Part shown: one piece after another, positions 1-64,000 of the stretch
How the letters are laid out: each line of letters opens with the position of its first letter
Numbering within the stretch: the first letter of the stretch is position 1
Origin: Vulgatibacter incomptus
GTDB lineage: Bacteria > Myxococcota > Myxococcia > Myxococcales > Vulgatibacteraceae
NCBI RefSeq assembly: GCF_001263175.1
Contig: NZ_CP012332.1
Coordinates: 2,291,501-2,355,500 of the forward strand
Length of the DNA stretch: 64,000 nucleotides
Direction of reading: 5' to 3'
Translations under genes and position numbers: made by a program
The notes under the pieces: generated by a model
The model's database searches: none
What the model was told of the DNA's origin: nothing
The model's input: the letters and a program-made list of their open reading frames with translations, nothing else

Positions 1-929
1 ATCTCGATGAAGGCGCCGTAGTCGGTGAGCGAGACGATCTTGCCCTTGACGCGGGTGCCGACCGGGTACTTCTCGTCGGCGCGGTGCCAGGGGTCCTCCT
101 GGATCTGCTTGAGGCCCAGGGAGACGCGCTCGGTCTGCGGGTCGAACTTGAGGACGACGACGCGAACCTCGTCACCGACGTTGAAGACCTCGCTCGGGTG
201 GCCGACGCGGCCCCAAGACATGTCGGTGATGTGGAGGAGGCCGTCGATGCCGCCGAGGTCGATGAAGGCGCCGTAGTCGGTGAGGTTCTTGACCACACCC
301 TTGAGGATCGCGCCTTCCTTGAGCTTGAGGAGCGTGTCCTTCTTGAGCTCCTCACGCTGCTTCTCGAGGAGGACCCGGCGGGAGAGCACGATGTTGCCGC
401 GCTTCTTGTTGAACTTGATGACCTTGAAGTCGAAGTCCTTGCCGATGAACTGATCGAGGTTCCGCACCGGGCGGATGTCGACCTGCGAACCGGGGAGGAA
501 CGCCTTCACGCCGATGTCGACGGAGAGGCCGCCCTTCACGCGCCCGACGATCATGCCGTGGACCAGCTCGTCGCGCTCGCACGCGGCCGAGATCTCGTCC
601 CAGATCCGCATCTTGTCGGCCTTCTCCTTGGAGAGGACGACCATGCCGGTCTCGTTCTCGCGCGACTCGAGCAGCACCTCGACCGGATCACCGACCTTGA
701 CGAGAGTCTCGCCCTTGGCGTTGGTGAACTCCGCGAGCGGGACCTGCCCTTCGGACTTGTAGCCGACGTCGACGATGGCGAAGTCCTTGGTGACCTGGAT
801 CACGGTCCCCTTGACGACCTCGCCCTCCTTGAGGACGCCCTCGCCGCCACGCTCCTTGAGCGAGGCCTCGAACAGCTCCGCAAAGCTCTCTTCGTGTTCT
901 TCCGTGTGACCCTGGGTATCAATGCTCAT
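1..929 (-). CDS. rpsA: 30S ribosomal protein S1, 5' part (runs off window)
   Basis: S1 binds mRNA on the 30S subunit and helps translation initiation. The minus-strand frame opens with ATG at 929 and continues without a stop to the window edge, about 309 codons. The translation shows successive S1 (OB-fold) repeats: an acidic N-terminus, then repeats with motifs such as VVKGTV, VDVGYKSEGQVPL, GLSVDIGVKAFLPGSQVD and KNLTDYGAFIDLGGIDGLLH, and the start of a further repeat at the edge. Full-length S1 usually has about 550-570 residues and six repeats, so roughly the C-terminal 45% lies outside. It follows ispH and cmk on the same strand, an order common in delta-proteobacterial genomes. A consensus-like promoter lies about 130 bases upstream. 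Confidence 0.95.
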   Translation of the reverse strand, partial: MSIDTQGHTEEHEESFAELFEASLKERGGEGVLKEGEVVKGTVIQVTKDFAIVDVGYKSEGQVPLAEFTNAKGETLVKVGDPVEVLLESRENETGMVVLSKEKADKMRIWDEISAACERDELVHGMIVGRVKGGLSVDIGVKAFLPGSQVDIRPVRNLDQFIGKDFDFKVIKFNKKRGNIVLSRRVLLEKQREELKKDTLLKLKEGAILKGVVKNLTDYGAFIDLGGIDGLLHITDMSWGRVGHPSEVFNVGDEVRVVVLKFDPQTERVSLGLKQIQEDPWHRADEKYPVGTRVKGKIVSLTDYGAFIE

Positions 930-1058
930 GGAAATGAGAATCTCTCTTCGCTTCTACGAAACGCCCCCTGGTTCACGAATGGGGAACGCCGACACGGGGA
1001 GCGATGCCGGGACCCGACAAAATTCAACCGATTTCACGCGGTCTGCGAGAAAACGCGC

Positions 1059-1087
1059 ACGCTAGTCGCGCGATTCCAGGTTGTCAA
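1059..1087 (-). promoter_or_regulatory. Probable sigma70 promoter for rpsA
   Basis: On the minus strand a perfect -35 TTGACA (1082-1087) is followed after 17 bases by TAGCGT (1059-1064) as a -10 with TA...T conserved. Transcription would start near 1052, giving a leader of about 120 bases before the rpsA ATG at 929. The promoter sits just after the ispH stop, so rpsA may be transcribed both from here and by read-through. Confidence 0.55.
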
Positions 1088-1146
1088 GCGAGCCCGCAAA
1101 GCAGGAGGAGCGGCCTGTCGACACCGGAAATCTGACGTCGACCCGC

Positions 1147-2055
1147 TCAACGATTGGCGTGCGTCGGCTCGAACGATGGGCTGTGGAACCGGCGCTCCGC
1201 TGCCCCGTCCGGCGCGAAGGCCGCGATCGCCCTGGCCACGTCGTCGATCACGTCGTCCGGGGTAGAAGCGCCCGCCGAGATCCCGATCTCGCGGAAGCCG
1301 TGGAACCAGCTGACATCCAGCTCGTCCGAGCGCTCCACGTGGTGGACCCGCTCGTGCGGAAGGAACTCCGCCCCGATCTCCGCGAGGTGCCGGGTGTTGG
1401 CGCTCATCTTCCCGCCTACGACGATCAGGACCTCGACCTTCTCGCAGAGCTCCCGCACCTCGGTCTGCCGCTCGCCGGTGTCGTAGCAGATCGTGTTGAG
1501 GGCCCTCACCTCGCGGAACCTCAGGGAAGCCTCGCCCACGACCTTCTTGAAGTAGGTGGAGTCGTTGGTGGTCTGGGAGATCACCGCGACCTTCTTCACG
1601 CCAGGAAGCGCGGGGATCTCCGCGCCGGTGCGGAGGATCGTGTAGGGGCCCTCGGCGTAGGAGGCGACGCCCTTGATCTCGGCGTGGTTCGCGTCGCCGA
1701 CGATGATCAGGTGGTAGCCGTCCCGGGAGAGGCGCTGGGCCATCACCTGCGGGAACTTCACGTACGGGCACGTGCCGTCGATGACGTCGAGCTTGCGCTC
1801 CTTCGCGAGCGCCTGCTGGGGGACCACCGCGCCGTGCGTCCGGATGATCAGGGTGGTGTCGTCCGGGACGTCCTCGACCCGCTCGTAGACCTTGACGCCC
1901 TGCGACTCGAACTTGGCGATGACCTGGGGGTTGTGAATCACCGGGCCGAGGGTCGCCACGGGCGCCTTGGCGTCCGCCGTGGTCTCGAGCACCTTGTTCA
2001 CGGTGCGCCGCACGCCCCAGCAGAAACCCGCAGTCCTCGCGATGGTGATCCTCAT
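1147..2055 (-). CDS. ispH: 4-hydroxy-3-methylbut-2-enyl diphosphate reductase (IspH/LytB)
   Basis: Last enzyme of the MEP isoprenoid pathway, a cytosolic [4Fe-4S] protein that reduces HMBPP to IPP and DMAPP. The 302-residue protein is full length. The three cluster cysteines are at C12 (GFCWGVRR), C96 (GTCPYVK) and C190 (ICYDT). Substrate-binding H41 (HNP), H74 (THG), H124 and E126 fall at the same positions as in the E. coli enzyme. ATG start at 2055. It begins 11 bases after cmk ends, so the two are probably cotranscribed, and rpsA follows downstream. Confidence 0.97.
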   Translation of the reverse strand: MRITIARTAGFCWGVRRTVNKVLETTADAKAPVATLGPVIHNPQVIAKFESQGVKVYERVEDVPDDTTLIIRTHGAVVPQQALAKERKLDVIDGTCPYVKFPQVMAQRLSRDGYHLIIVGDANHAEIKGVASYAEGPYTILRTGAEIPALPGVKKVAVISQTTNDSTYFKKVVGEASLRFREVRALNTICYDTGERQTEVRELCEKVEVLIVVGGKMSANTRHLAEIGAEFLPHERVHHVERSDELDVSWFHGFREIGISAGASTPDDVIDDVARAIAAFAPDGAAERRFHSPSFEPTHANR

Positions 2056-2066
2056 CCCGCTCCGTC

Positions 2067-2795
2067 CTAATCCCGGCTCGAACCCGCCGCCAGCCGTCGT
2101 CGCACCTCGGCGACGATCGTGTCCACGACCTCGTCCTTCGACATCGACGTCGAGTCGATCCGCACCGCGTCGTCGGCGGGGCGCAGCGGGGCGATCGGCC
2201 GCTCCATGTCGCTGCGATCGCGCTTCTCCTGGTCCGCGAGGACCTCGTCGAAGCCGACCTTCTCGCCCTTTGCCACCAGCTCGTCGTAGCGCCTTCGCGC
2301 GCGGGCCTCCGCCGAAGCCGTGAGGAAGAACTTCGCGTCCGCGTCGGGGAAGACGACGGTGCCGATGTCGCGGCCCTCGAGGACCGCGCCGGCCTCCGCG
2401 CTACGGGCTAGGCGCCTCTGCAGCTCGAGGAGCCCGCTCCGGACCACGGGCCTCGCGGAGACGGCGGACGCGCCCAGGGAGATCGCGGGCGTGCGGATCT
2501 CCTTCGAGACGTCCTCGCCACCCAGGAGGACGGCCTGGCCGCCGCCCTGCACCTGGCGGAGCTCGAGCGGCAGCGACTCGAGCAGGCGTCCGAGCCCGTC
2601 GTCGTCGTCGAAAGCGATCCCCGCCCGCGAGGCCGCGAGGGCCACCGTTCGGTAGATCGCGCCGGTGTCGACCAACGTGAACCCGAGCCGCTCTGCGACG
2701 AGGCGGCTCACGGTGCTCTTGCCTGCTCCGGCAGGGCCGTCGATGGCGACGAGAAACGCCCTGCCCCCCCCAGGGACATCGTCCTCGTCGCTCAC
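2067..2795 (-). CDS. cmk: Cytidylate kinase
   Basis: Phosphorylates CMP/dCMP to the diphosphate using ATP. The reading frame is open far upstream through hisC, but the real start is GTG at 2795, which overlaps the hisC stop as GTGA (2792-2795) and implies translational coupling. That gives 242 residues, normal for Cmk. The P-loop GPAGAGKST is at about residues 20-28, followed by the CMP-binding region (DTGAIYRTVAL) and ALEGRDIGTVVFPDA. The DRSDMERPIAPLRPA segment near residue 210 is also typical of the family. The extension before the P-loop (about 12 residues) is slightly longer than usual. Confidence 0.94.
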   Translation of the reverse strand: MSDEDDVPGGGRAFLVAIDGPAGAGKSTVSRLVAERLGFTLVDTGAIYRTVALAASRAGIAFDDDDGLGRLLESLPLELRQVQGGGQAVLLGGEDVSKEIRTPAISLGASAVSARPVVRSGLLELQRRLARSAEAGAVLEGRDIGTVVFPDADAKFFLTASAEARARRRYDELVAKGEKVGFDEVLADQEKRDRSDMERPIAPLRPADDAVRIDSTSMSKDEVVDTIVAEVRRRLAAGSSRD

Positions 2796-3880
2796 GCCGA
2801 GAGGACCTTCTTCAGAGCGCCGAGGAGCTTCTCGTGGTCCTGCTCGGTGCCCGTGTTGATGCGCAGGCTGGAGTGGAAGCCATAGCCCCCCATCGGACGG
2901 GTGATCACGCCCTCGCGCAGGAGCGCCTCGAAGAGCGGCATGGCCGGACGGTGGAAGTCCACGAGCATGAAATTCGACTGCGACGGCGTGAGGGACAACC
3001 CGAGGCCCGGGAGCTCGGCGGTGAGCTGGTCGAGCCCCTTCCGGTTCAGCTCCACCGTGCGGCGCACGTGCTCCTGATCGTCCAGCGCCGCGATCCCGCC
3101 TGCCTGGGCGATCACCGAGACGTTGAAGGGCGCGCGGACCCGGTTCACGAAGTCGACGAGCTCCGGCCGGGCGATGCCGTAGCCCAGGCGCATGCCCGCG
3201 AGGCCGTAGGCCTTCGAGAAGGTCCGGAGGATGATGAGGTTGGGGAAGCGGGCGCGGAGCGCCATGGTGTTCGGATAGTCGGCGGCCTGGACGTACTCGA
3301 AGTAGGCCTCGTCCATGACGACCAGGACCTTCTCGCCGACCGACTCCAGGAACCGGACGAGCGCGGCCTCGGTCTGGTAGCTGCCCGTGGGGTTGTCGGG
3401 GTTGGCGATGAAGACGAGGCGGGTCTTCGGCGTGACCGCAGCCGCCATCGCCTCGAGGTCGTAGTGCCGCTCCTTCATCGGCACCTCGACGAACTTCCGG
3501 CCCACCGCCTGCGCCGAGATCTTGTAGACGACGAAGGTGCCCGCGGAGATCAGCAGCTCGTCGTCCCCGTGGACGAAGGTGCGGATCAGGAACTCGATGA
3601 GCTCGTTCGAGCCGTTGCCCAGCATGAGCTCGGCCGGGGTCACCTTGAGGAAGTCCGCCAGCCGGTTCTTGAAGTAGAAGCTCGCGCCGTCCGGGTAGAG
3701 GTGCATCTTGGGCAGCGCACGGGCGATCGCCTCCATCGCCTTGGGCGACGGCCCGAGCGGGTTCTCGTTCGAGGCCAGCTTGACGGCGTTCTTGATGCCG
3801 TACTCGCGCTCGGTCTCCTCGATCGGCTTGCCGGGGACGTAGGGGGAGAGGCTGCTGATGAAGGACGGGACGAGAGACAT
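2792..3880 (-). CDS. hisC: Histidinol-phosphate aminotransferase
   Basis: PLP-dependent class I/II aminotransferase that makes L-histidinol phosphate from imidazole acetol phosphate. Some members of this family also act on aromatic keto acids. The 362-residue protein is full length. ASNENPLGPSP near residue 36 is the HisC signature. The NPDNPTG loop is near 160 and the PLP-binding lysine is K223 in TFSKAYGLAGMRLGYG. No other his gene lies nearby, so a role in aromatic amino-acid synthesis cannot be excluded. Its stop overlaps the cmk start by four bases. Confidence 0.92.
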   Translation of the reverse strand: MSLVPSFISSLSPYVPGKPIEETEREYGIKNAVKLASNENPLGPSPKAMEAIARALPKMHLYPDGASFYFKNRLADFLKVTPAELMLGNGSNELIEFLIRTFVHGDDELLISAGTFVVYKISAQAVGRKFVEVPMKERHYDLEAMAAAVTPKTRLVFIANPDNPTGSYQTEAALVRFLESVGEKVLVVMDEAYFEYVQAADYPNTMALRARFPNLIILRTFSKAYGLAGMRLGYGIARPELVDFVNRVRAPFNVSVIAQAGGIAALDDQEHVRRTVELNRKGLDQLTAELPGLGLSLTPSQSNFMLVDFHRPAMPLFEALLREGVITRPMGGYGFHSSLRINTGTEQDHEKLLGALKKVLSA

Positions 3881-3936
3881 CGAGACTTCTCCGTGCGGGG
3901 TTCAGGCGAAGGGTCGGGCGAACGGTCGGCCCTGAG

Positions 3937-4902
3937 TCAGACCACTTCCTCATCGAAGACGCCGAGGGCGCGGAACCGCGCGTAGCGGTCGGCCACGAGC
4001 TGCTCGGGCGACAGCTTGCGCAGCTCCGCGAGGTGGCGGCGCATCGCCTCCCCGACGTTCTCCGCGGTCTTCGCGTGGTCGCGGTGGGCGCCGCCAGGGG
4101 CCTCGGGGACCACCTCGTCGACGATGTTGAAGCCCTTCAGGTCGCGGGCGGTCAAGCGGAGCGCGTCGGCGGCCTTCTCGGCCTTGGTCGGATCCCGGTA
4201 GAGGATCGACGAGCAGGCCTCCGGGCTGATCACGGAGTACACGCCGAACTCGAGCATCAGCACCCGGTTGCCCACGCCGAGGGCGATGGCGCCGCCGGAG
4301 CCTCCCTCGCCGATCACGGTGCAGATCACGGGGACCGTGAGGCGGGCCATCACCTCGAGGTTGTACGCGATCGCCTCGGCCTGGCCCCGCTCCTCGGCCC
4401 CGATCCCGGGATACGCGCCAGCGGTGTCGATGAAGGTCAGGATCGGGCGGCGGAAACGCTCGGCCAGCTCCATGAGCCGCAGCGCCTTCCGGTACCCCTC
4501 GGGACGCGGCATCCCGAAGTTGCGCTGCATGTTCTCCTTGGTGGAGCGGCCCTTCTGGTGACCGATCACCAGGACCGGCTCGCCGTCGAAGCGCGCGAAG
4601 CCGCCGACGATCGCCGGATCCTCGCCGAAGCGCCGATCGCCGTGGAGCTCGACGAAGTCCGTGAAGAGGTGGCGGACGTAGTCGAGGGTATAGGGCCGGG
4701 CCTGGTGCCGGGAGAGCTGCACGATCTGCCAGCGGCTCAGGTCTGCGAAGATCTCCTTCTGGAGCTTCTTCGACTTCTTCTCGAGCTTCACGAGCTCGTC
4801 CGCGAAGTCGGCGGTACCGGCGGCGGAGAGCTGCTTCAGCTCCTCGATCTTCGATTCGAGCTCGAGCAGGGGCTTCTCGAACTCCAGCGCGTAATGGCTC
4901 AT
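3937..4902 (-). CDS. accA: Acetyl-CoA carboxylase carboxyltransferase subunit alpha
   Basis: Alpha subunit of the cytosolic carboxyltransferase that moves the carboxyl group from biotin-BCCP to acetyl-CoA, the first committed step of fatty-acid synthesis; the beta subunit AccD is not in the window. The 321-residue length matches the family. Visible features are the N-terminal helical segment ([13 protein letters not shown]), [44 protein letters not shown] and the oxyanion-hole [15 protein letters not shown] start at 4902. It ends 56 bases before hisC on the same strand. Confidence 0.96.
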
Positions 4903-4982
4903 GGGAGGGGCGATTTAGCATCCACGGCGAGCGGAGTAAACGCCGCCATGCGTCGCACACCCTGGATGGCCACCCTGGGCCC

Positions 4983-5300
4983 ATGGGAAGGCTCGCCCTC
5001 CTGCTCGCTCTCCTCCTGGCCCCGGCGCACCTCCGCGCCCATCCGGACCACGGTCCCGCGATCCCGTGGTGCCCGCTCTACGACTCCGGAATTGCACGCG
5101 AGACCCATGGGGACGCGGCCGTCCGCCTCGCCCGAACGGTCCTCGAGCGGGGCAACCCGACCTACGCCATGCGGATGATCGCCCGGGAGGCGCGGACCTC
5201 CGCCGACGCGGCCCTCGTCCTGGCCGAAGCTCTCGAGCAGCTGGGCGATTCGGAGGGCGCAGCCCTGGCGCGGTCGAGGGCGACGCACCTCGCGCCCTGA
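4983..5300 (+). CDS. Small secreted protein, possible TPR-like fold
   Basis: I do not recognise a named family. The 105-residue product starts with a likely signal peptide (MGRLALLLALLLAPAHLRA), so it should be exported. The mature part has one cysteine and helical repeats rich in alanine and arginine (AVRLARTVLERGNPTYAMRMIA, then ALVLAEALEQLGDSEGAALARS) that resemble one and a half tetratricopeptide motifs. It starts 80 bases from the divergent accA start and precedes the helicase gene by about 150 bases. Codon use matches that of its neighbours, which supports it as real, but it could be over-predicted. Confidence 0.55.
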   Translation: MGRLALLLALLLAPAHLRAHPDHGPAIPWCPLYDSGIARETHGDAAVRLARTVLERGNPTYAMRMIAREARTSADAALVLAEALEQLGDSEGAALARSRATHLAP

Positions 5301-5452
5301 AGCGTCCGTCTCCGAAGCTGTCGCAAAGAAGCCGGCGACGCTCGACCAGGGTGGGAGCGGATCCGCGCGACCCAACGACAGAAATCTAGCTTGTTTTCCC
5401 TGGAATTACAAGCCGTTGACACGTGGTTGCTTCGAGTCCAGGTTCCGCATCC

Positions 5453-7609
5453 ATGACGCCCGCCCTGCACCCCGCCATCGCCGAAGAGGAGGCCCTCCTC
5501 GCCCGCGTACACGCCGCCCTCGTCTCGCGAAAGTCCCGGCGCTCGAATCGGGTGTCGTCCGACGAGCTCCGGGAGCTCAGGGACGAGGCAGTGGAGGTAC
5601 GGGCGGAGGACGCATCGGGCCTCCTCCACGAGCTGGCGCTGAAGCAGCGGCTGCGGAACCTGCCGGATCGCTTCCGCGAGAACGAGGTCTCGGCCGACTC
5701 GCCCTACCTCGGGCACCTGCGGATCCGCGACGGCAACGAGGTCCGCGACTACCTCCTCGGCCACGCCACCTTCATCGACGACGGGATCCGGCTGGTCGAC
5801 TGGCGGGTCGCGCCGGTGGCGCAGATCTTCTACCGCTACCGGGAAGGGGACTCGTTCGAGGAGTCCTTTCCGGGCAGGGACGTGAGCGGCGTGGTGGAGC
5901 TTCGCCGGGTGGTCGTGATCCACCGGGGCGTGCTGGTGCAGATCCTCGGCGACGACTTTGCGCTCTGGCGAGGTCCCGATGGCAGCTGGACCTCCGAGGA
6001 TCGCGCGGTCTTCGCCATGAGCCCCGGCGGCGCAGGGAGCGCCGCGAGGCCGGGGATGCTCGGCGTGGGAATCGGCGAGCGCGAGGCCCGCACCGACGTC
6101 ACCGCCCTCCTCGACGCCGAGCAGTTCCGGGCGATCTCGACTCCGCCCGAAGAGCCCCTGCTGGTGCTGGGAAGCGCCGGGAGCGGCAAGACTACCGTGG
6201 CCCTCCACCGCCTCGCGCGGCTCACCGCGAAGGATCCGGCGCGCTACCCGGTCGCCCGCTCCCGCGTCGTGGTTCCCGAGGAAGGCCTCGCCCGGCTGTC
6301 GGCCAGACTCCTGCAGCCCATCGGCGGGGGCCCGGCCCAGGTCCGGACCATGGACTCGGCCTTCGTCGCCCTGGCCAACCACGTATTCGGCAAGCTCCCT
6401 CCGCTCTGCATGGAGCCCCCTGCCCTCGTCTCCAGCCTGAAGCGGCACCCGGCCCTCTACGATGCCCTCCGCAAGCGGCTCGGAGGGAAGCGCGACGAGG
6501 ACGGGGCGCCGTCGCTCCACCGCGAGCCGGAGGCGAGCAATCGAAAAGAAGCGCCCTCGCGCGAAGCGCGAGCTGAAGAAAGCGGGCCCGCACCCGCGGG
6601 ACCGATTTCTTTATTCGCGCTCCGGCGGAGGCTCGCCACCCTCTTCACCGATCGGACCTTCCTCGGCGGCGTCGTCGCCGCGAGCGGCGGCACGCTGCCA
6701 ATCCCCGCCATCGAGGACACGGTCCAGCACACGATGAAGCAGCTCGCTGCCACCCTCGATCGGCAGCTCGCCTCGATCACCGACGACGAACGCAAGCAGG
6801 CCATCGACGGCAGGAACCTCGCCGAGGGGACCCCGGACGAGCTCGCGGGCTCCATCGACGTGGAGGAGCTCCCGCTGCTCCTCGCGATCCTCGCGTGGAG
6901 GGGAGCGCTCCGGCTGCCCGAGGTCTCGCACCTGGTGCTCGACGAAGCGGAGGACTTCTCCCTCTTCGACCTGGAGGCCCTCGCGGGCCTCGTCCGCCGC
7001 ACCGGCCGCGTCACCCTCGCCGGCGACGAGGCCCAGCAGACCCACGCGAGCTTCGCCGGGTGGGAGCGCTCCCTCGCGACCCTCGGCGTCGCCGGCGCGT
7101 CCACCTGCCGCCTGCCCGTCTCCTACCGCTGCCCGAGGCCCATCGCCGAGGTCGCCCGAGAGATTCTGGGGCATCTCGCGCCGCAGGCGCCGGCACGCGC
7201 CTCCCGCGACGGGGCGCCGGTGGGACGCTTCGCCTTCCCCGACGAGGCGCAGGCGTGGCTCTTCCTCTCGGGCGCCCTGCGGGATCTCGTCGAGCGGGAG
7301 CCCCGCGCGTCGGTGGCGGTGATCGCCCACGACGCTGCCACGGCCCGGCGCTTCCACGGCCTCGTGGAGGAGATCGCCTCCGCCCGGCTCGTCGCCGACG
7401 GCAGGTTCACCTTCGAGCCAGGCCTCGACGTCACCGACGTCGACTGCGTGAAGGGCCTCGAGTTCGACTACGTGGTGGTGCCCGACGCGACCGCCGCGGC
7501 CTGGCCCGAGACGGACGACGGCCGGAGGCGCCTCCACGTCGCGGTCACCCGTGCGTCACACCAGCTCTGGCTGGTCTCGCCGGGGACGGCTTCGGCCCGC
7601 CTGCCCTGA
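5453..7609 (+). CDS. HelD/UvrD-like superfamily I helicase
   Basis: A 718-residue SF1 ATPase resembling HelD, the motor that removes stalled RNA polymerase from DNA. The N-terminus is a charged helical region (EEEALLARVHAAL, RELRDEAVEVRAE). It is followed by the family's IDDGIRLVDWRVAPVAQIFYR block, Walker A GSAGSGKTT near residue 240, Walker B LVLDEAEDF, the YRCPRPI motif and motif VI-like RRRLHVAVTRASHQLWLV. A low-conservation charged insert lies around residues 345-395. ATG 5453 is preferred; an in-frame GTG at 5423 would add ten residues. It converges with miaA 12 bases downstream. DNA-repair helicase is the alternative reading. Confidence 0.8.
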   Translation: MTPALHPAIAEEEALLARVHAALVSRKSRRSNRVSSDELRELRDEAVEVRAEDASGLLHELALKQRLRNLPDRFRENEVSADSPYLGHLRIRDGNEVRDYLLGHATFIDDGIRLVDWRVAPVAQIFYRYREGDSFEESFPGRDVSGVVELRRVVVIHRGVLVQILGDDFALWRGPDGSWTSEDRAVFAMSPGGAGSAARPGMLGVGIGEREARTDVTALLDAEQFRAISTPPEEPLLVLGSAGSGKTTVALHRLARLTAKDPARYPVARSRVVVPEEGLARLSARLLQPIGGGPAQVRTMDSAFVALANHVFGKLPPLCMEPPALVSSLKRHPALYDALRKRLGGKRDEDGAPSLHREPEASNRKEAPSREARAEESGPAPAGPISLFALRRRLATLFTDRTFLGGVVAASGGTLPIPAIEDTVQHTMKQLAATLDRQLASITDDERKQAIDGRNLAEGTPDELAGSIDVEELPLLLAILAWRGALRLPEVSHLVLDEAEDFSLFDLEALAGLVRRTGRVTLAGDEAQQTHASFAGWERSLATLGVAGASTCRLPVSYRCPRPIAEVAREILGHLAPQAPARASRDGAPVGRFAFPDEAQAWLFLSGALRDLVEREPRASVAVIAHDAATARRFHGLVEEIASARLVADGRFTFEPGLDVTDVDCVKGLEFDYVVVPDATAAAWPETDDGRRRLHVAVTRASHQLWLVSPGTASARLP

Positions 7610-7621
7610 GATCGTCCGGCT

Positions 7622-8542
7622 CTAGGCCGCCGAGTCGAGCTTCTTCACGAGCGCGTCCGCGTCCGGCGGCCAGGGGAGCCACTCCACCTCGGGCATCGCC
7701 CGGAACCACGTGAGCTGCCGCTTCGCGTAGCGGCGCTGCTCGAGGCGGGTGCGCTCGATCGCCTCCTCGAGAGAGAGCGCGCCTTCGGCGTGGGCGAGGG
7801 CCTCGCGGTAGCCCATGATCCTCTCGAGCCGCGGCCGGACGCGCTCGTCCCGGGCGAGCCCGACCGCCTCGTCGACCAGCCCCTCCTCGAACATCCGCGC
7901 GGCACGTGCCTCGACCCGGCGGTATAGGAGGTCCCTCGGCGGAGACAGGCCCCACACGAGCGGGCGATATCGAGCCTCGCGCAGGGCGTGGCGCGCGTGG
8001 TGGGCGCTGATCGTCTCGCCCGTGATGCGATGGACCTCCAGCGCGCGGACGATCCGCACGAGATCCGCCGGCGGCATCCGGGCTGCCGCCTCGGGATCGA
8101 TCTCCGCGAGCTCCTGGTGGAGGGTCGCCGCCCCCTCCTCCTCCGCGCGCCGGATCAAGGCCTGCCGCAAGGCCTCGTCCTTCGGCGGGGCATCGAAGAT
8201 CCCATGGAGGAGCGAGCGCAGGTAGAGGCCGGTGCCCCCCACCACGAGGGGGATCCGCCCGCGCGATCGGATCTCGGCGATGGCGGCGTCGGCGCGCTCC
8301 ACGAACCGCGCGGCGGAGAAGTCCTCCCAGGGCTCGGCCACGTCGATCAGGTGGTGGGGCACCTGCGCGCGCTCCGCCGCCGTCGGCTTGGCGGTGCCGA
8401 TGTCGAGGCTGCGGTACACCGCCTGCGAGTCGCAGGAGACGATCTCGATCGGCAGCCGCGCAGCGAGCTCGAGGGCCAGGGCCGTCTTCCCGCCTGCCGT
8501 CGGTCCGACGATGGCGGCGAGTGGATGCCCCGGGGATCCCAT
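7622..8542 (-). CDS. miaA: tRNA dimethylallyltransferase
   Basis: Transfers a dimethylallyl group to N6 of A37 in tRNAs reading UNN codons. The 306-residue protein has the P-loop GPTAGGKTALALEL at about residues 13-26, the substrate motif SCDSQAVYRSLDIGTAKPT, PHHLIDV, the VVGGTGLYLRSL motif and the C-terminal QRRYAKRQLTWFR tRNA-binding element. ATG 8542 overlaps the hisS stop by one base (TGATG). The DMAPP substrate comes from the pathway that ends with IspH, also encoded in this window. Confidence 0.96.
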   Translation of the reverse strand: MGSPGHPLAAIVGPTAGGKTALALELAARLPIEIVSCDSQAVYRSLDIGTAKPTAAERAQVPHHLIDVAEPWEDFSAARFVERADAAIAEIRSRGRIPLVVGGTGLYLRSLLHGIFDAPPKDEALRQALIRRAEEEGAATLHQELAEIDPEAAARMPPADLVRIVRALEVHRITGETISAHHARHALREARYRPLVWGLSPPRDLLYRRVEARAARMFEEGLVDEAVGLARDERVRPRLERIMGYREALAHAEGALSLEEAIERTRLEQRRYAKRQLTWFRAMPEVEWLPWPPDADALVKKLDSAA

Positions 8543-9837
8543 CAGCGTCGCGCGAGCCTCGCCGCGAGCTCCCCGACCAGGTTCACGAGAGCGACCTCCG
8601 TCGCCTGGCCGGTGGCGAGCTCCTTCAGCCTGGCGACGCCGGTCTCGAGCTCGGTCGTGCCGAGGACCACCGCGAAGCGCGCGCCCCTCTTGTCCGCCCT
8701 CGAGAGCTGCCGGGCGAGCTTGCCACCGCGCAGGTCGATCTCGGCCGAGAGGCCCGCGTTCCGCGCCTCGGTGGCCAGGGCCATGGCCCGATCCCGGGCC
8801 GCCTCGTCGCCGAGAGCCACGAAGAGGGCAGGATGCGCCGCGGGGATCCCCTTGGCCTGTGCGAGCAGCGCGCAGATTCGCTCGACGCCCATGCCGAAGC
8901 CGGTGGCGGGCGTGTCCGGGCCGCCGAGCATCTTGACCAGGGCGTCGTAGCGGCCGCCGCCGCAGACGGCGGTCTGCTGGCCCGAGCCGAGGGCCGACGC
9001 GAGGAACTCGAAGGCGGTCCGCGTGTAGTAATCGAGACCTCGTACCAACCGTGAATCGAGCCGATAGGCGATCCCGAGCGCCTTGGCGCCCGCCTGCACG
9101 CGCTCGAAGTGCTCGGAGCAAGGCGCGCAGAGGTGGTCGTACGAGGCGGGCGCTCCGGTGGTGACGGCGCGGCAGCCCTCGTTCTTGCAATCGAGGACGC
9201 GGAGCGGGTTCCGCTCGAGGCGATCCCGGCAGTCTCCGCAGAGCTCGTCCGCATGCTTCCGCAGGTAGGCGGTCAGCAGCTCCAGGTAGGCGGGCCGGCA
9301 TTCGGCGTCACCCAGGCTGTTCAGGCGCAGCTCGATCCCCTCGAGGCCGAGCTCACGGAGGATCGTGTTGCAGATCGCCAGGATCTCCACGTCCGCCTCG
9401 GGCGCCGCCACGCCGAAGGACTCCGCTCCGACCTGGTAGAACTGCCGGTAGCGGAACCGCTGCTGCCGCTCGTGGCGGAACATCGGCCCGAGGTACCACC
9501 AGCGCTGCACGGGATCCCGCATGCCCAGGCCGTGCTCGACGAACGCGCGGGCGGCGCCGGCAGTGCCCTCCGGCTGGAGCGCCAGCACCTTCTTCCCGGA
9601 GCGATCCGGAAACGTGTACATCTCCTTGCCCACGATGTCGGTGGCCTCGCCAACCGACCGGGCGAAGAGCTGGGCCTCCTCTACCACCGGGGTGCGGACC
9701 CGGTCGAAGGCGAAGCGCCGAAACGTCTCGCGCACCACGCCCTCGACGTTCTCCCAGATCCGGCTGTTGAAGGGAGACTCCTCGCCCTCCGCCGTGGGGA
9801 GGACGTCGTTCATTCCCTTGACCGACGTGATCTTCAA
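8542..9837 (-). CDS. hisS: Histidine--tRNA ligase
   Basis: Class II aminoacyl-tRNA synthetase that charges tRNA-His. Motif 2 (PMFRHERQQRFRYRQFYQ), the two histidine-specific motifs LVRGLDYYTRTAFEF and AVCGGGRYDAL, motif 3 GFGMGVERI and the C-terminal anticodon-binding domain are all present. Cysteines at DELCGDC, LDCKNEGC and LCAPC form a Zn-like insertion seen in some HisRS. I chose TTG 9837: it sits five bases after a GAGG element and gives the usual N-terminus MKITSVKGMNDVLP (431 residues). An upstream ATG at 9873 would add 12 residues without a good ribosome site. Confidence 0.95.
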   Translation of the reverse strand: MKITSVKGMNDVLPTAEGEESPFNSRIWENVEGVVRETFRRFAFDRVRTPVVEEAQLFARSVGEATDIVGKEMYTFPDRSGKKVLALQPEGTAGAARAFVEHGLGMRDPVQRWWYLGPMFRHERQQRFRYRQFYQVGAESFGVAAPEADVEILAICNTILRELGLEGIELRLNSLGDAECRPAYLELLTAYLRKHADELCGDCRDRLERNPLRVLDCKNEGCRAVTTGAPASYDHLCAPCSEHFERVQAGAKALGIAYRLDSRLVRGLDYYTRTAFEFLASALGSGQQTAVCGGGRYDALVKMLGGPDTPATGFGMGVERICALLAQAKGIPAAHPALFVALGDEAARDRAMALATEARNAGLSAEIDLRGGKLARQLSRADKRGARFAVVLGTTELETGVARLKELATGQATEVALVNLVGELAARLARR

Positions 9838-9965
9838 AACGACCTCACTTGGAGCCCGGATCACCCGGGCCATCCAGAGGAACAATCCTCGAGGCGGCAG
9901 ACCTCCGACGCGGCTCGAGGACGCGACTCCTACCGCGTTTCATGCTGCGACGGGCGCGCGACCCA

Positions 9966-10811
9966 TCAGCCGATCGAATGGCCGATCGCCTGTCCGAGCC
10001 TGACGGGAGCGTCCGGGACCAGCGACGAATCCAGCGCAACCTTGCCGGGCTCGAAGACCAGGATCACCGTGCTGCCCATCTCGAACATCCCGAGCTCCGC
10101 GCCCTTGGCGATCGGACGCGGCAGATCGTAGCGCACCCGCGAAGGCGGCCCGCCGGAGTTGGTGACCAGGTCGTCGAAGCTGAGGCGGATCCTGCCGACG
10201 CAGGTGGCGCCCACCGCGATCACCGCCACGCGTCCCACGGGCGTGTCCATCCAGATGATCACGCGCTCGTTCACCGCGAAGAGCTCGGGCACGCCCCGCA
10301 CCGAAGGTCGGTTCACCGGCCAGAGGTGGCCGGGGACGTAGCGGTAGCCCAGGATCGTCCCGTCCAGCGGCGCATGGATTCGGTGGTAGTCGCGAGGGGA
10401 GAGGTAGAGGGTGGCGTACGCGCCTCCGGCGAAGCGCTCGGCCTCTTCGGAGTCGCCCAGGAGCGCGGCAAGCGAATAGTCGCGGCCCTTGGCCTGGATC
10501 AGGCGGCCCGCCTCCGCCACGCCGGCCTGGCTGACGGCGCCGTCCACCGGCGAGACGGGGACCCGCTCGCCCGGCGCGATGGGCCGAAGGCCGGGCTTGA
10601 GCTTTCGCGTGAAGAACGCGCCGAAGGAGGGATAGGCCTCGAGCGGGAGCTCGGCCTCGTCGACGGCGACGTCGTACTGCTTGCAGAAGGTGCGGATCGC
10701 CGCCTGATGCGCCCCCTGGAGACCATCCACCCGCGTGGCGGTGCCGACCAGGCGGGAAAGGGGCTTCTTGGGCAGCAACTTGACGAAGGCGAGGAAGGCG
10801 GCGTCTCTCAT
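9966..10811 (-). CDS. psd: Phosphatidylserine decarboxylase proenzyme
   Basis: Makes phosphatidylethanolamine at the inner membrane by decarboxylating phosphatidylserine. The enzyme self-cleaves to form a pyruvoyl group. The 281-residue sequence has SFGAFFTRKLKPGLRPI, VSPVDGAVSQ, the SPRDYHRIHAP block containing the catalytic histidines, and the self-cleavage site EMGST (serine near residue 247). Cleavage there gives a beta chain of about 246 residues and a short alpha chain, as in bacterial type I enzymes. ATG start at 10811. It precedes hisS by about 130 bases on the same strand. Confidence 0.95.
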   Translation of the reverse strand: MRDAAFLAFVKLLPKKPLSRLVGTATRVDGLQGAHQAAIRTFCKQYDVAVDEAELPLEAYPSFGAFFTRKLKPGLRPIAPGERVPVSPVDGAVSQAGVAEAGRLIQAKGRDYSLAALLGDSEEAERFAGGAYATLYLSPRDYHRIHAPLDGTILGYRYVPGHLWPVNRPSVRGVPELFAVNERVIIWMDTPVGRVAVIAVGATCVGRIRLSFDDLVTNSGGPPSRVRYDLPRPIAKGAELGMFEMGSTVILVFEPGKVALDSSLVPDAPVRLGQAIGHSIG

Positions 10812-10914
10812 GGGCCGCGCACTGTAGCAAAGTGCGCGCGGGCGCGACCTCGAAAGAGGAGCGCCCGGGACTCGCGCGCGCCGCCCCTACCCGCGCGCAC
10901 TTCGGAAGCGACGC

Positions 10915-11847
10915 TCAGCGGCGCCGCGCCGCGGGCTCCGCCAGCTCCTCACGCTCCTCGTGAGAGGCGCCTTCCCAGACCTGGCCCTCCTTCAGCTTCC
11001 ACTCGGCCGGGACCGTCATGCTCCAGGTGAACCGTCCGGACACGTCGTTCCCCGACGCCGAGCGGGAGATCGCGCCGGCCTCGATCGTGACCTTGTCCGC
11101 CTCGAACGGCACGAGCGGGAACGCGAAGGAGCCGATGTACGCCATCGGCGGGAAGTCCTCGAGCTTCTGCTCCGGGTAGGGGACGTAGGGCCCGGAGGGC
11201 ATGTTGAAGCCCGCCTCCGCAACGGGCTTGCCGTTGGTGCCGGCCATCTTCATCTGCACGTCCGGGAAGCTCGCCTGCACGTCGATCCGCGTCTGGACCC
11301 CGACCCCGGACTTCTCCTCGATGCGCTTGCGCTGCGCACCCCAGAGGACGAAGCGCCCCTTGACGCCCTTGGCCCCGTCGATGGTCGCGGGCTCGAACTC
11401 GAGGAAGTCGAGGCGCAGCGAGGCGTCGCCGGCGCTCAGGACGGGAGCGTACTTGCCGGTCCGCAGGAGGTCCCAGATCTCGCGAACCTGATCATAGGAG
11501 GCCTTGTATGCGTCGTACTCGGCGGACTTGAGCTGGCCGCCGGTCTTCCGCTGGTCGAGCTCGGCGAGGTACTTGTCCTCGGCGCCCTTGTACGCAGGGA
11601 AGCGGTTGTAGAGTCGCGTCAGCTCGCCGAAGTACCACTTGAAGAGGCTGCGAACCTCGTCGTCGTACCGCGCCGCATCCCCGGTCGCGCGAACGGGGGC
11701 CGCCCGCTCCAGGAACTCGCTGCGGAGCTGCTCCTTGGCCAGGCGATACTCGTACATCTCCTGGGTGGAGTTGTACTTGTTGATGGCGATGAAGCAGACG
11801 GCGATCACCGCGACGGCGGTGAGCACGATTTTCGCGAGCTGACTCAT
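10915..11847 (-). CDS. Single-span membrane protein of unknown function
   Basis: I do not recognise this family. The 310-residue product has one N-terminal transmembrane helix (about residues 5-24, AKIVLTAVAVIAVCFIAINK). A charged helical segment rich in Glu, Arg and Tyr follows (about 28-120). The C-terminal region, about 130-295, is beta-rich and contains alternating SLRLDFLEFEPATID and VKGRFVLWGAQ segments. The tail is Glu/Arg-rich and ends in AARRR. It is probably anchored in the inner membrane with the bulk in the periplasm. Start ATG 11847 follows AAGGAG. No cysteine-based motif or catalytic signature is visible. It is transcribed toward psd, 103 bases away, but cotranscription is uncertain. 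Confidence 0.75.
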   Translation of the reverse strand: MSQLAKIVLTAVAVIAVCFIAINKYNSTQEMYEYRLAKEQLRSEFLERAAPVRATGDAARYDDEVRSLFKWYFGELTRLYNRFPAYKGAEDKYLAELDQRKTGGQLKSAEYDAYKASYDQVREIWDLLRTGKYAPVLSAGDASLRLDFLEFEPATIDGAKGVKGRFVLWGAQRKRIEEKSGVGVQTRIDVQASFPDVQMKMAGTNGKPVAEAGFNMPSGPYVPYPEQKLEDFPPMAYIGSFAFPLVPFEADKVTIEAGAISRSASGNDVSGRFTWSMTVPAEWKLKEGQVWEGASHEEREELAEPAARRR

Positions 11848-12190
11848 GGGTGCGAGACTCCTTGCGTTCCCGTCGCGTTCCCGTCCGCCGGGGGCGGCGA
11901 CGACGCGCGGCTTGCGTTCGAATGCGGAATGCGAGGGCGCACCGTACCGCCTAGCCCGTCGCGAACGCAACAACCGGCGCCCTCGCACGGGAGGCAGCGC
12001 GCTCCCGAGCCCTCCCGCCCTGCGACCGGAACCGGGGCCGTCTTCCGGGCCGCCCCGTCGGGCGGGCATCCGAATCGCCAGCCATTCCGCAGGTATGTGG
12101 AGGTCGGTAGAAATCTTAGGGGGGGTGGCTAGGCAGCCCGCGCCCGTTCGGCTAGGCTTTTGCGCGAACAATCTCGGACCCGGGGTTCCC
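11848..12190. other. Divergent intergenic region
   Basis: These 343 bases separate two divergent genes and must hold both promoters, but I see no convincing -35/-10 pair. A short direct repeat (ACGGGAACGC, minus strand) lies just upstream of the membrane-protein gene. A purine-rich run with seven consecutive G residues lies near 12120. The plus frame stays open through this stretch only because of GC bias. Confidence 0.4.
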
Positions 12191-14164
12191 ATGCGGAGTG
12201 CTGCTCTGACGACGATCGCTGTTCTGCTCGCCGTGTTCCTCACGGCCTGCGGGAGCGACCACAAGAACTCGGTCGGTGGCACCGGAGGCATCCCGGGCGA
12301 AGCAGGCTCCGGAGGCGGCGGCGCCGACGGCGGCAGCGGTGGCTCGGGCGGCGACGACGATCCGGAACCGGAGACCCCCAAGGTCACCTGTGGCGGCGTC
12401 CGCGTCATCGATCTCGACGGCGCCGAGTCCCCGGCCGTGCTCCATGACAAGACCGATACGCTGGATCACTGGACGTCCCGTTGCACGCCGCCCGACTCGG
12501 TAGGCAACGACGTCGCGATCCGCTTCCACGCTGGAGCGGCCGGGACCTACCTCTTCAGCACCGAGGGCACCGGCTTCGACACGATGGTCTACGCCTTCGC
12601 CGATTGCATGGACGGCTTCAGCGAGCTCGCCTGCCGCGCCAAGGACTCGTCCTCGCGCATCTCGCTCCGGCTCGACGCCGGCCAGATCGTCTACGTGATT
12701 GTTGACAGCATGAACGTCCGCGAGTCGCGTCCGTTCACGCTGACCGCGACCCGCGTTACGGCGCCGGCCCCCGTGATCGACAAGGTCGAGGCCTATTACA
12801 CGGGGACCACCGGTGCGACCGCGATCCGTCTCACGGGCCGCAACCCCGGCAGCCCGCTCGACGCGATCAACATGGACATCTGGGGGGCCGCCCAGAAAAT
12901 CACCACGTACTCGGCCTTCTTCGATGACCCGGGCTCCGTCTTCCGGGTGGTAAGCGAGGAGGGGGGCACCTTCGTCGTCGAGGGAGCGTTCACGTTCCCC
13001 ACCTCGGCGGGCCGCATCGCGAGGGTCGACATGAGCGTGATCGACGAGAACGGTCAGGCGAGCGAGATCGTCTCGGAGAGAACCGCCGGTCTCCCGCGAA
13101 GGATGCGCGGCGAGGCCTGCGATCCTCGAAAGTTCTTCGACGAGTGCGACTCCCCGAACGTCTGCTTCGTGCAGCCGCCCGCCACCGTCCCCACCTGCCA
13201 GATGAACACTCCGCCCGTCCTCGATTCCGCGGTCGTCACCGTGAACTACGAGACCGGCTATTGGGGCATCGTCGTCGAGGGTAGGGACGCCGATTCCAAC
13301 GCAGCCTTCCTCCGCGTGACCCCTCGAAAGAACCTCACTTCCCAGTACATCGGAGATGGCCCGGCGCTGATTCCCTTCCGCCAGATCACCTACGACGGGG
13401 TCGGGAACTTCCGCGGCGTCGTCTCCCTGGCGGCGAGGTTCGACGGCCCCTGCCTCGCCCCGGCCCAGGCCAAACGCGACAGCTGCGAGGGCCGCGGCAC
13501 GGCTCCCCAGACCTGCTACGACAGCTTCGTGGCCGAGCTCAATCAGTGCTACCGAGACGTGCTCTCGCTGATCACCCGGGTCGACGTCGAGGTGATCGAT
13601 TGGGCAAACGCCGCATCGGCCCTGATCAAGGTGACCCCCATCGCGGAGGCGCCCGCCGTCGAAGAGGGCGACCTCTGCGATCCCCACGGTGCCACCGGCG
13701 CCTGCCCCGACGAGCTCCTCTGCTGGGCCGAGCAGCCGGGCGATGCGGAGGTCTGCCGTGCGAACACGCCGGTCTGCCCGGCGAACTACGGTGTCATCGA
13801 CCTGATGGCTCATGCGTCCGGGGCCAAGTGGGTCTACCGCGGCAACAACTCCGCGGCGGCGCGCCACGGGGCCGCCTCCTGCGGCGGAGGCGGGCCGAGC
13901 GACGTGCTCGCGTTCACCGCACCTTCCGCGGCCACCTACCGCTTCGTGACGTCGGATTTGGGCGAGAAGGTGGACACCGTCGTCTCGCTGCGGCCCTTCT
14001 GCCAGCTCGACGGATATGAGCACGTTTGCAACAACCGCGCACTAATCACCAATCCAGGCAGCCAGGTCGAGGCGACGCTTGCCCAGGGCGAGACCGTCTA
14101 CATCCTCGTGGACAGCGCTCTCGGCGCCGCGACTGGCAACTATACCCTCACGGTCTCTCGCTGA
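12191..14164 (+). CDS. Large lipoprotein with two PPC-like domains
   Basis: First gene of a six-gene envelope operon. The 657-residue protein starts at ATG 12191, which gives a lipoprotein signal ending LTAC (C20). A long Gly/Ser tether follows, then an acidic stretch. Two regions, about 75-200 and 530-657, look like bacterial pre-peptidase C-terminal (PPC) beta-sandwiches: IRFHAGAAGTYLFSTEGTGFDTMVYAF, and the closing GETVYILVDSALG...GNYTLTVSR. The middle holds paired cysteines (GEACDPRKFFDEC, GDLCDPHGATGAC) that probably form disulfides. The Shine-Dalgarno is weak. The frame is open further upstream, but only this start gives a lipobox. Likely outer-membrane anchored; function unknown. Confidence 0.85.
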   Translation: MRSAALTTIAVLLAVFLTACGSDHKNSVGGTGGIPGEAGSGGGGADGGSGGSGGDDDPEPETPKVTCGGVRVIDLDGAESPAVLHDKTDTLDHWTSRCTPPDSVGNDVAIRFHAGAAGTYLFSTEGTGFDTMVYAFADCMDGFSELACRAKDSSSRISLRLDAGQIVYVIVDSMNVRESRPFTLTATRVTAPAPVIDKVEAYYTGTTGATAIRLTGRNPGSPLDAINMDIWGAAQKITTYSAFFDDPGSVFRVVSEEGGTFVVEGAFTFPTSAGRIARVDMSVIDENGQASEIVSERTAGLPRRMRGEACDPRKFFDECDSPNVCFVQPPATVPTCQMNTPPVLDSAVVTVNYETGYWGIVVEGRDADSNAAFLRVTPRKNLTSQYIGDGPALIPFRQITYDGVGNFRGVVSLAARFDGPCLAPAQAKRDSCEGRGTAPQTCYDSFVAELNQCYRDVLSLITRVDVEVIDWANAASALIKVTPIAEAPAVEEGDLCDPHGATGACPDELLCWAEQPGDAEVCRANTPVCPANYGVIDLMAHASGAKWVYRGNNSAAARHGAASCGGGGPSDVLAFTAPSAATYRFVTSDLGEKVDTVVSLRPFCQLDGYEHVCNNRALITNPGSQVEATLAQGETVYILVDSALGAATGNYTLTVSR

Positions 14165-14184
14165 AGATGTTGGGAGGAACGAAG

Positions 14185-15543
14185 ATGACTCGCAATGCTG
14201 TCATGGCTGCCGCTGCAGCGGTGCTGCTCGCAGCCTTCGGATGCGGAACCTCAATCGGAGAAGCCGCGGGTCCCGACGGGAACGGCAACGGCATTCACCA
14301 GGACCCCCAGCCTGCGGCCGCCTTCGTGCCCGTCTCGCTGGCCCTTCGCGCGGACGCGCCGTTCCGGGTCGGTACGACCGTGAAGCTGCGCGCCGTGGGA
14401 ACCGACGCCAAGGGAGAGGAGAAGACCCTGACCTCCGGCGTCACGTTCAGCAGCAGCGACGAGGGACTCGCGACGGTCAACGGGAAGGGGCTGGCCGAGT
14501 TCCTCGCGCCCGGTCCCGTGTCGTTCACGGCGACGCTCGGTGAGCTCTCGGCCAAGATCGAGGAGCGCTCGCGGTGCGAGTACCCGAGGTTCTCGGCCGA
14601 GATCGCGCTCGACAGGACGATGCCGCCGCTGTCCTGGCCGGCCAAGCGCCCCGACGGCACGAGCTTCGATCTGAACCTCGAGGACGTCCGCTGCTCGCCG
14701 GAGTGGGCGGATACGCAGACGATCATGATGGTCCTGAGCGCCGGCTGGTGTGGGCCCTGCACGAACTTCTCGAAGTGGCTCGCCGGCGTCGCGAAGAATC
14801 CGGACGGCAGCGGCGGAGCCCTGCCGGCCGGCACGCCCGCCCCGTTCCAGCAGTTCGACGAGCTCGGCATGAAGATCGTGATCGTCGAGCTCCAGAACCT
14901 GCAGGGAAATCCGGCAGGGGTCGACTTCGCCTACAGCCACATCAAGAGCGACACGAAGGGCAACGTTCCTTCGATCGCGGTCGGCGGCGGAGACACCGTC
15001 CCCGGTGACTTCTTCGACAGGTCGACCTACCTCGAGTTCTTCCCGACGATCTTCGTGGTCCGCACCCGCGACATGAGGATCATCGCCGACGGGAAGATCT
15101 CGGGTCAGAACCAGAGCATGCCGTTCGCAAGGATCGCGAAGGATCCCGAGGCGGATTGGACCATGCTCGGGCAGCCCGCGTTCAAGAACCGCTGCGGCCC
15201 CGGCGACGAGCAGACTGCCTCGAACCACACCGCGAAGGACGCGCTCGCCATCGATCCGGGCACCCACAAGGGCGGGATCTGCCGCGATGCGCCCAGCTTC
15301 TACAAGGTCGGCGTCGAGGGTAAGTGGAAGCTCGAGCTCGACTACAAGGCGGACTTCGGGGCTCTCGACGTCTTCATCTGGGACGACGCGAACGGCGGCC
15401 TCCTCGAGGTCGACGCCCAGGTCTTCGGCTCCAGCAGCAGCACGGGCCACGAGTCCTTCGAGTACGAGGGCCCCGCGACCGTGATCATCAAGCCCTACCG
15501 GCGAGCGAGCTCGCCGTACGTCCTCAAGCTCACGGAGCTCTGA
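14185..15543 (+). CDS. Thioredoxin-fold lipoprotein with Ig-like and PPC-like domains
   Basis: A 452-residue lipoprotein; ATG 14185 follows GGGAGGA and gives the signal LLAAFGC (C20). About residues 48-130 form a BIG2-like immunoglobulin domain (VKLRAVGTDAKGEEKTL...). A thioredoxin-like domain follows, with the redox motif WCGPC at C189-C192 and a later EFFPTIFVV segment that fits the cis-proline strand. The C-terminal 100 residues resemble the PPC-like domain of the preceding protein. An envelope-exposed thiol-disulfide role is inferred from CGPC. It starts 20 bases after the previous gene and its stop overlaps the next start as TGATG. Confidence 0.85.
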   Translation: MTRNAVMAAAAAVLLAAFGCGTSIGEAAGPDGNGNGIHQDPQPAAAFVPVSLALRADAPFRVGTTVKLRAVGTDAKGEEKTLTSGVTFSSSDEGLATVNGKGLAEFLAPGPVSFTATLGELSAKIEERSRCEYPRFSAEIALDRTMPPLSWPAKRPDGTSFDLNLEDVRCSPEWADTQTIMMVLSAGWCGPCTNFSKWLAGVAKNPDGSGGALPAGTPAPFQQFDELGMKIVIVELQNLQGNPAGVDFAYSHIKSDTKGNVPSIAVGGGDTVPGDFFDRSTYLEFFPTIFVVRTRDMRIIADGKISGQNQSMPFARIAKDPEADWTMLGQPAFKNRCGPGDEQTASNHTAKDALAIDPGTHKGGICRDAPSFYKVGVEGKWKLELDYKADFGALDVFIWDDANGGLLEVDAQVFGSSSSTGHESFEYEGPATVIIKPYRRASSPYVLKLTEL

Positions 15544-16592
15544 TGCGCGTCTGGTTGTTCCTCGCCGCTCTCCTCGTCGGCGCAGGTTGTTCGAATGGCG
15601 GAGGCGGCGACACCGGCGGCACGGGTGGAGAGGCCGGCCATGGAGGCCAGCCCGGAACGGGCGGGACCGGTGGAACCGGCGGGACGGGGGGCTCGGGCGG
15701 CGGAAACTGGGTTCGGCCCGAGCCGATCGTCTTCGACGAGCCGGACACCGGATGGGCGGCAGTCGCGCCGGACGCGATCGACGCCCTCCTCCCAGGCGAA
15801 GCCCGTCCGGCCTCCTGTGGCGAGGAGCACGGCTACGTCTCCTCGGTTCGGGGGTGGGTCGTGGCGCCGGGTGGCGAACCCCTCGGGAACGCGCTCGCCC
15901 AGCTCTGCATCCACCCGGTCGGAGGCTCCTTCACCTGCCTCCGGCCGGCCTTCACCAACGGCGAAGGCGTCTACACGGTGGACGTTCCGGAATCCGTCCG
16001 TTGCTACGAGCAGGCTGCGCTCAAGGTCTTCCTGCCCGACTCCCAGCGTGCGCCGTCCTATTGCCTGATGGAGGACCACGACGACTCCGCGGTTCGACTC
16101 CCCGCCCCCGCGGTGCTCCCGGGCGCCTCTTCGGCCCTCGTCCTCCCGCCCCCGGGCGACGTGAACGCGCCCAGGACCGTGGTCTTCGACGACGGGCTCG
16201 AGTTCGAGGTCACCCCCGCGCTCTTCTACAGCGGCCTCGGTGGATACGACGTGCTCGGTGGAAGGCGTGTATCCCCGGACGCCAAGGGCCTCTGCGGCGA
16301 GGCGAGCACGTTCGACGGCCTCTACGCCTTCTATCCCGAGGGCACGATCCAGGCGCCGGGCTTCGATATGCGAATCCCCAACGCCACCGGGCTCGCGCCA
16401 GGCCGACGCGTCGATCTCTTCGTCCTGGGCGGCCTCGATTGCCAGCTCCTGGACAGCCCGGAACGCACGCCGGTCCCCGAAGCCACCTGGATGAAGTTCG
16501 GCGAGGGCCGGGTCTCCGAGGACGGGGCGACCATCGTCGGGGAGGCCCCGCTCCCCTGCTTCACGTGGCTCTCGTACCGAGCGAAGGATTGA
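15543..16592 (+). CDS. Lipoprotein with Gly-rich tether and carboxypeptidase-regulatory-like domain
   Basis: A 349-residue lipoprotein (lipobox VGAGC, C16). A long tether of GGTGG repeats (about 18-55) would hold the folded part away from the membrane. Residues about 95-165 (GWVVAPGGEPLGNALAQLCI...FTNGEGVYTVDVP) look like a carboxypeptidase-regulatory/CNA-B-type beta-sandwich. The rest is beta-rich with scattered cysteines and has no recognisable enzyme motif. The start overlaps the previous stop by one base. It is probably a structural or binding partner in the same complex; function unknown. Confidence 0.82.
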   Translation: MRVWLFLAALLVGAGCSNGGGGDTGGTGGEAGHGGQPGTGGTGGTGGTGGSGGGNWVRPEPIVFDEPDTGWAAVAPDAIDALLPGEARPASCGEEHGYVSSVRGWVVAPGGEPLGNALAQLCIHPVGGSFTCLRPAFTNGEGVYTVDVPESVRCYEQAALKVFLPDSQRAPSYCLMEDHDDSAVRLPAPAVLPGASSALVLPPPGDVNAPRTVVFDDGLEFEVTPALFYSGLGGYDVLGGRRVSPDAKGLCGEASTFDGLYAFYPEGTIQAPGFDMRIPNATGLAPGRRVDLFVLGGLDCQLLDSPERTPVPEATWMKFGEGRVSEDGATIVGEAPLPCFTWLSYRAKD

Positions 16593-16597
16593 ACACC

Positions 16598-17191
16598 ATG
16601 CGTCGACTTCTGTTCTTCATCGTTGTTGCTGCCGTCATCGGCGCCTGCGGACCCATCGACGACGGCGTCGGCGGCACCGGTGGCGACGGCGGCCAGAGCG
16701 ATCGGAGCCAGTACCCCACCGGCCCCTACGGCGTGAAAGAGCGCTCGGTCATCGACAACCTCTCGTTCGCCGACGTCGAGGGGGCACCGATCAGCCTGAA
16801 CGACATCTTCTCGAACGAGAAGAATCGGGTGCTCCTCATCTCCGCCGCAGCCGAGTGGTGCGCGCCGTGCATCGAGGAGAAGCAGAAGCTCGCGGCGCTG
16901 TACAACGAGTTCCACGGCCGCGGACTCGAGGTGATGGTCGGCATCTTCCAGAACGCCAAGTCCCAGCCGGCGACCCTCGAGACCATCCGCGCCTGGAGGA
17001 ACGACCCGAAGGGCGTCCTCCCGTATCACGTGGTGCTCGACGACCAGTTCAAGCTCGGCAACTACTACAACACCGACCTCTTCCCGATGAACATGGTGGT
17101 GAATCTCGACGATATGAAGATCGTCAAGATCATGACCAGCTTCGACGAGCCGACCATTCGAGCCGTGATCCAGGGGTACCTCCCGAAATGA
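16598..17191 (+). CDS. Thioredoxin-like lipoprotein (TlpA/ResA type)
   Basis: A 197-residue lipoprotein: signal AVIGAC (C17), a short Gly-rich tether, then a thioredoxin-like domain of the peroxiredoxin/TlpA type. The redox motif is WCAPC at C88-C91 inside ISAAAEWCAPCIEEKQKL. The later DLFPMNMVVN segment fits the cis-proline strand. The CAPC dipeptide differs from the CGPC of the other two thioredoxin-fold products in the operon, so the redox potentials may be staggered. It starts five bases after the previous gene and overlaps the next gene as ATGA. Confidence 0.88.
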   Translation: MRRLLFFIVVAAVIGACGPIDDGVGGTGGDGGQSDRSQYPTGPYGVKERSVIDNLSFADVEGAPISLNDIFSNEKNRVLLISAAAEWCAPCIEEKQKLAALYNEFHGRGLEVMVGIFQNAKSQPATLETIRAWRNDPKGVLPYHVVLDDQFKLGNYYNTDLFPMNMVVNLDDMKIVKIMTSFDEPTIRAVIQGYLPK

Positions 17192-17724
17192 TGATCCGAA
17201 ATGCCCTGATTCGTACGCTCCTGGCCCTCTCGGTCCTCTTCATCGCGGCGCCGGCCCTGGCGGACGACGCGCGGTCCCCGGCGCCCGACTTCACCTTGCG
17301 CACCCTCTCGGGTGATCGGGTCAAGCTCTCGGACTATCGCGGCAAGGTCGTCCTCCTGAGCTTCTGGGCCACGTGGTGCGGCCCCTGCAAGCAGGAGCTC
17401 CCGGTGCTCCAGGCCCTCCTCGATAAGCATGGGAAGGACGGCTTGGCCGTGCTTGCGGTGAACATCGACGATCCGAAGACCGCCGCCGAGGTCCGGCGCT
17501 TCGTGGCGGACCGCAAGCTGAGCATGCCCGTGCCGCTCGATTCGGACAGCAAGGTCCTGGGCAAGTTCAACCCGAGGTTCGCCGTTCCGTTCCTCCAGGT
17601 GATCGACACCGAGGGCCGGCGCGCCTTCCAGCACACCGGCTTCAGCAGCGGCGCCGAGACGACCCTCGAGGCCGAGGTGGCCTCGCTGCTCGCCCAGAAG
17701 CCCGCGACGACCTCCAATCCATGA
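17188..17724 (+). CDS. Periplasmic TlpA-family thiol-disulfide protein
   Basis: A 178-residue exported thioredoxin-like protein. It has a cleavable signal (predicted cut after APALA, about residue 25) and no lipobox, so it should be soluble in the periplasm. The domain order matches TlpA/ResA: APDFTLRTLSGDRVKLSDYRGKVVLLSFWATWCGPC (C64-C67), then the VNIDDPKTAAEVRRFVADRKL insert and AVPFLQVID with the cis-proline. It overlaps both neighbours by four bases (ATGA), so translation is coupled. It could reduce the two lipidated thioredoxins or, in the manner of ResA, cytochrome c or metal sites. Two in-frame ATGs (17188 and 17191) are possible starts. Confidence 0.93.
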   Translation: MMIRNALIRTLLALSVLFIAAPALADDARSPAPDFTLRTLSGDRVKLSDYRGKVVLLSFWATWCGPCKQELPVLQALLDKHGKDGLAVLAVNIDDPKTAAEVRRFVADRKLSMPVPLDSDSKVLGKFNPRFAVPFLQVIDTEGRRAFQHTGFSSGAETTLEAEVASLLAQKPATTSNP

Positions 17725-19262
17725 GAGTCGCGGCCCTGGCCGCCCTCCTCCTCCTCCTCCCGAACCTCGCCGCGGCCGAGAGCCTTCGGCTGCTGAACAC
17801 CTCGGTGCTCGAGTACCGCGGCGACAACGGGAGCGGAGACAAGGGCGACAAAGATTTCGGCGTCGGGATCAACAAGCTCTATCTCGACGGTCAGATGGAT
17901 CGAACCTCCGTCGGCGTCCAAGTCGACGCGGTGGCGTTCACCAAATATCCGGACGTGCCCGTCCCGACCGCCGCCAACCCGTCGGCCTACCGGAGCGAAG
18001 GGCGCCTCAAGCGGATCTGGCTCACCCATACGCTCGGTGACGCCTCGGTGACCCTCGGCGACTCGTACCTGCAACTCGGGCGCGGGATCGCTCTCTCGCT
18101 CCGAAAGGTGGACGAGCTCGGCGCCGACCAGGCGATGCGGGGCGGCGCGCTCTCGTGGCAGGGAGACACGGTCTCGGCCAAGGCCTTCGCAGGCCGCACC
18201 AACGTCGCCAACCTCGACACCGCGACGCAGAAGTTCATCGACGATCCGGAGGACACCCTGGCCGGCGCGAGCGGAACCGTGCACGTCGGACGCGCCGACG
18301 TCTCGGTGCACGGCCTCTACCTCCAGCCAAAGACGCCGGTCCTCGACGACAAGGACGGCGACCAGACCGTCCTCGGCGGCGCCTTCGTGGACCTGCCCGC
18401 GACCGACTGGCTCTCGATCTACTTCGAGGGAGCCATGGAGCAGTATCGGATCGCGAGGATCGACGATCGCGGCACGGCGCTCTACGCCGCCGTCGATCTC
18501 GATCTGCAGTTCGCCTCGCTCCTGGTCGAAGGACTGCGCCTGGAGAAATTCCGGGTGATGGGGAGCCAGAACAGCCTGCTCCAGAAGCCGACCGCCTACA
18601 ACCAGCCTCCGACCCTCGAGCGGATCGATCAGGAGGTCCTCGACAGCGAGAACGCCCAGGGCGGCCGCGCCAAGCTCTCCCGCTCGTTCCTCGACGGGAG
18701 CCTGGTCGTCTACACGAGCGGGATGTTCCGCAGGTACGGCACTGCGAGCTCCCTGGCCGACGCCGTCCATGGATACGGCGGTTTCGAGCTGACCTATGGT
18801 GACGGCGGCTCGCGCTGGTACGCCAGCGGCGGCTACCGGCAGGAGACGCTCGACGGCGCCGCGTCGCCCTTCAAGACCATGGTCCACGGCGAGACCGACT
18901 GGGTGCAGGCGGTCGGCGCCGGCTACGCGCTCCACCTCACCGTGGCCCACGAAAACCGCTCGCTGAAGGCGGACGACGCATCGGACGCGGTCGACCACGT
19001 CCGGGGCACGACCATGGTCGGCTTCGACAAGTCGAGGCTCGGCTCGCTCACCGCCGAGATCGGCTACGACACGTCCGGCACGAGCAGCCAGGACTTTTTC
19101 CTGGCGGGCATCGCGGCCTGGACGCCGCTGGATTGGCTCGCGATGAAGGCCGTCTTCGGCTCCGAGCGAGGCGGGCTCAAGTGTGTCGGAGGCGTCTGCC
19201 GAGAGTTCCCCGCCTTCTCGGGCGTGCGCTTCGAGGCAGCAGCCCAGTACGACCTCTTCTGA
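17721..19262 (+). CDS. Outer-membrane beta-barrel protein of the redox operon
   Basis: A 513-residue protein with a signal peptide (cut near residue 19, NLAAA) and no other hydrophobic helix. The mature part is made of alternating amphipathic strands separated by turns rich in D, G and N, and it ends in the aromatic AAQYDLF. That pattern is typical of outer-membrane barrels. I cannot assign a named family with certainty; comparison with DUF6029-like barrels would be informative. Two cysteines occur close together near the end (CVGGVC), so they could be a substrate or partner of the thioredoxins. The start overlaps the previous gene by four bases; it is the last gene of the operon. Confidence 0.85.
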   Translation: MRVAALAALLLLLPNLAAAESLRLLNTSVLEYRGDNGSGDKGDKDFGVGINKLYLDGQMDRTSVGVQVDAVAFTKYPDVPVPTAANPSAYRSEGRLKRIWLTHTLGDASVTLGDSYLQLGRGIALSLRKVDELGADQAMRGGALSWQGDTVSAKAFAGRTNVANLDTATQKFIDDPEDTLAGASGTVHVGRADVSVHGLYLQPKTPVLDDKDGDQTVLGGAFVDLPATDWLSIYFEGAMEQYRIARIDDRGTALYAAVDLDLQFASLLVEGLRLEKFRVMGSQNSLLQKPTAYNQPPTLERIDQEVLDSENAQGGRAKLSRSFLDGSLVVYTSGMFRRYGTASSLADAVHGYGGFELTYGDGGSRWYASGGYRQETLDGAASPFKTMVHGETDWVQAVGAGYALHLTVAHENRSLKADDASDAVDHVRGTTMVGFDKSRLGSLTAEIGYDTSGTSSQDFFLAGIAAWTPLDWLAMKAVFGSERGGLKCVGGVCREFPAFSGVRFEAAAQYDLF

Positions 19263-19310
19263 TCGGACTCCGCCGGTCGGCTCCACCTGCGGGGAGGCGC
19301 TCGGTTCCAG

Positions 19311-19338
19311 GGTCTGATCGGCCTTCGCCGGTCAGACC
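19311..19338. terminator. Hairpin between convergent genes
   Basis: Arms GGTCTGATCGG (19311-19321) and CCGGTCAGACC (19328-19338) pair over 11 positions with one mismatch and a six-base loop. The hairpin lies between the barrel gene and the convergent asd gene and overlaps the asd stop. Neither side has a T tract, so intrinsic termination is only a possibility. Confidence 0.4.
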
Positions 19339-20411
19339 CAGCCGCGGGCGTGGAGGAGCTCGGCCAGGAGGATGGCGCCCTTGGCGGCGCCCATCTTCGT
19401 GTTGTGGGAGACGAGGACGTACTTGGCGCCGTTGCCAAGTGCGGGATCCTCGCGAACACGGCCGACCGTGGTGACCATCCCGTCGCCGGCGTCGCGATCG
19501 AGGCGGGGCTGGGGCCGGAACGGGTCGTCGCTCACCTCGATCCAACGCGGCGGCGCCGACGGGAGCCCCTGGACGTCGGGAGCCGAGGCGAACCCGCGGA
19601 GGGCCTCGATCAGGCTCTCGGGGGACGCCCGGCGCTCCAGGCGCACGAAGACACTCTCCGTGTGTCCATCGAGCACGGCGACGCGGGTGCAGGTGCACGA
19701 CACGGCGAGCGGATGGGGCACGATCCCCTCCCCTTCCAGGGTCCCGAGGATCTTCCGGCTCTCGCTGGCGACCTTCTCCTCCTCCTTGGGGATGTAGGGG
19801 ATCACGTTGTCGACGACGTCCAGGGCGGGGACGCCCGGCGACCGGCCGGCGCCCGAGACCGCCTGCATCGAGGTCATCAGCGCGAGCTCGACCCCGAAGG
19901 AGCGGACGAGGGGCGCGAGCGTGATGGCGAGGCCGGTGGTGGTGCAGTTGGGGATCGGCGCGACGAAGCCCTTCCAACCGCGCCGGCGCTGCTGGATCCC
20001 GAGGAGCTCGACGTGGTCGGGGTTGACCGGCGGGACGATCAGCGGGACGTCGTCCTCGTAGCGAAAGGCGCTGGCGGTAGAGACCACGGGCGTGGTCCGG
20101 GCGATCCGGGCCTCCAGCTCGCGGGCCTGCTCTCCATCGACGGCCGAGAAGACCAGGCCGAGTCCCGCAGGGTCCAGGCGGCTCGCGTCCTCGACGATCA
20201 GCTCGCCAAACGCCTCCGGGAGCGGCCCGCCGGCGAACCAGCGGCTGGCGCCCTGCTCGTCGCGGATCGCGTCGCGGTACGCCTTGCCGGCGCTCCTGCT
20301 GCTCGCGGCCACGGCGACGAGATCGAAGATCGGATGGCGGCCGAGGGCCGCCAGGAACTGCTGGCCGGCGAGGCCTGTGGCGCCGATCACGGCGACGGGG
20401 ATTCGCTTCAT
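19332..20411 (-). CDS. asd: Aspartate-semialdehyde dehydrogenase
   Basis: Reduces beta-aspartyl phosphate to aspartate semialdehyde with NADPH, feeding the Lys/diaminopimelate, Thr and Met pathways. The 359-residue protein has the Rossmann motif IGATGLAGQQF at the N-terminus, the catalytic cysteine C156 in PNCTTTGLA and the active-site histidine H250 in DGHTESV. The sequence type (TSMQAVSGAGRSPGV, VIPYIPKEEEKV) is that of the archaeal/fungal-like class of Asd rather than the E. coli class. ATG at 20411. It converges with the barrel gene. Confidence 0.95.
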   Translation of the reverse strand: MKRIPVAVIGATGLAGQQFLAALGRHPIFDLVAVAASSRSAGKAYRDAIRDEQGASRWFAGGPLPEAFGELIVEDASRLDPAGLGLVFSAVDGEQARELEARIARTTPVVSTASAFRYEDDVPLIVPPVNPDHVELLGIQQRRRGWKGFVAPIPNCTTTGLAITLAPLVRSFGVELALMTSMQAVSGAGRSPGVPALDVVDNVIPYIPKEEEKVASESRKILGTLEGEGIVPHPLAVSCTCTRVAVLDGHTESVFVRLERRASPESLIEALRGFASAPDVQGLPSAPPRWIEVSDDPFRPQPRLDRDAGDGMVTTVGRVREDPALGNGAKYVLVSHNTKMGAAKGAILLAELLHARGWV

Positions 20412-20478
20412 GGTTCCTCGTTGGCGACGAGCGCGACGTGGATCCCGGATGGGATTCCGCCCGGCGCCGCTCGCCTTC

Positions 20479-21765
20479 TCAGGGGCCGGTCTCTCCGAAT
20501 GGGCGGACGCTCTTCTTTTCGTCTGCTCCGCCTTCGGCTCCTCGAGAGAGCTCCTGCCGCGCGCCGGAGAGCTCCGCGCTGGTGGATCGCAGCCGCTCGG
20601 AGAGCGCCTGGACCAGGCTCCAGAGGAGCTTCACCGCGAGGACGGGCTCCTTGCGCATGAGCGCCATGAGCTCGGTCCGGCCCAGCTCGATGCACCGCGT
20701 CGGCTCGAGCGCCCTCACCGAGGCGGAGCGGCTGGCGGGCTCGATGAGGCCCATCTCGCCGAAGTGGCCTCCGCGGCCGATCTCCGCAATGCGGGTGCCG
20801 CCGGCCTCCACGGCGACCTTGCCCTTCACCACGACGAAGAGCTGCGCGCCCGGCTCCCCCTCGTTCAGGATCGGCTCGCCGGCCTCGAAGGAGCGCGAGT
20901 TCGCGATGGCCAGGGCGGCCATCTGCTCCTTGTAGGAGAGGTGCATGAAGAGGGGGATCCGGCGGAGCGCGTCGATCCGCGCCTCGGCCTCCCCCACCTG
21001 GCCCGCTGCGCCCTGGGCGTGGACCGTGATCACGGTGATGTTGTCGCGTCCGCCTCGCTCGTTCGCGAGATCGATCAGCGAACGGGGGAGCATAGAAGCC
21101 GGGGCGGCGGTGAAGACCGCGGAGGTCTCCTCGTCGTCGACGTAGCCGCAGAGCCCGTCCGAGCAAAGGATGAAGACGTCGTCGGCCTGCACGTCGGTGA
21201 GAAGGGTGTCGACGTGGACCGACTCCTGGATCCCCACAGCCCGGGTGATCACGTTCCGATAGGGCGACGTCTCCGCCTGCTCTCGCGTGATCACGCCCTG
21301 CTTGAGCTGCGCCTGGACGAGCGTGTGATCCTCGGTCAGCCGATGGACCTGACCGCCACGCACCAAATAGATGCGCGAGTCGCCGACGTGGCCAATCACG
21401 CCCTTCTCGCCCGAGACGATGAGCGCCACGCAGGTCGTTCCCATCCCGCGCTTGGACGCGTCGGCCTGGGCGAGCCGATAGACCTCGGCGCAGGCACGCT
21501 GGATGGCGGCCTCCACGAGCTGCACCGCCGCCGCGCCGCTCTTGGGCGACGGATCCGCCGCCAGAGCCGCCACGACGTCGGCGTGGGCGGCGACGTGCTC
21601 GCGGATGACCTCGAGCGTACGGGCAGCGGCCACCTCTCCGGCGGCGTGTCCGCCCATCCCGTCGCAGACCGCGTAGAGCCCGAGCTCGTCGTCGGCGAGG
21701 AAGGCGTCCTCGTTGTCCTTGCGCCGGCGCCCGACGTCCGTGGCGCCGAATGAAGCGACCTTCAT
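20479..21765 (-). CDS. PP2C-type Ser/Thr phosphatase fused to a cyclic-nucleotide-binding domain
   Basis: A 428-residue soluble signalling protein. Residues about 1-255 are a PP2C/PPM phosphatase with the metal-binding motifs RRKDNEDAF, AVCDGMGGHAAGE, GHVGDSRIYLVRGG, LCSDGL and GGRDNITV. About 280-395 form a cAMP/cGMP-binding (CRP-like) domain, with FEAGEPILNEGEPGAQLFVVVKGKV and the phosphate-binding-cassette-like GGHFGEMGLIEPASRSASV. The tail is charged and helical. This is a known PP2C-CNBD architecture, so phosphatase activity may be controlled by a cyclic nucleotide. I chose ATG 21765; another in-frame ATG lies seven codons upstream. Its Hanks-kinase partner is not in the window. Confidence 0.92.
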   Translation of the reverse strand: MKVASFGATDVGRRRKDNEDAFLADDELGLYAVCDGMGGHAAGEVAAARTLEVIREHVAAHADVVAALAADPSPKSGAAAVQLVEAAIQRACAEVYRLAQADASKRGMGTTCVALIVSGEKGVIGHVGDSRIYLVRGGQVHRLTEDHTLVQAQLKQGVITREQAETSPYRNVITRAVGIQESVHVDTLLTDVQADDVFILCSDGLCGYVDDEETSAVFTAAPASMLPRSLIDLANERGGRDNITVITVHAQGAAGQVGEAEARIDALRRIPLFMHLSYKEQMAALAIANSRSFEAGEPILNEGEPGAQLFVVVKGKVAVEAGGTRIAEIGRGGHFGEMGLIEPASRSASVRALEPTRCIELGRTELMALMRKEPVLAVKLLWSLVQALSERLRSTSAELSGARQELSRGAEGGADEKKSVRPFGETGP

Positions 21766-21835
21766 GGAGTCCCACCCCACCCGCATGGATGGCCGTTCGA
21801 GATCGGACGAATCTTGGGCGAAGCGGCTGGAAGCG

Positions 21836-22519
21836 TCAATTGCTCGTTGGATCCGCGAGAGCTCCGCTCTCCGGCTTCGCGAGGAGCGCCCTCGCCTGCG
21901 CGTCCAGCGCCGGCCGGACCCTGGCGAGGTAGGGCGAAGCCACGATCGGCTTGGCGTAGAACGGGTCGCTGCCAGCGTAATAGAGGGCCCGTGCCAGGTG
22001 ATCGGCGGCCCCGGAGGGATCGCCGAGGGTCGCGGCGAGGTGCGCCCGGACCAGGTGGAGGCATGGGGCCTCGGGATGCCGGCCGAGAGCGCGCCGAAGG
22101 AGCCGTCGCACGACCACCTCGCCCATCTCCAGGCTCCAGAGAGAGATCCGGAGGGTCTCCAGGTGTGCCTCCAGGCCACTCCACGCCGGCGTTCTCATCG
22201 GCGCATCCCCCAGGCGCCGCAGCGAGGCCAGGGCGGCCGCCGCAGCGGCGTGACGGGTCGGACCGGGCGGGAGCGAGTCGGCGTGTCGCGCCTCGGACAT
22301 CGCCACGAAGCGCACCGCGAGGCTCTCTCCGGATTCGGGCGCCGTGGCATCGTGGGCCAGGGCCTCCAGCTCCCGCTCCAGCGCCAGGTGGTCGTAGGCC
22401 GAGAGGGCCGGGAGGTCCGGCCCCCTTCGTCTCCCGATGGCCGCCCTCACCCTCCGCCACACGAGCAGGTAGCAGGCGTATGAGCCTCCGACAGTCGCGA
22501 GCGCGGGGACGAGCTCCAT
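21836..22519 (-). CDS. Membrane-anchored TPR-like protein, unknown function
   Basis: No family recognised. The 227-residue protein has a weak N-terminal membrane segment (PALATVGGSYACYLLVW) followed by an Arg-rich stretch, which suggests a cytoplasmic body. The rest is all helical and Ala/Leu-rich, with repeats of TPR character, for example APCLHLVRAHLAATLGDPSGAADHLARALYYA near 165-196. It starts at ATG 22519 and ends 70 bases before the phosphatase gene on the same strand, so it may form an operon with it. Confidence 0.65.
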   Translation of the reverse strand: MELVPALATVGGSYACYLLVWRRVRAAIGRRRGPDLPALSAYDHLALERELEALAHDATAPESGESLAVRFVAMSEARHADSLPPGPTRHAAAAAALASLRRLGDAPMRTPAWSGLEAHLETLRISLWSLEMGEVVVRRLLRRALGRHPEAPCLHLVRAHLAATLGDPSGAADHLARALYYAGSDPFYAKPIVASPYLARVRPALDAQARALLAKPESGALADPTSN

Positions 22520-22683
22520 TCGTGACCTCCCGGGACGTGTGGGGAAGCCGAACCCGAAAACGGGTCCGCGTCCATCACGCCGCGGTTCGCGCGAGAGCGC
22601 CTCTCTCCATCTTCGCCGCCCCCGAGATCGGGTGGCGGCCCTTGAACCCGACGAGACCTGGTTCGCCGATGCCAGGAAGAATG

Positions 22684-22718
22684 AAAAAGGCCCCGGCAGC
22701 TCGAAGTCTACCGGGGCC
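22684..22718 (-). terminator. Rho-independent terminator of tRNA-Cys
   Basis: On the minus strand GGCCCCGG (22711-22718) pairs perfectly with CCGGGGCC (22689-22696) around a 14-base loop. Five T residues follow directly (22684-22688). It lies 12 bases after the tRNA 3' end. Confidence 0.88.
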
Positions 22719-22730
22719 CTGATTTTCTGG

Positions 22731-22802
<72 letters not shown>

Positions 22803-22814
22803 GAAGGGATGGCG

Positions 22815-22844
22815 GTTCTACCTGCGCGAGGCCCCGATCGTCAA
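22815..22844 (-). promoter_or_regulatory. Promoter of tRNA-Cys
   Basis: TTGACG (22839-22844) and TAGAAC (22815-22820) are separated by 18 bases on the minus strand. The predicted start, near 22808, is only a few bases before the tRNA 5' end at 22802, as is common for tRNA genes. Confidence 0.6.
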
Positions 22845-22883
22845 GTTCGAATCGTCCGCGATCAGGCATAGCGAGTGAAGCAA

Positions 22884-22907
22884 TCGGGCCCGCAGGAGCG
22901 GGCCCGA
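22884..22907 (-). terminator. Hairpin downstream of lipoprotein A
   Basis: TCGGGCCCGC (22884-22893) and GCGGGCCCGA (22898-22907) form a perfect 10-base-pair stem with a four-base loop, 56 bases after the stop of the last array gene. The minus-strand sequence after it is only moderately T-rich (TTGCTT). It is probably a transcription end or 3' stabilising hairpin. The core differs from the GGCGGCAGGG hairpins found after the other array genes. Confidence 0.6.
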
Positions 22908-22962
22908 CTTCGCGAGAACCGGCGGCGACGCACGTGCGCCGCCGCCGGGATCGCCATTACTG

Positions 22963-25794
22963 CTAGTGGAATCCGGTCCAACGGGTTCCATCCGGCGTGA
23001 AGACGCAGGTGGAGCCGTTGTACTGGACGCTTCCGACCACCTCGAACTGCTTGGTCGCGGTGAACACCGTGGTCGCGTTGTGGGCGAGCTGGCCGCCGCA
23101 GTAGATGTTCGTCGTCACGTTCACCGGATTCCGGCTGTTGCCGAAGTTGTGGATACCGACCGCGTACGGGTGGGTCAGGCTCGGGCTGTTGATCCGGGTG
23201 TTCTCCGGGCCGGTGCCGGGGATGTCGTCCCGATCGAGGCTGGCGGTGGAGTTCACGTCGCCGTCCCAGAGCGGGGTCGGCAGGTTACCGCGCTGGCAAT
23301 TCCCGTAGTAGCACTCCGCGTTGGTCCACCAGGAGGCCTGGGTCTGCCTGTTGCCGAGGGCCTCGTTGAGCACGTGGAGGTCGATGTCACCCGCCACGTC
23401 CCAGAAGGTCTCGACCCAGAGGCCGCCCCAGGGGGTCGCCGCGAGGGAGTGCTGGCAGGCCCCACGGTTCCCGAGCGCGTCCGTGACCATCAGCTCGAAG
23501 ACGTAGTTGCCCACGAGGTCCGGGATGAAGGCCGGGGTGCAGCCCGTCACGGGGTTCGGCCGAGCGCTCGAGCCGACCGGCGCGCTCACCACCGACCAGG
23601 TGCAGGTGGTCGCATGGCCACCGGGGCTGTAAGCGCCGCCGCTGAGCACGACCTGGGTGTTCACCGTCACCGACTGGCCCGTCGCGGGGCAGATCGCGGT
23701 CGGCCACTGGCAGAGCACGCCGCAGTCCTCATCCGTGCCCGAGCCGCGGGTTTCCACGAGGAACGGCTCGTCGACACCCTGCAGCCAGACCTCGATCTTG
23801 CCCACGTCCTGAACCAGATCCAGGGGCTTGTACGACGACAGGAAGCTCTTGGAGCCCTGCGAGGGGATCGCGACCGGGAGCGTCTCGTCCGCACGAACCG
23901 TGAACCTCTGGGAGTAGCCGGAGGCCATCGACACGCGGGAGACACGGACGGCGTCCACGCCGCGGTTGCGGATCAAGAAGGGCTTGAAGACCTGCAGCGA
24001 CTGCGGAACCGCAGGAACCGGGCCGAAGACGACCGGGTTCGGATCCGCGACGAGGTCGAAAGCGGTCGCGAGGCCGCTGATCGCCACCACGGCCCGGGGC
24101 GTCTCCACGTTGGAGTGGTTGAAGAAGAGGTTGCTCCGGTCGACGACGCCGGTGATCCGGGTCGGCGCGTAGCGGATCCCGACCGTGAACTTCTCACCCG
24201 GGGCCAGAACCTTCGAGGGCGTGGTGGGGAGATCCGGCGACGAGAAGGAGCGATGACCATCGGGGTCGAGGCCCACGTTCCACACCAGACACTCCGTCGT
24301 GCCCTGGTTCTTGATGTCGATGGGGAGCGAGACGCCCTTGTTCACCGTCACCGCGCCGAAGCGGAGCGAGGCCGGGGAGATGTCCAGGTCGCAGGGCGGG
24401 AGCTCGACCACGGTCGCCATCAGGTCGACCGTCGCGTACGGCATTTCCGCGGACTGGGCGCCATTCACGTAGAGGGGGAACTCCAGCGCGGCGGGATAAT
24501 CCTGCAGTTCGCTGCCGCGGAACGTGACCTCGAAGCCCTTGGGCCCGTCCAGCGTCCAGGGCGGCTGCGTGCCGTCGGCAGCGGCCACCGTGTAGGAGTC
24601 CGCGTTGAGACCGGAGATGAAAGGCCGCTCGACCGTGAGCGCGACCTGCTCACCGACGTTCTTGAGGACGAAGCTCAGCTTCGCGGCGAAGTTCTTGGGC
24701 TGCCTGCCAAAGTCCAGCGTCTTCGGATCGGCCTCCACGTCGATGCCGCCGCTCTTCCCGTCGACCGGGACCTCGAAGTAGAGCCGATCGTCGGGCCCCA
24801 TCACCCGGACCCGGGCGAACTTCCGGGGCTGGGCCACGTCCGCGGCGTCGAAGACGACCGTGACGGGGACGCTCGCGCCCGCCTCGACCTCGAAGGTCGA
24901 CGCGACGCCGTCGAGCGAGAACTCCCCCGGAGCCTCGCCTTCGTTGGCGGGATCCCGCTCCGGATCGCCGACGAGGGCCACGGAGGTGACGGTCGCCGAG
25001 AAGTCGCCGACGTTCTGGATGGTGAAGAAGGCGCTCTTCGACTGGGTGGGAGTCACGGTCCCGAGGCTGACGGTCGGGGGCGACGGACGGAGGTCCGTCG
25101 TGCCGCCGGAGCCGATGAGCTGGACCCGAACGTCCTGGCAGCTCGGGCACGGACGGAGGAGGAGCGACGCTGCGTGGGGGCCACGGTTGGCAGGCGTGAA
25201 GGAGACGTCGAGCGCGCGGGTCGTGCCGCCGGGGAGCTCCAGCTCCACGGCCTCGTTATCGAGGCGGAACGCGGTGCGGTCGCTGCCGCCCGTGATCGAG
25301 AGCGCCAGGTTCAGATCCTTCTCGACCAGGTTCGTGAGGTCGAGCGGAAGCGTCTTCGTGTCGCCCACCTTGATGGTGCCGAAGTCGAGGACCTCGACCA
25401 CTTCCACGACGCGCTTAACGCCCTCGCCGCGGAGGTCCATGGTGAGCACGTCATTCTTGGCGTTGGAGAGCGAGAGCTCCAGCTGGCCGTCGAAGCGCTC
25501 CTCCCGCAGCGGGAAGAAGGCCACCTTCACCTCGGCCTTCGCGCCGGGCGACAGGGTGACCTCGGAGGGCCGCATGTCGTAGCCGGTGGGAAGGTTGGAG
25601 GCCCGCACCCTGACCACGGACCGGCCGAGGTTGGAGAGGGTCACGAGCTTGGAGGCTTCGGTGCCCACGAAGACCTGGGCGAAGTCGATCGAATCGGGGT
25701 CTGCCACTACGAGGCCACGAGCATTCGTGACCGGGGGCTGGGAGCATGCTCCCAACAGCGAGGCCAGGAACAGGCCGAACAACAAACGTCGCAT
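22963..25794 (-). CDS. Multi-domain lipoprotein A of the tandem HYDIN-like/YfaP-like family
   Basis: A 943-residue lipoprotein. ATG 25794 follows GGAGGA at five bases and gives lipobox LLGAC (C17); an in-frame start 15 bases upstream is less likely. Order: six HYDIN/choice-of-anchor-D-like beta-sandwiches (first FAQVFVGTEASKLVTLSNLG, later LDFGRQPKNF and LRFGAVTVNKG), a PKD-like domain (about 700-790) and a YfaP/DUF2135-like domain (GDIDLHVLNEAL, SLDRDDIPGTGPEN). It is the most divergent of the five full-length copies. It lacks the Cys pair of the sixth HYDIN domain (AFDLVADPN, RNRG) present in B-E. It is likely an outer-membrane-anchored rod with a binding or adhesive tip; function unknown. 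Confidence 0.88.
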   Translation of the reverse strand: MRRLLFGLFLASLLGACSQPPVTNARGLVVADPDSIDFAQVFVGTEASKLVTLSNLGRSVVRVRASNLPTGYDMRPSEVTLSPGAKAEVKVAFFPLREERFDGQLELSLSNAKNDVLTMDLRGEGVKRVVEVVEVLDFGTIKVGDTKTLPLDLTNLVEKDLNLALSITGGSDRTAFRLDNEAVELELPGGTTRALDVSFTPANRGPHAASLLLRPCPSCQDVRVQLIGSGGTTDLRPSPPTVSLGTVTPTQSKSAFFTIQNVGDFSATVTSVALVGDPERDPANEGEAPGEFSLDGVASTFEVEAGASVPVTVVFDAADVAQPRKFARVRVMGPDDRLYFEVPVDGKSGGIDVEADPKTLDFGRQPKNFAAKLSFVLKNVGEQVALTVERPFISGLNADSYTVAAADGTQPPWTLDGPKGFEVTFRGSELQDYPAALEFPLYVNGAQSAEMPYATVDLMATVVELPPCDLDISPASLRFGAVTVNKGVSLPIDIKNQGTTECLVWNVGLDPDGHRSFSSPDLPTTPSKVLAPGEKFTVGIRYAPTRITGVVDRSNLFFNHSNVETPRAVVAISGLATAFDLVADPNPVVFGPVPAVPQSLQVFKPFLIRNRGVDAVRVSRVSMASGYSQRFTVRADETLPVAIPSQGSKSFLSSYKPLDLVQDVGKIEVWLQGVDEPFLVETRGSGTDEDCGVLCQWPTAICPATGQSVTVNTQVVLSGGAYSPGGHATTCTWSVVSAPVGSSARPNPVTGCTPAFIPDLVGNYVFELMVTDALGNRGACQHSLAATPWGGLWVETFWDVAGDIDLHVLNEALGNRQTQASWWTNAECYYGNCQRGNLPTPLWDGDVNSTASLDRDDIPGTGPENTRINSPSLTHPYAVGIHNFGNSRNPVNVTTNIYCGGQLAHNATTVFTATKQFEVVGSVQYNGSTCVFTPDGTRWTGFH

Positions 25795-25978
25795 TACTTC
25801 CTCCACCAAAGAACGCGCGATTCAACCATGTTCCGAGGCGGCTGCAAAGGTGTTCGATCGAACAGTTGCCTCGAGCGCAAGGATCATTCAGAGGACCCGG
25901 TCCGGCCATAGGCGCAATCGGTCGAAATCCCTCGAGTCCCTTCGCAGGCGGCCCCTGCCCCACCGCCTCCCAATGGAA

Positions 25979-26008
25979 ATCGGCGGCAGGGATGCCCCTG
26001 CCGCCGAT
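25979..26008 (-). terminator. GGCGGCAGGG hairpin after gene B
   Basis: Perfect 13-base-pair inverted repeat, arms ATCGGCGGCAGGG (25979-25991) and CCCTGCCGCCGAT (25996-26008), with loop ATGC. It lies 67 bases after the stop of gene B and upstream of gene A. The minus-strand flank (TTTCCATT) is not a good T tract. It has the same core as the hairpins after C, D and E. Confidence 0.65.
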
Positions 26009-26074
26009 CCGGTTCAGCCTTCTTCTGTGCCTCTCGCCCGGGATCCGCCCCTGGCGAGCCGTTCCTGCCGCGGC

Positions 26075-28891
26075 CTAGTGGAAGCCGCTCCAGCGGGTTC
26101 CATCCGGCGTGTAGATGCACGTGGAGCCGTTGTACTGGACGCTCCCGACGATCTCGAACTGCTTGGTCGCAGTAAACACCGAGGTTGCGTTGTGGACGAG
26201 GTTGCCGCCGCAGTAGATGTTGGTCGTCCCGGTGACCGGGGTCCGGGCGTTGCTGAAGTTGTGGACGCCGACCGCGTAGGCGTGGGTCAGGCTCGGGCTG
26301 TTGATCCGGATGTTCTCCGGGCCGGTGCCCACGATGTCGTCCCGATCGAGGCTGGCGGTGGCGTTGGCGTCACCGTCCCACAGCGGGCTCGGCAGGCTTC
26401 CGCGCTGGCAGTTTCCGTAGTAGCAGTCCGCGTTGCTCCACCAGGAGCTCTGGTTCTGCCGGGGGGCGCGGTCCTCGTTCAGCACGTGGATGTCCAGATC
26501 GCCGGCGTTGTCCCAGAAGAGCTCGACCCAGATGCCGCCCCAGGGGGTCGCGGTCAGGCTGTGCTGGCAGGCGCCGCGGTTGCCGAGCTGGTCCGTGACC
26601 ATCAGCTCGAACACGTAGTTACCCACGAGATCCGGGGTGAAGGTCGGGGTGCAGCCCGTCCCGACCGGCCGGACGCTCGAGCCCACCGGCGCGCTCGCCA
26701 CCGTCCAGGAACAGGTCGTCGGGTGGCCGCCAGGGCTGTAGGCCCCGCCGTTGAGCACGATCTGGGTGTTCACCGTCACCGACTGACCCGCCGCCGGGCA
26801 GATCGCCGTCGGCCAATCGCAGAGGACGCCGCAGGCTTCGTCCGTGCCCTGGCCCTGGGTCTCCACCAAGAACGGCTCATCGACGCCCTGCATCCAGACC
26901 TCGACCTTACCCACGTCCCGGACCAGATCCAGGGGCTTGTACGACGCCAGGAAGCCCTTCGTGCCATTCGAAGCGATCGTGACCGGGAGCGCCTCGTCTG
27001 AACGGGCCGTGAAGCGCTGCGAGTAGCCGGAGGCCATCGAAACCCGGGAGATCTTGACGACGTCCGTTCCGCAGTTCCGCACCACGAAGGGCTTGTAGAC
27101 CTGCAGCGATTGCGGAACCGCAGGGACCGGGCCGAAGGCAACCGGGTTCGGATCCGCCGAGAGGCAGAAGGACGTGGCGAGACCGCTGATCGGCACCACG
27201 GCCCGAGGCGTCTCCACATCGGAGTGGTTGAAGTAGAGGTTGGCACGATCGATGACGCCGGTGATCCGGGTCGGCTGGTAGCGGATCCCCACGGAGATCT
27301 TCTCCCCCGGCGCCAGGATCTTGGAGCCGTTGGGCAGGCCCGGAGCCGCGAAGACCCGATTCTCGGACTCGACGGCGAAGTTCCACACCAGGCACTCCGT
27401 CGTGCCCTGGTTCGTGACCTCGATGGGGAGCTGGACGCCCCGGCCCACCGTCACCGCGCCAAAGCGCAGAGACGACGGGGAGATGTCCAGGTCGCAGGGC
27501 GGGAGCTCGACCACGTTCGCCATCAGGTGGACCGTGACGTACGGCTGCTCCGCCGACATCGCGCCGTTCACGTAGATCGGGAAGTCGAGCTCGGCGGGAT
27601 ACTCCTGGAGCTCGCTGCCCTTGAAGGTGACCTCGAAGGCCATCGTGTTCGCATTCTGGGAATTCAGGTGCCACGGAGCCGACGTGCCATCGACGGCCGC
27701 CACGGTGTAGTTGGCCGGCTCGCTGGGCGGATAGAGCTCGATCGCGACGCTCTCGCCGATGTTCTGAAGGATGAAGGTCTTCTTCGCGGCGAAGTTCTTC
27801 GGCTGCCTGCCGAAGTCCACCGTCCCCGGATCGGCCTCCACCTCGATGCCGCCGCTCTTCCCGTCGACCGGGACCTCGAAGTAGAGCCCATCGGGGCCCA
27901 TCACCTGGATCTTGGCGAACTTCCGGGGCTCGGCCTGGGCCTCGGCCTTGAAGGAGATCGGCACCTGGACGGTTTCGCTCGACTGCACGACGAAGGGAAC
28001 GGCGAGGGTCGCCACCGAGAATTCAGTCGGGGGCGCGTCCTGGTGGGCCGGATCGCGGTCCGGATCGGGGACGAGGAAGACGGAGGTGACGGTCGCAGGA
28101 AAGTCGCCGACGTTCTGGATGCCGAAGTAATTGGTCTTCGACTCGTTCGGAGTCACCGTCCCGAAGCTCACGACCGACGGCGAGGGACGGAGCATCGTCG
28201 CCCCGCCCGAGCCCACCAGCTGGACCCGGACGTCCTGGCAGCTGGCGCACGGACGCAGCAGGAGGGAGGCCGCGTGGGGGCCGCGGTTGGCAGGCGTGAA
28301 CGAGACGTCGATCGCGCGGGTCGCCCCGCCCGGAAGCTCGACGGCGCCGTCGTCGACCCGGAACGCCGTGCGATCGCTGCCGCCCGTGATCGAGAGCGTC
28401 AGGTTCACGCTCTTCTCGACCAGATTCGTGAGATCGAGGGGCAAGGTCTTGGTGTCGCCGAGCTTGATGGTCCCGAAGTCCAGGACCTCGACCACCTCCA
28501 CCACGCGCTTCACGCCTTCGCCCTTGAGGTCGAGGGTGATGAGCTCGTTCTTGGCGTTGGACAGCGAGATCTTCAGCTGGCCGTCGAAGGGCTCCTCTCG
28601 AAGCGGGAAGAAGGCGATCTTCACCTCGGCCCTCCCGCCGGGCGCCAGCGAGAGCTCGGACGGCCGCATGTCGTAGCCGCTAGGGAAGTCGGACGCCCTC
28701 ACCTGCACCTGGGACCGGCCCGTGTTGGAAAGGGTCACGAGCTTCGAGGCCTCGGTCCCCACGAAGACCTGGCCGAAATCGATATTGTCAGGGTCTGCCT
28801 CGATGACGCCGCGGGCGGTCCCTACTACATCCTTTGCGCACGCACCGAGCAGCAGCGGCACCATCATCAGTCCTAAAAAGAGACGTCGCAT
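26075..28891 (-). CDS. Multi-domain lipoprotein B of the tandem family
   Basis: A 938-residue paralog of A, C, D and E. ATG 28891 follows GGAGGAGG at six bases, and the signal peptide ends LLLGAC (C18). Six HYDIN-like domains occupy roughly residues 25-685, with paired cysteines at CASCQD, CDLDIS/TTEC and SFCLSADPN/RNCG. CGVLC opens the PKD-like domain (about 690-780). The YfaP-like domain (DLDIHVLNEDR, DCYYGNCQ, SLDRDDIVGTGPEN) runs to the end DGTRWSGFH. The predicted product is exported, lipidated and disulfide-stabilised. It is separated from gene C by 450 bases, so it may have its own promoter. No catalytic motif is visible. Confidence 0.9.
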   Translation of the reverse strand: MRRLFLGLMMVPLLLGACAKDVVGTARGVIEADPDNIDFGQVFVGTEASKLVTLSNTGRSQVQVRASDFPSGYDMRPSELSLAPGGRAEVKIAFFPLREEPFDGQLKISLSNAKNELITLDLKGEGVKRVVEVVEVLDFGTIKLGDTKTLPLDLTNLVEKSVNLTLSITGGSDRTAFRVDDGAVELPGGATRAIDVSFTPANRGPHAASLLLRPCASCQDVRVQLVGSGGATMLRPSPSVVSFGTVTPNESKTNYFGIQNVGDFPATVTSVFLVPDPDRDPAHQDAPPTEFSVATLAVPFVVQSSETVQVPISFKAEAQAEPRKFAKIQVMGPDGLYFEVPVDGKSGGIEVEADPGTVDFGRQPKNFAAKKTFILQNIGESVAIELYPPSEPANYTVAAVDGTSAPWHLNSQNANTMAFEVTFKGSELQEYPAELDFPIYVNGAMSAEQPYVTVHLMANVVELPPCDLDISPSSLRFGAVTVGRGVQLPIEVTNQGTTECLVWNFAVESENRVFAAPGLPNGSKILAPGEKISVGIRYQPTRITGVIDRANLYFNHSDVETPRAVVPISGLATSFCLSADPNPVAFGPVPAVPQSLQVYKPFVVRNCGTDVVKISRVSMASGYSQRFTARSDEALPVTIASNGTKGFLASYKPLDLVRDVGKVEVWMQGVDEPFLVETQGQGTDEACGVLCDWPTAICPAAGQSVTVNTQIVLNGGAYSPGGHPTTCSWTVASAPVGSSVRPVGTGCTPTFTPDLVGNYVFELMVTDQLGNRGACQHSLTATPWGGIWVELFWDNAGDLDIHVLNEDRAPRQNQSSWWSNADCYYGNCQRGSLPSPLWDGDANATASLDRDDIVGTGPENIRINSPSLTHAYAVGVHNFSNARTPVTGTTNIYCGGNLVHNATSVFTATKQFEIVGSVQYNGSTCIYTPDGTRWSGFH

Positions 28892-29341
28892 CCGCGTCCT
28901 CCTCCAAAGAGTCCACACAAGCATGTGCGACCAAGGACACGGAGATCAATGATACATATTTGAGCACCAACGGAAAGTTTCACGCATGCCGAGCTGAAGG
29001 TTCGCCGTGCGATGACCAAAAGGTTCTTCAACGATCGCCGGAGCCGTGCAACCAGTCCATTCGGCTATCGTCGGGAATTCCGGCCGAATCGCAGCCGACG
29101 TATTCGTCGCGCCGTGGCGCCCATGTGGCTCATGAAAAAGAAAATCGGCACCGAGAGTCCCCAGGTGCCGTTCGAGACCAAAATCGAATTTCATGCCGGC
29201 GGAAGGCTTCGGCGATGGCGGCACCCCGCCCTCCCCTCGCGGATGGAATCGGCGGCAGGTTGCCCCGCCGCCGATTCGGACTCCAACGCCTGCCATCCCC
29301 CGCCCGCCCCGCAACGCGAGGCGGGCGATCTCCGCGAGACC
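28892..29341. other. 450-base spacer between lipoprotein genes B and C
   Basis: This is the longest spacer of the array. It holds the gene C hairpin (29246-29277) and a lower-GC patch near 28945-28985 that could contain the gene B promoter (CAAATATGTATCAT on the minus strand). A smaller inverted repeat, ATTCGGC...GCCGAAT, lies at 29059-29089. I see no coding frame with neighbour-like codon use and no clear -35/-10 pair. Confidence 0.4.
29246..29277 (-). terminator. GGCGGC hairpin after gene C
   Basis: Arms GAATCGGCGGC (29246-29256) and GCCGCCGATTC (29267-29277) pair perfectly over 11 bases around AGGTTGCCCC, which can extend the stem by two further pairs past one mismatch. It lies 64 bases after the stop of gene C and has no T tract. 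Same core as the hairpins after B, D and E. Confidence 0.6.
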
Positions 29342-32149
29342 TCAGTGGTAGTTGTTCCAGCGGGTCCCGTCTCGCGTGAAGATACACGTCGAACCGGTGT
29401 ACTGAACGCTCCCGAGGATCTCGAACTGGGCTGTCGAGGTGAAGGTCGAGTCCGCGTTGTGGACCAGGGTGCCGTCGCAGTAGACGTTCGTCGTCACGGT
29501 CACCGGAGTCTGCCGGTTGCCCCAGTTGTGGATGCCGATGGCGTACGGGTGGGTCAGGCTCGGTCTGTTGACGCGGGTATTCTCGGGTCCGAACCCATTT
29601 CTGTCGTCCCGATCGAGGCTCCCCGTCATGTCGATGTTGCCGTCCCACAGCGGGTTCGGGCGGCTTCCGTTGTAGCAATTCCCGAAGTAGCAATCCGAAG
29701 GGTTCGTGAACCAGCTGTTCTGGTTATGCCGATCGCCGAGGGCCTCGTTCAGCACGTGGAGATCGATGTCGCCCGACCTGTCCCAGAAGGTCTCGACCCA
29801 GAGGCCGTCCCAGGCGGTCGCCGTCAGGCCGTGCTGGCATGCGCCACGGTTCCCTAGCTGGTCCGTGACCATCAGCTCGAAGACGTAGTTGCCCACGAGG
29901 TCCGGGGTGAAGGTCGGGGTGCAGCCCGCGCTCGGCCGGGCTGTAGAGCCGACCGGCGCGCTCGCCACCGTCCACGCGCACGTGGTCGGGTGACCGCCGG
30001 GGCTGGTGGCCCCGCCGTTGAGCACGATCTGGGTGTTTACGGTCACCGACTGATTCGCCTCGGGGCAGATCGCGGTCGGCCAATCGCAGAGGACGCCGCA
30101 GCCGCCCTCCGTGCCCTGGCCCTGGGTCTCGACCAGGAACGGCTCGTCTACGCCCTGCGTCCAGACCTCGATCTTCCCCACGTCCCGGACCAGATCCAGG
30201 GGCTTGTAGGACGCAAGGAAGCTCTTCGTGCCGTTCGAGGTGATCGTGACCGGGAGCGTCTCATCGGCTCGGGCCGTGAAGCGCTGCGAGTAGCCGGAGG
30301 CCATCGAAACCCGGGAGATCTTGACGGGCTCCGGCCCGCAGTTCCGCACGAGGAAGGGCTTGAAGACCTGCTGCGACTGCGGCACCGCGCCGAAGGCGAC
30401 CGGACTCGGATCCGCCGAGAGGCAGAAGGACGTGGCCAGACCGCTGATCGGCACCACGAAGCGGGGCGCCTCCGCGCTCGAGTGGTTGAAGTAGAGGTTG
30501 GACCGATCGATGACGCCGGTGATCCGGGTCGGCTGATAGCGGATCCCCACGGTGATCGTGTCACCCGGCGCCAGGACCTGGGAGCCGGTGGGCAGCCCCG
30601 GAGCCGCGAAGGCCCGATTGTCGAAATCGAGGTCGAAGTTCCACACCAGGCACTCCGTCGTGCCCTGGTTCGTGATTTCGATGGGGAGCTGGACGCCGCG
30701 GTTCACCGTCACCGCGCCAAAGCGCAGAGACGACGGGGAGATGTCCAGGTCGCAGGGCGGGAGCTCGACCACGTTCGCCATCAGGTGGACGGTGACGAAC
30801 GACTGCTCCGCCGACATCGCACCGTTCACGTAGATTGGGAAGTCGATCTCGGCGGGATATTCCTGGATCTCGCTGCCCGTGAAGGTGACCTCGAAGGCCA
30901 TGGAGCCGGCATTCTGGGAATCCAGGACCCAGGGAGGCGACGTGCCATCGACAGCAGCCACGGAGTAGTTGGCCTGCTCGCTGGGCGGATAGAGCTCGAT
31001 CGCGACGCTCTCGCCGGTGTTTCGGATCAGGAAGGTCTGCTTCGCGGCGAAGTTCTTCGGCTGCCTGCCGAAGTCCACCGTCTCCGGTTCGGCGACCACC
31101 TCGATGCCGCCGCTCTTCCCGTCGACCGGCACCTCGAAGTAGAGGCGATCGTCGGGGCCCATCACCCGGATCTTGGCGTACTTCCGCGGCTCGGCAAGGG
31201 CCGCGGCCCGGAAGGCGACCGGCACCTCGATGGTCGCGCCCACCTCCACCTCGAAGGCGTCGTGGTTCCCCGGGAGCGAGAACTCCGACAGAAGCTCGTC
31301 GCTACCGCCGCTCCGAACCGGATCGTCGACGAGGGTCATGGAGGTGACGATCGCCGGGAAGTCGCCGATGTTCTGGATGGCGAACCAGCTGCTCTTCGAT
31401 TGGCCGGGCGCGACCGTGCCCACGCTCACCGTCGGCGGCGAGGCGCGGAGCTCCGTGATACCGCCGGTGCCCACGAGCTGGACCCGGACGTCCTGGCAGC
31501 TGGCGCACGGACGCAGCAGGAGGGAGGCCGCGTGGGGGCCGCGGTTGGCGGGCGTGAACGAGACGTCGATCGCGCGGGTCGTCCCGCCCGGAAGCTCGAC
31601 GGCCCCGTCGTCGACCCGGAAGGCCGTGCGATCGCTGCCGCCCGCGATCGAGAGCGCCAGGTTCAGGCTCTTATCGATCAGGTTCGTGAGATCGAGAGGC
31701 AGGGTCTTGGTCTCGCCGAGCTTGATGACCCCGAAGTCGAGGACCTCGACCGGGTCCACCACGCGCTTCACGCCCTCGCCCTCGAGGTCGAGCGCGATGA
31801 GCTCGTTCTTCGCGTTTGACAGCGAGATCTTCAGCTGGCCGTCGAAGCGCTCCTCCCGAAGCGGGAAGAAGGCGATCTTCACCTCGGCCTTCGCGCCGGG
31901 CGCCAGGGTGAGCTCGGACGGCCGCATGTCGTAGCCGCTAGGGATGTCGGAGGCCCTCACTTGCACCAGGGAGCGGCCCATATTGGAGAGCGTGACGAGC
32001 TTCGAGGCCTCGGTCCCTACGAAGACCTGGCCGAATTGGATCAAATTGGAGTCTGCGACCACATTGCCGCGGACGTCCCCGAGGTCGGGCTTGGAACATC
32101 CACCGATCAGCAACGGAATTAGAAGCATCCAAATATGGAGACACCGCAT
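29342..32149 (-). CDS. Multi-domain lipoprotein C of the tandem family
   Basis: A 935-residue paralog. ATG 32149 follows AAGGAGG and the signal ends LLIGGC (C18). The frame is open 80 codons upstream, but only this start gives a lipobox. The domain plan is the same as in B, D and E: six HYDIN-like domains, PKD-like, then YfaP-like. Differences include a longer third domain (SGGSDELLSEFSLPGNHDAFEVEVG), loss of three residues at FGAVPQSQQVF and a YfaP segment of the type SWFTNPSDCYFGNCYNG shared with E. The end is DGTRWNNYH. Probably outer-membrane or surface exposed; function unknown. Confidence 0.9.
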   Translation of the reverse strand: MRCLHIWMLLIPLLIGGCSKPDLGDVRGNVVADSNLIQFGQVFVGTEASKLVTLSNMGRSLVQVRASDIPSGYDMRPSELTLAPGAKAEVKIAFFPLREERFDGQLKISLSNAKNELIALDLEGEGVKRVVDPVEVLDFGVIKLGETKTLPLDLTNLIDKSLNLALSIAGGSDRTAFRVDDGAVELPGGTTRAIDVSFTPANRGPHAASLLLRPCASCQDVRVQLVGTGGITELRASPPTVSVGTVAPGQSKSSWFAIQNIGDFPAIVTSMTLVDDPVRSGGSDELLSEFSLPGNHDAFEVEVGATIEVPVAFRAAALAEPRKYAKIRVMGPDDRLYFEVPVDGKSGGIEVVAEPETVDFGRQPKNFAAKQTFLIRNTGESVAIELYPPSEQANYSVAAVDGTSPPWVLDSQNAGSMAFEVTFTGSEIQEYPAEIDFPIYVNGAMSAEQSFVTVHLMANVVELPPCDLDISPSSLRFGAVTVNRGVQLPIEITNQGTTECLVWNFDLDFDNRAFAAPGLPTGSQVLAPGDTITVGIRYQPTRITGVIDRSNLYFNHSSAEAPRFVVPISGLATSFCLSADPSPVAFGAVPQSQQVFKPFLVRNCGPEPVKISRVSMASGYSQRFTARADETLPVTITSNGTKSFLASYKPLDLVRDVGKIEVWTQGVDEPFLVETQGQGTEGGCGVLCDWPTAICPEANQSVTVNTQIVLNGGATSPGGHPTTCAWTVASAPVGSTARPSAGCTPTFTPDLVGNYVFELMVTDQLGNRGACQHGLTATAWDGLWVETFWDRSGDIDLHVLNEALGDRHNQNSWFTNPSDCYFGNCYNGSRPNPLWDGNIDMTGSLDRDDRNGFGPENTRVNRPSLTHPYAIGIHNWGNRQTPVTVTTNVYCDGTLVHNADSTFTSTAQFEILGSVQYTGSTCIFTRDGTRWNNYH

Positions 32150-32349
32150 CGCCGTCCTCCTTTTCAGAATACACTCTACAAATGTACGAATGAGGCCGGT
32201 TGGATCACCAAGTGTTCCCTGGGCGCAGTGGCTCGACGGACCTCGCCGAAGCCTGCCGGCAAGAAGATCCGATCCTGATTGATTTCCCATCCTCCGATTC
32301 CGCCCTCGCAGGGGGACCGGACGGCCGTCGGCACCCCTGTTAAAAGCGA

Positions 32350-32378
32350 ATCGGCGGCAGGGAAGCCCTGCCGCCGAT
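32350..32378 (-). terminator. GGCGGCAGGG hairpin after gene D
   Basis: Perfect 13-base-pair stem, ATCGGCGGCAGGG (32350-32362) with CCCTGCCGCCGAT (32366-32378), loop AAG. The minus-strand flank reads TCGCTTTTAAC, a weak T tract, making it the most terminator-like of the four recurrent hairpins. It lies 68 bases after the stop of gene D. Confidence 0.68.
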
Positions 32379-32446
32379 CTGCTCTTCATCCTGGCATCAC
32401 GCCTGCTGCCCCGATCTTCGACGAGGCAAGCAGACGCCGCCGGGGA

Positions 32447-35260
32447 CTAGTGGAACCCGGTCCAGCGAGTACCGTCCCGCGTGAAGATGCAGGTGGACCC
32501 GTTGTACTGAGCGCTCCCGACGATCTCGAACTGCTTGGTCGCAGTGAACACCGTGGTGGCGTTGAACGCGAGCGAGCCACCGCAGTAGAGGTTCGTCGTT
32601 ACGTTGATCGGATTCCGGGAGTTGCTGAAGTTGTGGATCCCGATGGCGTATGGGTGGGTCAGGCTCGGGCTGTTGATCCGGATGTTCTCCGGGCCCGTGC
32701 CAGGGATGTCGTCGCGGTCGAGGCTCGCCGTCATGTTGATGTCGTTATCCCACAGCGGGTTCGGCCGGCTACCGAGCTGGCAGTCTCCGTAGTAGCAGTC
32801 CGCGCTGCTCCACCAGCTGGCCTGGTTCCCCCTGGCGCCGCGATCCTCGTTCACCAGGTGGAGATCGATGTCACCCGCCGCGTCCCAGAAGGTCTCCACC
32901 CAGAGGCCGCCCCAGGGGGTCGCCGTCAGGCTGTGCTGACACGCGCCACGGTTGCCGAGCTGGTCGGTAACCATCAGCTCGAACACGTAGTTGCCCACGA
33001 GATCCGGGGTGAAGGTCGGGGTGCACCCCCCTCCGACCGGCCGGGCGCTCGAGCCCACCGGCGCGCTCGCGACCGTCCACGAACAGGTGGTCGGGTGGCC
33101 GCCGGGGCTGTAGGCCCCGCCGCTGAGCACGATCTGCGTGTTCACCGTCACCGACTGACCCGCCGCCGGGCAGATCGCCGTCGGCCAATCGCAGAGGACG
33201 CCGCAAATATCGTCCGTGCCCTGGCCCTGGGTCTCGACCAGGAACGGCTCGTCGACGCCCTGCATCCAGACCTCGACCTTACCCACGTCCCGAACCAGAT
33301 CCAGGGGCTTGTACGACGCCAGGAAGCTCTTCGTGCCATTCGAGGCGATCGTGACCGGGAGGGTCTCGTCGGATCGAGCCGTGAAACGCTGCGAGTAGCC
33401 GGAGGCCATCGATACCCGGGAGATCCGGACGGCGTCCGTTCCACAGTTCCGGACGACGAAGGGCTTGAACACCTGCAGCGACTGCGGAACCGCAGGAACC
33501 GGGCCGAAGGCGACCGGGTTCGGATCCGCCGAGAGGCAGAAGGACGTCGCGAGACCGCTGATCGCCACCACGGCCCGAGGCGTCTCCACATCGGAGTGGT
33601 TGAAGTAGAGGTTGGTACGATCGATGACGCCGGTGATCCGGGTCGGCTGGTAGCGGATCCCCACGGTGATCTTGTCACCCGGCGCCAGGACCTGGGAGCC
33701 GTTGGGCAGGCCCGGAGCCGCGAAGGCCCGATTTTCGGTGTCGAGGGCGAAGTTCCACACCAGGCACTCCGTCGTGCCCTGGTTCGTGATCTCGATGGGG
33801 AGCTGGACGCCGCGGTTCACCGTCACCGCGCCAAAGCGCAGAGAGGACGGGGAGATATCCAGGTCGCAGGCCGGGAGCTCGACCACGTTCGCCATCAGGT
33901 GGACCGTGACGAACGGCTGCTCCGCCGACATCGCGCCGCCCACGTAGATCGGGAAGTCCATCTCGGCGGGATACTCCTGGATCTCGCTGCCCTTGAAGGT
34001 GACCTCGAAGGCCATCGAGTTCGCATTCTGGGAATTCAGGTGCCAGGGAGCCGACGTGCCATCGACGGCCGCCACGGTGTAGTTGGCCTGCTCGCTGGGC
34101 GGATAGAGCTCGAGCGCGACGCTCTCGCCGCTGTTTCGGATCATGAAGGTCTTCTTCGCGGCGAAGTTCTTCGGCTGCCTGCCGAAGTCCACCGTCTTCG
34201 GATCGGCCTCCACCTCGATGCCGCCGCTCTTCCCGTCGACCGGGACCTCGAAGTAGAGCCCATCGGGGCCCATCACCTGGACCTTTGCGAACTTCCGGGA
34301 ATCGGCAGCTGTGGCGTCGAAGGAGACCGCCACGTCGACGGTCGCGCTCACCCCCACCTCGAACTCGCCGGTCGCCGCGAGCGAGAACTCCCGCGGAGCC
34401 TCCCCTTCGGTGGCGGGATCCCGAACCGGGTCGCCGACGAGGGTCATGGAAGTGACGGTCGCCGGGAAGTCACCGATGTTCTGGATGGAGAAGTAGCGGG
34501 TATTCGACTCACCGGGGGTCACCGTCCCCAGGCTCAACGTCGGCGGCGAGGCGCGGAGCTCCGTGATACCGCCGGTGCCCACGAGCTGGACGCGGACGTC
34601 CTGGCAGGTCGCGCACGGACGCAGCAGGAGGGAGGCCGCGTGGGGGCCGCGGTTGGCAGGCGTGAACGAGACGTCGATCGCGCGGGTCGCCCCGCCCGGG
34701 AGCTCGACGGCCCCGTCGTCGACCCGGAAGGCAGTGCGATCGCTGCCGCCCGTGATCGAGAGCGTCAGGTTCAGGCTCTTCTCGATCAGGTTCGTGAGAT
34801 CGAGGGGGAGGGTCTTGGTATCGCCGAGCTTGATGGTCCCGAAGTCGAGGACCTCGACCACCTCCACCACGCGCTTCACACCCTCGCCCTTGAGTTCGAG
34901 GGCGATGAGCTCGTTCTTGGCGTTGGACAGCGAGATCTTCAGCTGGCCGTCGAATCGCTCCTCTCGAAGCGGGAAGAAGGCGACCTTCACCTCGGCCTTC
35001 CCGCCGGGCGCCAGGGTGAGCTCGGACGGCCGCATATCGTAGCCGCTAGGGAAGTCGGACGCCCTCACCTGAACCAGGGAGCGGCCCGTGTTGGAGAGCG
35101 TGACGAGCATCGAGGCCTCGGTCCCCACGAAGACCTGGCCGAAGTCGATTTCTGTTGCAGGGTCAGACACGATGACGCCACGGGCGCTTCCGAGCGGCTC
35201 CTTGGCACATCCCACGAGCATCAGCGGGACCAGCAGCAGTCCGTACAAGAAATGTCGCAT
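32447..35260 (-). CDS. Multi-domain lipoprotein D of the tandem family
   Basis: A 937-residue paralog, closest to E through most of its length (both begin MRH, then F or L, LYGLLLVPLMLVGCAKEPL). The start ATG 35260 follows GAGGAAA; the lipidated cysteine is C18. It has six HYDIN-like domains (about 25-685), PKD-like (about 690-780) and YfaP-like (about 790-937). In the YfaP domain it carries the type SWWSSADCYYGDCQLG, shared with A and B rather than with its nearest relative E. The end is DGTRWTGFH. Cys pairs of the HYDIN domains are intact (CATCQD, CDLDIS/TTEC, SFCLSADPN/RNCG). Confidence 0.9.
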   Translation of the reverse strand: MRHFLYGLLLVPLMLVGCAKEPLGSARGVIVSDPATEIDFGQVFVGTEASMLVTLSNTGRSLVQVRASDFPSGYDMRPSELTLAPGGKAEVKVAFFPLREERFDGQLKISLSNAKNELIALELKGEGVKRVVEVVEVLDFGTIKLGDTKTLPLDLTNLIEKSLNLTLSITGGSDRTAFRVDDGAVELPGGATRAIDVSFTPANRGPHAASLLLRPCATCQDVRVQLVGTGGITELRASPPTLSLGTVTPGESNTRYFSIQNIGDFPATVTSMTLVGDPVRDPATEGEAPREFSLAATGEFEVGVSATVDVAVSFDATAADSRKFAKVQVMGPDGLYFEVPVDGKSGGIEVEADPKTVDFGRQPKNFAAKKTFMIRNSGESVALELYPPSEQANYTVAAVDGTSAPWHLNSQNANSMAFEVTFKGSEIQEYPAEMDFPIYVGGAMSAEQPFVTVHLMANVVELPACDLDISPSSLRFGAVTVNRGVQLPIEITNQGTTECLVWNFALDTENRAFAAPGLPNGSQVLAPGDKITVGIRYQPTRITGVIDRTNLYFNHSDVETPRAVVAISGLATSFCLSADPNPVAFGPVPAVPQSLQVFKPFVVRNCGTDAVRISRVSMASGYSQRFTARSDETLPVTIASNGTKSFLASYKPLDLVRDVGKVEVWMQGVDEPFLVETQGQGTDDICGVLCDWPTAICPAAGQSVTVNTQIVLSGGAYSPGGHPTTCSWTVASAPVGSSARPVGGGCTPTFTPDLVGNYVFELMVTDQLGNRGACQHSLTATPWGGLWVETFWDAAGDIDLHLVNEDRGARGNQASWWSSADCYYGDCQLGSRPNPLWDNDINMTASLDRDDIPGTGPENIRINSPSLTHPYAIGIHNFSNSRNPINVTTNLYCGGSLAFNATTVFTATKQFEIVGSAQYNGSTCIFTRDGTRWTGFH

Positions 35261-35581
35261 CGCTTTCCTCCACGAAGGGTGAATCGCTGCAACTCATGTA
35301 GGCAGGACGGCTCCCGGATCACCGCGGAGGCGAAATCGGTAAGATTCCTACAGCTCGCGATTCGGTAGCCCGCAAGGGACTTGAGGACACCGGGCGTGCC
35401 GCGTCCACTCAATTCCCTGATTCATGCGCGATCTCGCGCACTTGGGCCGATACTCGGAGGGCTCGGCGGCAGGGAACCCTGCCGCCGAGGGGACTCCACC
35501 AGCGACGTCCAGCCTGGTGGCAGACTGACTCACAAGTGCCCGCCCCGCGTCTTCACGTGGGGCGGGCACGGTCCACGGGTC
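35261..35581. other. 321-base spacer between lipoprotein genes D and E
   Basis: This holds the hairpin after gene E (35462-35489). The 200 bases nearest gene D should contain its promoter and leader, but no consensus -35/-10 pair is evident. No gene is seen. Confidence 0.4.
35462..35489 (-). terminator. GGCGGCAGGG hairpin after gene E
   Basis: Perfect 13-base-pair stem, CTCGGCGGCAGGG (35462-35474) with CCCTGCCGCCGAG (35477-35489), separated by only two bases (AA), so the top pairs must open. It has no T tract on the minus strand and lies 92 bases after the stop of gene E. Two arm positions differ from the B and D hairpins in a compensatory way (A-T to C-G at the base of the stem). Confidence 0.62.
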
Positions 35582-38395
35582 CTAGTGGACCCAGCGCATG
35601 CCGTCCCGTGTGACGATGCAGGTGGAGCCGTTGTACTGGATGCTCACCGCCACCTCGAACTGTCGAGTCGCGGTGAACACCGTGGTCGTGTTGTACGCCA
35701 GGGCGCCACCGCAGTAGATGTTCGTCGTCACGTTGACCGGGTTTCGGGAGTTGCCCCAGTTGTGGATGCCGACCGCGTAGGGGTGGGTCAGGCTCGGGCT
35801 GTTGATCCGGGTGTTCTCCGGGCCGGTGCCGGGGATGTCGTCGCGGTCGAGGCTCGCCGTCATGTTGATGTCGTTATCCCACAGCGGATTCGGGCGGTTG
35901 CCGCTGTAGCAGTTCCCGAAGTAGCAGTCCGAAGGATTCCTGAACCAGCTGGCGTCCTGATGGCGGTCGCCGAGATCCTCGTTCAGCACGTGGAGATCGA
36001 TGTCACCCGCCGCGTCCCAGAAGGTCTCCACCCAGAGGCCGCCCCAGGGGGTCGCCGTCAGGCTGTGCTGGCAGGCGCCACGGTTGCCGAGCTGGTCCGT
36101 AACCATCAGCTCGAACACGTAGTTGCCCACGAGATCCGGGGTGAAGGTCGGGGTGCACCCCCCTCCGACCGGCCGGGCGCTCGAGCCCACCGGCGCGCTC
36201 GCCACCGTCCACGAACAGGTGGTCGGGTGGCCGCCGGGGCTGTAGGCGCCGCCGCTGAGCACGATCTGGGTGTTCACCGTCACCGACTGACCCGCCGCCG
36301 GGCAGATCGCCGTCGGCCAATCGCAGAGGACGCCGCAAGCATCGTCCGTGCCCTGGCCCTGGGTCTCGACGAGGAACGGCTCGTCGACGCCCTGCATCCA
36401 GACCTCGACCTTACCCACGTCCCGAACCAGGTCCAGGGGCTTGTACGACGCCAGGAAGCTCTTCGTGCCATTCGAAGCGATCGTGACCGGGAGGGTCTCG
36501 TCGGATCGGGCCGTGAAGCGCTGCGAGTAGCCGGAGGCCATCGAAACCCGGGAGATCCGGACGGCGTCCGTTCCACAGTTCCGGACGACGAAGGGCTTGA
36601 ACACCTGCAGCGACTGCGGAACCGCAGGAACCGGGCCGAAGGCGACCGGGTTCGGATCCGCCGAGAGGCAGAAAGACGTCGCGAGACCGCTGATCTGCAC
36701 CACGGCCCGAGGCGTCTCGACATTGGAGTGGTTGAAGTAGAGGTTGGTACGATCGATGACGCCGGTGATCCGGGTCGGCTGGTAGCGGATCCCCACGGTG
36801 ATCTTTTCACCCGGCGCCAGGACCTGGGAGCCGTTGGGCAGGCCCGGAGCCGCGAAGGCCCGATTGTCGGTGTCGAGGTCGAAGTTCCACACCAGGCACT
36901 CCGTCGTGCCCTGGTTCGTGATCTCGATGGGGAGCTGGACACCGCGGTTCACCGTCACCGCGCCAAAGCGCAGCGACGACGGGGAGATGTCCAGGTCGCA
37001 GGCCGGGAGCTCGACCACGTTCGCCATCAGGTGGACCGTGACGAACGGCTGCTCCGCCGACATCGCGCCGCTCACGTAGATCGGGAAGTCCATCTCGGCG
37101 GGATACTCCTGGATCTCGCTGCCCTTGAAGGTGACCTCGAAGGCCATCGAGTTCGCATTGTGCGAATCCAGGCGCCAGGGAGCCGACGTGCCATCGACGG
37201 CCGCCACGGTGTAGTTGGCCTCCTCGCTGGGCGGATAGAGATCGAGCGCGACGCTCTCGCCGATGTTTCGGATCATGAAGGTCTTCTTCGCGGCGAAGTT
37301 CTTCGGCTGCCTGCCGAAGTCCACCGTCCCCGGATCGGCCTCCACCTCGATGCCGCCGCTCTTCCCGTCGACCGGGACCTCGAAGTAGAGCCCATCGGGG
37401 CCCATCACCTGGATCTTGGCGAACTTCCGGGGCTCGGCCTGGGGCGCGGCCTTGAAGGAGACCTCCACCTCGACGGTCGCGCTCACCCCCACCTCGAACT
37501 CGCCGGTCGCCGCGAGCTTGAACTCCTCCGGAGCCTCCCCTTCGTTGGCGGGATCCCGAACCGGATCGACGACGAGGGTCATGGAGGTGACGGTCGCCGG
37601 GAAGTCACCGATGTTCTGGATGGCGAACCAGCTGCTCTTCGACTCGCCGGGGGTGACCGTGCCCATGGTCACCGTCGGCGGAGAGGCGCGGAGCTCCGTG
37701 ATACCGCCGGTGCCCACGAGCTGGACGCGGACGTCCTGGCAGCTGGCGCAAGGACGCAGCAGGAGGGAGGCCGCGTGGGGTCCGCGGTTGGCCGGCGTGA
37801 ACGAGACGTCGATCGCGCGGGTCGCCCCCCCCGGAAGCTCGACGGCCCCGTCGTCGACCCGGAAGGCCGTGCGATCGCTGCCGCCCGTGATCGAGAGGTC
37901 CAGGTTCAGGCTCTTCTCGATCAGGTTCGTGAGGTCGAGGGGGAGGGTCTTGGTGTCGCCGAGCTTGATGGTCCCGAAGTCCAGGACCTCGACCACCTCC
38001 ACCACGCGCTTCACGCCCTCGCCCTTGAGGTCGAGGGTGACGAGCTCGTTCTTGGCGTTGGACAGCGAGATCTTCAGCTGGCCGTCGAAGCGCTCCTCGC
38101 GAAGCGGGAAGAAGGCGATCTTCACCTCGGCCTTCCCGCCGGGCGCCAGCGAGAGCTCGGACGGCCGCATGTCGTAGCCGCTAGGGAAGTCGGACGCCCT
38201 CACCTGCACCTGGGACCGGCCCGTGTTGGAGAGGGTCACGAGCTTCGAGGCCTCGGTCCCCACGAAGACCTGGCCGAAGTCGACTTCCGTTTTAGGGTCA
38301 GACACGACGACGCCGCGGGCGCTCCCTAGCGGCTCCTTGGCACATCCCACGAGCATCAGCGGGACCAGCAGCAGCCCGTACAACAAATGTCGCAT
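35582..38395 (-). CDS. Multi-domain lipoprotein E of the tandem family
   Basis: A 937-residue paralog, first in transcription order of the full-length copies. ATG 38395 follows GAGGAGGA; lipobox MLVGC (C18). Rough domain limits are HYDIN-like repeats 30-135, 138-240, 243-348, 350-465, 468-572 and 573-685, PKD-like 687-780 and YfaP-like 790-937. It resembles D closely except in the YfaP domain, where DRHQDASWFRNPSDCYFGNC and HNWGN match C. The end is shortened to DGMRWVH. HYDIN-like repeats act as binding scaffolds elsewhere. The YfaP-like tip suggests ligand binding, but no function can be assigned. Confidence 0.9.
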   Translation of the reverse strand: MRHLLYGLLLVPLMLVGCAKEPLGSARGVVVSDPKTEVDFGQVFVGTEASKLVTLSNTGRSQVQVRASDFPSGYDMRPSELSLAPGGKAEVKIAFFPLREERFDGQLKISLSNAKNELVTLDLKGEGVKRVVEVVEVLDFGTIKLGDTKTLPLDLTNLIEKSLNLDLSITGGSDRTAFRVDDGAVELPGGATRAIDVSFTPANRGPHAASLLLRPCASCQDVRVQLVGTGGITELRASPPTVTMGTVTPGESKSSWFAIQNIGDFPATVTSMTLVVDPVRDPANEGEAPEEFKLAATGEFEVGVSATVEVEVSFKAAPQAEPRKFAKIQVMGPDGLYFEVPVDGKSGGIEVEADPGTVDFGRQPKNFAAKKTFMIRNIGESVALDLYPPSEEANYTVAAVDGTSAPWRLDSHNANSMAFEVTFKGSEIQEYPAEMDFPIYVSGAMSAEQPFVTVHLMANVVELPACDLDISPSSLRFGAVTVNRGVQLPIEITNQGTTECLVWNFDLDTDNRAFAAPGLPNGSQVLAPGEKITVGIRYQPTRITGVIDRTNLYFNHSNVETPRAVVQISGLATSFCLSADPNPVAFGPVPAVPQSLQVFKPFVVRNCGTDAVRISRVSMASGYSQRFTARSDETLPVTIASNGTKSFLASYKPLDLVRDVGKVEVWMQGVDEPFLVETQGQGTDDACGVLCDWPTAICPAAGQSVTVNTQIVLSGGAYSPGGHPTTCSWTVASAPVGSSARPVGGGCTPTFTPDLVGNYVFELMVTDQLGNRGACQHSLTATPWGGLWVETFWDAAGDIDLHVLNEDLGDRHQDASWFRNPSDCYFGNCYSGNRPNPLWDNDINMTASLDRDDIPGTGPENTRINSPSLTHPYAVGIHNWGNSRNPVNVTTNIYCGGALAYNTTTVFTATRQFEVAVSIQYNGSTCIVTRDGMRWVH

Positions 38396-38575
38396 CGCAT
38401 TCCTCCTCGAGGTTGAAACGAGCGACTAATGTCGGGGTACGGCCTGTCGGATCACCTGGATCTCCGTTTTCCGGAAAAATTCTTCATCCGGAGCCCGTTA
38501 CGGCCGAAATCCAGCTCCAGCGGCCCTGGCCCCCGTTTCGAGCCCGTCTGCGGCGCGCCGATGGAGGCCTCCAAA

Positions 38576-38611
38576 TGAAAAGCCGGAGACGAATGGGCTT
38601 CCGTCCCCGGC
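38576..38611 (-). terminator. Terminator downstream of the mini-paralog F
   Basis: Arms GCCGGAGACG (38582-38591) and CGTCCCCGGC (38602-38611) form a 10-base-pair stem with one wobble and a 10-base loop. The minus strand continues CTTTTCATTT. It lies 60 bases after the stop of F. The sequence is unrelated to the GGCGGCAGGG hairpins. Confidence 0.7.
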
Positions 38612-38670
38612 GATCGGCCCCGTTCATCTGCAGGGCTTCTGGTCTGTTGAGCCAACCGCCCGGTCGAGCT

Positions 38671-39558
38671 CTATTCGCAGGGGTCCTCGCAATCGAGGCT
38701 CTCCCCCCATCCTCGGAGCTCGACCCGGTAAGGCTCGTCGGCGCCTTCCATCCAGACCTCGAGCCACGCCGTCTCCAGGTACATGCCCCGCGGCCTGTAA
38801 GAGGCCAAGAAGCTCTTGGATCCCCCGGGAAAAATGAACAGGGGAAGGGCCTCCTCGGCCCTCGCGGAAAAGGCCGGAGGAAGGTCGGACACGATGGAGA
38901 GACGGACGATCCGAACTACGTCGTCGCCCAAATTGAACATGGTGAACGCCTTGAAGGCCTGGAGCGTCTGCGGCCAGGCCGGAACCGGGCCGAAGTCGAG
39001 CGGGTCCCGATCCGCGACGAGGCGCAGGGAAGTTGCGAAGGTCGACGCCCTCAGGTCGACCTGCACGAAGGGCTGCTCTTCCGAGAGCTGGCCGTTCACG
39101 AAGACCGGGAGAACCAACGACGCGGCGTAGTCCTTGACTTCGCTCCCACGGAACGTGACCTCGAGTGCCAGGGGCCGCTCGTCGATGATCCAGGGCCCCT
39201 CGGCGCCGTCGAGGTCCGTCACGGTGAAGGAAGTGGCATCCGGAGACGCAATCACCGGCTGGTCGACAGTGATCCGTGCCGGATCCCCGACGTTCTGGAG
39301 AATGAGGGTCCTTCTCGCCAGGAAGCCCTTCGGCAATCGTCCGAAGTCCACCTCGCCCGGAGGACACCCGACGACCTCGATCCGGACTCTCTCTTCGCCT
39401 CCCCCGGAACCGCCGTCGGCACCGATGCCACCTGTCCGACCATCTACTCCGGAGTCTCCCGGACCGGCGGAGCCTCCAGGTTCGGCTTCGGGGCCACCAC
39501 TTCCGCTTCCGCACGACGCGAGAAAGAGAGCGAGAACCAGCACCACGACAGGGCGCAT
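38671..39558 (-). CDS. Mini-paralog F of the tandem lipoprotein family
   Basis: A 295-residue lipoprotein. ATG 39558, five bases after GAGG, gives the signal LFLASC (C16). A GTG two codons upstream is the alternative. After an acidic Gly-rich tether (about 18-55) come two HYDIN-like domains matching the fourth (VDFGRLPKGFLARRTLILQNVG) and sixth (PLDFGPVPAWPQTLQAF) domains of A-E. The fifth HYDIN domain, the first three, and the PKD- and YfaP-like regions are absent. It ends at the equivalent of the CGVLC junction with SLDCEDPCE. It may be an ancestral core or a deletion derivative. It sits between the ribosomal operon and the array with its own terminator. Confidence 0.85.
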   Translation of the reverse strand: MRPVVVLVLALFLASCGSGSGGPEAEPGGSAGPGDSGVDGRTGGIGADGGSGGGEERVRIEVVGCPPGEVDFGRLPKGFLARRTLILQNVGDPARITVDQPVIASPDATSFTVTDLDGAEGPWIIDERPLALEVTFRGSEVKDYAASLVLPVFVNGQLSEEQPFVQVDLRASTFATSLRLVADRDPLDFGPVPAWPQTLQAFKAFTMFNLGDDVVRIVRLSIVSDLPPAFSARAEEALPLFIFPGGSKSFLASYRPRGMYLETAWLEVWMEGADEPYRVELRGWGESLDCEDPCE

Positions 39559-39637
39559 AATCACCTCACGGAACGGGTCCAGCCGTCACATGTCCTCTCG
39601 CCGGGAAACGGATCACCCGACCGGGGGACCCTGCCGC

Positions 39638-39678
39638 CGAAAACGAAAACGGCGGCAAGCCCGAGGGCCCGCCGCCGT
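39638..39678 (-). terminator. Terminator of the ribosomal super-operon (after rplQ)
   Basis: On the minus strand ACGGCGGC (39671-39678) pairs with GCCGCCGT (39649-39656). TTTTCGTTTTC follows, a good T-rich tail. The same GCCGCCGT arm can instead pair with the next CGGCGGCA (39632-39639) in a second hairpin with a T-rich loop, giving two mutually exclusive structures. It starts about 50 bases after the rplQ stop. Confidence 0.8.
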
Positions 39679-39728
39679 CCTTGACTCATCGGTCCGGCGT
39701 CATCCGCCGGACCACGAGCTCGCTGGCG

Positions 39729-40121
39729 CTATTCGGCTTCCGCCGGCGCCGCCGCAGCCGTCTCCGGCCGATCGACCAGCTCGAGGTACGCCATCTCCGC
39801 GGAGTCGCCCAGCCGGCGACCGATGCGGACGATCCGCGTGTACCCGCCCGGGCGAGCGCCGTAGCGCTCCGCGAGGGTGCTGAAGAGCTTCGAGAGCACG
39901 TCCTTGTCGTGCACCGTCTTGCTCGCGAGCCGCCTGGCGTGGAGCGAGCCCTTCTTCCCGAGGGTGATCACCCGGTCGGCAAGCTTGCGGGCTTCCTTCG
40001 CCTTGGGCACCGTGGTGCGGATCCTCTCGTGCCGCAGGAGCGAGATGACCATGTTGTCCATCATCGCTTCCCGATGAGCCGAGGTCCGCGAGAACTTGCG
40101 GCCGGCAACTCCGTGACGCAT
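39729..40121 (-). CDS. rplQ: 50S ribosomal protein L17
   Basis: Binds 23S rRNA near the exit tunnel of the large subunit. The 130-residue protein has the L17 start [20 protein letters not shown], with [15 protein letters not shown] in the centre. The C-terminal tail is rich in Ala, Pro and Glu ([11 protein letters not shown]), slightly longer than in E. coli. ATG 40121 is the start; the frame is open further upstream but has no homology there. It is the last gene of the alpha segment, after rpoA, and is followed by a terminator. Confidence 0.97.
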
Positions 40122-40236
40122 CGTCTTTCTCCATCGCCCCGCCGCTCTTGGCCGCCGGAGCTTCAATTCAACTGCGACTAGGGGCCGCGCCGGAGGTGAC
40201 CTCCTCGCGGGCTCGCAGGCCCCTTGTCGAAAGAGT

Positions 40237-41262
40237 CTACAGCTTCGGCGCGGCCGCACCACCCGGGGCGCGGTTCGGCCAGTTCTCCAGCTTCATGCCG
40301 AGGGAGAGCCCCATCTCCGACAGGATCTCCTTGATCTCCTTGAGGCTCTTCCGACCGAAGTTCTTGGTCTTGAGCATCTCGGCCTCGGACCTCTGCACCA
40401 GCTCGCCGATCGTCTTGATGTTGGCGTTCTGCAGGCAGTTGGCCGACCGGACGGAGAGTTCGAGCTCGTCCACGGAACGGAAGAGGTTCTCGTTGAGCTT
40501 CTCCTCCTCCTGCGGCATGAGCTCGGCGGGAGTAGGCTCCTCGGTCTCGTCGAAGTTGATGAAGATCGAGAGCTGCTCCTTCACGATCTTCGCCGCATAG
40601 GCCACGGCGTCGGCGGGCTCGACCGAGCCGTCGGTCCAGACCTCGAGCGAGAGCTTGTCGTAATCCGTCTGCTGACCGACGCGGGCGTTGGTCACCTGGT
40701 AGTTGACCCTCTTCACCGGCGAGAAGAGCGCGTCGATGGGGATGGTCCCGATCGGCTGGCCCGCGACCTTGTTCCGCTCCGCAGGGACATAGCCCCTGCC
40801 ACGGCGGCAGGTCATCTCGACGCGGAGCTTCCCGCCCTCGGCCACCGTCGCGATGTGGTGGCCCGGGTTGAGCACCTCGACCTGGGGATCGGTCACGAGG
40901 TCACCAGCGGTGACCTCCTTGGGCCCATCCACCTCGAGGCGGAGGGTCCGGGTCTCCAGCGTGTGCATCCGGAGACGGACCTCCTTGAGGTTCAGGATGA
41001 TGTCCGTGACGTCCTCGGAGACCTCGGGGACAGTCGAGAACTCGTGGTCCACGCCCTCGATCTTGATCGAGGTGATCGCCGCTCCCTGCAGAGAGGAGAG
41101 CAGGATCCGCCGGAGCGAGTTGCCCAGGGTGATCCCGAAGCCCCGCTCGAGCGGCTCGGCCACGAACTTCCCGTAGGTGTTCGTGAGCGACTCGTGGTCG
41201 ACCTGGATTCCGCGCGGCTTGATCAGATCGCGCCAGTTCTTTGCTACCGTGGCATCGGCCAT
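40237..41262 (-). CDS. rpoA: DNA-directed RNA polymerase subunit alpha
   Basis: Assembles the RNA polymerase core and contacts activators and UP elements through its C-terminal domain. The 341-residue protein is full length. The N-terminal assembly domain ([27 protein letters not shown]) spans about 1-235. The linker is acidic. The C-terminal domain about 255-320 ([28 protein letters not shown], then [14 protein letters not shown]) has the helix-hairpin-helix that binds DNA. Its place between rpsD and rplQ is the standard alpha-operon position. Confidence 0.98.
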
Positions 41263-41332
41263 GATGTACCTCGTGCACGCCCTCCACGCCGGCTGACGCC
41301 GGCACCACGGGCGGCTACAAAGTGATTGCCAA

Positions 41333-41959
41333 TTACTTGCTGTAGAGCTCGACGATCAGCTGCTCCTGGATGGGCAGCGTCAGGTCTTCGCGGGCCGGGA
41401 GCGCCTTCACGGTGCCCTCGAAGCCCTTCTTGTCCACGTCGACCCAGGCCGGGAAGCCGCGGCGATCCACCGCCTCGAGCGCCTCGGCGATGCTGACCAC
41501 CTTCTTCGAGCGCTCCTTGACGGAGATCTTGTCGCCAACCCGCACCTGGTAGGAGGGGATGTTGACCTTCTTGCCGTTCACGCGGAAGTGGGCGTGGCGC
41601 ACGAGCTGCCGGGCCTCCGAGCGCGTGTCGGCGAAGCCCATCCGGAAGGCCACGTTGTCGAGCCGAAGCTCGAGGGCCTGGAGGAGGTTCTCGCCGGTCT
41701 TGCCCTTCTTCGCGTTCGCCCGCTGGTAGTAGAGGCGGAACTGAGCCTCGAGCAGGCCGTACATGCGCTTGACCTTCTGCTTCTCGCGAAGCTGCACGCC
41801 GTACTCGGAGAACTTAATCCGGCCCTGGCCGTGCTGGCCCGGGGGGTAGGGACGGCGCTCGATGGCGCACTTGTCGCTGTAGCAGCGATCACCCTTGAGG
41901 TACATCTTGAGGTTTTCGCGCCGGCAAAGGCGGCACGACGCACCGGTGTAACGAGCCAC
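41333..41959 (-). CDS. rpsD: 30S ribosomal protein S4 (zinc-binding form)
   Basis: Primary 16S rRNA-binding protein that starts 30S assembly and, in enterobacteria, represses the alpha operon. The 208-residue protein begins at GTG 41959 after AAGGAGAT. It has an N-terminal zinc site C9, C12, C26, C31, lost in E. coli S4, and the S4 RNA-binding domain ([33 protein letters not shown], about 95-155). The spacer before rpoA (70 bases) contains a small GCCGGC inverted repeat. Confidence 0.97.
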
Positions 41960-42032
41960 TGCGTATCTCCTTCGAGAGGTCGTCTGCGCGCGAAGGACGA
42001 ATCCGCCCCAAGCGCCCGAGAGCCGTTGCCGA

Positions 42033-42419
42033 TCAGACCCGGCGCCGCTTGGCAGGCCGGCAGCCGTTGTGGGGAATCGGGGTCACGTCCTTGATGAGCT
42101 GAACCTTGAGGCCAGCGGCGGCGAGAGCGCGCAGCGCGGACTCACGGCCTGCACCAGGGCCCTTCACCATCACCGAGACCGTGCGGAGGCCGTGCTCCAT
42201 CGCCTTGGCGGCGGCGTCGCCAGCGGCCACCTGGGCGGCGAACGGCGTCGACTTGCGCGAACCCTTGAAGCCACGCGCACCGGCGGTGGACCAAGAGAGC
42301 ACGTTGCCGCTGACGTCGGTGATCGTGATCAGCGTGTTGTTGAACGTAGAGGCGATGTGCACCACGCCCTGCTGTACGTTCTTGCGGACCTTCTTCTTGA
42401 CCTTCTTCTCATCGGCCAT
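42033..42419 (-). CDS. rpsK: 30S ribosomal protein S11
   Basis: Platform protein of the small subunit at the E-site mRNA path. The 128-residue sequence has [39 protein letters not shown] and the conserved C-terminus [20 protein letters not shown]. The Lys-rich N-terminus ([12 protein letters not shown]) is typical. ATG 42419. Order rpsM, rpsK, rpsD is canonical. Confidence 0.98.
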
Positions 42420-42480
42420 CGAGAGCTTGCTCCAGAAACGAGGTGATCAGCGCCGCGGCAGGTGCGCGGCGCCAGCGAAA

Positions 42481-42858
42481 TCAGCGAGCGGCCGCGCGGG
42501 GACGAGCGAGCGTCCGCTTCGGGCCCTTGCGGGTACGTGCGTTGGTGTGGGTGCGCTGACCGCGGACCGGCAGGCCCCTGCGGTGCCGGAGGCCCCGGTA
42601 GCAGCCCAGGTCCATGAGGCGCTTGATGTTCATCGAGGTCTCGCGACGGAGGTCGCCCTCGACCTTCATCTCCCGCTCGATCACCTCACGGAGCCGGCGC
42701 GCCTGATCGTCCGTCAGGTCCTTGGTGCGGACGCTCTCGTCCACCTCGGCCTTCGCGCAGATCTGCTTCGCGAGAGTGCCGCCGATTCCGTAGATGTACT
42801 GGAGCGAAATCACCACCCGCTTTTCGCGGGGCAGATCCACACCGGCAATTCGTGCCAC
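42481..42858 (-). CDS. rpsM: 30S ribosomal protein S13
   Basis: Head protein contacting the P-site tRNA and forming bridges to the 50S subunit. The 125-residue product starts at GTG 42858 after GGAGGAA. It has [33 protein letters not shown] (helix-hairpin-helix) and the basic tail [20 protein letters not shown]. Full length. Confidence 0.97.
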
Positions 42859-42896
42859 GTTCTTCCTCCGATCCTATGTCTGGCGTCAGTGGGCCC

Positions 42897-43013
42897 TTAG
42901 CCCTGGCGCTGCTTGTGCCGAGGGTTCGCCGCGCAGATGACCCGCACGATGCCCCGACGCCGAATGACCTTGCACTTCTCGCAAACCTTCTTGACGGATG
43001 CCCGCACCTTCAT
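42897..43013 (-). CDS. rpmJ: 50S ribosomal protein L36 (zinc-binding form)
   Basis: A 38-residue protein too short for most ORF filters. It reads [20 protein letters not shown] followed by [18 protein letters not shown]. The zinc ligands C11, C14, C27 and a histidine near 33 are all present, so this is the C+ form. ATG 43013 lies after GGAGCGG. It sits between map and rpsM. infA, usually between map and rpmJ, is absent. Confidence 0.96.
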
Positions 43014-43054
43014 GAACCGCTCCGCATCCCGGCCGTCGAGGGAACGAGAGTCCC

Positions 43055-43112
43055 GCTCGGCTGGGCCGAAATCAAAAGTCGGCGGGGCATAACATGATCT
43101 CCCCAGCCGAGC
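43055..43112 (-). other. Long-range stem-loop between map and rpmJ
   Basis: GCTCGGCTGGG (43055-43065) and CCCAGCCGAGC (43102-43112) are perfect 11-base inverted repeats enclosing 36 bases. A smaller hairpin with arms GCCCC/GGGGC and a four-base loop (43115-43128) lies between this stem and the map stop. Together they fill most of the 126-base gap where infA is often found. Role unknown: possible RNA regulatory element or processing site upstream of rpmJ. Confidence 0.55.
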
Positions 43113-43139
43113 AAGCCCCTTCCGGGGCGACCTCCCATT

Positions 43140-43907
43140 TCAGGGAAGAGTCAGGATGATCGGCCCCTCTTCGGTCACCGCGATGGTGTGCTCGAAGTGG
43201 GCCGAGAGTCGCCGATCAGCAGTCACGGCGGTCCAATCGTCGTCCAGCTCCTCGACCTCCCAGGAGCCGGCGTTAATCATCGGCTCGATCGCGAGGACCA
43301 TGCCGGTCTTGATTCGAATCCCCTGGCCCCCTGGGCCGTAGTTGGGGACCTGGGGCTCCTCGTGGAGCCTCCGGCCAACGCCGTGTCCCACGAAATCGCG
43401 GGTGACGCCATAGCCAAATCCCTCGGCATGCGCCTGGATCGCTGCGCCGATGTCGTAGATTCGATTTCCGACCCTCGCCTGCTCGATCCCGAGCTCGAGG
43501 GAGCGGCGGGTGGTCTCGACGAGGCGCGCCGCGTCCTCGGCCGTGGTGCCGACGGGCACCGTGATCGCGGAGTCCGCGAACCAGCCGTCTTTTACCACTC
43601 CGAAGTCGAGGCCGATGATATCGCCCTCGCGGAGGATCCGCTTCTTCGACGGGATCCCGTGGACGATCTCCTCGTTGATCGAGGTACAGAGCACGCCGGG
43701 ATAAGGACGACGGCCGCCAGGCGCGTAGCCCTTGAACGCCGACTTCACCTTGTTCGCGGCGATGAGCTCGGCAGCCAGGGCGTCGAGCTCCCCCGTGGAG
43801 ACGCCGGGCTTCGTCGCGTCGCGAAGAGCGGCCAGGATGGTTCCCACCACCCTTCCCGCCTCCCGCATGGCGTCGATCTCGCCGCGGCTCTTCAGGATCA
43901 CAGACAT
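43140..43907 (-). CDS. map: Methionine aminopeptidase, type I
   Basis: Removes the initiator methionine from new proteins; a cytosolic dinuclear metal enzyme. The 255-residue protein is full length. All metal ligands are visible: D101, D112, H175, E208 and E239. The conserved segments SINEEIVHGIP, DFGVVKDGWFADSA and DFVGHGVGRRLHE are present. The ATG at 43907 directly abuts the adk stop (TAGATG), so the two are coupled. The secY-adk-map order is typical of the spc operon outside enterobacteria. Confidence 0.97.
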   Translation of the reverse strand: MSVILKSRGEIDAMREAGRVVGTILAALRDATKPGVSTGELDALAAELIAANKVKSAFKGYAPGGRRPYPGVLCTSINEEIVHGIPSKKRILREGDIIGLDFGVVKDGWFADSAITVPVGTTAEDAARLVETTRRSLELGIEQARVGNRIYDIGAAIQAHAEGFGYGVTRDFVGHGVGRRLHEEPQVPNYGPGGQGIRIKTGMVLAIEPMINAGSWEVEELDDDWTAVTADRRLSAHFEHTIAVTEEGPIILTLP

Positions 43908-44552
43908 CTACGCCCCCAGCGCCCGCCGAATCGACGAGAAGATCGCGTCGGGCGAACCGACGCCGTCCACGACCGAGAGCAGGCCCTTGGACGCATAGTG
44001 CTGCTTGACCTTGGGGATCTCGGTCTTGAAGACCTCGAGCCGGTTCGCGAGCTTCTCGGGCGTGTCGTCGCTGCGCTGGATCAGGGCCGTACCGTCCAGG
44101 TCGCAGACGCCCGGCTGCTTGGGCGGAGCCGCGCTCAGGTGATAGACCGTGCCGCACTTCGGGCAGGAGCGCCGACCCGTGATCCGCTCGTACAGGAGCT
44201 CGTCGGGAACCTCGAGGCTGATGACCTTGTCCAAGTCGATCCCGTTCCGCTCGAGCATGGCGTCGAGGGCCTCTGCCTGGGGGACGGTCCTGGGGAAGCC
44301 GTCAAGGAGGATGCCCTTCTCCAGGCCGCCCTGGCGGAAGCGCTCCTCGATGATCCCGATCACGAGGTCGTCGGGCACGAGCTTCCCCTGCTTCATGAGG
44401 GGATCCGCCTGCCGCCCGAGCTCGGTTCCGTTTCGCACGGCTTCTCGGAGCAGATCGCCGGTCGAGATCTGGGCGACGCCGTATTCGGCCTCGAGCTTCT
44501 TTGCCTGGGTGCCCTTGCCGGAGCCGGCGGGGCCTAGGAAGACGAGGTTCAT
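43908..44552 (-). CDS. adk: Adenylate kinase (zinc-containing LID)
   Basis: Interconverts ATP + AMP and 2 ADP. The 214-residue product starts at ATG 44552; the frame is open upstream without homology. The P-loop GPAGSGKGTQ is at 8-17, the AMP-binding STGDLLREAV near 30 and LLDGFPRT at 82-89. The LID domain carries a zinc site C130, C133, C150, D153 as in Gram-positive and delta-proteobacterial enzymes. It lies between secY and map. Confidence 0.97.
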   Translation of the reverse strand: MNLVFLGPAGSGKGTQAKKLEAEYGVAQISTGDLLREAVRNGTELGRQADPLMKQGKLVPDDLVIGIIEERFRQGGLEKGILLDGFPRTVPQAEALDAMLERNGIDLDKVISLEVPDELLYERITGRRSCPKCGTVYHLSAAPPKQPGVCDLDGTALIQRSDDTPEKLANRLEVFKTEIPKVKQHYASKGLLSVVDGVGSPDAIFSSIRRALGA

Positions 44553-44741
44553 CTGGTTCTCCGTCGTCCTCGCGCCGGGGGGACGCACCGGTGGATCGAA
44601 CGATCGTGCCGGTGCCCGGAAGGCGCGGGAAGCGCACGGGGCGCCCCCGTTAGGAAGGCGCCCCGCGCAAGATTCACGATACTCGAGCGCTCGGGCCGGC
44701 GTCTCCGGGTGGAGCCCCATCCGGCCCTGTCGTTCGAGTGT

Positions 44742-46082
44742 TCAGCGCACCCCGCCCGCCATGCGGCGGCCACGGATGCGAGGCCCACGAGCGCCGGTGA
44801 AGCCCTCGTAGTGCCGGGTGATCAGGTGGCCCTCGATCTGCTGCACCGTGTCGAGGGCGACGCCCACCACGATGAGGAGCGCGGTGCCGCCGAACATGAA
44901 CGGCGTCTGGAACGCGCTGATCAGGATCGTCGGGAGCACGCAGACGAGCGCCAGGTAGAGCGAGCCGCCGGCGGTGAGCCGCGAGAGCACCTTGTCGATG
45001 TAGTCGGCCGTCTTCTTGCCAGGGCGGATGCCCGGGATGTAGCCGCCGTTCTTCTTCATGTTGTCGGCGACGTCGACCGGATTGAAGGTCACCGCCGTGT
45101 AGAAGAAGGCGAAGAAGACGATCAGCAGGACGTAGAGGGTGTTGTATTCCCAGCCGCCCTTCTGGAGCGCGTCAGAGACGGGCTTCAGCACCGGGATCCA
45201 TCCGGCGAGGGTCGCCGGGAAGAGCAGGATCGAGGAGGCGAAGATGGCCGGGATCACGCCCGCCGTGTTCACCTTCAGCGGCAGGTGGGTGGTCTGGCCG
45301 CCCACGACCTTCCGGCCCACGACGCGCTTGGCGTACTGCACCGGGATCTGCCGCTGGCCGCGCTCCACGAAGACCACCGCTCCGATGGCGAGCACGATGA
45401 CCACGGCGAGCACCACGATGGCGAGCTCGTCGAGCTGACCGGTCTGGTACCACTTGATGGTCTGGAAACCAGCGTCCGGGATCCGGGCCACGATGCCCGC
45501 GAAGATGATCATCGAGATGCCGTTGCCGACGCCGCGCTCGGTGATCTGCTCGCCGAGCCACATGATGAAGGCTGTGCCCGAGGCGAGGGTCATCACGGTC
45601 ATGAGGCGGAAGCCCCAGCCCGGATTCGACACCACCTCGATCATCGCGCCGCCAGCGCCTGCGCCGCCGCGGCCGAGGCTCTCGAGCCAGAAGGCGATAC
45701 CCATCCCCTGGACAACTGCGAGGGCGATGGTGCCGTAGCGGGTGTACTGGGTGATCTTCCGCCGGCCGAGCTCGCCTTCCTTCTGGAGCTGCCCCAGCGT
45801 GGGAACCACCACCGCCAGGAGCTGGATGATGATGCTCGAGGAGATGTAGGGCATGATCCCGAGGGCGAAGATCGAGGCCTGCTCGATCGCGCCGCCCGAG
45901 AAGAGGTTGAAGAGCGACAGCAACCCGCCCTGCGAGTGCATGAAGCTCTGCATTGCCTCACGCTCGATGCCGGGCGTGGTGATGAAGATACCGAGCCGAT
46001 AGACCGCGAGCAGGCCGAGCGTGAAGATCAGCCTCTTCCGCAGGTCCGGGATTCGGAACATGTTGCCGATGGCTTCGAGCAA
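44742..46082 (-). CDS. secY: Preprotein translocase subunit SecY
   Basis: Pore subunit of the SecYEG channel in the inner membrane. About ten hydrophobic helices are visible. Family motifs include [22 protein letters not shown], the [17 protein letters not shown] plug/TM2 region, [14 protein letters not shown] and the cytoplasmic loop with GIRPGK. I prefer TTG 46082 (446 residues): it follows AAGGGG and gives [17 protein letters not shown], close to other SecY N-termini. A more upstream start (46139) would add 19 basic residues lacking homology. Confidence 0.96.
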
Positions 46083-46151
46083 GTTGCGTCCCCTTCGAGG
46101 GCAGGAGGGAGCCCGAGCGTACGGGATCCCTCCTGGCACCCTAGTGCTTGA

Positions 46152-46634
46152 TTATGCCTCGGCGGTCCCCTGCGCGGGATGCCGCTCGATGACGACCACG
46201 GAACCCCCGGCGTTCTCGATCGCTTCCTTCGCGGAGGCGGAGAAACCGTGAGCGTGGACGGTCAGCTTCTTGCCGAGCGTCCCCTGTCCGAGGATCTTCA
46301 CGAGCACACCCTTCTTCGAGAGAACGCCCTTCTCGAGGAGCGCGTCCAGCGAGACCGTAGCGCCGTTCTCGAAGATCGAGTCGAGCCGGTCGAGGTTCAC
46401 CGGAGCATACTCGACACGGAAGGGATTCTTGAAGCCGAACTTCGGGAGGCGGCGCTGGAGGGGCATCTGCCCGCCCTCGAAGCCCTCGAAGTTCATGTTG
46501 CCCGTGCGGGCCTTCTGACCCTTGCCACCGCGACCAGCGGTCTTGCCGAGGCCGGAGCCCTGGCCACGGCCCACGCGCTTCTTGCGATGGCGCGAGCGCT
46601 CGGGCGCCTTGAGATTGTGAAGGTTCGTTCCCAT
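46152..46634 (-). CDS. rplO: 50S ribosomal protein L15
   Basis: Late-assembling large-subunit protein. The 160-residue sequence has the basic extended N-terminus ([26 protein letters not shown], with [12 protein letters not shown]) and a globular C-terminal domain ending in [17 protein letters not shown] 46634 is six bases after rpmD. Canonical position before secY. Confidence 0.97.
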
Positions 46635-46640
46635 GACGGC

Positions 46641-46880
46641 CTAGGCCTCCTTCGCCTTGGCGCCGGCCTTGCCCTTGCGGCGGGTCCGGACGGGCGCGTC
46701 GCCCGGAACCTCCTCGAAAGCCACCAGGTGCGCCACCTTGGCAATCATGCCACGGATCGGCGCGGTGTCCTTCAGGAGCTTCTCGTCGTTCAACTTCTTC
46801 AGTCCCAGCCCGGTGATGGTCTCCTTCTGGTCGTGGGGACGACCGGAGACGGAGCGGACCAGCTTTACCTTGAGAGCCAT
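46641..46880 (-). CDS. rpmD: 50S ribosomal protein L30
   Basis: Small large-subunit protein. ATG 46880 (after GAGGAAA) gives 79 residues: VKLVRSVSGRPHDQKETITGLGL, then PIRGMIAKVAHLVAFEEV and a basic tail (RTRRKGKAGAKAKEA) longer than the E. coli 59-residue form. The frame is open nine codons further and would overlap rpsE, which is less likely. Confidence 0.94.
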   Translation of the reverse strand: MALKVKLVRSVSGRPHDQKETITGLGLKKLNDEKLLKDTAPIRGMIAKVAHLVAFEEVPGDAPVRTRRKGKAGAKAKEA

Positions 46881-46906
46881 TGTTTCCTCGCTCGATGGCC
46901 GGGCCA

Positions 46907-47416
46907 TCAGGCCGTCGGCAGGATCTCGGCGACCGCCTTGCCCCGCACGCGAGCGATCTCTTCGGGAGAGCGCATCTGCATGAGGGCGTCGATCACGGCC
47001 TTGAGGACGTTGTGGGGATTCCGGGTGCCCTGGATCTTCGTGAGCACGTTTCGGATGCCGGCGGACTCGAGGACAGCGCGGACGGCGCCACCAGCGATCA
47101 CGCCGGTACCCTCGGAGGCGGGCTTGAGGAGGACCCAGCCGGCGCCGAAGTGACCGAGCGCTTCGTGAGGAAGCGTCGAGCCAGCCATCGGCACGCGGAT
47201 CAGGTTCTTCTTCGCCTGCTCCCCGCCCTTGCGGATCGCCTCGGGGACCTCGTTCGCCTTCCCGAGACCCACGCCGACGTGGCCGTTGCCATCGCCGACG
47301 ACCACGAGCGCCGAGAAGCTGAACCGCCGGCCGCCCTTCACCACCTTGGCGACGCGGTTGATGTTCACGACCCGATCGGTCAGGTCGAGCTCATTGGCAT
47401 TGATAGGAAGTGCCAT
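46907..47416 (-). CDS. rpsE: 30S ribosomal protein S5
   Basis: Decoding-fidelity protein at the mRNA entry channel. The 169-residue product starts at ATG 47416, one base after the rplR stop. Visible segments are the double-stranded-RNA-binding-like N-terminal domain ([44 protein letters not shown]) and the C-terminal domain ([20 protein letters not shown]). Confidence 0.97.
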
Positions 47417-47417
47417 C

Positions 47418-47789
47418 TTAGAACTCCAGCCCCGCCTCGCGGGCGCCATCGGCCACTGCGGCAAGCCGGCCATGGTAGGGGAAACCGTTTCGGTCGAAGA
47501 CCACGGTGGTCACGCTCGCCGCCTTGGCCTTCTCTGCCACCAGCTTGCCCACGAGCTTGCTCGCCCCGCTCTTGTCGAGCTCGGCGATCTCGCCCCGGAT
47601 CTCCTTCGAGAGGGTCGAGGCAAAAGCGAGGGTCTTGCCCTGGGTATCGTCGATCACCTGGGCATAGATGTGCTGGTTGCTCTTGTAGATCGACAGCCGG
47701 GGCCGCTCGCTGGTCCCCGAGATCTTCTTCCGGATTCGCTCTGCGCGGCGCTCACGCGGCGAGAGCTTGCGCTTGTGCACATTCGCCAT
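47418..47789 (-). CDS. rplR: 50S ribosomal protein L18
   Basis: Binds 5S rRNA with L5. The 123-residue protein has a basic N-terminus ([18 protein letters not shown]), then [43 protein letters not shown] and [20 protein letters not shown] 47789. It lies between rplF and rpsE as expected. Confidence 0.97.
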
Positions 47790-47848
47790 ATCGTTCTCTC
47801 CTTCGGCTCCCGGCGGGATCAGGACGTCCCCGCCGAGGTCCCGATGCG

Positions 47849-48388
47849 CTACGCAGCGCCCGTCTTGCCCTGCTTGCGGCGGATGGTCTCTTCCGCGTAC
47901 TTGATTCCCTTGCCCTTGTAGGGCTCGGGGAGGCGGAGCGAGCGGATCTTGGAAGCCGTCTCACCGATCACCTGCTTGTCGCTGCCGGTGATGGTCAGGC
48001 GGGTCTGCTTCTCCACCGAGGCGCTCACGCCCTGGGGGAGCGGGAAGACCACCGGATGCGAGAAGCCGAGGGTGAGGTGGAGCTCCTGGCCCTTGACCTC
48101 GGCGCGGAAACCGACGCCGTTGATGTCGAGGATCTTGGAGAAGCCGGCGGAGACGCCCGTGATCAGGTTGTTCACGATCGTCCGGGTCAGGCCGTGCATC
48201 GCACGAGCCTCGGCGGACTCGTCCGGACGCTCCACGATGACCTGGTTCCCCTCGATCCGAACGTTGATGTTCTTTCCGATCGTGAGGTTGCCCTTGCCCT
48301 TGGGACCCTCGGCGCTCATCTGGTTGCCGATGAGCTGGACCTTGACCTTCTCCGGGATCGCGACCGGACGCTTACCAATGCGAGACAT
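47849..48388 (-). CDS. rplF: 50S ribosomal protein L6
   Basis: Large-subunit protein near the factor-binding centre. The 179-residue product starts at ATG 48388 ([17 protein letters not shown]). It has two related alpha/beta domains; the C-terminal signature is [27 protein letters not shown]. The frame is open 70 codons upstream through rpsH, but without homology. Confidence 0.97.
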
Positions 48389-48401
48389 GGTTGACCTCCG
48401 A

Positions 48402-48800
48402 TCAGTAGACGGTGCAGAGGAGCTCGCCGCCCACGTTGGCCTTGCGGGCCTCGCGGTCGACCAGCACACCCTTGCTGGTGGAGAGAATCGAGATGCCGAG
48501 GCCACCGAGAACGCGGGGAATCGCGTCCTTGGGGACGTAGCGGCGGATGCCGGGCTTCGAGACGCGCTTGATCTCCCGGATGACGGACTGGCCGCCATCG
48601 TACTTCAGGAAGACCGTGTACATCCCCTGCTTGTCGTCCTCGTGGAAGACGAAGTCCGCGATGAAGCCCTCGTCCTTGAGCACCTTGATGATGGCGCCCT
48701 TGAGCTTGCTCGCGGGGACCAGGGTCTTCTCGTGCCGCGCCCGGGATGCATTCCGGATTCGCGTCAGCATGTCGCCGATTGGGTCGGTCACATGTGCCAT
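48402..48800 (-). CDS. rpsH: 30S ribosomal protein S8
   Basis: Primary 16S rRNA-binding protein; in E. coli it also represses the spc operon by binding its mRNA. The 132-residue sequence has [31 protein letters not shown]-like [13 protein letters not shown] and the C-terminal [34 protein letters not shown] 48800. A perfect 24-base palindrome lies in the 105-base gap before it. Confidence 0.97.
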
Positions 48801-48875
48801 GGAAAGTCCTTACGACTGTAAGTCGAGTGCGCCGCCTCGCCGCACCATGCGGTGGTCCGGTCGCACCCGATGGGT

Positions 48876-48899
48876 ACCGCGCCCGCTAGCGGGCGCGGT
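48876..48899 (-). other. Perfect 24-base palindrome between rpsN and rpsH
   Basis: The 12-base arm ACCGCGCCCGCT (48876-48887) is followed at once by its reverse complement AGCGGGCGCGGT (48888-48899). In the mRNA this makes a very stable hairpin just after the rpsN stop, with no T tract. It may be an mRNA-processing or attenuation element in the spc operon, or a 3'-end stabiliser. Confidence 0.7.
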
Positions 48900-48905
48900 C
48901 TTGGC

Positions 48906-49091
48906 CTACCAGGAGGCCTTGGTGACGCCGGTCACTTCTCCGCGGAGCGCGCGGTTCCGGAAGCAGATACGGCACATCTTGAACTTGCGCAGGAAGGCCC
49001 GCGGCCGCCCGCAGAGCGGGCAGCGGTTGTACTGGCGCGCGGAGAACTTGGCCTTCCGCGCCGCCTGAACCATCTTTGAGGTCTTGGCCAC
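48906..49091 (-). CDS. rpsN: 30S ribosomal protein S14, type Z (zinc-binding)
   Basis: A 61-residue S14 of the short zinc-binding type, with CPLCGRP and [13 protein letters not shown] providing four cysteine ligands and the C-terminus VTGVTKASW. The start is GTG 49091. It lies in the canonical place between rplE and rpsH. The zinc forms of S14, S4 and L36 occur together in this cluster. Confidence 0.97.
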
Positions 49092-49114
49092 TGAATCACC
49101 TATCCGTGTGCGCT

Positions 49115-49663
49115 CTAGGAGCGGAAGGGCATCCCCATGTACTTGAGGAGCGCCCGCCCCTCCTCGTCGGTCGTGGCCGAGGTCACGACCGTCACGTTCA
49201 TCCCCTTGATCTTCTCGACCTGGTCGTAGTTGATCTCGGGGAAGATGATCTGCTCGCGGATGCCGAGGGTGTAGTTTCCAGCGCCGTCGAACGCCTTGCT
49301 GGAGACTCCCTTGAAGTCGCGAACGCGGGGCAGCGCCACGCCGATCAGCCGCTCCAGGAACTCGTACATCCGCTGCTGCCGCAGCGTCACCATCACACCG
49401 ATCGCCTGCCCCTCGCGGAGCTTGAAGTTCGCGATCGACTTGCGGGCCCGGGTGAGCACCGGCTTCTGACCGGTGATCTGCCCAAGCTCGGTGGCGGCTG
49501 CGTCGAGGATCTTGCTGTTCGCAAGGGCCTCGCCCATGCCCATGTTCACCACGACCTTGAGGATCCGCGGTGCCTGCATCCGGCTCTTGTAGCCGAAGTC
49601 CTTCATCAGCGCGGGCAGCGCTTCCTTCTCGTACCGCTCCCGCATCGAAATCATCTGCGCCAT
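49115..49663 (-). CDS. rplE: 50S ribosomal protein L5
   Basis: Binds 5S rRNA and contacts the P-site tRNA. The 182-residue protein has [58 protein letters not shown] and the C-terminal [30 protein letters not shown] 49663. Order rplN, rplX, rplE is canonical. Confidence 0.97.
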
Positions 49664-49717
49664 GGTCTTCGCTCCTGCTTCCGGGGGCGTTCGGGACTAC
49701 CGCCGCCGGATCAGTCC

Positions 49718-50035
49718 TTAGTCAATGAGCTCGCCCGACCGCTTGGCGAAGCGAACGTTCTTGCCGTTCTCGAGCTTCTTGCGACCGATTCGCGTCGGCT
49801 CGTTGGTCTTGGGATCCATCACCATCAGGTTCGACACGTGGATCGTGCCTTCCTTCTCGATGATGCCGCCCTCGGGAGCGGTGGGGAGACGGCCGCGCTT
49901 CACGTGGCGCTTGACCACCATGAGGCCCTCGACCCGTGCCCGCATCTTCTCGCGGTTCAGCTCGAGGATCTTGCCGCTCTTGCCCTTCTCCTTGCCGGAG
50001 ATCACCTTGACGAGATCGCCCTTCTTGATATGCAT
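49718..50035 (-). CDS. rplX: 50S ribosomal protein L24
   Basis: Assembly-initiator protein with a KOW motif near the N-terminus ([21 protein letters not shown]). [22 protein letters not shown] and [19 protein letters not shown] follow. 105 residues, full length. ATG 50035 is two bases after the rplN stop. Confidence 0.97.
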
Positions 50036-50037
50036 GA

Positions 50038-50406
50038 CTAGAGGACCTCCGGTGCGAGGGAGATGATCTTCATGAACTTCTTGGCGCGGAGCTCACGAGC
50101 GACCGGCCCGAAGATACGGGTTCCGATCGGCTCCTGATCCTTGGTGATCAGCACCGCGCTGTTCGTATCGAACTTGATGTAGCTGCCGTCGGGGCGAGCG
50201 ACCTCGCGAGCGGTGCGAACGACGACGGCCTTCTGCACGTCGCCCTTCTTCACCTTCGAATTCGGGATCGCTTCCTTGACGGAGACGACGATGATGTCGC
50301 CGATGCTCGCGTAACGACGACGCGAGCCGCCGAGCACCTTGATGCACTGGACCTTCTTGGCGCCTGAATTGTCGGCGACATCGAGGACCGTGGTGGTCTG
50401 GATCAT
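50038..50406 (-). CDS. rplN: 50S ribosomal protein L14
   Basis: Intersubunit bridge protein and binding site of the silencing factor RsfS. The 122-residue sequence begins [33 protein letters not shown] and ends [23 protein letters not shown]. This family is very highly conserved and the match is unambiguous. ATG 50406. It heads the spc-like part of the cluster, 63 bases after rpsQ. Confidence 0.98.
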
Positions 50407-50469
50407 GACACTCTCCTGCCGCAGGTGGTTCGCGCGAAACGCGCGCGCCTGTCCGCGGGTGAACTTGAA

Positions 50470-50730
50470 TTAGACGTTGGGTGCCTTGACGAGGGTCTCG
50501 GCGACACGCCACCGCTTGTCCTTGGACATCGGGCGGGTCTCGACGATCCGGACGCGATCGCCGATCTGGCAACCGTTCAGCTCGTCGTGCGCCTTGTACT
50601 TCACGTGACGGGTGACGTACTTCCCGTAACGAGGGTGCATCACCCGGTGATCGACCCGGACCACCACCGTCTTCTGCATCTTGTTCGAGGTCACGACCCC
50701 GATGCGGGACTTCGGACGACCGCGCTCCAT
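50470..50730 (-). CDS. rpsQ: 30S ribosomal protein S17
   Basis: OB-fold 16S rRNA-binding protein. The 86-residue product has [38 protein letters not shown] and [26 protein letters not shown] 50730. It closes the S10-like segment after rpmC, with a 99-base spacer. Confidence 0.97.
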
Positions 50731-50829
50731 TGCAACTACCTTCCCTCTCGACGACGCGACCGCGCCTCGAGTCAGTGGCTACGAAACAGCCGCGCCCCGG
50801 GGCGAATGCCGCGGGGACGGGCTCGGGGA

Positions 50830-51048
50830 CTACTTACCTGCGGCGGGCTCGCGGCGGATCCCCAGCTCCTGCTCGCGCAGGATGGTGAGAACACGCGCCA
50901 GCTCGCGCTTGGCTTCCTGGAGGCTCGCCGTCGAATCGAGTCGACCGGTCTTGAGCCTCATCTTCAAATCGAAGAGGGAAGCCCGAAGCTCGACCGACTT
51001 CGCCTTCAGGTCGGCGGCGGCGAGGGCCCTCAGCTCGCTGATGTTCAT
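50830..51048 (-). CDS. rpmC: 50S ribosomal protein L29
   Basis: Small helical-hairpin protein at the tunnel exit, part of the docking site for trigger factor and SRP. 72 residues: MNISELRALAAADLKAKSVELRASLFDLKMR, then KRELARVLTILREQELGIRREP. ATG 51048 lies three bases after the rplP stop. Confidence 0.95.
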   Translation of the reverse strand: MNISELRALAAADLKAKSVELRASLFDLKMRLKTGRLDSTASLQEAKRELARVLTILREQELGIRREPAAGK

Positions 51049-51051
51049 GGC

Positions 51052-51471
51052 TTAGAGCTCCATCATCTCGCGCCGAACGACCTTGGTCTTGATCGGCAGC
51101 TTGAAGGCCGCGAGCTTGAGTGCCTCGAGGGCAACCGTCTCGGCGACACCCTGCATTTCGTAGAGGATCCGGCCGGGCTTCACCACGGCGACGTAACCCT
51201 CGACGTTGCCCTTACCGGTGCCCATTCGGGTCTCGGCGGGCTTCTTCGTGACCGGCTTGTCCGGGAAGACCCGGATCCAGACCTTGCCGCCACGCTTGAT
51301 CTCACGGGTCAGGGCGATACGCGCGGCCTCGATCTGCCGCGACGTGATCCACCCCCGCTCGACTGCCTGGAGACCGATCTCACCGAAGTTGAGATCGGAG
51401 CCCCGGTGCGCCGTGCCCCGGTTGCGGCCCTTCATCTGCTTGCGCCATTTGGTGCGCGCTGGCTGAAGCAT
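51052..51471 (-). CDS. rplP: 50S ribosomal protein L16
   Basis: Large-subunit protein near the A site. The 139-residue sequence has [59 protein letters not shown] and [27 protein letters not shown] 51471, 93 bases after rpsC. Confidence 0.97.
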
Positions 51472-51564
51472 GGTTTTATCCTTCGCTCGAATTGCGAGCG
51501 GCGCGCGTACTTGTCACGAACGCGACGCCGCGTCAAGAGCCTATAGCTGCGAAAAGCCCCGGAT

Positions 51565-52206
51565 CTACTTGCGGGTCGAGGTCGGGAGGACCTCGCCGCG
51601 CATGATCCAGACCTTGCAGCCGATCTTGCCGTACGTGGTCTTCGCCTCGGCGAACCCGTAGTCGATGTCGGCACGCAGGGTGTGGAGGGGAACGCGGCCC
51701 TCGCGGTACCACTCGTAGCGCGACATCTCTGCCCCGCCGAGCCGGCCCGAGCAGGCGATCCGGATTCCCTTCGCCCCGAACTTCTGCGCCGTCGAGACCG
51801 CCTTCTTCATCGCCCGCCGGAACGCGATGCGGCGCTCGAGCTGGGTGCAGACGTTCTCGGCGACGAGCTGCGCGTCGGTCTCGGCCTTCCGGACCTCGAC
51901 GATGTTCAGGTAGACCTCGTTCGGCGTGAACTTCTCGAGGTCCTTCTTGAACGTCTCGATCCCGGCGCCGCGCTTACCGATGACGATGCCCGGACGCGCG
52001 GTGTGGACGTTGACCTTCACCTTGTTCGCCGCACGCTCGATCTCGATCTTCGAGATGCCAGCGTGGCCCAGCTTCTCCTTGATGAACTCGCGGATGCGAA
52101 TGTCCTCGTGGAGCCACTTGGCGTAGTTCTTCTGCTCGAACCACTTCGAGTCCCAGCTCTTGATCACGCCGAGACGGAAGCCGATCGGATGTACTTTCTG
52201 ACCCAC
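51565..52206 (-). CDS. rpsC: 30S ribosomal protein S3
   Basis: mRNA-entry protein with helicase activity on the 30S head. The 213-residue product starts at GTG 52206, overlapping the rplV stop by one base (TAGTG). It has [22 protein letters not shown], the KH domain with [19 protein letters not shown], and the C-terminal [23 protein letters not shown]. Confidence 0.97.
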
Positions 52207-52577
52207 TAGCGCATCTCCCCGAGCTCGACGGTCACGTGGCTCGTCTTCTTGTTGATCCGGGCCGCCCGGCCCTGGGCGCGCGGCCGATGCCGCTTGAGCG
52301 TGGGGCCCTCGTCGACCATGATCGTCTTAACGAAAAGGCGATCGATGTCGAGGTTGCCGCTGGCCTTCTGCTCAGCGTTGGCGATCGCGGAGCGGATGAG
52401 CTTCGCGACGGGGGCCGCAGCCGCCTTCGGCGTGAACCGGAGGGTCGCGAGGGCCTGCTCGACCTGCTTGCCACGGACGACGTCGCAGATCGCCCGGACC
52501 TTGCGGGGAGCGATCCGCAGGTGGCGGAGCCGTGCCTCGGAGGCGGACGGTGCGTTGGAGGTAGTGTTCTTAGCCAT
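52206..52577 (-). CDS. rplV: 50S ribosomal protein L22
   Basis: Lines the nascent-peptide tunnel with a long beta hairpin and contributes to macrolide binding. The 123-residue protein has [69 protein letters not shown] and the C-terminal [12 protein letters not shown] 52577; overlaps rpsC by one base. Confidence 0.97.
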
Positions 52578-52595
52578 GATCTTGGTTCCCTACCC

Positions 52596-52880
52596 TTACC
52601 GGCCCGCGACCTTGGCCTTCTTGTCGGCAGCGTGGCCGTGGAAGGTTCGGGTCGGCGAAAACTCGCCGAGCTTGTGACCGACCATGTTCTCGGTCACGAA
52701 GACCGGAACGAACTTCTTCCCGTTATGCACCGCGAAGGTGTGGCCGACGAACTCCGGATAGATCGTCGAGCGACGGGACCAGGTCTTGATGACCTTCTTC
52801 TGTGCGGTCCTGTTCGCTTCCTCGACCTTCTTGAGGACGTGCTGATCGGCGAACGGGCCTTTCTTGATTGAACGAGCCAT
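52596..52880 (-). CDS. rpsS: 30S ribosomal protein S19
   Basis: Head protein that complexes with S13. 94 residues: [68 protein letters not shown]. Full length and highly conserved. ATG 52880. It lies between rplB and rplV, as in other S10 operons. Confidence 0.98.
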
Positions 52881-52947
52881 CGTCTTGTTCCTTTGGGCCT
52901 TGCGGGCAAAATCGCCCGCAAGGCTTCGAACCGATCTGTGCAGACGC

Positions 52948-53775
52948 CTACTTGCGGCGCTTCACAATCATCTTCTGGGTGCGCTTGTTCTTCCGGGTCT
53001 TGTGTCCCTTGGTCGGAATGCCCCAAGGAGTGACCGGATGCGGATTACCCTGGGCAGCCTTGCCCTCGCCACCGCCGTGCGGGTGGTCGACCGGGTTCAT
53101 GACCACGCCTCGGACCGTCGGACGCTTGCCGAGCCAACGGTTGCGACCGGCCTTGCCGATGCGGACGATCTCGTGCTCGAGGTTGCCGAGCTGGCCGATC
53201 GTCGCGCGGCACTCGACGAGGACCATGCGGACCTCGCCGGAAGGCATGCGGATCTGCGCGTACTTGCCTTCCTTGGCCATGAGCTGGCCCCAGCTGCCGG
53301 CGGTGCGGATCATCTGCGCGCCGCGGCCGGGCTTGAGCTCGACGTTGTGGATCACCGTGCCCATCGGGATGGCCATGAGCGGGAGCGTGTTGCCCGGCTT
53401 CACGTCCACCTCGGGGCCGCTGAGGATGAGGTCGCCCACCGCGAGGCCCTGGGGCCACAGGATGTAGCGCTTCTCACCGTCCGCGTAGTGGATCAGGGCG
53501 AGACGAGCCGAGCGGTTCGGATCGTACTCGATCGCCGCCACCTTACCGGGAACGCCGTCCTTCTCGCGCTTCCAGTCGATCATTCGGTAGCGGCGCTTGT
53601 GGCCGCCGCCGATGTGGCGGGTGGTGATATGGCCGGCGACGTTGCGCCCGCCGCTCTTCGACATCGGAGCGGTGAGCTTCTTCTCCGGGCGCTTGCCCTT
53701 GGTGAGCTCGGCGTTGTCCGTGGTGGACGTGTGGCGCCGCGCGGGCGAAGTCGGCTTGTAGATCTTGAGAGGCAT
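52948..53775 (-). CDS. rplB: 50S ribosomal protein L2
   Basis: Required for subunit association and peptidyl-transferase activity. The 275-residue protein has [51 protein letters not shown] and the C-terminal domain with [34 protein letters not shown], which contains the functionally critical histidine. ATG 53775. Confidence 0.98.
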
Positions 53776-53790
53776 GACTGGTCAGCTCCC

Positions 53791-54081
53791 TTATGCGCCG
53801 AGGTCGAAGAGGTCGATCTTCTGGCCCTCTTTGAGGACCACGATCGCCTTCTTCCAGTTGGGGCGCTGGCCGATGCTCCGGCCAACCCGCTTGGTCTTGC
53901 CGCGGACGATGGACGTCCGGACGTCGACGGCGTCGACGTCGAAGAACTTCTTCACGGCGGCCTTGATCTCGTCCTTCGACGCGCGCCGATCCACCTCGAA
54001 GGTGAACGCGTTGTGCGCGTCGCGATCCTGGTCGGACTTCTCGGTCACGATCGGAGCGCGGATGACTTCGTGAATGTTCAC
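53791..54081 (-). CDS. rplW: 50S ribosomal protein L23
   Basis: Tunnel-exit protein that docks trigger factor and SRP. GTG 54081 overlaps the rplD stop as GTGA and gives 96 residues: [85 protein letters not shown]. The frame is open upstream in antiphase to rplD, so the start is set by homology and overlap. Confidence 0.96.
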
Positions 54082-54716
54082 GAGAGGGCTCCCTCGAGCT
54101 GCTTGGCAGCGGCGCTGGTGAGGACGAGATCCGAGTGGCGGAGCGCATCCTCGAGGTTGAAGCCCTCGGCCGGCAGGGCGTCGAAGGCGGCCAGGTTCCG
54201 GATCGACTTGATCGCGAACTCGCGGGCCTTGTCGCCGGGGGCGCCGGCGACCACCACGAGGGCGGAGCCGAGGCCGAGCTTGCCGGTCAGGGTCTGGAGG
54301 GCCTTCTGCGTCTTGAGCTCGCCGAGGTCGAAGTTGTCGACCACGAGGATCTTCCCTTCCTGCGCGCGGAGCGACAGGACGGAGCGGAGGGCGCCCTTCC
54401 GGACCTTGGCGGGCGGACGGTAGGTGTAGTCGCGGCTCTTGGGAGCCATCGCCTTGCCACCGCCGACCCACTGCGAGGCGCGGATCGAGCCCTGGCGGGC
54501 ACGGCCGGTGCCCTTCTGCTTCCAGGGCTTCTTGCCACCGCCGGAGACGAGGGAGCGGTTCTTCACCCCCACGGTTCCGCGGCGCCGGTTGATCTGCTGC
54601 ATCTTCGCCACTTCGTAGATGAGGTTCTGGTTGACCTCGGAAGCGAAGACGGAGTCGGCCAGGTCGATGGTGCCGACCTTCTGCTTCTCCAGATTGTAGA
54701 CGTCGAACGTCGCCAT
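54078..54716 (-). CDS. rplD: 50S ribosomal protein L4
   Basis: Tunnel-constriction protein; in E. coli it autoregulates the S10 operon. The 212-residue sequence has [21 protein letters not shown], the extended loop with [44 protein letters not shown] and a C-terminal Rossmann-like domain. It follows rpsJ after only 23 bases. rplC, which belongs between them, is missing. Confidence 0.97.
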
Positions 54717-54739
54717 GATTGGTTGTCCTTCCCGGCGCC

Positions 54740-55048
<309 letters not shown>

Positions 55049-55061
55049 CATTCCCTCGTGA

Positions 55062-56252
<1,191 letters not shown>

Positions 56253-56297
56253 CTCTCCTCCGACTCCTCTTTACGAAGAACACGCCTCGTGGCGACT

Positions 56298-58376
56298 CTA
56301 GTAACCCCGAATCCGCGTGACGATCGCGTCCGCGATGTTCTTCGGGACTTCCTGGTAATGCGAAAACTGCATGGAGTACGTCGCCCTGCCCTGCGTCTTG
56401 CTGCGCAGGTCGGTGGCATACCCGAACATCTCTGCGAACGGAACCTCGGCCCGGATCACCTGCAATCCGTGGTGGGGCTCCATACCCTGAATCCGGCCGC
56501 GGCGCGAGTTGAGATCGCCGATAACGTCGCCGGTGAAGTCGTCCGGGGTCTCGACCTCGCAGGCCATGACGGGCTCGAGGAGCACCGGCCCTGCTGCTGC
56601 GGCGGCGTCCTTGAACGCCATGGATCCGGCGATCTTGAAGGCGATGTCGGTCGAGTCCACGTCGTGGAAGCTGCCGTCGTAAAGCTCGGCCCTCACGTCG
56701 ACCACCGGGAAGCCGGCGACGATGCCGCCGTCCAGCGCCTCGGCGATCCCCTTCTCGGTGGGTCCGATGAACTCTTTGGGGATCACCCCGCCGACGGTCG
56801 AGTCCACGAACTCGAAGCCCGTGCCCGGCTCGCGCGGCGAGAGGCGGATCCAGCAGTGGCCGTACTGACCGCGGCCGCCCGTCTGCCGGATGTACTTACC
56901 CTCGGCCGCGGCGGTCCGCGTGATCGTCTCCCGATACGAGACCTGCGGCTTGCCGACGTTCGCCTGGACCTTGAACTCGCGCAAGAGCCGGTCGACGGTG
57001 ATCTCGAGGTGGAGCTCGCCCATGCCGGAGATGAGGGTCTGCCCGCTCTCCTCGTCGGTGTGGACGCGGAAGGACGGATCCTCGAGGGCCAGCCGCTGGA
57101 GGGAGATCCCGAGCTTCTCCTGATCCGCCTTCGTCTTCGGTTCGATGGCGACGGAGATCACCGGCTCCGGGAACTCCATCTTCTCGAGGATGATCGGCGC
57201 CTTGTCGTCGCAGAGGGTGTCACCCGTGGTGGCGAGCTTGAGGCCCACCGCGGCGGCGATGTCGCCGGCGTGGATGTCCTCGATCTCCTCGCGCTTGTTC
57301 GAGTGCATCCGGAGGATGCGCCCCACCCTCTCGCGCTTGCCCTTCACCGAGTTCCACACCGTGCTGCCGGCCTCGAGCTTGCCGGAGTAGACGCGGAAGA
57401 AGGTGAGCTGACCCACGAAGGGGTCGTTCATGATCTTGAACGCGAGAGCGGAGAAGGGAGCGTCGTCGCTCGTCGGGCGGCTGTCGTCGGCGCCGTCGGG
57501 CGTCTTCCCGTGGACGTCGGGGATGTCCACCGGCGCAGGGAGGTACTCGACGACGGCATCGAGGATCTGCTGGATGCCCTTGTTCTTGAACGCCGAGCCG
57601 CAGAGGACCGGCGTGACCTTCATGGCGATGGTCGCCAGCCGGAGCACGGGGCGGATGCGCTCCGCCGGGATCTCCTCGCCGGAGAGGTAGAGCTCGAGCA
57701 GGGAGTCGTCGTACTCCGCGATCGCCTCGACGAGGGCAGCGCGCGCCTCCTCGATCCGCTCGGCCTGCTCCGCGTCCGGATCCTCGATCCGAACCAGCAT
57801 CCCGGCCGACTCGTCATCGAAGTGGATCGCCTTGCGGTCGATCACGTCGAGCACGCCGGCGAAATGTTCCTCGGCGCCGATGGGCAGGAAGATCGGGATC
57901 GCGTTGGTCTTGAGCCGATCGCGCATCATGGCGATGGCGCGGTCGAAGTCGGCCCCGACGCGATCCATCTTGTTCACAAAGGCGATTCGGGGGACGTGGT
58001 ACTTGTTGGCCTGCCGCCAGACCGTCTCGGACTGGGGCTGCACACCGGCCACGGAGTCGAAGACCGCCACCGCGCCGTCGAGGACGCGCAGGCAGCGCTC
58101 CACCTCGATGGTGAAGTCGACGTGACCCGGGGTGTCGATGATGTTGATGCGGTTTTCGCGCCAGAAGCAGGTGGTCGCGGCCGAGGTGATCGTGATCCCT
58201 CGCTCCCGCTCCTGCTCCATCCAGTCCATGGTGGCAGCGCCCTCATGGACCTCGCCGGTCTTGTGGATGATGCCGGTGTAGAAGAGGATTCGCTCGGTCG
58301 TGGTGGTCTTGCCCGCGTCGATGTGGGCCATGATCCCGATGTTGCGGGTCCGCTCGAGCGGGTAGGCAATGGACAT
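56298..58376 (-). CDS. fusA: Elongation factor G
   Basis: Translocation GTPase. ATG 58376 after GAGGAAAG gives 692 residues ([20 protein letters not shown]). G1 [10 protein letters not shown]3 DTPGHVDF, G4 NKMDRVGAD, switch sequence [15 protein letters not shown], domain [13 protein letters not shown] and domain V with the C-terminal [10 protein letters not shown]. It lacks the YAFKD-like extras of EF-G2 paralogs, and its setting in the str operon supports the primary EF-G. An in-frame extension of 28 codons upstream has no homology. Confidence 0.97.
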
Positions 58377-58570
58377 CTTTCGTACCCTTTCCTCGCGACC
58401 TGGGCCGCGGCTCGATGGCGGAGCGCCGGCTTTGTACCGGACACCCGCTTCGGGGAACACCTTCGCGCCGCCTTCGGGTTGCGACGCTCGACCAAGCTGT
58501 CAGAGAGCGGTGCTGCTTTCTGCCCTTCTGCCCGTGTCAGCTTTTCAGCTGCCTCTACTACCTATCCGAT

Positions 58571-58598
58571 GCGGGCGCGTCCTCTCGGAAGCGCCCGC
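58571..58598 (-). other. Hairpin in the rpsG-fusA gap
   Basis: GCGGGCGC (58571-58578) and GCGCCCGC (58591-58598) pair perfectly around a 12-base loop, just after the rpsG stop. The 230-base gap is the longest inside the ribosomal cluster. There is no T tract, so it may be an attenuator or processing site that alters the ratio of ribosomal proteins to EF-G. No gene is seen in the gap. Confidence 0.45.
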
Positions 58599-58606
58599 GC
58601 CGGTCG

Positions 58607-59080
58607 CTACCACCGATAGTGCGAGAAGGCCTTGTTGGCCTCTGCCATCTTGTGGGTGTCCTCGCGCTTCTTCACGGCGGCGCCGCGGTTGTTCGCCGCG
58701 TCGAGGATCTCGCCGGCCAGCTTCTCGGCCATGGTCTTCTCGCCGCGGCTGGCGGCGAAGGTGATCAGCCAGCGCATGCCGAGGGCGACCCGGCGGTCCT
58801 GGCGAACCTCGACCGGGACCTGGTAGGTGGCGCCACCGACTCGGCGGCTCTTCACCTCGAGGACCGGCTTGACGTTGTCGAGGGCCTTCTTGAAGAGCTT
58901 GAGGGGCTCCTCACCGGTGGCCTTGGACTCGACGATGTCGAACGCGCCGTAGACGATCCGCTCGGCGGTCGACTTCTTGCCGTCCCGCATCACGTCGTTC
59001 ATGAACTTCGCGACGAGGCGATCGTTGAACTTGGGGTCCGGGAGAATCTTGCGCTTCTCTACTTCACGACGGCGAGGCAT
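58607..59080 (-). CDS. rpsG: 30S ribosomal protein S7
   Basis: Assembly initiator of the 30S head; in E. coli it also represses the str operon. The 157-residue protein has [63 protein letters not shown] and RALRWL-type [17 protein letters not shown] 59080, 75 bases after rpsL. Confidence 0.98.
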
Positions 59081-59155
59081 CTTCCTCTACCTTTTCGAAT
59101 CTGGTTGAAGGAGTCCGGTCGTGCGTGCGGCGCGGACCCCCTTGAAAACGAGAGA

Positions 59156-59527
59156 TCAGCCCGGCTTCTTGGCGCCGTACTTCGAGCGGCTCTGCTTCCG
59201 GTTCGCCACGCCGACCGAGTCGAGGCTGCCACGGACGATGTGATAGCGGACACCGGGGAGGTCCTTGACACGGCCGCCGCGGATCAGCACCACCGAGTGC
59301 TCCTGCAGGTTATGGCCGACGCCCGGGATGTAGCTCGTGACCTCGATCCCGTTGGTGAGGCGGACGCGGGCGACCTTGCGAAGAGCCGAGTTCGGCTTCT
59401 TGGGGGTGGTCGTGTAGACGCGCGTGCAAACGCCACGCTTCTGGGGAGAGAACTCGAGGGCGGGAGCCTTCTCCTTGGCCTTCATGGCCACGCGGCCCCT
59501 GCGGATCAGCTGGTTGATCGTCGGCAT
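59156..59527 (-). CDS. rpsL: 30S ribosomal protein S12
   Basis: Decoding-centre protein. ATG 59527 gives 123 residues: [79 protein letters not shown]. The residues known to give streptomycin resistance when changed are wild type here (K43 and K88). D89 is the site of methylthiolation in other bacteria. First gene of the super-operon, with consensus promoters upstream. Confidence 0.98.
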
Positions 59528-59592
59528 TCGATTCGATCCAAGAAGTTCCCGTCGACACATCGGGAACGTGGGTTCAAACAAAAGAGCGCCGC

Positions 59593-59620
59593 ATTATAGG
59601 GATCGCGAGATCCCTGTCAA
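59593..59620 (-). promoter_or_regulatory. Consensus sigma70 promoter P1 of the str-S10-spc-alpha operon, dyad in spacer
   Basis: On the minus strand a perfect TTGACA (59615-59620) and a perfect TATAAT (59593-59598) are separated by 16 bases. The spacer GGGATCTCGCGATCCC is an inverted repeat: GGGATC and GATCCC around TCGC. Transcription would start near 59586, about 60 bases before the rpsL ATG. Confidence 0.85.
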
Positions 59621-59708
59621 GCAGCGGATACCGCCACGGTGGCGGCGTCGAAAGGCGCATACCGGCAACGCCCCAGTGGGAGCCGCGGCCGAAAATGAAT
59701 CGGGCGGG

Positions 59709-59738
59709 CTCATATCGATTGCGAAAGGCTGCTGTCAA
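59709..59738 (-). promoter_or_regulatory. Second promoter P2 upstream of rpsL
   Basis: Perfect TTGACA (59733-59738) and TATGAG (59709-59714) with an 18-base spacer on the minus strand, about 118 bases upstream of P1. Together they form a tandem arrangement common for strongly expressed ribosomal operons. Confidence 0.5.
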
Positions 59739-59902
59739 GGAGATTGCGAAGCGCCTGCCCTTCCGGTCGCCCAGGCGCGGCCCGTGCCGCTTCCCGGCTG
59801 GCGGCATATGCGCGATTCGATTGCCTTGCCGCCCACTTGCCGGCTTGCTACCCGAGCGGCCATGTTGACCCTGCACCCGATGGTCCGCGGAGCGAGGAGC
59901 GC

Positions 59903-61456
59903 GTGAGATCCTTCGTCACCGAGTCCGGTCCCGAGACGCCGGCCCACCGGGAGATCCCGAGGGAACGGCGGATCTACGTGAACCGCAACCTCCGCATGGA
60001 TCGGATCGAGGCGGTCGGCTTCGACATGGATTACACGCTGGCGATCTACCGGATGCGACGGATCGAGCAGCTCTCCTTCGACATGACGATCGCGCTCCTG
60101 GTGCGATCGTTCGGCTATCCCGAGGAGATCCTATCGATCCGCTACGACCCGGAGTTCGTGGTCCGGGGACTCGTGGTCGACAAGGAGCGCGGCAACCTCC
60201 TGAAGATGGACCGTTTCAACTACGTGGGCCGCGTCTACCACGGCAGGAAGGCGCTGCCCCGCGAGGAGCGCTGGCGGCTCTACCGCGACGAGAAGATCCG
60301 GGCGGCCTCCCCTCGCTATGCGTGGATCGATACGCTCTTCGCGCTGCCGGAGGCGTCGATCTACGCGGAGATCATCGAGCTCCTCGAGCCAGCGAGGCGC
60401 CTCGATTACGGCAAGCTCTACGACGACATCCGGGAAGCCATCGACACGGTCCACCGTGACGGCTCGCTCAAGTCCGAGATCCAGAAAGATCTGGACGGCT
60501 TCGTGGTTCGGGATCCCGAGCTGGGCCCCGCGCTGCACAAGTTGCGCTCGAGCGGCAAGAAGCTCTTCCTCCTCACCAACTCGCTCTGGGATTACACCTC
60601 CGCGGTGATGACCCACCTCCTCGACGGCGTGCTCCCGGAGTACCCGTCGTGGCGCGCGTACTTCGAATACGTGCTGGTCGGCGGAGCGAAGCCGCGGTTC
60701 TTCACCGAGAGCCACCCTCTCCTCGAGCTCGATCCCGGCGGTGGCGTGATCGGCAAGGCCGAGGCCCTGGAGAAGGGAAAGGCCTACCAGGGAGGCAACC
60801 TCGTCGACTTCGAGAAGATGATGGGGATCGGCGGGGAGAAGATCCTCTACGTCGGCGATCACATCTACGGCGACATCGTGAGATCGAAGAAGAGCTCGCT
60901 GTGGCGGACCTGCATGGTGGTCGAGGAGCTCGAGGTCGAGCTCGAGCACCTGATGAGGCACGCAGACGAGCTGGGGACGCTCGCCGCCGAAGAGCGCCGG
61001 CAGGCGAGCCTCGAGGATGACCTGAACCTCGAGAGGAGCCGTCTGAACGCCCTGGACCGGCGGCTCATCCACGGAGATCTCGAGGGCGAGCCGCGCGAGG
61101 CGCTCGAGAGGACGCGCGCCGAGTCGAAGCGAAGCATGGAGCAACTCCGTCGCTCGATCCGCGAGACCTCCGAGACCGTCTCGCGGCTGTCGGGGCTGAT
61201 CGACGAAGGCTTCAACCGCTATTGGGGCCTGACGTTCAAGGAAGGGCCGGAGAACAGCCGCTTCGGGGAGCAGATCGAAGACTACGCCTGCATCTACACC
61301 AGCCGTGTCTCGAACCTGCTCTTCAGCTCGCCGATGCAGTACTTCCGGGCGCCCCGGGCGCTCATGCCACACGAGGTGGGCCTGGGGACGTTCTCGGTCT
61401 ACGGCACCGACGACCGGCGCCCCGGGGATCGACTGGGAGGCGACTACGGCGCTTGA
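59903..61456 (+). CDS. HAD-family 5'-nucleotidase (subfamily IG, purine nucleotidase type)
   Basis: A 517-residue cytosolic HAD phosphohydrolase of the IMP/GMP 5'-nucleotidase (cN-II-like) family. The DxDxT nucleophile motif is GFDMDYTLAIY (D41, D43), motif II FLLTNSLWDY and motif IV ILYVGDHIYGDIVRSK. About residues 345-430 form a charged coiled coil (ERRQASLEDDLNLERSRLNALDRR). The C-terminal EGPENSRFGEQIEDYACIYTSRVSNLL is typical of the family. GTG 59903 after AGGAG is preferred; the frame is open 53 codons further without homology. It diverges from rpsL and converges with the substrate-binding lipoprotein gene. Confidence 0.88.
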   Translation: MRSFVTESGPETPAHREIPRERRIYVNRNLRMDRIEAVGFDMDYTLAIYRMRRIEQLSFDMTIALLVRSFGYPEEILSIRYDPEFVVRGLVVDKERGNLLKMDRFNYVGRVYHGRKALPREERWRLYRDEKIRAASPRYAWIDTLFALPEASIYAEIIELLEPARRLDYGKLYDDIREAIDTVHRDGSLKSEIQKDLDGFVVRDPELGPALHKLRSSGKKLFLLTNSLWDYTSAVMTHLLDGVLPEYPSWRAYFEYVLVGGAKPRFFTESHPLLELDPGGGVIGKAEALEKGKAYQGGNLVDFEKMMGIGGEKILYVGDHIYGDIVRSKKSSLWRTCMVVEELEVELEHLMRHADELGTLAAEERRQASLEDDLNLERSRLNALDRRLIHGDLEGEPREALERTRAESKRSMEQLRRSIRETSETVSRLSGLIDEGFNRYWGLTFKEGPENSRFGEQIEDYACIYTSRVSNLLFSSPMQYFRAPRALMPHEVGLGTFSVYGTDDRRPGDRLGGDYGA

Positions 61457-61496
61457 GCCCGTTTGGGGCGATGTCCGCTCGCGGGGCACGGGCGCG

Positions 61497-62471
61497 CTAC
61501 GGGGGCGACCGGATCCCCTCGATGCCCTCGTCCGTAGGCAGGTCCCCCAACACGACGGCTCGCCTCGCCAGCACCTGGATCTGGGGGAAAAGCGGATCGT
61601 CGGTGAACGTGATGTTGTCGAAGGCACGCTTCACGACGTCGGGCCGGAGCTTCTTCCCTTTGTCGTTCAGCCATTGCTGGACCTGGCTCCTCGAGGGCCC
61701 CGGATCCTCCTGGAGCCGCCGGATCGCCTCACGGTTCGCGGCGAGGAAGCGGTCGACCAGATCAGGTCGGGCCTTGAGGGCGTCCGTCGACGCGATGACA
61801 ACGGTGGTGGGAAACTTGCCGTCGGGCCAGAGCGAGCGCTCGTCGACGAGGACGACGCCCCCCGCCTCGAGGACGAGGCGGCTCACCCACGGCTCCGGAA
61901 CCCACGCCGCCGCCAGCCTGTCGCGTCCGAAGAGCGAGAAGATGTCGGCCGGCGTGACCGGCAGGACCTCGACGTTGCCGCCCGCGCTCTTGGCCTTCAA
62001 GCCGTAATCCCGAAGCCAGAAGCGCAGCGAGACGTCCTGGGTGTTGGCGATCGCGGGTGACGCAACCTTCTCGCCGACGAGATCCTGCGGGCCGTGGATC
62101 CTCGGTTTGACCACCAGGGCCGCCCCGCCGGAGGCGGCGCCCGCGATGAGCCGCAGCGCCTTTCCATTGCTGCGGAAGTAGCCGTTCACCGCCGGGTTGG
62201 GTCCGATGTAGGCAACGTCGAGGTCGCCGGCGAAGAGAGCCTCGATAACGGACGGCCCGGCCGTAAAGACCCGGTCCTTCACCACGACGTCGTTGCCGAG
62301 CCGCTCGCGGAACAGCCCGCTCTGGAATCCGAGCAAGCCGGGAGCATGTGTCATGTTGGGCATGACGCCCACGCGGAAGACCCGCCTGCCATCCCGATCG
62401 TGCGGATCCCGATCGCGGGTGCAGCCGGCGAAGGCGATCGCCAGCGCGACGATCCAGGCCACGATCCACAT
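61497..62471 (-). CDS. ABC-type substrate-binding lipoprotein (SsuA/NrtA/TauA-like)
   Basis: A 324-residue periplasmic-binding-protein-like lipoprotein with signal LAIAFAGC (cysteine near residue 16). It has the NMT1/SsuA-type fold: RVGVMPNMTHAPGLLGFQSGLFRERLG, EALFAGDLDVAYIGPNPAVNGY, GEKVASPAIANTQDVSLRFWL and AAAWVPEPWVSRLVLEAGG. This group binds aliphatic sulfonates, taurine, nitrate or pyrimidine precursors; the exact ligand cannot be told. No permease or ATPase gene adjoins it in the window, so it appears orphan. ATG 62471 is preferred over a TTG 12 codons upstream. It follows the nitrilase gene on the same strand. Confidence 0.88.
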   Translation of the reverse strand: MWIVAWIVALAIAFAGCTRDRDPHDRDGRRVFRVGVMPNMTHAPGLLGFQSGLFRERLGNDVVVKDRVFTAGPSVIEALFAGDLDVAYIGPNPAVNGYFRSNGKALRLIAGAASGGAALVVKPRIHGPQDLVGEKVASPAIANTQDVSLRFWLRDYGLKAKSAGGNVEVLPVTPADIFSLFGRDRLAAAWVPEPWVSRLVLEAGGVVLVDERSLWPDGKFPTTVVIASTDALKARPDLVDRFLAANREAIRRLQEDPGPSRSQVQQWLNDKGKKLRPDVVKRAFDNITFTDDPLFPQIQVLARRAVVLGDLPTDEGIEGIRSPP

Positions 62472-62570
62472 GCCGGGGAAGCTGACGACGCCAGGCCCCG
62501 ATAGCAATGCCCCCGGGCGAAGCGCGGCGACCGAACGCCATTCTCTGCGGTCCGCGTCGAGCCCCGTCCA

Positions 62571-63545
62571 TCAATGTACGGTCGAAGCGCCGTGCGTCTC
62601 GACGTTCTCGACCGTTCGCTCATGAACGCAAGCGGCGGGCGTTCGGTCGATCAACAGACTCAAGAGCTCTGGGCGACTGTAGTGCCCGACCGAATCCATC
62701 ATCTGTTTGCGTCTGTCGATCAAAGATAAATCGAGCTCGGCAACGACGGCGCCTTCGCCGGAACGTAGAGGGTCACCCATCAATTGTCCGTCCGGATCGA
62801 CGATCGAAGTGAAGCATCCACCTGAGATCGGGCCGATGCTGCACCCCGAGTCCTCCATGATGCGCGCTTGCTGCTCGTCGGTCAGCCACGCGGAGGCGCT
62901 CAGGACGAAGCAAGCGGCTTCGAGGGCATGTTGGCGAATATTGACCTCGATCTGCGAGGTGAAGAGGTCGCCGAAGATCGAACCTGGAAACATCGCCGAA
63001 TGAATCTGTTCGCCATCGGCCATCAATGCGAAGCGTGCGAGCGGATTGTAATGTTCCCAGCACACCAATTGACCGATCCGCCCGACCTCGCTGTCGACGG
63101 CTCTCAGCCCGGAACCGTCGCCTTGTCCCCAGATCATGCGCTCGTGATGCGTCGGCATGATCTTGCGGCGACGCTGGAGCAGAGTGCCGTCGGCATCGAA
63201 CAGCAGTTGCGTGTCGTAGAGGGTGCCGCCGTCGCGTTCGTTGATGCCGATGGATACCACCATTTCGGCTTGCCTGCAGGCGTCCGCGATCGCGTGAGTG
63301 GCGGCCGACGGTACGGTCACAGCCTGCTCGAACAGCCGCTGCTGGTCCTCCCCTCTCCTCATTTCACTCCCCGACTGCACAAAGGAGAAATAGGGGTAAT
63401 AGGGTACGACCGCCTCCGGGAACGTGGCGAATTGAACACCCCGCCGCCCGAGCTCGACGATCCTCCGGGTGACCTTCTCTACGGTGCCCTCTCGGCTGTA
63501 GAGGACCGGAGCGATCTGTACGGCAGCCGCTTTGACGACGGTCAT
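62571..63545 (-). CDS. Nitrilase (Nit6803/Nit1-type carbon-nitrogen hydrolase)
   Basis: A 324-residue C-N hydrolase with the catalytic triad E44 (FPEAVVPYYPYF), K128 (RRRKIMPTHHERM) and C162 (VCWEHYNP). The segments VKAAAVQIAPVLYSREGTVEKV, GTLYDTQLLFDADGTL, WGQGDGSGLRAV, PGSIFGDLF and GPISGGCFTSIV match the aliphatic/aromatic nitrilases of the Synechocystis Nit6803 type. It should convert nitriles to carboxylic acids plus ammonia. The linked radical-SAM and acetyltransferase genes of the conserved Nit1 cluster are not visible on the side inside the window. Base composition is less GC-biased than in neighbours, suggesting transfer. It starts 40 bases after the DUF302 gene. Confidence 0.93.
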   Translation of the reverse strand: MTVVKAAAVQIAPVLYSREGTVEKVTRRIVELGRRGVQFATFPEAVVPYYPYFSFVQSGSEMRRGEDQQRLFEQAVTVPSAATHAIADACRQAEMVVSIGINERDGGTLYDTQLLFDADGTLLQRRRKIMPTHHERMIWGQGDGSGLRAVDSEVGRIGQLVCWEHYNPLARFALMADGEQIHSAMFPGSIFGDLFTSQIEVNIRQHALEAACFVLSASAWLTDEQQARIMEDSGCSIGPISGGCFTSIVDPDGQLMGDPLRSGEGAVVAELDLSLIDRRKQMMDSVGHYSRPELLSLLIDRTPAACVHERTVENVETHGASTVH

Positions 63546-63585
63546 CGGATGGCCTCCATGCCTTCGTCGTTGGAAGACAGCTCCT

Positions 63586-64000
63586 CTACGGCGAAGTAGA
63601 GTCCTGGCCCTCCATCGATGCTGCGTGCGTGCGCTCGATGGTCTCTTTGAGCAGCCGTGCGACCTTCTCGTCGAGCGACCGCGCGACGGCGTCGATCTCG
63701 GGCGAGGCGAACTGCGCCATGGTCGCCGACGGCAGGTCGTAGGTCACCAACACGCGCCGGTGTTCGATTTCGTGCACGAAGATCCGCAATGGAACGTAGA
63801 GGCCAGCGCGGGCGTCATGCTTCGTCATCTGAACGGCGATCAGCGCGTTGCCGAAGACGTAGGTGGTAGCGCGCACCGCCCTGCCGGTGAAGGCTGTGAG
63901 GAGAGCGCCATGTTCGAGCTTCTGAAACAACGTGAAGTCGAGTGGCCCAACGAACGCCGAGAGCTTCTCCTTTGCGGCTCGCGGCGACAGCGACGCGAGA
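63586..64000 (-). CDS. DUF302-domain protein, 3' part (start beyond window)
   Basis: About 138 codons of a minus-strand frame that is open to the window edge; the start lies outside. The visible part fits a DUF302 domain: KLEHGALLTAFTGRAVRATTYVFGNALIAVQMTKHDARAGLYVPLRIFVHE, then VLVTYDLPSATMAQF, with the C-terminal helix SLDEKVARLLKET. DUF302 proteins are small alpha/beta proteins of uncertain function, often near redox or metal genes. It is in line with the nitrilase gene 40 bases downstream and may be cotranscribed with it. Confidence 0.8.
   Translation of the reverse strand, partial: LASLSPRAAKEKLSAFVGPLDFTLFQKLEHGALLTAFTGRAVRATTYVFGNALIAVQMTKHDARAGLYVPLRIFVHEIEHRRVLVTYDLPSATMAQFASPEIDAVARSLDEKVARLLKETIERTHAASMEGQDSTSP

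Follow-up and report, generated by a model that had tools for sequence, protein, structure and literature searches.

A tandem array of five modular lipoprotein genes beside the ribosomal operon of Vulgatibacter incomptus, with homogenised stalks and distinct tips

Five intact genes for large modular lipoproteins lie head to tail next to a ribosomal operon of V. incomptus, between borders that enclose a single gene in its nearest relative. In four of them (copies A-D) the rod-like stalks are homogenised and the C-terminal tips are not, and in Myxococcota different tips occur on the same type of rod. All five genes would belong, as full members, to a single Myxococcota family of modular lipoproteins of the outer membrane. 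Their products may be display stalks on this membrane that bear a small repertoire of adhesion or recognition heads, the array having grown in tandem and its stalks having been converted, a reading in which about even confidence is placed. The heads would then be exposed at the surface and bind ligands, and the tips would have been spared by selection for head diversity.

Structure of the locus and its products

The analysed window was a stretch of 64,000 nucleotides (positions 2291501-2355500) of a genome that consists of one contig of 4,350,553 bp. On the minus strand the gene order is rplQ, a short paralog, copies A, B, C, D and E, and then tRNA-Cys (Table 1). An initial annotation, made from the sequence of the window, had described five tandem, head-to-tail paralogs of about 940 residues, 3.1-3.3 kb apart and adjacent to the ribosomal operon; this was confirmed, with ORFs of 943, 938, 935, 937 and 937 aa (E to A) and rplQ at the upstream border. 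The ORFs of all five copies are complete, and copies B-E are 76-91% identical to A over the full length of the protein. GGAGG precedes the ATG of each copy, in agreement with the ribosome site claimed for every gene. For copy C, a 1015-aa version of the ORF begins upstream of this site, so the ATG at 32149 was taken. The copies had also been considered intact. Each was found to have a start and a lipobox, the overall pN/pS of 0.4-0.5 indicates purifying constraint on the coding sequence, and GC3 (0.89-0.92) is like that of rpoA (0.92).

Table 1. Array genes, neighbouring genes and hairpins, in window coordinates
Feature	Position	Strand	Remarks
PP2C phosphatase with cyclic-nucleotide-binding domain	20479-22179	-	Adjoins array; conserved in relative L082
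tRNA-Cys(GCA)	22728..22802	-	Downstream border of array; same border in relative L082
GC hairpin	22919..22948	-	After copy E; different from those after A-D
Copy E, 943 aa	22963..25794	-	Most divergent copy of the array (76% identity to A); rod outside the A-D homogenisation; without Cys pair 576/607
Hairpin as after copy A	25979..26008	-	After copy D
Copy D, 938 aa	26075..28891	-	84% identity to A; clusters with A/B by its rod and with E by its tip
Hairpin as after copy A, variant arms	29247..29276	-	After copy C
Copy C, 935 aa	29342..32149	-	ATG at 32149; 82% identical to A
Hairpin as after copy A	32350..32378	-	After copy B
Copy B, 937 aa	32447..35260	-	91% protein identity to A; in nucleotides versus A, rod mostly 95-98%, tip 76-90%
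GC hairpin CTCGGCGGCAGGG..CCCTGCCGCCGAG, terminator-like, weak T tract	35462..35489	-	After copy A
Copy A, 937-aa lipoprotein	35582..38395	-	Lipobox C18; six ASH/HYDIN domains ~30-684; PKD ~685-783; YfaP/TerD-like tip ~784-937
Hairpin with T-rich tail, terminator-like	38582..38611	-	After short paralog
Short paralog, 297-aa lipoprotein	38671..39564	-	Between copy A and rplQ; begins at GTG or at the ATG that follows; LASC lipobox
rplQ (ribosomal protein L17)	39729..40121	-	Upstream border of array; same border in relative L082

An assembly artefact, which had been named as a finding that would refute the array, was ruled out, since the copies lie on a single 4.35-Mb contig, show 9-24% residue differences from A and are separated by nearly unrelated spacers. 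Identity between the spacers was barely above that of shuffled sequences, apart from a palindrome; the duplications were therefore taken to be old. Each array gene is followed by a GC-rich hairpin; behind A, B, C and D the hairpin is a form of this one palindrome (CGGCGGCAGGG..CCCTGCCGCCG), which in the strict form searched was found nowhere else in the genome. A sigma-70 scan, uninformative for a high-GC genome, returned no promoter-like site in 18 kb.

As a count of full copies in the array the number five stood, but it does not cover the whole set: the short paralog had been overlooked, and more family members lie elsewhere in the genome. The short paralog consists only of a domain-4-like and a domain-6-like module (38% and 47% identity to the respective domains of copy A), without PKD domain and tip. 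Its GC3 of 0.78 is below that of copies A-E and of rpoA.

Each of copies A-E has the same build: a lipobox cysteine is followed by six choice-of-anchor D/HYDIN domains, then by a PKD-like domain, and the chain ends in a tip of about 150 aa that all five share. The initial annotation had named choice-of-anchor D, PKD and DUF2135 domains as targets for profile searches. The first was found above the cut-offs in all five copies (NF012200, 126-144 bits versus 45, E 1e-36 to 1e-42; PF22544, 101-131 bits versus 25.5), but the Pfam PKD profile PF22352 stayed below its cut-off (17.6-25.7 versus 27), and PF09906 was absent. The PKD domain is KIAA0319L-like (PDB profile match, E 2.6e-23), and its predicted fold matched AAVR (6ihb, Z 10.8). 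Structure prediction with AlphaFold, for which an alignment of the window and related loci was used as input, placed six Ig-like domains, PKD domain and tip in the same order as the HMMs (full chain, pLDDT 84, pTM 0.41; PKD and tip alone, pLDDT 94). The lipoprotein rod and the eight-domain plan that had been proposed were supported. Confident domains with uncertain relative orientation are consistent with a flexible rod.

By inspection, the N-terminus of all five proteins is short and hydrophobic and ends in (G/A)C(A/S); the aligned cysteine is also present in paralogs F and G of a second cluster (see below). Judged from Ala or Ser at position +2, copies A-E are probably sorted to the outer membrane. 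The same cysteines had been ascribed to all copies, which holds for the lipobox but not for C576/C607: this pair is present in A-D, and both members are missing together in E, F and G. The pattern suggests that the pair may form a disulphide gained in domain 6 of A-D.

Divergence of rods and tips

Silent difference was counted at codons with a shared amino acid, and rod and tip were compared by Fisher test. The values for rod and tip were 0.065 and 0.168 (A-B), 0.127 and 0.272 (A-C), 0.097 and 0.273 (A-D), 0.138 and 0.299 (B-C), 0.111 and 0.243 (B-D), and 0.139 and 0.295 (C-D). Silent divergence of the rod was thus two to three times below that of the tip in every one of these six comparisons (p 6e-4 to 6e-6), which are not independent of each other; the array supplies only five sequences. 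In every pair that involved E, F or G, rod and tip rates were equal (p 0.12-1). The tip is therefore not fast-mutating, and the rods of A-D were made alike after the tips had diverged. Homogenisation of the A-D stalks by gene conversion, with the tips exempted, is well supported.

Outside domain 3, identity among the rods of A-D is about 90-98% for most windows. D resembles A and B most closely in its rod, and E in its tip. The rod data rejected the tip tree (AU p 2e-4); rejection of the rod tree by the tip data was only marginal (p 0.052; 0.040 for the first half of the tip). The long tip loop occurs in two types, PSDCYFGNC in A and C, and A(D/E)CYYG(N/D)C in B, D and E. A GENECONV-style permutation of the longest silent run yielded one strong pair only, D-E in the tip (p 0.005; A-B, 0.06), and the informative test was the rod/tip Fisher comparison. 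Duplication of A/B and later import of a different tip would yield part of the rod/tip pattern.

The idea of a repertoire, put forward in the initial annotation, received evolutionary support from homogenised rods, non-homogenised tips and conflicting trees, but an excess of replacements was not found in the tip (pN/pS 0.4-0.6). Peaks of pN/pS were located in a domain-3 loop (residues 277-306, 0.94) and in the long tip loop (806-847, 0.63), versus 0.19 in the PKD strands, and no segment exceeded 1 among those tested. Since the tip value is below 1, spared tips are seen and positive selection is not demonstrated. Gene conversion among A-D would keep the stalks alike, with the heads and, less so, the domain-3 loop spared and distinct; the heads kept distinct would include the two types of long loop.

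The chief rival to selection on the heads is an end-of-repeat effect, because the signal-peptide end is spared as well (nucleotide identity down to 0.52). Tandem duplication would then have been neutral or driven by dosage, gene conversion would have been of the ordinary kind, with the stalk made alike owing to its length and central position and the 3' end spared since tracts rarely reach the repeat ends, where homology ceases, and the copies would do the same job. The spacers indeed carry little homology for tracts to cross, but homology continues into the tip, which is mostly 71-90% identical. The tip boundary is also too far from the end (more than 460 bp) and too abrupt (A-B identity falls from 0.97 to 0.76-0.84 at residue ~785) to fit well, and an internal region, domain 3, is spared too (A-D 0.66 at 278-316 versus 1.00 at 335-373). 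Values of pN/pS below 1 in each segment tested would suit neutral duplication; the concentration of nonsynonymous change in the long tip loop and the domain-3 loop would not. This account is possible, though unlikely.

Mosaic tips and the conflict between rod and tip trees would also arise if one or two copies were expressed and the others donated tip sequence by recombination. Expression may differ between the copies, as their upstream regions are nearly unrelated. Such switching is nonetheless very improbable: all five genes are full ORFs that encode a lipobox, each with a start and a ribosome site of its own and a hairpin behind it, the GC3 of all five resembles that of rpoA, and no silent cassettes and no invertible or repeat-tract switch were seen. 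Decoy diversity had been suggested for the array; neither decoy switching nor phase variation left any sign that was found.

Related genes, stalks and heads in Myxococcota

The metagenome-assembled genome ZC4RG40 (L023/L082), the nearest relative and the sole genome of the same family that was compared, carries secY-adk-map-rpsM-rpsK-rpsD-rpoA-rplQ, one lipoprotein of 726 aa with rod, PKD domain and tip, tRNA-Cys and the PP2C/cNMP gene, as read from the ORFs and tRNA of L082. The borders of the array are the same, the PP2C/cNMP gene included. A single gene between these borders indicates growth in place, and the array has most likely expanded from one ancestral gene, which would have been duplicated in tandem between rplQ and tRNA-Cys.

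A second cluster of V. incomptus (C1:1166-1175 kb) is located beside a mutS-like gene and contains two full copies, F (56% identity to A) and G (50%), and a truncated third. The third copy lacks the signal peptide and domains 3-6, and an open frame with PKD domain and tip has been kept. An IS-type transposase gene (rve domain) lies directly before this decayed copy (L016:11033-12037 and 12102-13379; G000:C1:1173-1175 kb). Shorter relatives are present at 1830 kb and 4016 kb. The PKD-tip module was detected in 69 of 156 Myxococcota genomes (E<=1e-30). Comparison of copy number, which the initial annotation had proposed, bore out the expansion: V. incomptus has the most copies (10, next 7), with one gene at the ZC4RG40 locus. 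Among the 156 genomes no run of five was seen outside V. incomptus; nearby same-strand pairs of these lipoproteins recur (G131, G132, G156, G160, G161 and G162), which suggests that tandem duplication is common in the family. A contig-level search for related loci returned five distant loci only.

The module of PKD domain and head is found on three stalks, namely six-ASH rods, MopE-type repeats (PF11617, E 9.5e-44) and two-ASH stalks. The second type, a long Cys-rich repeat stalk with a YfaP-like head, was observed in L055, L056, L057 and L058 from other Myxococcota. Conversely, in many Myxococcales the six-ASH rod ends in a MIDAS/VWA-type head whose DxSxS/T/D motif is invariant, and V. incomptus itself has two such genes (G000:C1:597742-599622 and 3443685-3445703; L018 and L019, the former with no clear in-frame lipobox). 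This head matches residues 622-873 of CglD (E 2.3e-13) and MIDASAdhsBdello (E 1.4e-12), both below curated cut-offs; in relatives it is named as a MIDAS head by NCBIfam, and not by Pfam or PDB sequence searches. Copies A-E all end in PKD domain and YfaP-like head and gave no VWA, CglD or MIDAS family match at E<=1.

Several described systems share parts of this build. The gliding machinery of Myxococcus includes the outer-membrane lipoprotein CglB and CglD, which is predicted to be another (PMC4488436); the Bdellovibrio MIDAS adhesin Bd0875, according to PMC11003981, leaves prey killing without invasion when lost. Their MIDAS heads have counterparts on the six-domain rod in relatives, whereas the array proteins bear a PKD domain and YfaP-like head and no MIDAS. 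With the choice-of-anchor D (NF012200)/HYDIN-ASH proteins of Myxococcota the array shares all six stalk domains, and full-length rods align across the order; the array differs in being a five-fold tandem with homogenised stalks. The mosaic adhesive trimer (MAT) fibres of Bdellovibrio, described as a repertoire for prey-surface recognition (PMC10769870), work alike, with a common fibre and diversified tips, but are unrelated phage-like trimeric fibres and not lipoproteins of Ig-like domains. A search of a literature library returned nothing relevant on choice-of-anchor D lipoproteins, ASH/HYDIN in Myxococcus, or DUF2135/YfaP. The earlier statement that no described system of this exact build was known calls for a qualification: both modules, rod and tip, are found widely across Myxococcota, and what is unusual is the expansion at one locus with concerted stalks and separate heads.

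Tip fold and possible function

The tip had been called YfaP-like. In a profile comparison (hhalign) it matched E. coli YfaP over 74 columns (prob 96, E 3.8e-9, 32% identity), with the core WD..DxDLH...D..TG.GPE aligned, but Pfam DUF2135 (PF09906) was not reached, with 0 matches in the V. incomptus genome at E<=0.001 and a match in the E. coli control. YfaP is a protein of 258 aa and has neither an ASH stalk nor a lipobox; the array tips have a long Cys-containing loop inserted. By structure comparison, the fold predicted for the tip was closest to TerD (3ibz; Z 12.0, rank 1, 133 residues, 3.3 A, model residues 100-252); Foldseek on the PKD-tip model returned mostly Ig and PKD proteins, and TerD was prominent only in the VIA re-comparison. 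A collinear WD..D[FI]DL...D..TG.G motif occurs in TerD, YfaP and most tips, with the acidic motif conserved by inspection. At the sequence level, hhalign of the tip to TerD/E/Z/X was not significant (prob 0.1), and no PF02342 (TerD family) gene was found in the V. incomptus genome or in 57 relatives. TerD, moreover, is cytoplasmic. From the model and these comparisons the head is called TerD-like in fold and YfaP-like by homology, and the name TerD itself is not applied to it. Klebsiella TerD is a Ca2+-binding protein (Pan 2011, as cited in PMC8123226). Since the tip has no significant sequence match to TerD, Ca2+ binding by the heads, which may be expected, rests on fold and motif.

In the proposed mechanism, six Ig-like HYDIN/ASH domains would form a flexible stalk that is anchored by the lipidated cysteine, and the PKD domain would join this stalk to the Cys-containing YfaP/TerD-like head. 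The stalks would hold a small set of different, probably metal-dependent (Ca2+) heads away from the outer membrane, and through these heads the cell would adhere to or recognise a surface, a matrix or other cells. Display and adhesion are proposed mainly because adhesin-type MIDAS heads occur on the same rod in relatives.

A lipoprotein can also face the periplasm, which counts against display. The rods might reach across the periplasm or be packed within the outer membrane, and a TerD/YfaP-like metal-binding head might act in envelope or Ca2+ homeostasis or stress and not in outside recognition. YfaP, annotated as a DUF2135 protein in E. coli and encoded beside yfaS/yfaQ, is not known to act as an adhesin. 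A TerD-domain gene of Streptomyces is reported to be active in calcium homeostasis (Daigle 2015, as cited in PMC8123226). Such an envelope role is considered improbable, given the adhesin-type MIDAS heads on the same rod in relatives and the differences between the tips of the copies.

A more specific form of the display reading is put forward tentatively, as somewhat less probable than even: conversion would keep the six-Ig-domain stalk uniform while selection holds the TerD/YfaP-like, metal-dependent heads apart, giving a locally evolved recognition repertoire, and in relatives within the phylum whole heads (MIDAS, YfaP-like) and stalks (ASH, MopE) would be swapped.

For predatory and social Myxococcota, surface recognition is still largely uncharted, and the array offers five natural heads on one stalk for a direct comparison of binding. 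The model would link the uncharacterised DUF2135/YfaP domain to the fold of TerD, itself a Ca2+-binding protein. The lipoprotein rods and heads of myxobacteria, including rods with CglD-like MIDAS heads, are exchangeable modules.

Follow-up and report, generated by a model that had tools for sequence, protein, structure and literature searches.

The tandem array and its products

Five genes, here called copies A to E, lie in tandem on the minus strand of the window (the whole stretch of 64,000 nucleotides of Vulgatibacter incomptus DNA that was analysed), at the positions given for them by an earlier note on this DNA, and a short paralog lies beside copy E.

22963..25794, minus strand: copy A, 943-residue lipoprotein-like protein, probable start ATG with GGAGGA upstream
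26075..28891, minus strand: copy B, 938 residues, probable internal start
29342..32149, minus strand: copy C, 935 residues from a probable internal start (the long open reading frame starts at 32389)
32447..35260, minus strand: copy D, 937 residues
35582..38395, minus strand: copy E, 937 residues
38671..39564, minus strand: short paralog of 297 residues without the tip, matching core residues 316-459 and 568-692 of E

The short paralog is in frame and has a lipobox-like start and core domains, without PKD or tip. The A-E array is flanked by rpoA/rplQ (39729-41262) and a tRNA gene (22731-22802), the sole match of an Rfam scan of positions 22500-40000. The genome consists of a single contig (4,350,553 bases), and a second cluster on the same chromosome contains the paralogs F and G and a shortened copy, H. 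Copy H (L016:13033-15379) lacks most of the core and the N terminus, and adjoins a transposase gene with an rve integrase core.

The A-E proteins share one layout. After a lipobox-like N terminus come several Ig domains of the choice-of-anchor D / HYDIN-like kind and a weak PKD-like stretch, and the C-terminal domain, here called the tip, is about 150 residues long. All five copies have complete frames, GGAGG-like sites and lipobox-like N termini (motifs read by eye: LLGAC, LLGAC, LIGGC, LVGC and LVGC). PF22544 was matched in 5/5 copies with 101-131 bits (cut-off 25.5), and NF012200 in A, C, D and E, the four full-length copies scanned, with 126-144 bits (cut-off 45). Protein identity is 72-91% within the array and at most 58% to the second cluster; for D and E it is 91.4%, with 93.5% identity of their DNA.

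The spacers between the copies are largely unrelated (mean column identity 51%). A perfect hairpin (CGGCGGCAGGG, 2-4 bases, CCCTGCCGCCG) has three copies genome-wide, at 25980-26007, 32351-32377 and 35463-35488; B, D and E each have one about 70-95 bases 3' of the stop codon, and an imperfect copy lies near 29248-29275, 3' of C. The hairpins 3' of B-E probably represent one terminator-like element common to these genes and lacking a T run. A scan for sigma-70-like promoters gave no sites, such a scan being of little value in a GC-rich genome.

One genome of the genus was examined, and there was no second one among 40 relatives. Scanning genome contigs with the whole protein found no relative, and a search with the tip alignment found two loci, both from one MAG. 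A search of the literature on choice-of-anchor D proteins in Myxococc- returned nothing.

The tip as a putative TerD-like domain

The tip family occurs in Myxococcota, and a PKD-plus-tip profile at 1e-10 had matches in 40 of the 117 genomes of the order, some of them through the PKD half only. The earlier note had called the tip of C, D and E YfaP-like, a label that is reasonable, since 7 of 34 tip-family members match DUF2135 (PF09906) weakly (best E 0.0015), and tentative for A-E; the tips of E and B themselves gave no match to DUF2135 at E up to 10. In a model of the tip the mean pLDDT was 79, with lower confidence in the loop. When this model was compared by VIA-align, five TerD-family structures ranked 1-5 (Z 8.5-10.6, 133-137 residues aligned) and the next chain had a Z of 6.0. 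With the PKD-plus-tip model the VIA-align alignment covered the PKD half only, and Foldseek returned Ig/PKD-type matches. Foldseek gave no match under E 0.1 for the tip model, and the tip-family profile (A6) had no match among PDB sequences. TerD itself (PF02342) had no match in this genome, in 40 genomes or in 195 genomes drawn from the phylum. Given the best structural ranks and the weak DUF2135 matches, the tip may be a DUF2135/TerD-like domain, with a TerD-like beta-sandwich in the model. Klebsiella TerD (2kxt) is calcium-binding according to the title of its structure entry, and a putative metal site of the tip would lie at its conserved acidic residues.

Two loop classes in a mosaic tip

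Each tip carries a loop around a DC motif, and the loop sequences quoted by the earlier note are correct. C and E read GDRH...SWF.NPSDCYFGNCY, and A, B and D have SWW, one codon fewer, and then (D/E)CYYG(N/D)CQ.

35891..35986, minus strand: loop of E (LNEDLGDRH...SGNRP), C/E class, five residues between SW and DC
32762..32854, minus strand: loop of D (VNEDRGARG...LGSRP), A/B/D class, one codon shorter
29657..29752, minus strand: loop of C, C/E class
26390..26482, minus strand: loop of B, A/B/D class
23278..23370, minus strand: loop of A, A/B/D class

By a hand count in alignment A6, a tryptophan-containing insert is present in 13 family members outside the array; 10 of these show the five-residue distance from W to DC found in C/E, and 10 of the 13 have a proline two places before the D. 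Since this spacing and this proline are common among relatives, and A, B and D carry a one-codon deletion relative to C/E, the C/E loop is an old class that has kept the older layout. The cysteine of the DC motif is present in 34/34 and the aspartate in at least 90% of the aligned tip family (n=34), whose members were chosen by a pattern related to this motif.

As had been noticed before, the copies fall into two groups near the loop, E with C and D with A and B. Among the 204 biallelic informative sites 17 split C+E from the other copies, and 10 of these 17 fall within 30 codons from codon 818 (0/1000 permutations; codon numbers are those of the five-copy alignment). Codons 811-850 hold ten CE splits and one DE split, and codons 851-868 none and five. 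D and E had been described as near-twins over most of their length, which is accurate up to codon 811 and, beyond 812, for a 16-codon patch alone; the D-E MaxChi breakpoint lies at codon 812, with 109 of 677 polymorphic sites differing before it and 72 of 156 after it (0/2000 permutations). Painting of E against the other copies gave the following segments.

35885..35995, minus strand: C-like, codons 812-848, posterior 0.93, its upper edge being the D-E MaxChi breakpoint
35837..35884, minus strand: D-like, codons 849-864
35771..35836, minus strand: A-like, codons 865-886

The proposed return of E to D-type sequence past the loop is thus seen at about codons 848-864 and then gives way to the A-like segment, and the HNWGN of E, C-like as described, belongs to a separate short C-like patch at codons 887-893. 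D was painted B-like at codons 828-848. The painted segments of E are shorter and more numerous in the tip than in the core, and informative sites are denser in the tip.

A single tree for all segments, the outcome named in advance as contrary to the patchwork, was not found. The segment trees join D+E at codons 601-810 (95%, with outgroups) and again at codons 849-866 (92%), and the loop tree with outgroups separates {A,B,D} from {C,E,F,G} (98%), with C+E at 69%. In AU tests all 12 topologies without C+E were rejected for the loop (p <=0.031) and all three C+E topologies for codons 601-811 (p <=0.042); for codons 849-866 two of the three C+E topologies were rejected and the third had p = 0.058. 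None of 15 topologies was rejected for codons 331-600, and for codons 867-950 two were, neither of them a C+E one. Because the C+E splits cluster and the segments conflict, the patchwork in the tip is real.

Exchange between copies along the genes

The mosaic had been ascribed to gene conversion focused on the loop. Recombination between the copies is well founded: PHI-type clustering with windows of 5, 10 and 20 sites was reached in 0/500, 0/500 and 1/500 permutations (like the tract test, run on five sequences with our own implementation), and each of the ten pairs has MaxChi breakpoints (0-15 of 2000 permutations). The longest identical stretch is 169 nt between B and E and 46-128 nt in the other pairs. 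A focus on the loop is not supported, as significant tracts are spread along the whole genes. The pairs A-D, A-E, B-C, B-E and C-D have significant shared runs along the genes, among them the following.

B-E: codons 57-87 and 320-378
C-D: codons 228-243 and 389-402
B-C: codons 206-225 and 383-400
A-E: codons 282-292 and 865-883

Moreover, incompatibility between neighbouring informative sites in the tip (22/59) is not above that of codons 46-811 (Fisher p = 0.42). Gene conversion between the copies is therefore very likely on these sequence comparisons, and neither an exchange targeted to the loop nor the shuffling of specificity proposed with it is supported.

The same data bear on a reading without recombination, in which point mutation, convergence and uneven rates would have produced the patchwork. 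Homoplasy is certainly common, as the Rm of 103 on 204 sites must hold many parallel changes; Rm is inflated by it and is hence not taken as an event count. The evidence from runs of silent codons is also thin, since only two silent-only runs are significant (A-B 851-885 and A-C 251-293). However, the PHI clustering, the breakpoints in ten pairs, the long exact stretches and the AU conflict all speak against this reading, which we hold to be extremely improbable.

Age and direction of a presumed loop exchange

The idea that E took up a C-type cassette, through conversion aimed at the presumed binding loop, agrees with its C-like painting between D-like flanks and with the C+E loop tree. A recent cassette from C is, however, contradicted by the silent differences between C and E, found at 6 of 25 loop codons, about the level of the tip elsewhere (20/65) and no lower than that of the core (79/630). 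The pS of this pair is 0.36 over codons 814-846 and 0.44 over 820-841, exceeding the core value of 0.168, and a transfer from C to E would therefore not be recent. With the C/E class itself old, E need not have received anything recently.

Direction is equally open to another reading, as a transfer into D from a B-like donor would account for the pattern as well: B and D differ silently at 4 of 20 loop codons, and D is painted B-like there. Parsimony on the core tree gives three events for either recipient (hand count), and a direction test at silent sites gave 3/20 vs 7/20 (Fisher p = 0.27). At the ten C+E sites the outgroup majority has the C/E state at six, the A/B/D state at three and neither at one, so that each loop class has derived states of its own too. 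Considering also the tracts beyond the loop, a targeted C-to-E cassette seems very unlikely.

Silent divergence along the genes

Among copies B-E the silent difference per site changes along the gene as follows.

Codons 1-45: 0.387
Codons 46-240: 0.139
Codons 241-330: 0.248
Codons 331-600: 0.099
Codons 601-811: 0.211
Codons 812-950 (tip): 0.355

Most of the middle thus shows about 10-14%, as against 36% for the tip, and the silent difference between D and E rises from 0.082 (codons 46-811) to 0.295 (codons 812-950). Silent divergence among B-E is higher toward the gene ends, with a Spearman coefficient of -0.59 against distance to the nearer end (p 1e-4, an optimistic value because windows along a gene are autocorrelated) and of -0.82 in codons 331-950 alone. 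The same windows compared with the unconverted paralogs F and G gave -0.17, not significant. A circular shift, used as a check on the tip excess over the core, placed the six B-E pairs at rank fractions of 0.009-0.097, with five below 0.05; pairs with A had no tip excess of this size (0.14-1.0). The tip is not intrinsically fast, since the F-G silent/non-silent values are no higher there (0.380/0.256) than in the core (0.431/0.257). Copies B-E are less homogenised in the tip than in the middle. Codons 241-330 (about 37.4-37.7 kb in E) form a diverged internal island, with a pN/pS of 0.93, above that of the loop.

Possible selection on the loop

Two loop classes that are an indel apart and cross the gene tree could reflect selection. 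Homogenisation would then be general, and selection would remove conversions in the tip, so that the two old classes are kept as different specificities, a form of balancing selection in a multigene family. Besides the codon deletion and the crossing of the core tree, the loop pN/pS among B-E is 0.77, as compared with 0.24-0.57 over codons 331-811, only 5% of 33-codon windows reach the loop pN, and D and E differ silently at 4/15 loop codons vs 44/692 in the core (p = 0.015). However, silent divergence is high over the whole tip and at the 5' end, well beyond the loop, and the DC motif in the loop is conserved across the family. Moreover, the loop is not fast against the unconverted paralogs: its non-silent change vs F/G is at the median (47% of 33-codon windows are as high), and in the F-G comparison alone 85% of windows are as high. 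The highest pN window among B-E begins at codon 283. On these comparisons the evidence leans against diversifying selection on the loop, and maintenance of the classes by balancing selection appears unlikely. That they are balanced alternatives kept across paralogs for recognition, as a trans-paralog polymorphism with conversion holding the remainder of the proteins alike, is likewise rather improbable.

Probable concerted evolution with weak coverage at the gene ends

We read the observed mosaic structure, the tracts along the genes, the graded silent divergence and the relationships of the loop classes as ordinary concerted evolution in which conversion copies short tracts and covers the ends of homology poorly, and give this reading a probability of about two in three. 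The five genes would be old tandem paralogs between which short pieces, of tens to a few hundred bases, pass by RecA-type homologous recombination or gene conversion, the molecular step being the one we presume. Conversion would often reach the middle of the genes and seldom their two ends, at which homology gives way to unrelated spacers. Because copying would be sparse there, old differences would persist in the 3' part of the genes, where the C-terminal domain is encoded. The C/E and A/B/D loop classes would be such survivors, and D and E, homogenised upstream, would carry different ones. The loop itself would not steer conversion, and the gradient would be caused by the end effect. The island at codons 241-330 counts against the end effect, which leaves internal divergence unexplained.

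Prokaryotic cases of concerted evolution by gene conversion have been described (PMC6053082). The array resembles concerted tandem paralogs in that its copies are far closer to each other than to other relatives, with mosaic segment trees and a homogenised core; unlike them, it is incompletely homogenised toward the gene ends and is known from one genome of the genus. In the segmental gene-conversion antigen systems vlsE and MSP2 (PMC4534519), mosaic segments also occur among related surface-protein genes. The array differs from them in consisting of five complete frames with their own ribosome-binding-like sites, with no silent cassettes or single expression site seen, and in that transfer is not restricted to a variable region, given the significant core tracts. 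Unlike for vlsE and MSP2, no host immunity is known in the case of the array.

Among myxobacterial proteins, SitA are reportedly lipoprotein toxins. TraA is a self-recognition receptor of myxobacteria (PMC6372800). By description, the array is like TraA and SitA a polymorphic cell-surface or putative lipoprotein family of myxobacteria; unlike them, it has one domain architecture, no adjacent immunity-like frame was noted, and a sequence link to them was not seen. If the reading by selection were true, the array would be a recognition-type family in this bacterium. To our knowledge, no such family has been reported from it. As it stands, the array is a clear case study of paralog mosaicism in Myxococcota. 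It is also a warning, as a loop that is seemingly swapped between near-twins may be the part that conversion failed to overwrite.
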